Source: a virus | Reading direction: 5' to 3' (one strand) | Virus record (IMG/VR): IMGVR_UViG_3300025890_000190 | Span: 1-21,216 of that record | DNA: 21,216 nt | Part shown: positions 1-21,216 of the stretch, piece by piece | How positions within the stretch are numbered: the stretch's first letter is position 1 | How the letters are laid out: every line of letters begins with the position of its first letter | Made by a program: the position numbers and the translations under genes | The notes under the pieces: model-generated | The model's input: only the letters and a program-made list of their open reading frames with translations | Database searches by the model: none | What the model was told of the DNA's origin: nothing

Positions 1-603
1 TTGAAAATCTGCTCCACCTAAATATCTAGCACCTTGACCTAAACCATAAGTCATTAATCCTGATTTAAGTGATGAACCTATTCTACCTGTTTGATCAAAG
101 CTACCTAGGCCCGACATAGCTGCTGCAGCTAGTGGGTTAAATGGTGCAACAAACGGTGCAGCCTTAACTGCAATCTCTGCTACTTCGTTAGGTATAATTT
201 TTCTAATTCCTTTTTTTAAAAAACTTCCTATTCCATATTGACGTCTACCATCCATACCCATAATACCACCATACGCTGCCATCTGTCTGTCAGGTAATAC
301 TGGTCCTGTAGGTTTAGGTTGGAAAGGATTAACTGGTTTTGTTGGATCTTGTGGTAATGGTTGACCACCAGCCATGTCACCTTCGGCCATAGCTTGTTCT
401 ATAAATTGTCGTAAAGGCATAATAGAATCTTCTTGTCCCATCTCTATCATTTCATCAACATATTGACCATAAGCTTCTTCTAATTGAGCCATCATCATTT
501 GTTGTTCTTGTTGTGGAGATTTAGGACCTTCGTTTCCTCTATACTTAATAGATGGTGCGTTAGTCTCTAATTGTTCTGAAATATTGATATCTGTTATTGC
601 CAT
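1..603 (-). CDS. Large phage virion/tail-associated protein, N-terminal 201 residues (3' end beyond window)
   Basis: The reading frame opens with ATG at 603 (MAITDINISEQLETNAPSIK) and stays open to base 1, so only the N-terminal 201 residues are present. It starts 12 bases after the stop of the 59-residue gene. Visible parts are a Gln/Met-rich stretch (about residues 31-40), a Pro-rich linker (about 82-100) and a segment with GGIMGMDGRRQYGIGSFLKK (about 110-129). That segment is followed by KIIPNEVAEIAVKAAPFVAP and a Gly/Ala-rich part. From memory, the segment RRxYGxGSxLKKxxRKxIPNE is common near the start of very large virion proteins in marine phages; this is recognition, not a search. The Gly/Ala/Met-rich character would fit an internal or ejected virion protein. 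Function unknown; that it is a real gene is well supported by phase and position. Confidence 0.8.
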   Translation of the reverse strand, partial: MAITDINISEQLETNAPSIKYRGNEGPKSPQQEQQMMMAQLEEAYGQYVDEMIEMGQEDSIMPLRQFIEQAMAEGDMAGGQPLPQDPTKPVNPFQPKPTGPVLPDRQMAAYGGIMGMDGRRQYGIGSFLKKGIRKIIPNEVAEIAVKAAPFVAPFNPLAAAAMSGLGSFDQTGRIGSSLKSGLMTYGLGQGARYLGGADFQ

Positions 604-615
604 GGTTTTGCCACT

Positions 616-795
616 TTACTTTGTTTTTGCGAACAAATCAAGAGGTGGCATAATAACTGTTACGTCTCTCTGCACGTCCTCTTCAGGTATATTAGCAGCT
701 TTTAAAGCTTCTTCAGTTTCATATATTTCACCTGTTTTTTTGTTCTTAATTGTTGTTATTATTTTTTCTGGTGTTAATGTTGTCATACCTGTCAT
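616..795 (-). CDS. Small phage protein of 59 residues, unknown function
   Basis: ATG at 795 overlaps the stop of the upstream 111-residue gene as TAATG, the same junction used throughout this block, and a TAA stop lies at 616-618. An AGAGG sequence lies about 11 bases before the start. The product begins MTGMTTLTPEKIITTIKNKK and is acidic in the middle (EIYETEEALKAANIPEEDV). It ends in VIMPPLDLFAKTK and has no signal peptide or membrane segment. An alternative start at residue 4 would remove three residues. The order and spacing in an unbroken structural block make this a real gene, but I recognise no family. It may be a small virion or chaperone-like protein; that is a guess. Confidence 0.72.
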   Translation of the reverse strand: MTGMTTLTPEKIITTIKNKKTGEIYETEEALKAANIPEEDVQRDVTVIMPPLDLFAKTK

Positions 796-1130
796 TATGT
801 TGTTACCTCTTTCTTTATATTTAAATAACTAATAGCTACATCAAACGAGTCAGAAGTGCTTGACTGCACTGTAAAAGTCTTACCACCCTCTACTATTAGC
901 GGCTGGGTTAATAATTCAGTTGTAACATTCGCAGTTAATGCTGCTGATTTAATAGCTGTAATACTATTGTTAAGAACCGTTACACTTGGAGTGCCAGCTG
1001 ATGTAACAAGTATAGATTTAATAACTATAGTTTCATTAACTGCAGGAATACTAGCACCTAATGGTGTAAGAGCGCTACCACTTGTACTGTTATCTAGACC
1101 TGCAAATTTATATTGGTTTACTACTGCCAT
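795..1130 (-). CDS. Small beta-rich phage structural protein (111 residues)
   Basis: The product begins MAVVNQYKFAGLDNSTSG and is rich in Ser, Thr and Val with alternating hydrophobic residues (IVIKSILVTSAGTPSVTVL), the look of a small all-beta virion protein. It has no cysteines and no membrane segment. Start and stop are both shared with neighbours: TAATG at 1130 with the upstream 54-residue gene and TAATG at 795 with the downstream 59-residue gene. Small proteins of this kind are common beside tail genes of marine phages and may be decoration or tail-tip subunits, but no specific function can be assigned. An open frame on the opposite strand across 856-1152 is a shadow. Confidence 0.78.
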   Translation of the reverse strand: MAVVNQYKFAGLDNSTSGSALTPLGASIPAVNETIVIKSILVTSAGTPSVTVLNNSITAIKSAALTANVTTELLTQPLIVEGGKTFTVQSSTSDSFDVAISYLNIKKEVTT

Positions 1131-1294
1131 TAATCTAAAAAGAAGCTTCTAGCCTCTATCTCCTGTTTTAATTCTTCTTGAAAAGTACTATTTAATTTTT
1201 CTAGAACAGCATCCAAATCTCTTACTAAAGACGAAGCTACGTCTTCCTCATACTCTGAGCTTGCTCTTGTTAATGTTTGTACTATCTTTGCCAT
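1130..1294 (-). CDS. Small helical phage protein of 54 residues
   Basis: A short gene joined at both ends by TAATG overlaps. Its ATG at 1292-1294 shares its first base (A) with the final A of the TAA stop of the 387-residue gene, and its TAA at 1130-1132 shares its last base with the ATG of the 111-residue gene. The product is MAKIVQTLTRASSEYEEDVA followed by SSLVRDLDAVLEKLNSTFQE and ELKQEIEARSFFLD. Heptad-like hydrophobic spacing and many Glu/Lys residues over about residues 14-48 suggest an amphipathic helix or short coiled coil. No family is recognised. The two precise junctions are the main support for its being translated. Confidence 0.7.
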   Translation of the reverse strand: MAKIVQTLTRASSEYEEDVASSLVRDLDAVLEKLNSTFQEELKQEIEARSFFLD

Positions 1295-2457
1295 TATATT
1301 GTTTGACTGTATATATTGTTTTGATCAGCATCCATTTGATTTAATTGATTTAATTTATTTAAATCATCTGTGCTAAATGCTGGACCACCAAGTTCAGATA
1401 ATCTTTGTTTTTTTTGTAAAGCTCTTTGTTGTGCTAAGGCTGGTGAATTAGTTGCTAATGTAGCCATTAAATCATTTGATGGGTATCCTACATCTATACC
1501 CATGATGCCTTCTTGTGGTTGTTGTCCGATAAAATCGTCTTCTAATGGTGTTATAGTTCCAGAATTTACTAATTGTCTTCTATCTGGATAGTTATAACTA
1601 TCTGAAGCAATACCTATGTCTTGATAATCCATTAATTGTCCGTCATTAAAATTTGAACCTAAATATTCAAAATCACTTTGTGGTCTTTGTGCCGCTTCTA
1701 TTAAAGATGATATTTCGTTTATATCAAGTGTAGGTGTTGTTTCTTCAGTTAGTGCAACTTCATCTGTCATAGTGTCTAAACCATCAAACTCACCTGCATC
1801 TATTCTAGCTTGAAGATTTTTAGACTCATCCATATTAATTCTTCTAGCCATTTCTCTTTCATCATATCCACCATATTTTTTCATGTCTAGATAATCCATT
1901 AAACTTGTAGATCTTCCAAAATTAGAATTTTGTATTTTATCATTTAAACTCATCAATCCATCTTTTAATTTACCACCTTGATTAATTAAAAATCCAGCTC
2001 CTGGAATTGCAAAACCAGCAGCTAATTTTAATAAACCTTTTAAAGGATTTGGATTATAATAATCTGTTGTTCTTGCTCCACCTTGATAAGGTGTAAATCT
2101 TGTACCTGCTTGTGCTGCTGCTATTTTATTATTTCTATTTAAAGTATTTATGAAATCATTTCTTGATCTTCTAAAATCTGCACCTGTAATAGGTTTACTG
2201 TCTATAGTTTTAGAAGTGTAAGTTTTTTGTGTAGGTGGGCTATATTGTCTATAATTAGAATCTTGTCCTCCACCACCCCCGCCGATATTACCCTTGCTAC
2301 CACCAGTTCCTTTGTCACCACCTTTACTTGATTTTGATCCACCATAACCACGTCCACCTTGATACTCTCCATCACCTCTATAACCTGGTCTTGAACCATC
2401 CATAGTTTTAGCAACTCTTTGACCTTGTGAATATAGTATTCTTTTATCTATTGACAT
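1294..2457 (-). CDS. Phage virion-associated protein with Gly-rich N-terminal region (387 residues)
   Basis: The ATG at 2457 forms a TAATG overlap with the stop of the 739-residue tail gene and is preceded by a GGAGG Shine-Dalgarno sequence about ten bases upstream. The product starts MSIDKRILYSQGQRVAKTMD. It then has a Gly/Ser/Lys low-complexity stretch (about residues 24-66), a basic region (about 95-125), and a Gly/Ala hydrophobic segment (about 138-160, with LLKLAAGFAIPGAGFLINQ) that could associate with membrane. The C-terminal half is acidic and Gln-rich. Position between tail genes suggests a minor virion or ejection protein, but I cannot name a family. The low-complexity start suggests an unstructured or flexible N-terminus. 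Confidence 0.8.
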   Translation of the reverse strand: MSIDKRILYSQGQRVAKTMDGSRPGYRGDGEYQGGRGYGGSKSSKGGDKGTGGSKGNIGGGGGGQDSNYRQYSPPTQKTYTSKTIDSKPITGADFRRSRNDFINTLNRNNKIAAAQAGTRFTPYQGGARTTDYYNPNPLKGLLKLAAGFAIPGAGFLINQGGKLKDGLMSLNDKIQNSNFGRSTSLMDYLDMKKYGGYDEREMARRINMDESKNLQARIDAGEFDGLDTMTDEVALTEETTPTLDINEISSLIEAAQRPQSDFEYLGSNFNDGQLMDYQDIGIASDSYNYPDRRQLVNSGTITPLEDDFIGQQPQEGIMGIDVGYPSNDLMATLATNSPALAQQRALQKKQRLSELGGPAFSTDDLNKLNQLNQMDADQNNIYSQTI

Positions 2458-4676
2458 TATCGTCTTCCTCCAGCGTGTATATCTAACCTAAAAGTCCCTA
2501 ATTTCCAACTGGTATCTACTGCAGTATTAGATATTGTAAGAGCGATAGCTCTTGCTCTAGCTCGTGTGTCTACTTTTGTAGTGCCAGATGTAATATTAAA
2601 AGGTCCAAGCGATGAACTAGATGCAGTGTCATTAGGATAATTTCTTAAATCTAATTGTACAATAGAGGTTCCTTGTTGAGATATAAAATCAGGTATAATT
2701 CTACTAACTCTCATGATATTTTCACCATCACCTCTAAGGTCACCTAAATTAGTTGCTGCACCTCTAACAACTTTTTGCGTAATGTCATAATCACCAGAGG
2801 TAATATTAGCGGGTATGGCTGTTGTTACTCCAAGTCTTATTTGATTAACTCCTGTTTCATGTTCATAATAATACGTAATCCCCTCTGTATTACCTGTTAC
2901 ATCAAACGAAGTATCTGTGCCTGCATCATACTGAGTTGCATGAGGTAAACCAAATACAGATGAATCTTGCCATGCTGATCTAATAAATAAAGAGCTTGCA
3001 TTTACAAACCATATAGGTCGTTTAGCAGTAGAATCTAAATAACTATATGTAACTGATTGTGTATTGACGTTAGAATTTGCTTCTGGATAAAACCATGTAA
3101 CTTCACCAAACAAATTATTAATCCCAGCATAAATCATTTGATTAGATGTCGTGTTAAGACTATTGTAAACATAATCTTCTACTAAACAATCCATAGATTC
3201 TAGTTTACCAGTGTATCTAAAAAAACCATTTTCAGACATCCAATACGCAGCACCATCAACTTCAACGGCTGCATTCATACCAATTAATCCACAGTTAGTA
3301 CCAACTTGTTCATAAGCAAAAGTAAAAGGAGTACCTACAAAACGCATGGTAAATAAAGCAGTATCACTCCAAACATAAATTGCATTTCTACCAAGTTCAA
3401 CTCCCATGATTCGTGATCCGTCGGCCAGTCTTTGTGTACCAGCACTATTGGTTGCTGTAGGTGCATAATCATTTATATTTTCTTGAGACGAGAATCTTAT
3501 AAACATATCGTCTTGTGATGTTTTATCTCCAATAGTTGTTTCAGTTCCAAAAAATACTAAGTGACGGTCAGGAGTAGATACTAACATATCTCTAGATGCG
3601 GTTGGTGCACCAGTAATAATTGTAGCTCTCGTTTGTGTAGCGTTAGCTAAATCTGCATTCCATTCAAAACATTCACCATTAAATATTAAAGCAATAAGCG
3701 TACTTCCTAAATTATCTAAAGCCCACATACCAGGCTCTGCAACTTTATCAGTAGATGTAGCTGCTGAACCCCATCCGGAAAAACCACTGTAGTTAGTTAC
3801 GGTAGCTCCGTTACTGTGAGAAGCATTAGCTGTTCCTCTAACATTTCTAGTTATTCCTGTAAAACTAGTTGCTGTAAGTCCTGTGTAAGATATTTCTTCA
3901 TTATCTACTTTTATAAAATTTGTTCCTGTGCTTGGAAATCCCGTAGTGCTAGCCACATTAATTGTAGTTCCTGATCCACCAGTTCCAGCAGAGTCAGCAT
4001 TTAATGCTCCATTTAAAGTTGTTGTTTGTGGATTAGTAACTGAACCGCCCCATTGAGATATACCATAACCAAAAACTCCAACCTGTTCAGCAGGACCAAC
4101 ATGGTAATATTGAAAATAAGTCATGCCTCCAGAAGTAGTTGCCCCACCTCCTGTTTCAGTAGCACCAGCGTTAAATTCTAAAGTTGTAGTTGATGGCACT
4201 GCAGTGATCATAAATTTTTTATCAGCAAACGTAGAGGCTGAAAAATTAGATCCCGTGATAGCGCTAAAAGTAGATGCGGCTCCAAATAAAATAATATCTC
4301 CTACAGAAAAATTGTGTGCAGAAGGAAAACTTAAAGTAATAGTTGATTGACCATTGGTTGTACTAAAAAAATTAGTAGCCGCAGTTCCTGATGGATTAAC
4401 TAAAGGATGTATATCATAGTATACTCCTCCAGAATATACATATAAAATTCTATTTGTGCCAATGGCAGCGTATTTAATACCTTGTTTATTAACCATATGA
4501 TGCAAGCCTCTAGCTGCACCGGTTAATTTACTATCTCCTAATTGGGACCAACCGCCTATTTTTTCAGGTGTACCATATCTAAAACGTACATTTTCTCCAC
4601 CTGTCCATTGAGATTCAGCGCCTGTAGATGTAACTTGTTTGTTGAATCCTGGTAAAAATCCTAATTTTTGTAACAT
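2457..4676 (-). CDS. Phage tail/neck structural protein, P22 gp10-like candidate (739 residues)
   Basis: The product starts MLQKLGFLPGFNKQVTSTG, followed by the conserved-looking ESQWTGGENVRFRYGTPEKI and GGW (to about residue 43). This start is typical of a large tail protein of marine podovirus-like phages. Repeated short beta motifs such as YAAIGTNRILYVYSGG (69-84) and STPDRHLVFFGTE suggest a propeller-like fold as in tail-hub or DNA-stabilisation proteins (P22 gp10 type); that comparison is inference. An apparent inserted domain at about 237-295 reads TTINVASTTGFPSTGTNFIK and then VDNEEISYTG...RGTANASHSNGA, a unit seen in many phage surface proteins. Its start lies 49 bases from the GTG of the divergent plus-strand sulfotransferase gene. 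It is the first structural gene after the enzyme cassette and may have its own promoter. Confidence 0.85.
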   Translation of the reverse strand: MLQKLGFLPGFNKQVTSTGAESQWTGGENVRFRYGTPEKIGGWSQLGDSKLTGAARGLHHMVNKQGIKYAAIGTNRILYVYSGGVYYDIHPLVNPSGTAATNFFSTTNGQSTITLSFPSAHNFSVGDIILFGAASTFSAITGSNFSASTFADKKFMITAVPSTTTLEFNAGATETGGGATTSGGMTYFQYYHVGPAEQVGVFGYGISQWGGSVTNPQTTTLNGALNADSAGTGGSGTTINVASTTGFPSTGTNFIKVDNEEISYTGLTATSFTGITRNVRGTANASHSNGATVTNYSGFSGWGSAATSTDKVAEPGMWALDNLGSTLIALIFNGECFEWNADLANATQTRATIITGAPTASRDMLVSTPDRHLVFFGTETTIGDKTSQDDMFIRFSSQENINDYAPTATNSAGTQRLADGSRIMGVELGRNAIYVWSDTALFTMRFVGTPFTFAYEQVGTNCGLIGMNAAVEVDGAAYWMSENGFFRYTGKLESMDCLVEDYVYNSLNTTSNQMIYAGINNLFGEVTWFYPEANSNVNTQSVTYSYLDSTAKRPIWFVNASSLFIRSAWQDSSVFGLPHATQYDAGTDTSFDVTGNTEGITYYYEHETGVNQIRLGVTTAIPANITSGDYDITQKVVRGAATNLGDLRGDGENIMRVSRIIPDFISQQGTSIVQLDLRNYPNDTASSSSLGPFNITSGTTKVDTRARARAIALTISNTAVDTSWKLGTFRLDIHAGGRR

Positions 4677-4725
4677 AAAACCTATTATATTGCTATTATA
4701 CCTAAAATCTACTATTTTCTTATAC
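4677..4725. promoter_or_regulatory. AT-rich divergent intergenic region, candidate promoter(s)
   Basis: This 49-base stretch separates two divergent starts, the 739-residue tail gene (minus) and the sulfotransferase (plus). It is the only divergent junction in the window. On the minus strand an exact TATAAT lies at 4700-4695, about 18 bases before the ATG at 4676. The hexamer 17 bases further upstream (ATAAGA) matches TTGACA at only three of six places. In DNA this AT-rich a TATAAT can occur by chance, so this is only a candidate. No clear plus-strand promoter is visible, and neither gene has a good Shine-Dalgarno sequence. Confidence 0.3.
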
Positions 4726-5319
4726 GTGTTAGTAAATAAAAATCTATTTTATATTCACATTCCAAGAACTGGTGGTCGTTTTATAAGTCATTTGTTTATA
4801 AAAAACAAATTTAATTGTGAATTTCATCAATTTACCAATTACTATGATGACCCTTTAAAAAAATTAATTGAAGTTCCTCATTTAGAATATCCATATTATG
4901 GGCTTTTATATAATCATGAAACTATGACTAAGTTTTCCGTGGTCCGTGATCCAGTAGACAGGTTTATATCTATGTTATCTTGTACAAAACCTACTGAACA
5001 AAACTTAGATAACATATTTAACAGCCAACAAAGTTTAGATGAGTTTATAAATTATAGAATTACAAAGACAAAAAGTAATTGGTTTGTGCCACAGTGCAAA
5101 TTTGTATCTCATGACACAAAAATATGGGCCTACGAAAAAGGTCTACAAGACAATTTTTTTAAATGGATAAAGATTAACTTTAATATTAAATTTAAAAATA
5201 CTAATATAAAATATGACAAAGTTGAGTATGATTTTTATGACAAGATAGAACTATCTAATAAACAAAAAGACCTCGTTAAAAATTATTATTACCAAGATTA
5301 CAAAGTATTTACTTTATAA
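4726..5319 (+). CDS. Sulfotransferase-like protein (197 residues), only plus-strand gene
   Basis: The N-terminal FYIHIPRTGGRFIS (residues 8-21 from the chosen start) matches the PAPS 5'-phosphosulfate-binding loop (IPKTGGT type) of Sulfotransfer_2-like enzymes. VVRDPVDRFISML (72-84) matches the 3'-phosphate-binding motif, with Arg74 and Ser82. The family transfers sulfate from PAPS to a hydroxyl or amine. I chose GTG at 4726 because it places the loop close to the N-terminus, as is usual. An ATG at 4639 in frame would add 29 residues but lies inside the divergent tail gene. No Shine-Dalgarno sequence is visible for either. The 3' end overlaps the convergent methyltransferase gene by 11 bases. 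It differs in sequence type from the two other sulfotransferases of the cassette, so it is not a recent copy of them. Confidence 0.75.
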   Translation: MLVNKNLFYIHIPRTGGRFISHLFIKNKFNCEFHQFTNYYDDPLKKLIEVPHLEYPYYGLLYNHETMTKFSVVRDPVDRFISMLSCTKPTEQNLDNIFNSQQSLDEFINYRITKTKSNWFVPQCKFVSHDTKIWAYEKGLQDNFFKWIKINFNIKFKNTNIKYDKVEYDFYDKIELSNKQKDLVKNYYYQDYKVFTL

Positions 5320-5872
5320 AAACCCACGTATCATCCCACACCACAACACTATTTTTTATTTTATTGTCTTTTAAAAAGTTATGTAATGCTTTCATAATTG
5401 TAGGATTTCTAGCATCATGTCCTGCATAGATACCACCTTTTTTAACTTTACAATACCAATCAGTTATTTCTTTATAAGCTTGTTCATAACTAAGATAACT
5501 GTCAATAAATATAAAATCTAATTTATTGTTTTTTATTTTAGACAAAGCTTTGTTAGTTGTCATTTCTAACATTTTAACTCTGTCCTCTACCCCTGAGTAT
5601 TTAATATTATGATAAGCTAAAAATTTTACAATTTCCATTTCCTTTTGATCTCTAGAATAATAGTCGGTAGCTATGTGGTCTTCATAAGGTTGAAATGCAT
5701 CAACACCATACATTAATTTTACATTAGGTAAAGCTTGTAAAACAGCTAACATACTTTGAGCTTTAAATGTACCGAGCTCACACCCTATTAGATTTTTACC
5801 ATGTGTTCCTATTAAAGGTATTAAACTTCTTATGTCTGCACCAGGTACATCAAACTTATATCTTTCGATCAT
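5309..5872 (-). CDS. SAM-dependent methyltransferase, Methyltransf_24-like (187 residues)
   Basis: Motifs of a class I Rossmann methyltransferase appear in order: CELGTFKAQS (31-40, SAM-binding motif I), YGVDAF (55-60), LDFIFIDSYLSYEQA (118-132, like the IDxxHSYE segment) and KKGGIYAGHDA (144-154). This order and the short length fit the Methyltransf_24 / macrocin-O-methyltransferase-like group, which methylates oxygen or nitrogen on small molecules and sugars. His in IDGxHSY is replaced here by Leu (SYLSYE). The start overlaps the end of the upstream oxygenase by 17 bases, and the end overlaps the plus-strand sulfotransferase by 11. It is the last minus-strand gene of the cassette. A cephalosporin-hydroxylase-like relative is an alternative, since that group has a similar layout. 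Substrate unknown. Confidence 0.8.
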   Translation of the reverse strand: MIERYKFDVPGADIRSLIPLIGTHGKNLIGCELGTFKAQSMLAVLQALPNVKLMYGVDAFQPYEDHIATDYYSRDQKEMEIVKFLAYHNIKYSGVEDRVKMLEMTTNKALSKIKNNKLDFIFIDSYLSYEQAYKEITDWYCKVKKGGIYAGHDARNPTIMKALHNFLKDNKIKNSVVVWDDTWVFIK

Positions 5873-6383
5873 TAATCCATCCTATTATATTTAAATTAAA
5901 AGGTATAGCATATTTAGTGCCTCTTTTTAAAATACCTGTTCCATGTTCCAACATACCTGAAAAAAATAATAACATATTTTTTTTTGGTAATATTTTTAAT
6001 TTAATTTCTGGAAATTCTATGGGTGTTGTAGAGTCAGTTAAATAAATAATACCAGAATAATCTACATTATGAACATGAAATGAAGTGCTATCTCCTTTTT
6101 TCATTTTAATACCCCATGCTTCTTCAAGGTTGCAGTGTGGTATATCTACGTTTTCTTTATTAAATGTTTTAGTTAATAATTGTTGAAATTTTTTATCTGT
6201 TTTAAAAAAATCAAATTCTGTCATACCACCCTTGATATTAGTTTTACGATTTAAATTAGTAGATAAATTTTTATCTATTTTGTTTATAAAATATTTAGTG
6301 TCTAGGTTATTATAAAACCCTTCATAAAATCTTACAGGTTTAACAATTTCACGATCTAATAATTTTGTTTGTTTTAATTTCAT
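5856..6383 (-). CDS. 2-oxoglutarate/Fe(II) oxygenase-like protein, HxH type (175 residues)
   Basis: The core reads STSFHVHNVDYSGIIYLTD (99-117), then ILPKKNMLLFFSGMLEHGTG (131-150). His103 and His105, followed by SGIIYL, fit the HxH...SGVYYL pattern of the 2OG-FeII_Oxy_5-type group. His147 is the distal metal ligand, and Arg154 or Lys157 is a candidate contact for the 2-oxoglutarate carboxylate. Such enzymes usually hydroxylate an unactivated carbon. The gene starts within ATGA (6380-6383) at the stop of the upstream oxygenase and ends inside the methyltransferase gene. The N-terminal 80 residues are Lys/Asn-rich and not recognisable. Substrate unknown. Confidence 0.75.
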   Translation of the reverse strand: MKLKQTKLLDREIVKPVRFYEGFYNNLDTKYFINKIDKNLSTNLNRKTNIKGGMTEFDFFKTDKKFQQLLTKTFNKENVDIPHCNLEEAWGIKMKKGDSTSFHVHNVDYSGIIYLTDSTTPIEFPEIKLKILPKKNMLLFFSGMLEHGTGILKRGTKYAIPFNLNIIGWINDRKI

Positions 6384-6916
6384 TTAACAAGTTCACCACA
6401 AAATTTTACAGATATTCGTGGAATGTATGGTTTATTAAATGCATCAGCTCTGTGTATCTCTGCAGCATTAAACGTAAAGACTCGACCGTGTTTAAAAGAA
6501 ACTTTTTTATTTTGAGTCTTGTTTATAAACTGACCTCCAGGACTTTTAGGTAAATCTTCATTGCACAGCATTAATATAAATACTTGGTGATCAGAATTAC
6601 CGTCACAATGAAACGTACCATCAGAACCATAAAATTGTAGGTTAGCAGATATTTGTTTTAAATATAAATCAACATTAAAACATTTACATAAATGTTCAAA
6701 CAAATTAATAAATTTAGGAGTAAGAGATGTTGTCTTAGCAGTGTAATGATTTTCTCTTAAATATATATCATTAACCATTAATAAATGACTTCCTTTATCT
6801 CCATACGGAAAAGTGTTTCTATTGGCTATGTTGTCTGCAAACCAAGGACTTTTTAATAAATCATAATAAAGTTCGTCAGCAAATCTTTTGTCTAAAATAT
6901 TATCTAAAGTATGCAT
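6380..6916 (-). CDS. 2-oxoglutarate/Fe(II) oxygenase, HxD type (178 residues)
   Basis: The double-stranded beta-helix core is clear. GTFHCDGNSDHQVFILMLCN (100-119) contains His103-x-Asp105. PGGQF (126-130) is the usual turn, and HGRVFTFNAAEIHRADAF (143-160) carries the distal His155. PRISVKF (166-172) carries Arg167 for 2-oxoglutarate. The complete HxD...H...R set predicts an active hydroxylase. It follows the halogenase gene with a one-base TAATG overlap at 6916 and precedes the next oxygenase with an ATGA overlap, so it is likely co-translated with both. Similar proteins are frequent in marine phage genomes, mostly without a known substrate. Confidence 0.85.
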   Translation of the reverse strand: MHTLDNILDKRFADELYYDLLKSPWFADNIANRNTFPYGDKGSHLLMVNDIYLRENHYTAKTTSLTPKFINLFEHLCKCFNVDLYLKQISANLQFYGSDGTFHCDGNSDHQVFILMLCNEDLPKSPGGQFINKTQNKKVSFKHGRVFTFNAAEIHRADAFNKPYIPRISVKFCGELVK

Positions 6917-8322
6917 TACATTTCAAAAAAGTCAGAGTGTTTTATAGATTGTTTAAAGTTAATTTTATTTGTATCTATGTAATCTTTCATAGATGGAAAC
7001 GGATTGTAAAAAGTCATATCTTTCTTTTTTTTAATTAGACCTAAAGCATGGCTGACAACAATATGACCAATGTAAGTAAAATACAAATTGCCTTTTTGTG
7101 ATAATAGATCTGGTATTGTAAAAGAACCATCTTCTATTTTTTTTATTATAGGTTTTAATTTTGCAGGCATGACCGTATTTTTTCTAAAGTCTTTCCAAAA
7201 CGGACTGTCTTTTCTTTTTGTCATGTAATGTAAATATAAAAAACTTAAAATGTTGTCGTTGTTTTCTGCAACAATTTCATTGTATTTATCTAATGACCCT
7301 TGATTTAAAGTTTTTATATTTGACAGAAAATGTTGTAATAATTGTAAAGAAGATAAAGCCAACCAAATGCTTGTAGCTTCTAAAGGTTCAGTAAAACCTG
7401 TGCTTAGTCCTACTGCTAAACAATTACCAACCCATACTTTTTTATATCTACCAGCATCAAATTTAAACGAAGGTCGTAATGCTTTTAGATCTTGTTTAAA
7501 ATATTTACTGGCTTCAGCTATGGCTTGGTCCTCATTAATATAATCAGAATCGTAAATATAACCTGACCCCCATCTTTCTTGCAAAGGTATTTTCCACACC
7601 CAACCATATTTCATTGCCACCGCTTCAGTGTAAGGAATTAAATCTTTGTCATGTTTTAACTTGAATGGAACTGCTCTTTTCATTGGCAAGTGTTTTTGAT
7701 AACTTACCCAAGGAGTATTAAAGTGTTTGCCTATTAACAATCTAGCAAAACCACTGCAATCAAATATAAAATCACAATCAAATTTTCTTTTGTCAGTTAA
7801 AACTATAGACTTAATTTTATTTTTACCAATAGCTTTTTTGTATTCCCCTTCTATTCTTTTTACCCCTCTGCCTATGGCAATAGATTTAAGATATTTTGCT
7901 ATTTGATGTGCATCAAAATGTAAAGCATATGTACAATTGTTAGGGTCAATGCGATTAGCATAACTTATTTTATTTGCGTATAAAAAATCATCTATGTTTT
8001 TATTTTTGTTTAATGCTTCATGTAACAGATAACTTGTTTCATCACCTGTAAACGGATGAAAGTATTGTTTATTATCACCATTCCAATTTTTAAAACTAAT
8101 ACCATTTTTAAACGTACCACCTGTTTTTTTAATTAGATCTAATGGATCTATATCTAAAAAACGTAGACTTTCTATAACACCTGGAGTCGTACCTTCTCCT
8201 GCACCTAGAATACCTATTTTATCAGATTCAATTAATGTTACATCGTGTCCATAAAAATATTTATTACAATACAAAGCTGTAAACCACCCTGCAGCTCCCC
8301 CGCCTAATATAACTATTTTCAT
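6916..8322 (-). CDS. FAD-dependent halogenase, tryptophan-halogenase family (468 residues)
   Basis: The family signatures are complete. GGGAAGW (7-13) is the FAD-binding GxGxxGW motif, and GGTFKNGISFKNW (68-80) carries Lys72, which aligns with the catalytic Lys79 of PrnA. GWVWKIPL (240-247) is the WxWxIP motif that separates halogenases from monooxygenases. GNCLAVGLSTGFTEPLEATS (299-318) has Glu315 in the place of PrnA Glu346. The enzyme is expected to oxidise halide through a flavin hydroperoxide and halogenate an electron-rich ring. It would need reduced flavin from a host reductase, since none is visible here. At 468 residues it is shorter than the roughly 510-540 of bacterial tryptophan halogenases, closer to the phage type. 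A cyanophage member (VirX1) has been reported to act on diverse substrates, preferring iodide. Joined by ATGA (8319-8322) to the upstream sulfotransferase and by TAATG to the downstream oxygenase. Confidence 0.92.
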   Translation of the reverse strand: MKIVILGGGAAGWFTALYCNKYFYGHDVTLIESDKIGILGAGEGTTPGVIESLRFLDIDPLDLIKKTGGTFKNGISFKNWNGDNKQYFHPFTGDETSYLLHEALNKNKNIDDFLYANKISYANRIDPNNCTYALHFDAHQIAKYLKSIAIGRGVKRIEGEYKKAIGKNKIKSIVLTDKRKFDCDFIFDCSGFARLLIGKHFNTPWVSYQKHLPMKRAVPFKLKHDKDLIPYTEAVAMKYGWVWKIPLQERWGSGYIYDSDYINEDQAIAEASKYFKQDLKALRPSFKFDAGRYKKVWVGNCLAVGLSTGFTEPLEATSIWLALSSLQLLQHFLSNIKTLNQGSLDKYNEIVAENNDNILSFLYLHYMTKRKDSPFWKDFRKNTVMPAKLKPIIKKIEDGSFTIPDLLSQKGNLYFTYIGHIVVSHALGLIKKKKDMTFYNPFPSMKDYIDTNKINFKQSIKHSDFFEM

Positions 8323-9068
8323 ATGTCGTACCCTTTATATTTATCTATAATAGATTGAGGCAATACATCTTTGTAAGAATACTTTCTTTTAGATATATCG
8401 TCAGTTCTAATTGTATGAAGCGAATAGCCTAACACATCATCTTTGTACTTTATGCCGTTTGCTTCAAACTGTTTAAGTTTTTTTAATTCTATATTTGCAT
8501 GCAAATATTTACTAAGATCTTTTAAAAATGTTTTAGTGTTGTTAACTAAATCATCATAATAAAAAATTTTATAATCTTCTTTGTTTTCTATTATATTTTT
8601 ATTACTAATAAGGTAATGCATCATAATGCCCGATCCATAACCAGCGCCACCATGGTGATACATTAAAGAATGACATCTTTTTTCTACGTCTTTTACCTTT
8701 TCCGCTAATACCATAGACGCTAGACATTCTAATATAGGTCTATGTAGGATTATAAATTTAGGTTTTTGGTAAACTTTTTTTAAACATTTAAGATTAGCTG
8801 GAGTGCCCCAAGGGCCTCTATCTATAACATGTGTAGATCTCCAATCTGCATAATAGTTATTAAATACATTAACAGATATATTATCTAAAGATTTTTGATC
8901 AGGAAAATTTTTATATATTTCAGAGTCTTTCAACGTTTCTAAATTATACATAACGTCAGTAAGAATTGTGTTAGCTGACATTTTTACATAAGGGTTTTGA
9001 TTTATTATAGATCCTAGAAGCGTGTTGCCTGCACGAGGAAGTGATGATAAAAAATACATGTTCATCAT
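8319..9068 (-). CDS. Sulfotransferase-like protein (249 residues), paralogue 1
   Basis: The N-terminus has SSLPRAGNTLLGSIINQNP (8-26), a standard PAPS-binding loop (PRxGxTLL). FIILHRPILECLASMV (105-120) is the 3'-phosphate-binding motif with Arg110 and Ser118. The segment VIDRGPWGTPANL (81-93) recurs almost unchanged in the other minus-strand sulfotransferase at 11646-12377, together with SIINQNP and IRTD. The two are therefore paralogues from a duplication that has since diverged. It probably transfers sulfate from host PAPS to a hydroxyl on an unknown acceptor. ATGA overlaps join it to the JmjC-like gene upstream and the halogenase downstream. The length (about 250 residues) is normal for soluble sulfotransferases, and no membrane anchor is present. 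Confidence 0.8.
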   Translation of the reverse strand: MMNMYFLSSLPRAGNTLLGSIINQNPYVKMSANTILTDVMYNLETLKDSEIYKNFPDQKSLDNISVNVFNNYYADWRSTHVIDRGPWGTPANLKCLKKVYQKPKFIILHRPILECLASMVLAEKVKDVEKRCHSLMYHHGGAGYGSGIMMHYLISNKNIIENKEDYKIFYYDDLVNNTKTFLKDLSKYLHANIELKKLKQFEANGIKYKDDVLGYSLHTIRTDDISKRKYSYKDVLPQSIIDKYKGYDI

Positions 9069-9478
9069 AATGTATAATCAACACTCATTGATATACCTGC
9101 TCTTGGTCCTTTAGCTTCTACGCCATGCCATGTTTTTTTAGGTATATAAAGTAAGTCTCCTGTATTTAATTTTATTTTACGGTCATCAAATATCCAATTA
9201 GATATTCCTTTTACTTGCCAGAAATAAACATCTACACCATCCCAATGTCTACCCATAGTATCACCCTCACACAAATTAATGTATAAGTGAGCATCATTTA
9301 AATTTAATTTTTTAAGAACAGGTTTTACTTCTTTTATTTTTTTAGCTTGATGAGATATTAAAAAACCAGGACACTTGTGTTTAACAATTTTTTTATTTTG
9401 TATAGACCAATTTAAATTATCTAAAATCGTTTCCCACGACGGCACATTCATATTATATTTTTTAGTGTGTTTAATCAT
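9065..9478 (-). CDS. Mini JmjC/cupin-like Fe(II) oxygenase (137 residues)
   Basis: The core reads HLYINLCEGDTMGRHWDGVD (64-83), then VYFWQVKGISNWIF (84-97) and GDLLYIPKKTWHGVEAKGPR (107-126). His78-x-Asp80 and distal His118 form the metal triad. The pattern HxDxxDVFxxQxxGxxxW resembles the JmjC/Cupin_4 group that includes ribosomal oxygenases such as YcfD, which hydroxylate a protein side chain. At 137 residues it is much shorter than those enzymes (over 350) and lacks the usual dimerisation and winged-helix parts, so it is close to a bare catalytic core. It could instead be a plain cupin. It overlaps the upstream oxygenase by 8 bases and the downstream sulfotransferase by ATGA. Confidence 0.75.
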   Translation of the reverse strand: MIKHTKKYNMNVPSWETILDNLNWSIQNKKIVKHKCPGFLISHQAKKIKEVKPVLKKLNLNDAHLYINLCEGDTMGRHWDGVDVYFWQVKGISNWIFDDRKIKLNTGDLLYIPKKTWHGVEAKGPRAGISMSVDYTL

Positions 9479-9998
9479 GAAAGCAGCTGTTAAATGATAT
9501 TATAGTTTTTCTTTTTGTACTTTTAAATTTAGGTGAAGTATGTAAGACATGTCCTGGCAAAGTAACTAACGTTCCTTCTTTAGCCTCAATAGTATTAATT
9601 TCATCTGTAAAAGGATTTTTTATTTTTGTAAACATAGATTTTGTTGGAGCTTCTACATAATAAATATTAGTCCAATTAGTTTTATCGTGTCTATGCCAAT
9701 TGTGATAATCCATTTGTTTATATTGTTGATACCAGCCATTCCAAATTGACCATTGTTTAGCTTTTAATTGTTTAGCTATTTCAAACATTGTGGGTCTAAT
9801 GTTATTATAAAAATAAGTTAGGTATTCTCGTTTATAATTTTTAGGTAAATTCCAATCGGTTTTACTAATACATTCTGTTTTAGTTACAAAACGATTGTTA
9901 GGCATTTTGTTTATTAATTGTAATAATCTTTTGTTAAAAGATTTGTAACCATCAATAGAATTTAACATATAAAAATCTTGAAAATATTTTACTTTCAT
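9471..9998 (-). CDS. 2-oxoglutarate/Fe(II) oxygenase-like protein, HxH/HD type (175 residues)
   Basis: The segment WYQQYKQMDYHNWHRHDKTN (89-108), followed by WTNIYYV (109-115), matches a phage-type 2OG oxygenase in which the first metal ligands fall in the HNWHRHD stretch (His99, His102, His104, Asp105). EGTLVTLPGHVLHTSPKF (141-158) holds the distal His153, and Arg163 in TKRKTIISFN is a likely 2-oxoglutarate contact. The exact first ligands cannot be fixed without an alignment: His102-x-His104 aligns best with the HxH group, but Asp105 is adjacent. It joins its upstream neighbour by ATGA (9995-9998). Cyanophages carry similar proteins next to tail genes, with no assigned substrate as far as I recall. 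Confidence 0.78.
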   Translation of the reverse strand: MKVKYFQDFYMLNSIDGYKSFNKRLLQLINKMPNNRFVTKTECISKTDWNLPKNYKREYLTYFYNNIRPTMFEIAKQLKAKQWSIWNGWYQQYKQMDYHNWHRHDKTNWTNIYYVEAPTKSMFTKIKNPFTDEINTIEAKEGTLVTLPGHVLHTSPKFKSTKRKTIISFNSCFHD

Positions 9999-10558
9999 AC
10001 AAATGTAATTACAGCTACTACCCTTCTTTCCATAGGTTTACAAAACGAAGCTGTGTGATAGTATTTACCATCCCAACATACAGCTTTGCCAAACTCTGGT
10101 TTTATTCTTTTAAGAATTTTTAATTTTTTTGTAACATCTAATACTGTTTTTTTACCATTGTAAATTTTATCAAATATTAAAGTATCTCCTGACGTATCAT
10201 TTAGATACAACATAAAAACTTTATGGGGAAAATCATGGTCTACATGTGGATCACCGTTTTTATATTTACCATGAAAATGCGTAAGATTAATACATGCTCT
10301 AGTTACTTTATCTATTTTTATCTCATGTTCATCTACAAATCTTTTAAACATATTTAATATGTGAGGAGTAATATCAGAATTAAATACAGGCTCACCTTTA
10401 GTATGATCGTATCTTTGTATTAAACCATGAGAAAAAAAATGAAACTTGTTAGATGTAGAGCTTGGTTGAAAATACCAAGGAAAGTTATCTCCTAAAACAG
10501 TTTGTTTAAGTTGGTATATTTCTTCGTCAAATAAAAATCTTTTACTTTCTGTAATCAT
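9995..10558 (-). CDS. 2-oxoglutarate/Fe(II) oxygenase, HxD type (187 residues)
   Basis: GDPHVDHDFPHKVFMLYLND (102-121) carries His105-x-Asp107 and the typical strand that follows. SGDTLIFD (123-130), FGKAVCWDGKYYHTASF (156-172) with distal His168, and RRVVAVITF (178-186) with Arg178/179 complete the set. All residues needed for Fe(II) and 2-oxoglutarate are present, so an active hydroxylase is expected. The motif pattern is close to that of the enzyme at 6380-6916 (HCDG...FNAAEIHRADAF), suggesting the two arose from the same group. ATGA overlaps connect it on both sides. The acceptor is unknown. Confidence 0.85.
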   Translation of the reverse strand: MITESKRFLFDEEIYQLKQTVLGDNFPWYFQPSSTSNKFHFFSHGLIQRYDHTKGEPVFNSDITPHILNMFKRFVDEHEIKIDKVTRACINLTHFHGKYKNGDPHVDHDFPHKVFMLYLNDTSGDTLIFDKIYNGKKTVLDVTKKLKILKRIKPEFGKAVCWDGKYYHTASFCKPMERRVVAVITFV

Positions 10559-11121
10559 TTAAAAGGATCTCCTAACGCCCATGCAACTAAAGCATATCTT
10601 GTTCCTTTTTTTACAGGTTTAACTGTATGCATTGTAGGACTGGGAAATACTACAACACTTCCTTTGTTTTTAAATTTAATAGGTTTAAAATCTACTACCT
10701 TACCTCTTTGTAATGTTCTAAATATAAAATCACCTCCAACATAATCTTGTTTACTAGAAAGATTAATAGACATAGATAATTTTCTTATTTTACCATTGTC
10801 AAAAGGTTCTGTAAGAGTATCCTCATGCCAATTAAAATGATCATTTTTATTGTATTGAGCTAATTGTATATCTTCAAACATATCAAATTGATAACGATAA
10901 CCACCTTTCTGATTAGCTTTATCAAAGTAAGGTAATATTAAATCATGAAACATTTGTGGTTTTTTCCATATTACTTGACCTCTGCGTTGTTTATAATCTG
11001 ATTTAACACCTGCTAATGTAGCTTTAGTTTTTTTACTACATTTAATTAAATCAATTATTTCATCACAAACACTTTCTTTAACAACTCTGTCAAAAACGTA
11101 ACAAATATTTTTATGAAGCAT
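10555..11121 (-). CDS. Prolyl-4-hydroxylase-like (PKHD-type) 2OG/Fe(II) oxygenase (188 residues)
   Basis: DIQLAQYNKNDHFNWHEDTL (84-103) contains His99-x-Asp101 in the usual P4H position (QY...Y.WH.D). LSMSINLSSKQDYVGGDFIF (115-134) is the conserved strand-turn (SxxLNLSxxxxYxGGxF). KGSVVVFPSPTMHTVKPVKK (153-172) contains distal His165, and GTRYALVAWALG (173-184) gives Arg175. This is the most canonical 2OG oxygenase of the set, resembling PiuC/PKHD-type proteins and the P4Hc domain. It would hydroxylate a side chain or small molecule. Its start overlaps the previous gene by 11 bases and its stop forms ATGA with the next gene. Confidence 0.88.
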   Translation of the reverse strand: MLHKNICYVFDRVVKESVCDEIIDLIKCSKKTKATLAGVKSDYKQRRGQVIWKKPQMFHDLILPYFDKANQKGGYRYQFDMFEDIQLAQYNKNDHFNWHEDTLTEPFDNGKIRKLSMSINLSSKQDYVGGDFIFRTLQRGKVVDFKPIKFKNKGSVVVFPSPTMHTVKPVKKGTRYALVAWALGDPFK

Positions 11122-11674
11122 CGGGTAGTATCCAATTAAACCAACCAGTAATTATTTGTTTAGTTTCATTAAAATCTATTACACCTTGATGGGTAAACGT
11201 CCAATCCGCTGGCCATATTAAAGTTAATCCTTTTTTTCCTTCTTGATAATAATCTTGGTATTTAAAATATGTTCCATTACTATCTGTTAAATAAGTCATA
11301 AATACTAGTAATCTAGTAAAGGTATGGTTTTCTCTTTCAAAATGAGGTTTGTAAAAACCTTGTCCAGGTTTGTATTGTTGAATATTTATAGGCTCTATTA
11401 TACCCCATCTGTTAGTGGCTTGTTCTAATTCAGGATATTTAAATTTGTATGTATTAGTTACTTTAACTAAGTCATTGCTGTAAAGTGGTAAGTCATCATA
11501 AAGTTCATCAGGACTTAAAGATAAATCTCTTGACTCTTTTACGTCAGCTTGAACCAAACCCTCACCACACGTACCTTCTTTAATTCTTTTTTTATTTTTT
11601 TTGTAGTACTTAACTACTTCGTCAACAGCTTTAGAACTAATAGTTTCAGAGTGAATAAACAAAGGACTTTTCAT
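11111..11674 (-). CDS. Prolyl-4-hydroxylase-like 2OG/Fe(II) oxygenase with HxE triad (187 residues)
   Basis: INIQQYKPGQGFYKPHFERE (96-115) matches the P4H pattern QYxxGxxYxxHxD, but with Glu113 in place of Asp (His111-x-Glu113). RLLVFMTYLTDSNGTYFKYQ (121-140) is the next strand and turn. GLTLIWPADWTFTHQGVI (149-166) holds His162, and Lys172 in TKQIITGWF takes the position of the 2-oxoglutarate-binding basic residue, where Lys is usual in collagen-type prolyl hydroxylases. The HxE form is rarer than HxD but can still bind iron. It overlaps the upstream sulfotransferase by 29 bases, the longest overlap in the cassette, and no other ATG exists in the first half of the protein. Substrate unknown. 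Confidence 0.82.
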   Translation of the reverse strand: MKSPLFIHSETISSKAVDEVVKYYKKNKKRIKEGTCGEGLVQADVKESRDLSLSPDELYDDLPLYSNDLVKVTNTYKFKYPELEQATNRWGIIEPINIQQYKPGQGFYKPHFERENHTFTRLLVFMTYLTDSNGTYFKYQDYYQEGKKGLTLIWPADWTFTHQGVIDFNETKQIITGWFNWILPDAS

Positions 11675-12377
11675 ATTTTTTAATTACCTCTAGTGGCACT
11701 TTTCTAATAAACTTGTGTTTTATAGATTTAATTTTGTCAGTCCTTATTTTAGTTTGTTCGTGTTTTTCGTCTATCTGATCTAAATCCTCATACCTATGTT
11801 TTTTATAATAAGGTATTTTTAAAAACTTATATAATTCTTTGACAATCTTTTGAGGTTGTTTACAAAAATCATGGTAGTTAATAATCAACACATTTTTTTC
11901 TTTAACTTCTTTTAAATAATTTAAACCTAAAACAGATTTACCAATCGGTCCAGATTCATGCATTAAATAATCACAAAAGTTTTCTACATGATGTGGTTTA
12001 GGTCTAACAACTCTACAAAAAGATTCTAGTATTTCTCGAAGTGGTCTTACCAAATATATAAATTTTCCTTTGTAACCCATGTACTTTAACAATTCATAAT
12101 TAGCAGGTGTACTCCAAGGGCCTCTGTCTATAATAGCTTTAGCTTTAGAATCTTTGTAATAGTTTTGAGGAATAGCACTTAATACATTCTTAAAAGATTT
12201 TTCATCTTTTTGTTCTTGATAAATAGTTCCTTCTTGTAAAAGATGCATGTTGTAAATCATTTCTGGTACAATGCTGTTAGGACTAATATTAAGTTCTGGA
12301 TTTTGATTTATAATAGATGTTAATACGGTATTACCGCATCGCATGTAACCACATAAAAAAAACATATCTTTCTTCAT
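11646..12377 (-). CDS. Sulfotransferase-like protein (243 residues), paralogue 2
   Basis: The PAPS-binding loop is CGYMRCGNTVLTSIINQNP (9-27), which aligns with SLPRAGNTLLGSIINQNP of the paralogue at 8319-9068. Here the loop proline is replaced by Met and a Cys follows the Arg. FIYLVRPLREILESF (106-120) holds the 3'-phosphate motif with Arg111 and Ser119, and AIIDRGPWSTPAN (81-93) is the shared paralogue segment. The core resembles other PAPS sulfotransferases in length. The loop change is conservative (the RxGNT part is intact), so activity is still plausible. It starts by ATGA (12374-12377) after an oxygenase and ends inside the next oxygenase gene. Acceptor unknown; a difference in acceptor from the paralogue is likely but not shown. 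Confidence 0.77.
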   Translation of the reverse strand: MKKDMFFLCGYMRCGNTVLTSIINQNPELNISPNSIVPEMIYNMHLLQEGTIYQEQKDEKSFKNVLSAIPQNYYKDSKAKAIIDRGPWSTPANYELLKYMGYKGKFIYLVRPLREILESFCRVVRPKPHHVENFCDYLMHESGPIGKSVLGLNYLKEVKEKNVLIINYHDFCKQPQKIVKELYKFLKIPYYKKHRYEDLDQIDEKHEQTKIRTDKIKSIKHKFIRKVPLEVIKKYEKSFVYSL

Positions 12378-12859
12378 ATTTTAATATCCCATGATATAAT
12401 TGTCCTCTTTATACTCTTCTTAATTGGATTTGTAAAGTGTAATATGTGTGCAGGAAATATTATAATGTCTCCTTCTTTTATTGTAGGTGTGACAATTACA
12501 GTTTTATTAGTTATCGGATCATTCCAAGGTTGAATAAAAGAAGTTCCTATATCGGTATCAAGATACAGTATTGCAGAATATCCTAAACTTCCGTGGGTGT
12601 GTGGTTGGTGAAAATCATTTTTATGATATTGAACAGACCACATATCGGTAACAGAAAATTTACCTATCATATTTTTTATATCATTCATTTCTACTTGTAG
12701 TATTTTTAATACTTCATTTTTATATTTAGAAATCTTTCTATCTGTTTTTATATTGTCTTCCTTATACCTCTGTCCTAAAAACTTATTTATTCTAGCTTTT
12801 TTAATTAACCAGTTTTTACAACTAAGTTTGTGATAAGGTATACTAAATAAAGGTTCCAT
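12374..12859 (-). CDS. 2-oxoglutarate/Fe(II) oxygenase-like protein, HxH type (161 residues)
   Basis: WSVQYHKNDFHQPHTHGSLG (74-93), followed by YSAILYLD (94-101), is a clear match to the HxH...SGxxYL oxygenase pattern, with His87 and His89 the candidate first ligands. IKEGDIIIFPAHILHFTNPI (127-146) carries the distal His141, and Arg152 (KRTIISWD) fits the 2-oxoglutarate-binding position. It is most like the cassette's first gene (LHTHGGEDFSLIYYI). It starts 17 bases before the stop of the carbamoyltransferase gene and ends in an ATGA overlap with the sulfotransferase. No Shine-Dalgarno sequence is visible, so translation probably depends on coupling. Confidence 0.8.
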   Translation of the reverse strand: MEPLFSIPYHKLSCKNWLIKKARINKFLGQRYKEDNIKTDRKISKYKNEVLKILQVEMNDIKNMIGKFSVTDMWSVQYHKNDFHQPHTHGSLGYSAILYLDTDIGTSFIQPWNDPITNKTVIVTPTIKEGDIIIFPAHILHFTNPIKKSIKRTIISWDIKI

Positions 12860-14384
12860 TATTTTTGTGTAAATAGTTTATTTCTGGCATGTATAAATAT
12901 TTAAGATCGGTTGTATTTAACATCTCAATAGCTTGATTATAATTATTAATCATTGGTTTACCGGCAATATTTAACGAAGTGTTTAAAAGTACAGGACATT
13001 TTGTTTTTTTATACCATGTTTTTAACAACCTATAAAACATAGGATTTTGTGTTTGTGTTAGCGTTTGGACTCTACAAGTATTATCAACGTGTGTTATGCC
13101 AGGGATAATTTTAGGTTTTTTTACTTGTGCAGTATAACTCATAAAAGGTGTTTCTTCTTTAGGTAAATCAAACCAATGTTTATAGTGTTCTTTTAATACT
13201 GTACCGGCGTAGGGTCTATACCATTCTCTTCTTTTTAATTGATTTACTATTTCTTTTGCTTGTGGATTCATGGGGTTAAACAATAAAGATCTATTACCCA
13301 AGGCTCGAGGACCTGCTTCTTGTTTTCCTTGAAACAATGCAACTATATTATTATTCAATAATAAATCTACTATCTCATCAACATTAGTATTTTTATCTAA
13401 CAACGGATAGTCTGTCTCTAATCCTAAATACAAATTATCATATGGTTTAACTTTGATATTGTTATCCATGGCTGCAAGCAAAGCTAAACCCATAGATGTT
13501 CCTCCATCGTGAGCTATAGGATCTACAAATATATTTTTATAATGTCTAAGAGCATGACCGTTTGATTGACAGTTTTGAAAATAACCACCAGACAAACATA
13601 TATTAGCTTTTTTATTTTTTCTTAATATTTTTTCTATTCTATTAATAACAAGTTCGTTAGATTCTTTTTGTATACTATGTGTTATTTTATACTTGTCATG
13701 ATTTAATTTTACCATCATCTGCCACAACAAACTTTGATTAACTTTATACAGATCATTGTTTTTATAATAAACAGGAATGTTTAAACCTGTGTTACTATAC
13801 GAGGACAAACCCATTACAGAACCTGGTTCGTTAGAATCTAAATATTTTGCAGCATATTTAAAAAGTAAACCTGGACTCATACTTTGTATGCTGTGTATGT
13901 TTTCTGTATAACTTTTATCTTGACCAACACAAACTTTCCATTCTAAACTAAATTTATTGTTTTTTATTTTATAAATACTTTCTATTTCAGGTCCTATGTT
14001 TTTTCCCTGCCAATAAAAAGGAGTACCACTTCCATCCATAACTAAACAATAAGCATCTTTATATCCACTATTAAAATAAGCAGAAGCTGCGTGTTGTAAA
14101 TGATGATGTAGATTATATTGAATGCTATTATAGGTTATGTTGTATTTTTCACAATTTAAGGAAATAAAATCTTTGTATTGTTGTGCTGTTTCATGATTAA
14201 GTTTAGCATGACTAAAAACAATTATATCGTAATATTGATTAGATAATTCTTTCCATAAAAATTTAATATTGTAATCTTTCTTAATACCAGACAGCATAGC
14301 TTCTTCTTGATAGAAAGTAATACGATTGTTATCTATGATACAAGCACTGGCATCATGTGCACACTGTAAACCTAATATTTTCAT
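12843..14384 (-). CDS. O-carbamoyltransferase, NodU/CmcH/TobZ family (513 residues)
   Basis: Two-domain carbamoyltransferase, apparently full length. The Kae1-like N-terminal domain shows GLQCAHDASACIIDN (5-19), HHHLQHAASAYF (93-104) and MDGSG (116-120). Later segments are CLSGGYFQNCQSNG (263-276) and DPIAHDGGTSMG (288-299). The YrdC-like C-terminal domain shows QGKQEAGPRALGNRS (352-366) and PVLLNTSLNIAGKP (464-477). The family makes carbamoyl-adenylate from carbamoyl phosphate and ATP and moves the carbamoyl group to a hydroxyl of an antibiotic, Nod factor or sugar. I chose the ATG at 14384 because it forms the ATGA junction with the upstream gene and begins MKILGLQ as relatives do. An ATG seven codons earlier (14405) gives an atypical leader. 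Confidence 0.9.
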   Translation of the reverse strand: MKILGLQCAHDASACIIDNNRITFYQEEAMLSGIKKDYNIKFLWKELSNQYYDIIVFSHAKLNHETAQQYKDFISLNCEKYNITYNSIQYNLHHHLQHAASAYFNSGYKDAYCLVMDGSGTPFYWQGKNIGPEIESIYKIKNNKFSLEWKVCVGQDKSYTENIHSIQSMSPGLLFKYAAKYLDSNEPGSVMGLSSYSNTGLNIPVYYKNNDLYKVNQSLLWQMMVKLNHDKYKITHSIQKESNELVINRIEKILRKNKKANICLSGGYFQNCQSNGHALRHYKNIFVDPIAHDGGTSMGLALLAAMDNNIKVKPYDNLYLGLETDYPLLDKNTNVDEIVDLLLNNNIVALFQGKQEAGPRALGNRSLLFNPMNPQAKEIVNQLKRREWYRPYAGTVLKEHYKHWFDLPKEETPFMSYTAQVKKPKIIPGITHVDNTCRVQTLTQTQNPMFYRLLKTWYKKTKCPVLLNTSLNIAGKPMINNYNQAIEMLNTTDLKYLYMPEINYLHKNNGTFI

Positions 14385-14971
14385 TGTGTAATTTTTGTGT
14401 TCCAAGCTAAACTAATTCTATCTTCATCACTTTTATTAGATTCTACAGAGTGAGCTAACCAACTAGGAAATATTATAAGATCATATTTTTTAGGAACATA
14501 ACGTATTTCTGGAGAATTAAAAAAAGGTTGGTTGTTATATTTTAATTCACTTGTTCTAAGATGAAGTACGGGAGTTTCAAATACTATTGCACCAGAATTT
14601 TGAGGAACTTGTATGTAATATATTAATGAAAAATCCTCACCTCCATGAGTGTGTAATGCATTAAAAGATTCTTTTTTATTTATATTTATCCAAGGTAAAT
14701 GATTATTACAAGACCATGGTTTTAACAGTCCTATTTCTTCAGCAAACTCTGTAAAATATTTTTGAGTGCTTTTTATTAAATCTTCTAATAACTTATCTTT
14801 TAAAAAGTCAGATTGATAACCTGATCTATTACTTTTTTTAACTCCTTCAAATTTATTAACTTGATAAGCTAATCTTTTTAAACTGGCATTTATTTTTTTA
14901 TGAGATTTTTTTAAATTAAAAATAAAAAAAGGAGTGCCAAATAAATTATAAATCTGTCTTTCGTTACTCAC
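14381..14971 (-). CDS. 2-oxoglutarate/Fe(II) oxygenase, 2OG-FeII_Oxy_5-like, HxH type (196 residues)
   Basis: First gene of the cassette. The product begins SNERQIYNLFGTPFFIFNL and contains FNALHTHGGEDFSLIYYIQV (103-122), the HxH...SxxYY segment with His107 and His109. YDLIIFPSWLAHSVESN (163-179) holds the distal His174, and DRISLAWN (184-191) has Arg185. The ending IFPSWLxHxVxPN...RISLAWN is a hallmark of this group. No ATG exists anywhere in the frame: the start is GTG at 14971, which I chose because the protein then begins close to the family start, or TTG at 14989. Neither has a Shine-Dalgarno sequence. It lies 34 bases after the last gene of structural block 1 and overlaps the carbamoyltransferase by ATGA. 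Confidence 0.78.
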   Translation of the reverse strand: MSNERQIYNLFGTPFFIFNLKKSHKKINASLKRLAYQVNKFEGVKKSNRSGYQSDFLKDKLLEDLIKSTQKYFTEFAEEIGLLKPWSCNNHLPWININKKESFNALHTHGGEDFSLIYYIQVPQNSGAIVFETPVLHLRTSELKYNNQPFFNSPEIRYVPKKYDLIIFPSWLAHSVESNKSDEDRISLAWNTKITQ

Positions 14972-15005
14972 GAGTGTTTTATAACACAATTATATTATTT
15001 GTAAA

Positions 15006-15614
15006 TTAAAGAGAAGGACTCCAGGCCGTACCATTCCAATTTCTTTTAGAGCCATCGTTGTGCCAACCCCACCAAACTTGGTTTTCTTCGTCCCATTGAA
15101 CAGGTATTCTGTTTTCTGGTAAAGTAATTTCATCTCCATCGGTATTTGTTACAGTCACGTAATTTATACCTTGGATAAATCCATTTTCATTTGTAGGATT
15201 TACAGGTCTTTGAGTAACAGGATCTAGAATAGACTCAAAAGAATCACTTCCATAATATCTTTGTTCTTCTGTAGGTTCTGCTACAGGTGGTTGCCATTGA
15301 TAATTTCCATCTAGCACCCAACTATCAAAAGGTTTAGAGTCTATAAAAACATCGTTTGCTGGGTCATATGTGCCCCCTATTTTAGCAGCATTGCCTCTGT
15401 AAGGGTCACCTGAAGGAGCATTTACAAATCTGCTATTTCCCACAGTCCACATAGAATATTTTTTGATATTAGCTGTTTGATCGTTTAAAAGATTTCTTAA
15501 AAATTCAACACCTTTTGCTTCGTTTTCTACACCCTCTACAGAGCAATCTATATCAGAGACTCTGTATAAATCAGTTACCACATTATTGCTATCTAGTTTA
15601 CAAAAATTTGCCAT
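15006..15614 (-). CDS. Conserved phage virion protein (202 residues), last gene before the enzyme cassette
   Basis: The product begins MANFCKLDSNNVVTDLYRVS and contains IGGTYDPANDVFIDSKPFDS (78-97) followed by WVLDGNYQWQPPVAEPTEEQ (98-117). This segment resembles a small protein common in cyanophage and pelagiphage structural regions (there read as GxxYDxxxDxFIxPKPxxSWxL...WxxPxPxP), so I call it a conserved virion protein. The C-terminus is Trp-rich (VWWGWHNDGSKRNWNGTAW). It begins one base after the stop of the glycine-rich gene. It ends at 15006 with no hairpin terminator before the cassette, so transcription probably continues into it. Function in the particle unknown; a fibre-tip or decoration role is possible. 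Confidence 0.83.
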   Translation of the reverse strand: MANFCKLDSNNVVTDLYRVSDIDCSVEGVENEAKGVEFLRNLLNDQTANIKKYSMWTVGNSRFVNAPSGDPYRGNAAKIGGTYDPANDVFIDSKPFDSWVLDGNYQWQPPVAEPTEEQRYYGSDSFESILDPVTQRPVNPTNENGFIQGINYVTVTNTDGDEITLPENRIPVQWDEENQVWWGWHNDGSKRNWNGTAWSPSL

Positions 15615-15615
15615 A

Positions 15616-16398
15616 TTAAGCTATCCTATAACTAATCCAAACTGCACCATTTGCTCCGGTTCCGCCTCCAGCCCAAGAATAGCCGCCTCCGCCGCCAGCT
15701 CCTGGACGCTGTCCGCTCCCGGCCTGCCAGCTTCCGCCGCCACCTGTTCCGCCTGTACGATAGCCACCTCCGCCACCGATTAGCGCTCCAGAGTTTGGAT
15801 CGTCAGCATATTGAGTAACTCCCGGTCCACCTGTAGGTCCGTCAGGCGCATTTCCTCCCGCACCTGCTCCAGATCCTGCTGATCTAGATGCTCCCGATCT
15901 ACTTGATCCATTGAAATCTGAATTATTTCCACCGTTTCCACCTCGGGCACCGCCGCCGTTTCCAGCGTTGGCCGTAGTGCTAAATGCAGTTGTGTTTCCT
16001 CCTGCTGAACCAGCAGATCCTTGTTGTGCTCCATTACCGTTTTGAGGTCCACCGGTACCTACTGTAAATGCAAAGTTACCTGTAGCAGCACCTATTCCTT
16101 GTTGGTTTAATCTTACGACACCAGCACCACCTCCCGCTCCATCTGGAGCATGAACCGATCCACCGCCACCAGATCCACCACCACCAGCGATAAATCTATT
16201 TATGACATTAAAACCAGGTTTAGATGGTACTTTCGATACTGAAAAAGTACCGCTAGTATTAAATTTGTGTAGTTGATATTCGTTACCACCGCTATTGATA
16301 GTAGTAACAGTTCCACCATTAGCTAGGATTATGTTTAGTCCGCCTCCGAATCCAAACCCTCTAGCTGATCCACCACCTCTTGTGCTTATTAATGGCAT
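15616..16398 (-). CDS. Glycine-rich phage tail-tip/adhesin-like protein (260 residues)
   Basis: The product begins MPLISTRGGGSARGFGFGGG. It has a short beta segment (about 36-66: TINSGGNEYQLHKFNTSGTF and on) and then a long Gly/Ser/Ala-rich region (about 70-255) with many GGG runs. It ends GGYSWAGGGTGANGAVWISY. The pattern, a small beta unit ending in VWISYR-type residues behind Gly runs, resembles the glycine-rich C-terminal domains of phage and bacterial adhesins. A receptor-contact role is inferred. The gene is visibly richer in G+C than its neighbours, above all at 15640-15780, partly because of Gly codons (GGN). The start at 16398 has AGGAG about ten bases upstream. Confidence 0.8.
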   Translation of the reverse strand: MPLISTRGGGSARGFGFGGGLNIILANGGTVTTINSGGNEYQLHKFNTSGTFSVSKVPSKPGFNVINRFIAGGGGSGGGGSVHAPDGAGGGAGVVRLNQQGIGAATGNFAFTVGTGGPQNGNGAQQGSAGSAGGNTTAFSTTANAGNGGGARGGNGGNNSDFNGSSRSGASRSAGSGAGAGGNAPDGPTGGPGVTQYADDPNSGALIGGGGGYRTGGTGGGGSWQAGSGQRPGAGGGGGYSWAGGGTGANGAVWISYRIA

Positions 16399-16419
16399 AA
16401 TCTTTGTTCTCCTATTCTA

Positions 16420-17499
16420 TTATGCAAACTGTGTTTGAGCTGCAAACACTGTAAACGCTGCGTCTCCAGTTTTTATAATTGTATATGAATAGACATCTAC
16501 AGAACTTGCATTACCTGCAGATGGAGCTGAGCCACCTTGCCATTCTGGAGTAACTGTTGATCCATCAATCTGAACAACGTTATTGTAATAAGGAGTTGAA
16601 CCTTGAGTTACTAAATGAGCGATTGTAAGTGATTCACCTGTATCCATGATATTGTTTAATGAGTTTGAACCATCACCTCTAATATTTAAAGTGTAGTTTG
16701 CTGCAGCGTTTGTTGTAAAATATAAAACTGCTTGAGTAATTACATCAAAGGTTATTGTCCCCGTAGCTGCTGTTGCGGCTATTGTAGCTTTTTCTGCTAA
16801 CTGTTCAATTTTAGAAGCACCTAATGTAACCCTACCTAATCCTTTTGGAGAAAGGTTAAGATCAACATTTGTTTCACCAGAAGCTGTAATACTAGGTGCA
16901 TTACCTGTAGCAGCATTTGCTAATGTAATTTCATTAACTGCTGAACCTGTAGCTGTTAAAAGCATTAGTTCATTACCACCAGTATCTAAAATAGAAGTTC
17001 CAATCTTAGGTGATGTTAAAGTTTTGTTTGTTAAAGTTTGTGTTCCATCAAGAGTTACATCACCAAAACTTAATGCATAAATATCTGGGTTAGTTCCATC
17101 ATTCGCTGTAGCAAATACAAGTTGATCACCTTTATCTGTTGCAGAAAAAGTAAATGTATCTCCTGAACCTGATACATATTTAAATTGTACTGTGTAAGCA
17201 CCTGATGTTGAATTTCTTAAAAAATAAAATGTTTGTGCATCTAAAGGAATTGTTACAATTTGATTTCCAGTAATAGTACCTGTAAACTCGATCATTCTGT
17301 GAGACATAACTGCACCAGTTGATCCATCAGAAACTGAAAGAGCTGTAGTTTGTGCACCACCTGCTATTGATTGAGCAGAATATCCACCAGCAAGTTGCTC
17401 TATGATTTGTAAATTAGTGTTAGTTTTTGTTCCCCATGTACCGGCGTTTTCACCGGTTGCCATTAATTCTACGCCGAGAGGTGTGTATGTTGATGCCAT
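16420..17499 (-). CDS. Phage tail-fibre-like structural protein (359 residues)
   Basis: The start MASTYTPLGVELMATGENAG, followed by TWGTKTNTNLQIIEQLAGGY, is the typical N-terminus of a fibre or baseplate-type protein of marine phages. The motif LDGTQTLTNKTLTSPKI (about 150-170) is a common phage beta-fibre signature. The body is Ser/Thr/Ala/Gly-rich beta structure with no cysteine and no catalytic motif. A good ribosome-binding site (AGGAG, nine bases before ATG) precedes it. The 51 bases between it and the repeat-protein gene contain an A/T run but no clear hairpin. It probably forms part of an adsorption structure together with the adjacent glycine-rich and repeat proteins. Confidence 0.85.
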   Translation of the reverse strand: MASTYTPLGVELMATGENAGTWGTKTNTNLQIIEQLAGGYSAQSIAGGAQTTALSVSDGSTGAVMSHRMIEFTGTITGNQIVTIPLDAQTFYFLRNSTSGAYTVQFKYVSGSGDTFTFSATDKGDQLVFATANDGTNPDIYALSFGDVTLDGTQTLTNKTLTSPKIGTSILDTGGNELMLLTATGSAVNEITLANAATGNAPSITASGETNVDLNLSPKGLGRVTLGASKIEQLAEKATIAATAATGTITFDVITQAVLYFTTNAAANYTLNIRGDGSNSLNNIMDTGESLTIAHLVTQGSTPYYNNVVQIDGSTVTPEWQGGSAPSAGNASSVDVYSYTIIKTGDAAFTVFAAQTQFA

Positions 17500-17550
17500 A
17501 ATTTTGTACTCCTAATTAGTATCTTTTTTTAATTTGTTTTATACTCATTG

Positions 17551-18684
17551 TCAATCATTTACTGCAGTATAATTTGCACTTTGCGTTGCTGTGACTGAGC
17601 TATAACTAGCACTTTGTGTAGCTGTAACAGCTTCGTAACCTAAAGGTGCTACATTACCTAAACTAACAGTTGCTGAAACTCCTGTCAATCCCATTACATC
17701 TGCAGGAGAAATTGCTCCAGTTGAAGAAGTTAATCCAAGCCCTGTTAAACCCATAACTTGATCTGCAGGGTCAATTGTTCCAGTTGAAGAAGTTAATCCA
17801 AACCCAGGTAAATCTATTACAGGATTTGTAGAAATTTGTATATCACCTTTAGATACAGTAGCACCTAATCCGGTTAATCCCATAACGTCTGCAGGGTTTA
17901 ATGAGCCAACAGCAGATGTTGCTGCTTGACCTGTTAAACCCATTACATCTGCAGGATCTAGTGAACCTTGTGAAACTGTTGCTGCTTGACCTGTTAAACT
18001 AAATGAAACATCACCAATTATTGTAGGATCACCAACAGCTGTTGTTGCTCCTTGTCCTGTAATACCTTCTACGTCAGCTGGATTTAATGAACCTACAGAA
18101 GATGTAGCTGATTGACCTGGTAAAATTATTGCAAAGTCATTTGCTTGACCCCACAATTCTTCACCCCAACCATCACGGCCCCAACCAACTTCATTATAAG
18201 CTTCTGGTGAACCAACAGAAGCTGTCATTCCTGGACTAGTTAATTCTGCAGTGTTGTCATTTACTGCGCCCCACTCTCCAATGTTCCAACCAGTTCCACC
18301 CCAACCTGTTAAGTTAAAAGCTTCTAATGAACCGACAGATGAAGTTAAACTTTGACCATCTAAATTTACAATTGGATTATTACTGTCTCCCCAAGACTCT
18401 GAGTTCCAAGTATTTCTACCCCAACCATTTAATGTGTAAGATAATACGCCTTCTGCGTTTAATGATGATGTTAATCCAAGACCAGTTAATGATACAGTAT
18501 TATCTGGAAGTTCGCCATACTCGTTTTGACCAAAAGCTTTACCACCCCAACCTTGTTGAGGAACACCCATGTTTGTTCCGCTACCAACAGATGAAGATAG
18601 TGATTGACCTGTTACAACTTCAGTTACTGTGTTTGATTGCCAAGAGTTAGAATCCCAAGTGTGTTGTCCCCAGGTAGTTGACAT
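17551..18684 (-). CDS. Trp-rich tandem-repeat phage structural protein (377 residues)
   Basis: The product is almost all repeats. Residues 44-207 are four long units of about 40 residues, each starting GWG and most with a second and third Trp (GWGxxxWxxxxWG). Residues 208-353 are seven short units of 20-22 residues with LTGxxxTxSxGxxxPADVMG. The end carries VTATQSASY and VTATQSANY in tandem. It probably forms an extended beta-repeat rod in the virion, such as a fibre shaft, by analogy with other short-repeat tail proteins. The start codon lies inside a perfect hairpin that also holds the Shine-Dalgarno sequence, described separately. It begins MSTTWGQHTWDSNSWQSNTV; the N-terminal region is also Trp-rich. 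Function beyond structure unknown. Confidence 0.85.
   Translation of the reverse strand: MSTTWGQHTWDSNSWQSNTVTEVVTGQSLSSSVGSGTNMGVPQQGWGGKAFGQNEYGELPDNTVSLTGLGLTSSLNAEGVLSYTLNGWGRNTWNSESWGDSNNPIVNLDGQSLTSSVGSLEAFNLTGWGGTGWNIGEWGAVNDNTAELTSPGMTASVGSPEAYNEVGWGRDGWGEELWGQANDFAIILPGQSATSSVGSLNPADVEGITGQGATTAVGDPTIIGDVSFSLTGQAATVSQGSLDPADVMGLTGQAATSAVGSLNPADVMGLTGLGATVSKGDIQISTNPVIDLPGFGLTSSTGTIDPADQVMGLTGLGLTSSTGAISPADVMGLTGVSATVSLGNVAPLGYEAVTATQSASYSSVTATQSANYTAVND
17626..18063 (-). repeat. Seven short tandem repeats (20-22 residues each) in the repeat protein
   Basis: Codons for residues 208-353 give units such as LTGQAATVSQGSLDPADVMG, LTGQAATSAVGSLNPADVMG and LTGLGLTSSTGAISPADVMG. Two units have internal differences and slightly longer ends (TIIGDVSFS; QISTNPVID). 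The near-identity of some units at DNA level (for example two stretches with gttaatccca and gttaaaccca) indicates fairly recent unit duplication. Repeat number may vary between related phages. Confidence 0.8.
18064..18555 (-). repeat. Four long Trp-rich tandem repeats (about 40 residues each)
   Basis: Codons for residues 44-207 contain units starting QGWGGKAFGQNEYG, NGWGRNTWNSESWG, GWGGTGWNIGEWG and GWGRDGWGEELWG. Each is followed by a Ser/Thr-rich tail similar to the short repeats, so each long unit looks like a short unit with a Trp-rich insertion. The first unit has Phe and Tyr at positions where the others have Trp. Confidence 0.75.
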
Positions 18685-18702
18685 AAGGAGTTCCTCCTTA
18701 TG
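18682..18702 (-). promoter_or_regulatory. Perfect 9-bp hairpin overlapping stop, ribosome-binding site and start
   Basis: On the minus strand the arm CATAAGGAG and the arm CTCCTTATG are exact reverse complements, separated by GAA. The left arm contains the TAA stop of the 143-residue gene (18698-18700) and most of the AAGGAGG Shine-Dalgarno sequence. The right arm ends with the ATG of the repeat-protein gene (18682-18684). In mRNA the hairpin would hide the ribosome-binding site until a ribosome arriving at the upstream stop opens it. That predicts tight translational coupling; the effect is inferred from sequence only. Confidence 0.6.
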
Positions 18703-19129
18703 CTATACGAATTATTGCGTTAGATGCGTCTGCTGTTGGAAATTGAATTGTAAAAGTTCCACTTGTTACAGTTTTGTCTGATCCAAAATCAATGATAACA
18801 CATGAAGGATCTCCACTTGCTGAATCGTTAAAAATCATACAACCTCTAGCAGTGAAAGAGGCTGATGTAAAACTAGTGTCTGCAAAATCACAAACTGCAG
18901 TTGTGCTGTCAGCAACCGGTGTAACACTTGTAAGTGCATTTCCTTTTGCTGTGTAACCAGATCCAGAAACTTCATTAGAAGTTGTGTATGCAGTTGTTGC
19001 TGCGCCTAAAGATGCTGAACTTGTATATAAAGCTATATTGAAAGTGTTTCCACCTGATGAACTAAAGTTGTGCACTCCTTTTAAAATTTCTACTTTGAAA
19101 CTTGTACAAACTGCCGATGTTATTGCCAT
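18698..19129 (-). CDS. Small conserved phage structural protein (143 residues)
   Basis: The product MAITSAVCTSFKVEILKGVH is followed by a beta-rich sequence (NFSSSGGNTFNIALYTSSAS), and later VIIDFGSDKTVTSGTFTIQF. A similar short protein, beginning MAITSAxCxSxKxEILxGVH, occurs in the tail-gene regions of many marine phages, so I call it a conserved structural protein. Its exact place in the particle is unknown. The start has AGGAG nine bases upstream. It contains three to four cysteines, unusual among the structural genes here. Its TAA stop lies in the hairpin that governs the next gene. Confidence 0.83.
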   Translation of the reverse strand: MAITSAVCTSFKVEILKGVHNFSSSGGNTFNIALYTSSASLGAATTAYTTSNEVSGSGYTAKGNALTSVTPVADSTTAVCDFADTSFTSASFTARGCMIFNDSASGDPSCVIIDFGSDKTVTSGTFTIQFPTADASNAIIRIA

Positions 19130-19144
19130 AATATTTTGCTCCTA

Positions 19145-19876
19145 TTATTGAGGCGGTGACTCGATTGGAATTCTTAATGTACCATCCGTGTAATCGTCTC
19201 TTCTTCTTCTTCCAAGTTGCATAGCTGCAAACTTTTGTAGTTCAGTTTTATACTTATTTTCATATAGTGTCAACATATCAGTTGGACCTTTTAAAAATCC
19301 ATATGCCTCTACTAAACATGCAAATAACAGACCTTGAGGAAAATATAAACTAATATAATTGGTCTGATTACTAGATTCTAAAGTAGCAGGCATTTTATTA
19401 TAATATATTCTAAATATGTAGTTAGCATCTGGAGTAGGTGCTAAATAAATAGATCCTGAAGTAGTGTCTGATAAACCTGTTGCTCCGCCAAACATAGAGT
19501 AATATTTAGGTTTACCTGTAACATCAGCTCCTGATGCGGTTGATCCTTCAGGTCCTGTTAATCGTCCTACATATTCACTTAAAAATGTTTGATCACGTCT
19601 TTCTAACCATGTACCTTTTTCTGTAGAATTAGTAGCATTAAATACTTCAACACCTCTAACAAATAAAGATCCTGCTGGAACTCTAATAGTATTTACGTCA
19701 GTTGCCATTGTACCTTGGTCCACGAATCTGTCTGAATCCATAGGAAGATCCATCATAATTCTTTGTTGAGCGTTTAAAATAAAACTTTCTAAAACATCTG
19801 TTGTAAATACATTTGCATCTACCTCTGTGTAGTTTCTAATTTGTGTAACTAATGTGTTGTAACTAATTCCTGACAT
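19145..19876 (-). CDS. Head-tail adaptor-like protein, SU10-adaptor type (243 residues)
   Basis: The start MSGISYNTLVTQIRNYTEVD and following ESFILNAQQRIMMDLPMDSD match the pattern of SU10-type phage adaptor (neck) proteins: a helical N-terminus, YNTLVxxIxxYTExD, and a segment with Q-R-I near residue 40. The middle is beta-rich (IRVPAGSLFVRGVEVFNA; YLAPTPDANYIFRIYYNKMP). The C-terminus ends in a helix and a basic tract (LGRRRRDD). These proteins sit between portal and tail in podovirus-like particles. TAATG at 19876 overlaps the upstream gene's stop. The family name comes from memory and should be checked; the structural role is the more certain part. Confidence 0.75.
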   Translation of the reverse strand: MSGISYNTLVTQIRNYTEVDANVFTTDVLESFILNAQQRIMMDLPMDSDRFVDQGTMATDVNTIRVPAGSLFVRGVEVFNATNSTEKGTWLERRDQTFLSEYVGRLTGPEGSTASGADVTGKPKYYSMFGGATGLSDTTSGSIYLAPTPDANYIFRIYYNKMPATLESSNQTNYISLYFPQGLLFACLVEAYGFLKGPTDMLTLYENKYKTELQKFAAMQLGRRRRDDYTDGTLRIPIESPPQ

Positions 19877-20445
19877 TATGCTTCTAAAGTTACCGGTCCA
19901 ACTGAGACTGGGTATCCTCCTCCTCCGTTTACAACACTTGTTGCATTTGTATCAGCACTAAAATGAAACCAATCTGTTCCGTTTGTTCCAGTGGTATTTG
20001 TAGCACCGCTAATATATTTTCCTACAGTTATAGTATATCCAGCAGTTTTTGCAATTGTAGATCCTGTTATTCCTCCTACTCCATTTGGAGTGCTAAAAGC
20101 ACCTGCTGTTCCTGGTGAACCTCTAAATCTTCTTATATCACCTGTTGTATAACCATGACCTGGTAATAAAACGTTTACAATAGCTGAACCTACTTGATAT
20201 GTTTGAAAAGGATTGTTTGGTAAAATATCTAATGTAGGAAACTCTACTCTCGCAGGTCTTGCATGTTGCAAACCTTGTGGATCAGCTCCTACAGGATGTG
20301 GTTGTAATTGTGGTTGTTTAGGTTCAAATTCGGATGTGTGTACCCACGCACCAGTCCACTCTTTAACCATTTCTCTATATGGAAATGCAGCTCCTGATCT
20401 ATCGGAAATTGCTAATGCTCTACTACCTTTTGAAAATCTAGCCAT
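19876..20445 (-). CDS. Conserved phage virion protein with degenerate zinc-ribbon-like start (189 residues)
   Basis: The N-terminus MARFSKGSRALAISDRSGAA, followed by FPYREMVKEWTGAWVHTSEF and EPKQPQLQPHPVGADPQGLQ, matches a conserved phage protein. In some relatives, as I recall them, paired Cys residues make this a zinc ribbon (CDRCGFxxPYxELxxEWxGxxVCxxCxEPKHPQ). Here the Cys positions read as Ser or other residues (SDRSG; HTSEFE), so metal binding is probably lost. The C-terminal half is Gly/Thr-rich beta sequence. Joined by TAATG at both ends (20445 and 19876). It sits between the connector and the adaptor, so a virion role is likely. Confidence 0.8.
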   Translation of the reverse strand: MARFSKGSRALAISDRSGAAFPYREMVKEWTGAWVHTSEFEPKQPQLQPHPVGADPQGLQHARPARVEFPTLDILPNNPFQTYQVGSAIVNVLLPGHGYTTGDIRRFRGSPGTAGAFSTPNGVGGITGSTIAKTAGYTITVGKYISGATNTTGTNGTDWFHFSADTNATSVVNGGGGYPVSVGPVTLEA

Positions 20446-21216
20446 TATATATTTGGATAGTATGTCTTCGGAGTAATAAATGTGCTAGCTGCAGAGCCAT
20501 CTTCAGACAATGCTCTAGCTAATTCATCCTCGTACAACAACTTCATCTCCTGTGTTCTTTGTGGTGCAAATTTCATAGATAAATAATATGACAGTCCTGA
20601 AACCATACATGGTACAAATCTAAAAGGTGTATCACTTGCGTTAGTATATGCTCCTGCATCTTGAATTCTTTTTACGTAATAAACATTTAAAAAATTATCT
20701 GCGGCAGTTGCATTCGGTAAAGGGTAAACTGTAATTGTAACTTTATCTATGAATCTTTGTACCCAAAATTGTGAAGGCGTTCCATTAGATGCTTTGTTGG
20801 CTGTTGCAGAATAAGAATCTCTAGCAACTTTTGTTAAACCAATATCTGATTGATTTGTTGTGTTATAGTTTTGTCTATATGTAACATTTAAAATATCTGA
20901 AATACCATAAACATTTGCTACCGGAACTGTTGTAGCTTGTGGTGGTTCACCACCTCCAGGCACATCTGTAGCATTTCTGTAAAAAGTATATACACCAGAT
21001 CCTTCAGCTGTAGCATCAATATTAGTTGTTGAACCTGCAACTAAATTAATATTTGTATTTCCTACTTCCCAAAAATGTATTCCTCTATTACCCCATTCTT
21101 GAAAAAGAATGTTTAACGATCTTCTTGCAGTTTTTAATTGATGTCCTGCCGTCCCAACTAAACCAAGACGTTCATACGCATCTGCAATGATTTCATCTAT
21201 TGAGAAATCCTGATCA
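20445..21216 (-). CDS. Head-tail connector-like protein, 5' end beyond window (at least 256 residues)
   Basis: The frame is open from the right edge of the window to a TAA at 20445-20447 and is truncated at its 5' end, beginning in the window with DQDFSIDEIIADAYERLGLV. A helical start with DEIIxDAYERxGL, then LKTARRSLNILFQEWGNRGI, is typical of head-tail connector or tail-accessory proteins of marine podovirus-like phages (P22 gp4-like in position). A GTG at 20961-20963 (giving VPGGGEPPQ) is an internal valine, not a start, because 84 residues of family-like sequence precede it in frame. The C-terminus reads EDELARALSEDGSAASTFIT. TAATG overlap with the next gene. Confidence 0.82.
   Translation of the reverse strand, partial: DQDFSIDEIIADAYERLGLVGTAGHQLKTARRSLNILFQEWGNRGIHFWEVGNTNINLVAGSTTNIDATAEGSGVYTFYRNATDVPGGGEPPQATTVPVANVYGISDILNVTYRQNYNTTNQSDIGLTKVARDSYSATANKASNGTPSQFWVQRFIDKVTITVYPLPNATAADNFLNVYYVKRIQDAGAYTNASDTPFRFVPCMVSGLSYYLSMKFAPQRTQEMKLLYEDELARALSEDGSAASTFITPKTYYPNI

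Follow-up and report, generated by a model that had tools for sequence, protein, structure and literature searches.

Organization of the enzyme cassette and its flanks

The window analyzed here is a complete IMG/VR contig of 21,216 bases, representing an incomplete phage genome. It contains a cassette of 15 tightly packed genes at positions 4726-14989, 14 of which are on the minus strand according to an ORF check (Table 1), and every pair of neighbouring genes overlaps by 1-29 nt. The cassette consists of genes for eight 2OG-oxygenase-type proteins, one small JmjC/cupin protein, one PrnA-type halogenase (HAL), one NodU/TobZ-type carbamoyltransferase (CT), one methyltransferase (MT), and three sulfotransferases (ST_A, ST_B, and ST_C). 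A preliminary description of the window had proposed a 15-gene enzyme cassette between structural modules. All 15 ORFs are present, their enzyme classes are backed by Pfam, PHROGs, and motifs, and virion genes (phrog_3287 and phrog_10775) border the cassette. The start codon of ST_A, the sole plus-strand gene, was corrected to a GTG at 4726; this gene has the same place and strand in contigs L305 and L306.

Table 1. Positions and assignments of the cassette genes and the flanking tail genes in the window.
Gene	Position	Strand	Assignment
tail739	2457..4676	-	Virion structural protein, phrog_3287; hotspot boundary; backbone marker
c01 (ST_A)	4726..5319	+	Sulfotransfer_2/galactose-3-O-sulfotransferase-like; PF03567 3.6e-6, above cut-off; phrog_3347
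c02 (MT)	5309..5872	-	Class I SAM O-methyltransferase-like (Methyltransf_24/TylF); 93% identical in L002
c03	5856..6383	-	2OG-Fe(II) oxygenase-like; phrog_81; HxH motif
c04	6380..6916	-	2OG-oxygenase-like; no Pfam match; invariant HxD...H...R
c05 (HAL)	6916..8322	-	Flavin-dependent halogenase, PrnA/RebH/VirX1 family; conserved motifs
c06 (ST_B)	8319..9068	-	Sulfotransferase-like; PAPS-loop-like LPRAGNT; below Pfam cut-off
c07	9065..9478	-	Small JmjC/cupin-like protein; JmjC_2 4.9e-12; 99% identical in L002
c08	9471..9998	-	2OG-FeII_Oxy_5-type; HxH motif
c09	9995..10558	-	2OG-oxygenase-like; HxD...H...R
c10	10555..11121	-	2OG-FeII_Oxy_3, PKHD-hydroxylase-like; HxD; Pfam 1.3e-14; NCBIfam PRK05467 group, below cut-off
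c11	11111..11674	-	2OG-FeII_Oxy_3-like; HxE; below Pfam cut-off
c12 (ST_C)	11646..12377	-	Sulfotransfer_1/3; Pfam 9e-12 and 4.5e-9, above cut-off
c13	12374..12859	-	2OG-FeII_Oxy_5; HxH motif
c14 (CT)	12843..14405	-	O-carbamoyltransferase, NodU/TobZ/GdmN type; Pfam 5e-55 and 8e-14
c15	14381..14989	-	2OG-FeII_Oxy_5/TIGR02466; Pfam 9e-20; TIGR02466 above cut-off; HxH motif
T1	15006..15614	-	Putative tail-tip protein; phrog_7759; Trp-rich; co-inherited with cassette; candidate substrate
GLY	15616..16398	-	Glycine-rich putative tail-tip protein; PF21722 Gly_rich_2; co-inherited with cassette; candidate substrate
t3	16420..17499	-	Putative tail protein; left exchange breakpoint in 3' part

The cassette is AT-rich: its GC content is 28.1%, compared with 35.6-38.7% for the flanking regions. 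A matching shift was observed in each of five further cassette contigs for which GC content was measured. Promoter-like and terminator-like sites were no more frequent than expected by chance. Genes for building a scaffold (NRPS, PKS, or sugar synthesis) were not seen anywhere in the window; therefore, the substrate of the enzymes must pre-exist.

The tail739 protein is 44% identical to its homologues in HTVC027P and 023Pt_psg01, and homologues of t5-t7 follow in order. Judging from these homologous, collinear virion genes, the phage probably belongs to the HTVC023P-type pelagiphages. Its relatives are viruses of the commonest bacteria in the ocean. A search of bacterial assemblies for a host link gave a phage contig in a Maricaulis MAG as the sole match, which is uninformative.

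Assignment of the enzymes

Matches to the Pfam 2OG-FeII_Oxy_3/5 models were above the cut-off or clear for c08, c10, c13, and c15, and those of c03, c09, and c11 were below it. PHROGs assign the oxygenases, including c04, to 2OG families (phrog_81, phrog_61, and phrog_274). The H-x-D...H...R residues of both c04 and c09 are invariant across divergent relatives. In c03, c08, c13, and c15, H-x-H is found where H-x-D/E is expected; because of this replacement, their 2OG chemistry is putative. The gene for c13 is shared with L143 and L146, two divergent cassettes, and is missing from L002 and L003. In addition to JmjC_2, c07 matches Cupin_2.

HAL matches the Pfam Trp_halogenase model (PF04820) at 1e-109. 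The GxGxxG motif, the active-site Lys72, the WxWxIP motif, and the catalytic Glu (EPLE) are invariant in four cassettes and align with those of Trp-5 halogenase and LooH. VirX1 of cyanophage Syn10 and PrnA/RebH belong to the same family and have the same catalytic residues. However, the profile similarity to Trp halogenases ends at approximately residue 390 of 468; therefore, the C-terminal part of HAL is not common to these enzymes, and it does not align with VirX1, PrnA, or RebH. The closest annotated phage relative (45%) is from HTVC008M.

CT matches Carbam_trans_C and, less strongly, Carbam_trans_N, and has PDB matches to GdmN and TobZ; its score is below the NodU equivalog cut-off. The alignment indicates that its true start is probably an ATG near 14384. 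Relatives of CT among viral contigs were retrieved with an alignment query, while a single-sequence query and a search of bacterial genomes gave no match, the patterns probably being too narrow.

Among the sulfotransferases, ST_B scores just below the Pfam cut-off. It contains the motif LPRxGNT, which resembles a PAPS loop, and phrog_27463 shows its homology to ST_C. At 60 of 72 loci picked by an APS-kinase-like gene alone, a sulfotransferase gene lies directly upstream of that gene, and a nucleotidyltransferase gene comes after it. This linkage suggests dedicated sulfate activation. The APS-kinase-like gene (u5) is present in L003, L004, and many other loci and is not in the window. Its product scores 25.0 bits with Pfam APS_kinase (cut-off, 21.1), although generic AAA models score similarly, and its P-loop is conserved; the predicted structure was too poor to use (pLDDT 51). 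We also considered that the SAR11 host lacks PAPS synthesis, so that the phage must supply it. According to the text of PMC5069961, cysDNCHIJ and sat are absent from strain HTCC1062, but the table in the same paper lists cysC and cysQ, which weakens this idea.

Conservation and exchange with the tail-tip genes

The cassette occurs in the same order in six contigs, with protein identities of 45-99%, and a ten-gene order is maintained at approximately 50% identity. The search for the same set and order in other genomes, which the preliminary description had proposed, thus revealed a conserved ordered unit, and the kept order rules out scattered unrelated genes for the core. Between the window and L002, the dN/dS of each shared cassette gene is 0.03-0.28, with several dS values near saturation; the cassette is under purifying selection. 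The dS values differ among the genes (0.24-1.39); therefore, the cassette also recombines internally.

In HTVC023P-type phages, the slot between the GLY/T1 pair and the conserved virion gene is a hotspot for cargo genes. Genes for 2OG oxygenases are found in 60 of 63 distinct slots, and the cargo is almost restricted to oxygenases and group-transfer enzymes. Its contents are highly variable, with 151 orthogroups among 397 non-structural ORFs; therefore, only the core (CT, ST_C, c11, c09, ST_B, HAL, and usually c15, c13, and c04) is fixed as a set. GLY immediately precedes T1 in 40 places, against 6 expected from shuffling, and a 2OG gene follows T1 in 22 cases, against 14.1 by chance. Slots with other tip types (tail collar, RCC1-like, or other glycine-rich proteins) hold the same enzyme classes.

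The position and neighbours of T1 point to a location in the virion. Its fold was predicted with a good model (pLDDT 86), which matched uncharacterised phage proteins only and gave no match in a search against the PDB. The Trp content of T1 is 4-5%, compared with 1.65% for all slot ORFs. The T1 proteins of halogenase loci are not richer in Trp, and a link between halogenase carriage and Trp-richer T1 was not supported.

The enzyme tree and the T1+GLY tree have identical topology with 100% support, whereas the tail739 tree differs. Each data set rejects the tree of the other (AU p 7.8e-62 and 6.6e-34; rejection of the shared tree by tail739, ~1e-61). L143 and L146 come from distant phages, whose tail739 is 55% identical, and yet they share a 10.9-kb stretch with 94.6% nucleotide identity, extending from inside t3 to the last oxygenase gene. 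These results show that the 3' part of t3, GLY, T1, and the following enzyme genes are inherited and exchanged between distant phages as one block. When tail739 is corrected for, enzyme content is correlated with the distance between T1 proteins (partial r 0.215, p 0.0005), and the correlation is weaker when the large cassettes are left out (partial r 0.133, p 0.05). GLY and T1 could merely sit between preferred recombination points.

Possible role in tail-tip modification

Since the tail tip and the enzymes move as one block, these phages may add chemical groups to the region in contact with the host. The preliminary description had presumed a single product for the whole set and had left it open between the virion and a host surface or metabolite; co-inheritance with GLY and T1 favors a virion tail-tip protein over the latter two. 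We give roughly even chances to the interpretation that HTVC023P-type phages exchange their receptor-binding tips as modules, of which the cassette forms the enzymatic half, with a putative substrate in the tip. The slot enzymes would be expressed late, together with the virion genes, and would act on newly made GLY and/or T1, or on a group attached to them. The oxygenases would install hydroxyls, which, like other nucleophiles, could be capped by the carbamoyl-, sulfo-, and methyltransferases, while the halogenase would modify aromatic (Trp-like) side chains. Where sulfotransferases occur, the supply of PAPS is probably assisted by the phage protein of the APS-kinase family together with a nucleotidyltransferase of the HIGH type. 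The outcome would be a chemically distinct tip in each phage lineage, for receptor binding or for escape from recognition. It is conceivable, with somewhat less confidence, that such modules bring their own multi-step post-translational pathway (hydroxylation, halogenation, sulfation with dedicated activation, carbamoylation, and methylation) and form a combinatorial chemical coat that evolves like bacterial O-antigen loci.

Sulfo-, carbamoyl-, and methyltransferases are classical tailoring enzymes of glycans and small molecules. A target in the host cell has perhaps one chance in a few: either a surface glycan or lipid, leading to superinfection exclusion or altered adsorption of other phages, or a metabolite during infection. 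The similarities of CT to NodU/TobZ and of ST_A to galactose-3-O-sulfotransferases fit such a target, as does the presence of oxygenases in DSL-LC04 and HTVC isolates. However, the enzymes are strictly linked to and co-inherited with tail-tip genes, lie among late virion genes, and vary greatly as sets between close phages. Slightly less probable is a permissive recombination hotspot that gathers unrelated auxiliary genes acting independently. The diversity of orthogroups in the slots and the HTVC008M halogenase gene, which lies near the terminase genes and distant from a tip, agree with this explanation, but the ten-gene order, the restricted cargo, and the strict order of sulfotransferase, APS-kinase-like, and nucleotidyltransferase genes argue against it.

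The making or tailoring of a small molecule, in the manner of antibiotic gene clusters, appears improbable. HAL retains the Trp-halogenase catalytic residues and, in common with PrnA or VirX1, could use free tryptophan or indole as its substrate, and CT resembles GdmN, NovN, and TobZ; against this, scaffold-making genes were not seen in the cassette contigs, and the resemblance of HAL to Trp halogenases is incomplete. A 2OG oxygenase and a carbamoyltransferase are also a known DNA-modification pair. Hypermodification of bases, as in TET/5-carbamoyloxymethylcytosine pathways, is nevertheless very unlikely for the cassette, since Pfam searches of its proteins detected neither a TET/JBP nor a cytosine-C5 methyltransferase domain, and the genes are in the tail region. 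The sharp GC change at both ends could indicate an assembly chimera of a bacterial operon and a phage, an artifact that the preliminary description had also raised. It is refuted by independent contigs that cross both junctions: L305 covers tail739-ST_A-MT-c03 with 98.5% nucleotide identity, L306 extends into c04 with 87.4%, and the T1-c15 junction is common to L002, L003, L005, L143, and L146. We therefore assign it a negligible probability.

The enzyme classes themselves are already known in marine phages. The preliminary description knew of no phage system with this combination, and none was found in the literature; the ordered cassette and its co-inheritance with the tail tip were likewise not found described. 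Wittmers et al. 2022 (PMC9599517) reported 2OG-Fe(II) oxygenase and 'ferrochelatase' partner AMGs in HTVC023P-type pelagiphages, the same lineage as the window phage, with clusters of non-orthologous 2OG oxygenases. In contrast to the cassette, the main text of that paper does not mention a halogenase, sulfotransferase, or carbamoyltransferase, the gene order varies, the oxygenases are nearby but non-adjacent, and no tie to tail-tip inheritance is made. The pelagiphage curli (T8SS) genes in the same paper are also a multi-gene accessory block moved between phages, but the genes and function differ. The tail slots of HTVC027P and HTVC023P are likewise located 5' of the tail739 homologue and contain three and several oxygenase-like genes, respectively, without an annotated halogenase, sulfotransferase, carbamoyltransferase, or methyltransferase.

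The abundance of 2OG oxygenases, halogenases, and carbamoyltransferases in marine phages is usually explained by host metabolism, whereas the co-inheritance of enzymes and putative tail-tip proteins, observed in a phage lineage that is abundant, points to the virion. If the proposed tip modification is true, extensive protein chemistry that has so far not been considered would be part of how phages recognize their hosts, and halogenases, sulfotransferases, and carbamoyltransferases that modify proteins could be obtained from the cassettes.

Accessory 2OG oxygenases, prnA, and a carbamoyltransferase occur sporadically in T4-like cyanophages, where a role in 2OG/nitrogen signalling was proposed (Sullivan et al. 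2010, PMC3037559). The enzyme classes are the same, but they do not form one ordered cassette, and a sulfotransferase is not mentioned. In the cyanomyovirus S-MS29, a T1-like gene is located inside a carbamoyltransferase/2OG cluster that adjoins tail-fibre genes.

The enzyme cassette and its conservation

The window is a complete IMG/VR virus contig of 21,216 bases. The cassette consists of 15 open reading frames, 14 of which lie on the minus strand, and all neighbouring pairs overlap by 1–29 nt. Pfam and PHROGs assignments gave eight 2OG-oxygenase-type proteins, one small JmjC/cupin protein (c07), a flavin halogenase, an O-carbamoyltransferase (CT), a methyltransferase (c02), and three sulfotransferases (ST_A, ST_B, and ST_C). 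Virion genes are located on both flanks, and the 15-gene enzyme set between structural genes noted in the preliminary description was recovered in full. ST_B and the oxygenase-type genes c03, c09, and c11 did not reach the Pfam cut-off, and c04 had no match in the Pfam search. An HxD...H...R motif is invariant in c04 and c09 among distant relatives, c10 and c11 possess an HxD/HxE motif, and c03, c08, c13, and c15 possess an HxH motif. All core catalytic motifs are present in the halogenase. PHROG 274 is labeled "DNA endonuclease V"; its best matches here carry the invariant HxD...H...R oxygenase motif, and the label looks wrong.

Coordinates of the cassette and of related features
Feature	Sequence	Position	Remark
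Enzyme cassette	window	4726-14989	15 ORFs
PHROG 274 best matches	window	6380-6916, 9995-10558	oxygenase motif
Region shared with L305	window	2430-6298	98.5% nucleotide identity
Region shared with L306	window	2451-6898	87.4% nucleotide identity
u5-u7 pair	L004	11410-12136	also at about 80 loci (e.g. L234-L303)
Halogenase region of HTVC008M	L059	11983-14992	pelagimyovirus
Carbamoyltransferase region of S-MS29	L227	7995-14462	cyanomyovirus

The low-coordinate junction (virion gene tail739, ST_A, c02, c03) is spanned by two independent contigs, L305 and L306, and the junction of c15 with the putative tail-tip gene T1 is identical in arrangement in L002, L003, L005, L143, and L146. An assembly artefact, which had been a concern, is therefore ruled out. 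The same gene order, sought in other genomes, was found in L002/L005, L003/L140, L004/L142, L143, and L146, all from different metagenomes. Identity to the window is 59–99% for L002, 47–85% for L003, 54–71% for L004 (shared core), and about 45–59% for L143/L146. Every cassette contains CT, ST_C, c11, c09, ST_B, and the halogenase; c15, c13, and c04 are usual members, while c07 and c08 are restricted to the window, L002, and L003, c02 to the window, L002, L305, and L306, and ST_A to the window, L305, and L306. The dN/dS ratio of every shared gene is well below 1, with several dS values near saturation. Cassette-bearing L146 (contig 3300021356_000201) is also exactly 21,216 nt long, yet it is a different phage.

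Exchange of the cassette together with the tail-tip genes

Upstream of the enzymes lie T1 (phrog_7759) and a second putative tail-tip gene, GLY, which is glycine-rich (PF21722). The enzymes and GLY/T1 show one pattern of protein identity: the window is close to L002, followed by L140 and then L142, and L143 and L146 are nearly identical. The backbone pattern differs. In tail739, the window matches every other contig at 44–47% identity, L002 groups with L143 (72%) and L140 with L146 (76%), and L143 and L146 share only 55%. In maximum likelihood analysis, the enzymes and T1+GLY gave identical tree topologies, each with 100% support, whereas the enzyme and tail739 data sets reject each other's tree (AU p 6.6e-34 and 7.8e-62). 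L143 and L146 have in common one unbroken 10.9-kb stretch (94.6% nucleotide identity) that begins within the 3' part of the putative tail gene t3 and runs to where the last oxygenase ends, right before tail739; beyond it, they are alignable only in short pieces (about 72–80%). Between the window and L002, the left breakpoint region is likewise in t3, and the right end is the end of c02. The cassette has therefore been exchanged as a block together with the tail-tip genes. Because dS varies between cassette genes (0.24–1.39), smaller exchanges also happened within it.

The slot is a general hotspot for cargo genes. We gathered 63 non-redundant examples, each with t3 or t5 at one end and tail739 at the other. 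2OG-oxygenase-family genes occur in 60 of them, about three each and eight in the fullest, and oxygenases occupy the same slot in the isolates HTVC027P and HTVC023P. Among 32 slots picked by backbone gene alone, including the window, 30 have a 2OG gene, six a halogenase, four a CT, and three a sulfotransferase. GLY sits immediately before T1 in 40 places, against 6 expected from shuffling, and a 2OG gene comes after T1 in 22, against 14 expected. Corrected for tail739, enzyme content correlated with T1 distance (partial r 0.215, p 0.0005), but when the large cassettes were left out, the partial r dropped to 0.133 (p 0.05). Other slots are headed by a tail-collar protein, an RCC1-like repeat protein, or another glycine-rich protein. 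In the tail-collar slots (L055, L077, L093, L096, L100, L112, and L117), the oxygenase cargo is mostly or wholly on the opposite strand, unlike that of GLY/T1 slots, and arrays of RCC1/beta-propeller-like repeat proteins (about 600 aa) replace GLY/T1 in L126, L214, and L226. The u4 family (e.g. a 211-aa ORF in L097) occurs in 35 of the 63 slots and has no Pfam match; its H-x-D and later His suggest another 2OG-like oxygenase. L304, a contig from a Maricaulis MAG, carries a tail739 with 77% identity and is likely a binned phage contig.

Possible substrates and sulfate activation

The most likely reading, at about even odds, is that the cassette enzymes modify the tip proteins encoded in the same block. 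Linkage, gene order, co-inheritance, selection, and the enzyme families are established. The enzymes would be expressed late and act in some sequence on these proteins, and the modified tip may serve in receptor binding or evasion. T1 is rich in Trp, and its predicted structure is confident (pLDDT 86) with matches to uncharacterised phage proteins only; neither property proves that T1 is a substrate. Modification of a host surface or metabolite instead is an unlikely but credible alternative. Independent accumulation of the enzyme genes appears rather improbable, and tailoring of a small molecule is very improbable.

The cassettes of L003 and L004 terminate in two small genes. The product of u5 scores above the Pfam APS_kinase cut-off (25.0 vs 21.1 bits), with similar scores for generic AAA models, and u7 encodes a cytidylyltransferase-like (HIGH) nucleotidyltransferase. 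A scan with u5 as the sole query gave 80 loci. In 60 of the 72 loci where the gene next upstream of u5 is visible, that gene is a sulfotransferase, and 45 of the 47 loci that extend 4 kb or more upstream contain one. This regularity strongly indicates that these enzymes do serve as sulfotransferases and that phage proteins assist in activating sulfate; the reactions themselves are predicted. Sulfate assimilation is reportedly absent from SAR11, but the table of the same paper lists cysC and cysQ in HTCC1062 (PMC5069961); whether the phage genes are needed is therefore uncertain. In the contigs compared, u5 is 89–100% identical to the L004 copy while the backbone genes differ by half, which suggests a recent spread of the pair.

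Relation to known phage gene clusters

A 2022 paper (PMC9599517) reported clustered 2OG oxygenases and their "ferrochelatase" partners in the HTVC023P-type lineage. Its main text describes no halogenase, sulfotransferase, or CT, and the oxygenases are nearby rather than adjacent, in varying order. Halogenase, CT, and oxygenases are known cyanophage accessory genes (PMC3037559). A search of the main texts of open papers found none that combined halogenase, sulfotransferase, carbamoyltransferase, and phage. The closest sulfotransferases in phage databases, at 25–32% identity, come from a handful of records of marine phages. What appears to be new is the ordered cassette of several chemistries, its exchange as a block alongside tail-tip genes, and the unit of sulfotransferase, APS-kinase-like protein, and nucleotidyltransferase, and there is a fair chance that the cassette is something more than a variant of known clusters. 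In HTVC008M, the genes for the two terminase subunits flank the halogenase gene, and five 2OG/dioxygenase genes are close by. Synechococcus phage S-MS29 groups a carbamoyltransferase, a 2OG gene, a "ferrochelatase", and a T1-like gene beside tail-fibre genes; therefore, the association of the enzymes with T1 may reach beyond pelagiphages.

Follow-up and report, generated by a model that had tools for sequence, protein, structure and literature searches.

On what would a probable virus-encoded halogenase act when its gene lies among genes for sulfotransferases, oxygenases and the tail side of the particle? This is the question raised by the locus described here, and we address it in the window, by which we mean the whole stretch of viral DNA that was analysed (21,216 bases). 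The genomes of the nearest phage relatives are about 58-61 kb and the window record is probably a genome fragment, so genes absent from it mean little. Its structural genes resemble those of the pelagiphage podoviruses HTVC023P and HTVC027P and of phage 023Pt_psg01 (44-45% for the 739-aa structural protein, STR739), and all three phages carry 2OG oxygenases at the site of the window's cassette. The window is from a pelagiphage-like podovirus with a cassette inserted between tail-side genes. Of the 14 genes in this cassette, eight encode 2OG-oxygenase-like proteins and two sulfotransferase-like proteins; the remaining four are for the halogenase, a carbamoyltransferase, a methyltransferase and a JmjC/cupin protein. 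The halogenase gene is the fourth counted from the downstream end. The GC content is 27-30% in the cassette compared to 32-44% outside it. The cassette genes and the tail-side genes around them are the following.

2457..4676, minus strand: STR739, virion structural protein (phrog_3287), on the cassette's far side
5309..5872, minus strand: MT, methyltransferase (Methyltransf_24 / TylF-like)
5856..6383, minus strand: OxA, 2OG-Fe(II) oxygenase (phrog_81; PF13759 under cut-off)
6380..6916, minus strand: OxB, 2OG-Fe(II) oxygenase-like, 178 aa (by motif and fold; phrog_274)
6916..8322, minus strand: HAL, flavin-dependent halogenase-type protein (PF04820), 468 aa
8319..9068, minus strand: ST1, sulfotransferase-like, 249 aa (PF13469 23.8 bits, cut-off 27; aligned with ST2)
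9065..9478, minus strand: CUP, cupin / JmjC_2 hydroxylase-like (PF08007 45.9 bits, PF07883 30.3 bits)
9471..9998, minus strand: OxC (2OG-FeII_Oxy_5)
9995..10558, minus strand: OxD, 2OG oxygenase-like (phrog_274; weak PF13640)
10555..11121, minus strand: OxE (2OG-FeII_Oxy_3)
11111..11674, minus strand: OxF (2OG-FeII_Oxy_3, slightly under cut-off)
11646..12377, minus strand: ST2, sulfotransferase (PF00685)
12374..12859, minus strand: OxG (2OG-FeII_Oxy_5)
12843..14405, minus strand: CBT, NodU-type carbamoyltransferase (PF16861/PF02543, phrog_1601; start codon uncertain)
14381..14989, minus strand: OxH (2OG-FeII_Oxy_5; start codon uncertain)
15006..15614, minus strand: TF1, phage tail-side protein, 202 aa (phrog_7759)
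15616..16398, minus strand: GLY, glycine-rich-domain protein (PF21722), co-inherited with the cassette

The ST1 homologue in a more distant phage, contig L141, scores above the sulfotransferase cut-offs, as does ST2, the paralogue of ST1. A third sulfotransferase-like ORF, STplus, lies on the plus strand at 4639-5319, has a TTG start and overlaps the ends of STR739 and MT; it matches PF03567 (27.0 bits) and phrog_3347, galactose-3-O-sulfotransferase, and has no match in the relatives compared.

The preliminary description had proposed an intact halogenase with Lys72, WVWKIP and Glu315, and our analysis bears this out: the ORF at 6916-8322 (minus strand) is intact, the residues lie at the positions given, and the PF04820 profile (E 1.2e-109, 368 bits against a cut-off of 21, residues 2-432) and phrog_2928, 'tryptophan halogenase' (1.4e-112), agree on the family. 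The GxGxxG motif, the catalytic Lys (Lys72, within GGTFKNGI), WxWxIP (WVWKIP, residues 241-246) and the active-site Glu (Glu315, within GFTEPLEATS) are all present. Across 28 aligned viral homologues Lys72, Trp241, Trp243 and Pro246 are invariant and Glu315 is kept in 24, the other 4 having His; the latter are from L038, L040, L045 and L048, and those included in our tree cluster tightly together. At position 316 the window protein has Ala, in contrast to the Ser of PyrH, RebH and VirX1, and this we count against our best explanation. An AlphaFold2 model of the protein (pLDDT 90.3, pTM 0.90) has flavin-dependent halogenases (FDHs) as its best solved fold matches, with Z-scores of 48.8 for SttH, 46.8 for Xcc4156, 46.3 for BrvH, 46.1 for PrnA, 45.4 for PyrH and 38.0 for VirX1; against solved PF04820 FDHs overall, Z is 38-49 and rmsd 2.2-2.8 over 443-464 residues. 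Among the fold matches is the lanthipeptide halogenase MibH, an FDH that acts on a peptide.

Could the protein instead be a flavin monooxygenase of the QhpG or LodB kind, with protein-bound Trp as its substrate? The structure of QhpG is similar to that of halogenases, and its reaction is the dihydroxylation of peptidyl Trp (PMC7876137); the window protein gives weak NCBIfam matches to both. However, these matches reach 34.8 bits for QhpG (cut-off 240) and 21.5 bits for LodB (cut-off 400), scores that are far too weak for such an assignment and similar to those of VirX1, whereas PF04820 stands at 368 bits with Lys72, WVWKIP and Glu315 all in place. We therefore set this type of enzyme aside as very unlikely. 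The window protein is probably an active halogenase-type enzyme and, from its motifs and predicted fold, probably a flavin-dependent halogenase belonging to the PF04820 superfamily ('tryptophan halogenase', variant A).

The chemistry of FDHs, with FADH2, O2 and halide, is established for PrnA, RebH and PyrH. The window enzyme would take FADH2 from a reductase of the host or one encoded elsewhere, and FADH2, O2 and halide would give hypohalous acid at the flavin; this would pass down a tunnel to Lys72, and Lys72 and Glu315 would direct electrophilic halogenation of an aromatic ring (FDHs and their chemistry are reviewed in PMC8407142). As the preliminary description had noted, there is no flavin reductase among the 20 window proteins scanned with Pfam, to which we give little weight in a fragment of 21,216 bases.

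Phage halogenases are already well known, being listed for 20 of 153 cyanophages in a review (PMC10452541), and 83 phage records matched the window halogenase in our database search. The nearest cultured relative in this search is a protein of Pelagibacter phage HTVC008M (AGE60413.1, 44.6% over 96%), whose gene is already annotated as a tryptophan halogenase and lies beside a 2OG oxygenase. VirX1 is, to our knowledge, the only viral halogenase that has been characterised; it is CPUG_00131 of phage Syn10, the sequence of which aligns end to end with 6QGM, and it had been put forward as the nearest precedent. By descent it is not, for it is 28% identical to the window protein, HTVC008M is closer, and the two proteins fall in separate clades. 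The window halogenase belongs to a viral clade of ten sequences (SH-aLRT 100), which also includes the HTVC008M type and further contigs, while VirX1 groups with S-B64 and another protein of Syn10, and PyrH and RebH form a clade apart from the window protein. The AU test rejects a group of VirX1 with the window clade (p 0.0002), which rules out VirX1 as its sister; a looser clade that holds all viral sequences in the tree together is not rejected (p 0.13). The window protein was not placed among non-halogenating monooxygenases in a tree that was built from PF04820 halogenases with no non-halogenating PF04820-like outgroup. It did not group with the free-tryptophan halogenases PyrH and RebH, and activity on free Trp is not indicated for it. 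The tree built here holds no characterised enzyme in the clade of the window halogenase.

What, then, do the neighbouring genes say about the substrate? The preliminary description placed the halogenase in an operon with a sulfotransferase upstream and an oxygenase downstream, and this arrangement is confirmed, with a sulfotransferase-like gene in the upstream place: the ST1 gene overlaps the halogenase gene by 4 nt (ATGA) and the OxB gene overlaps it by 1 nt (TAATG). It also held that these overlaps tie halogenation, sulfation and hydroxylation to one product, and here we disagree. All 13 junctions inside the 14-gene cassette overlap, so the overlaps with ST1 and OxB do not single out a three-enzyme unit, and one relative (L004) swaps OxB for a different gene; translational coupling is ruled out as proof of a single product.

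OxB has no Pfam match. All 7 aligned sequences keep its HxD...H...R motif (H103, D105, H155 and R167) unchanged, and the OxB model (pLDDT 80.8) matches the double-stranded beta-helix of the viral collagen prolyl hydroxylase vCPH, of AlkB homologues (ABH2) and of PHD2 with TM about 0.5-0.6. Motif and fold together rule out a DNA endonuclease V, which is the label of phrog_274. This label is carried by phrog_274 and several cyanophage genes (the genes so labelled are window 6380-6916 and 9995-10558, L148:5435-5989 and L142:15264-15812), and the members examined resemble 2OG-Fe(II) oxygenases; against PF13640, phrog_274-type genes score 37.4 bits in S-SSM7 and, weakly, 20.0 bits in P-SSM2. A gene of HTVC008M labelled DNA endonuclease V (L056:27696-28178) has no such Pfam match. 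The label is probably a misannotation that has spread.

The cassette is found in three divergent viral lineages, and its order is largely kept in L002, L003, L004 and L005, which come from separate metagenomes. ST1 lies immediately before HAL in these four contigs (4-nt overlap) and in L141 (11-nt overlap). This adjacency is kept in every cassette relative but that of the downstream OxB is not, as OxB is present in L002 and L003 and L004 has an APS-kinase-like gene instead. Just 3' of the halogenase region, at L003:11926-12658 and L004:11410-12136, we observed an APS-kinase-like P-loop protein together with a CTP_transf-like nucleotidyltransferase. The APS-kinase-like score is 25.0 bits in L004 and 20.3 bits in L003 (cut-off 21.1) and the PDB matches are mostly adenylate kinases; a role of the pair in PAPS supply for the sulfotransferases is suggestive only. 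Scanning viral contigs with the carbamoyltransferase returned no relatives, a result that is uninformative with this pattern-based method.

The halogenase is 97% identical to that of L002, 85% to that of L003 and 71% to that of L004, and dN/dS is 0.034, 0.071 and 0.140, respectively, the latter two values being rough because of nearly saturated synonymous sites. Purifying selection on the gene is thus strong. This matters for the view that the cassette is a non-adaptive pile of acquired genes with no joint function, which would fit its low GC, its varying content among relatives and the frequency of 2OG oxygenases in marine phages (PMC3037559). Such a pile is hardly to be expected when the genes analysed are under purifying selection and gene order is conserved across divergent relatives, and we consider it extremely unlikely.

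The tail-side genes provide a further line of evidence. TF1 is 87% identical in L002, 76% in L003 and 39% in L004, and GLY is 86% and 78% identical in L002 and L003, whereas STR739 reaches only 42-46% in L002, L003 and L004 (46% in L002, 42% in L003). In L141 the pattern is reversed, with 68% for STR739 and 71% for S143 against 46% for HAL and 33% for TF1, and no match to GLY. By these identities, which come from 4 contigs, the cassette travels with TF1 and GLY, next to a structural gene that is not the same; the mosaic could also arise without functional linkage if the entire region were exchanged in one piece. TF1 may be a substrate of the cassette. It is the most Trp-rich structural protein in the window (9 Trp in 202 aa), and its Trp 99, 107 and 174 are invariant. 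These Trp also occur in phages with no halogenase seen in the stretch read, which makes a tail substrate only a guess. A C-terminal insertion in TF1 is common to the four cassette phages, but as a modified stretch it is weakened by its absence from L141, which has HAL and ST1. In HTVC023P, 023Pt_psg01, DSL-LC04, S-MS29 and S-SSM5, 2OG oxygenase genes are adjacent or close to those for TF1-family proteins; in Bellamy and HTVC025P no oxygenase is annotated near the TF1-family gene.

There are two other kinds of product to which the cassette might contribute. The first, implied by the preliminary description, is a diffusible small-molecule metabolite, such as a halogenated, sulfated and carbamoylated compound, which the cassette would make or tailor to alter the infected host or exclude rivals and on which the halogenase would act. 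Characterised natural-product FDHs do act on small molecules, VirX1 takes many small aromatics in vitro (PMC8407142), and carbamoyltransferases, sulfotransferases and methyltransferases are typical tailoring enzymes. However, no NRPS, PKS, RiPP precursor, terpene or sugar-nucleotide synthase gene is present among the window proteins scanned, and the cassette is located within the structural module and travels along with tail-side genes, so that we regard a metabolite as unlikely. The second is a surface glycan, linked to the phage or of the host, that would be tailored by the sulfotransferases, carbamoyltransferase and methyltransferase, with the halogenase acting on its aromatic part. The galactose-3-O-sulfotransferase match of STplus, the glycosyltransferases annotated near the homologous region in HTVC023P and HTVC027P, and the S-SSM7 halogenase with its carbamoyltransferase, Nol, oxygenase and sugar-nucleotide genes all point this way; yet sugars are not FDH substrates by established chemistry and a glycosyltransferase was not found among the window proteins scanned. 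A glycan of this kind is possible but doubtful.

Our best explanation as a whole is that the halogenase and the late cassette act on a tail or other surface macromolecule, a reading for and against which we find the case evenly balanced. The late tailoring cassette would decorate a macromolecule of host recognition, either a tail-fibre protein or its glycan, and Trp or Tyr would be our guess for the halogenated residue. A surface macromolecule is favoured because of the location of the cassette, its co-inheritance with TF1 and GLY, the MibH precedent and the hydroxylase partners; that this macromolecule would in the first place be a protein of the tail side, or the glycan on it, is a guess to which we give rather less than an even chance. 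In its most specific form, the phage would halogenate, sulfate, hydroxylate and carbamoylate its own TF1 and/or GLY in a virus-encoded line of post-translational modification, for binding to a host receptor or for evasion; a partnership of halogenases and hydroxylases around TonB-dependent receptors would be the bacterial parallel. This joint reading we hold to be improbable. We know of no halogenated or sulfated phage tail proteins, and such proteins, if real, would be a first among phages. 2OG oxygenases, halogenases and carbamoyltransferases have long been known in marine phages, where they are usually treated singly as host-metabolism genes (PMC3037559, PMC2984593). With these enzymes and sulfotransferases gathered in a single conserved cassette that travels alongside tail-side proteins, a puzzle of long standing can be put to the test. 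In the open-licence literature we found no description of pelagiphage halogenases, of a tail-fibre cassette of oxygenases, carbamoyltransferase and sulfotransferases, or of the halogenase-hydroxylase pairing.

This pairing, as judged from gene neighbourhoods, occurs in both phages and bacteria. BrvH (6FRL), Xcc4156 (6Y1W) and the Pseudoalteromonas protein 9LUQ are among the closest folds to the window halogenase, but are about 26-30% identical to it and form a separate bacterial clade; their kin have Cupin_8/JmjC hydroxylases, SapC and TonB-dependent-receptor-like ORFs as gene neighbours. The 60 proteins adjoining bacterial halogenases (loci L060-L139) include 22 that match Cupin_8, 10 JmjC_2, 10 DUF6445 and 8 SapC, where one protein may match several families. 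A consensus drawn from 32 large ORFs of the bacterial loci contains the plug motif of a TonB-dependent receptor, and we read the large ORFs near bacterial halogenases as such receptors from this motif. PrnA, RebH and PyrH share the PF04820 fold and catalytic motifs with the window enzyme, although PyrH and RebH are in a separate clade.

Among the viruses, VirX1 (Syn10, PDB 6QGM) is likewise a viral FDH with the same fold and the Lys and WxWxIP motifs, and differs in having ESTG where the window halogenase has EATS, besides its low identity and separate clade. By gene content its neighbourhood is of the same kind as that of the window halogenase: in the Syn10 locus (L055:10473-20113) a second, overlapping halogenase gene precedes VirX1 and several 2OG-oxygenase-like ORFs follow. 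Many relatives have a 2OG oxygenase gene that runs into the start of the halogenase gene; L013 and L014 do not, having a gene of another kind immediately upstream. In HTVC008M, too, a 2OG-type oxygenase gene lies upstream of the halogenase gene and overlaps it, within a structural module. HTVC008M is, however, a T4-like myovirus, in which the halogenase (L056:14974-16377) lies between the terminase small and large subunit genes and away from the tail fibres, with neither a sulfotransferase nor a carbamoyltransferase annotated nearby. S-SSM7 combines a halogenase with a carbamoyltransferase and an oxygenase, in a cluster (L148:2063-11628) that holds the halogenase, carbamoyltransferase, Nol, an oxygenase labelled denV, a carbohydrate kinase, a phosphoheptose isomerase and nucleotidyltransferases, with an epimerase gene just beyond. 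S-SSM5 and S-MS29 have a TF1-family protein with a carbamoyltransferase and 2OG oxygenases but no halogenase in the stretch read, and no sulfotransferase is annotated in these two or in S-SSM7. The window halogenase adds to the known phage halogenases, and its cassette is a variation on the oxygenase and carbamoyltransferase clusters known from marine phages, with sulfotransferases added.
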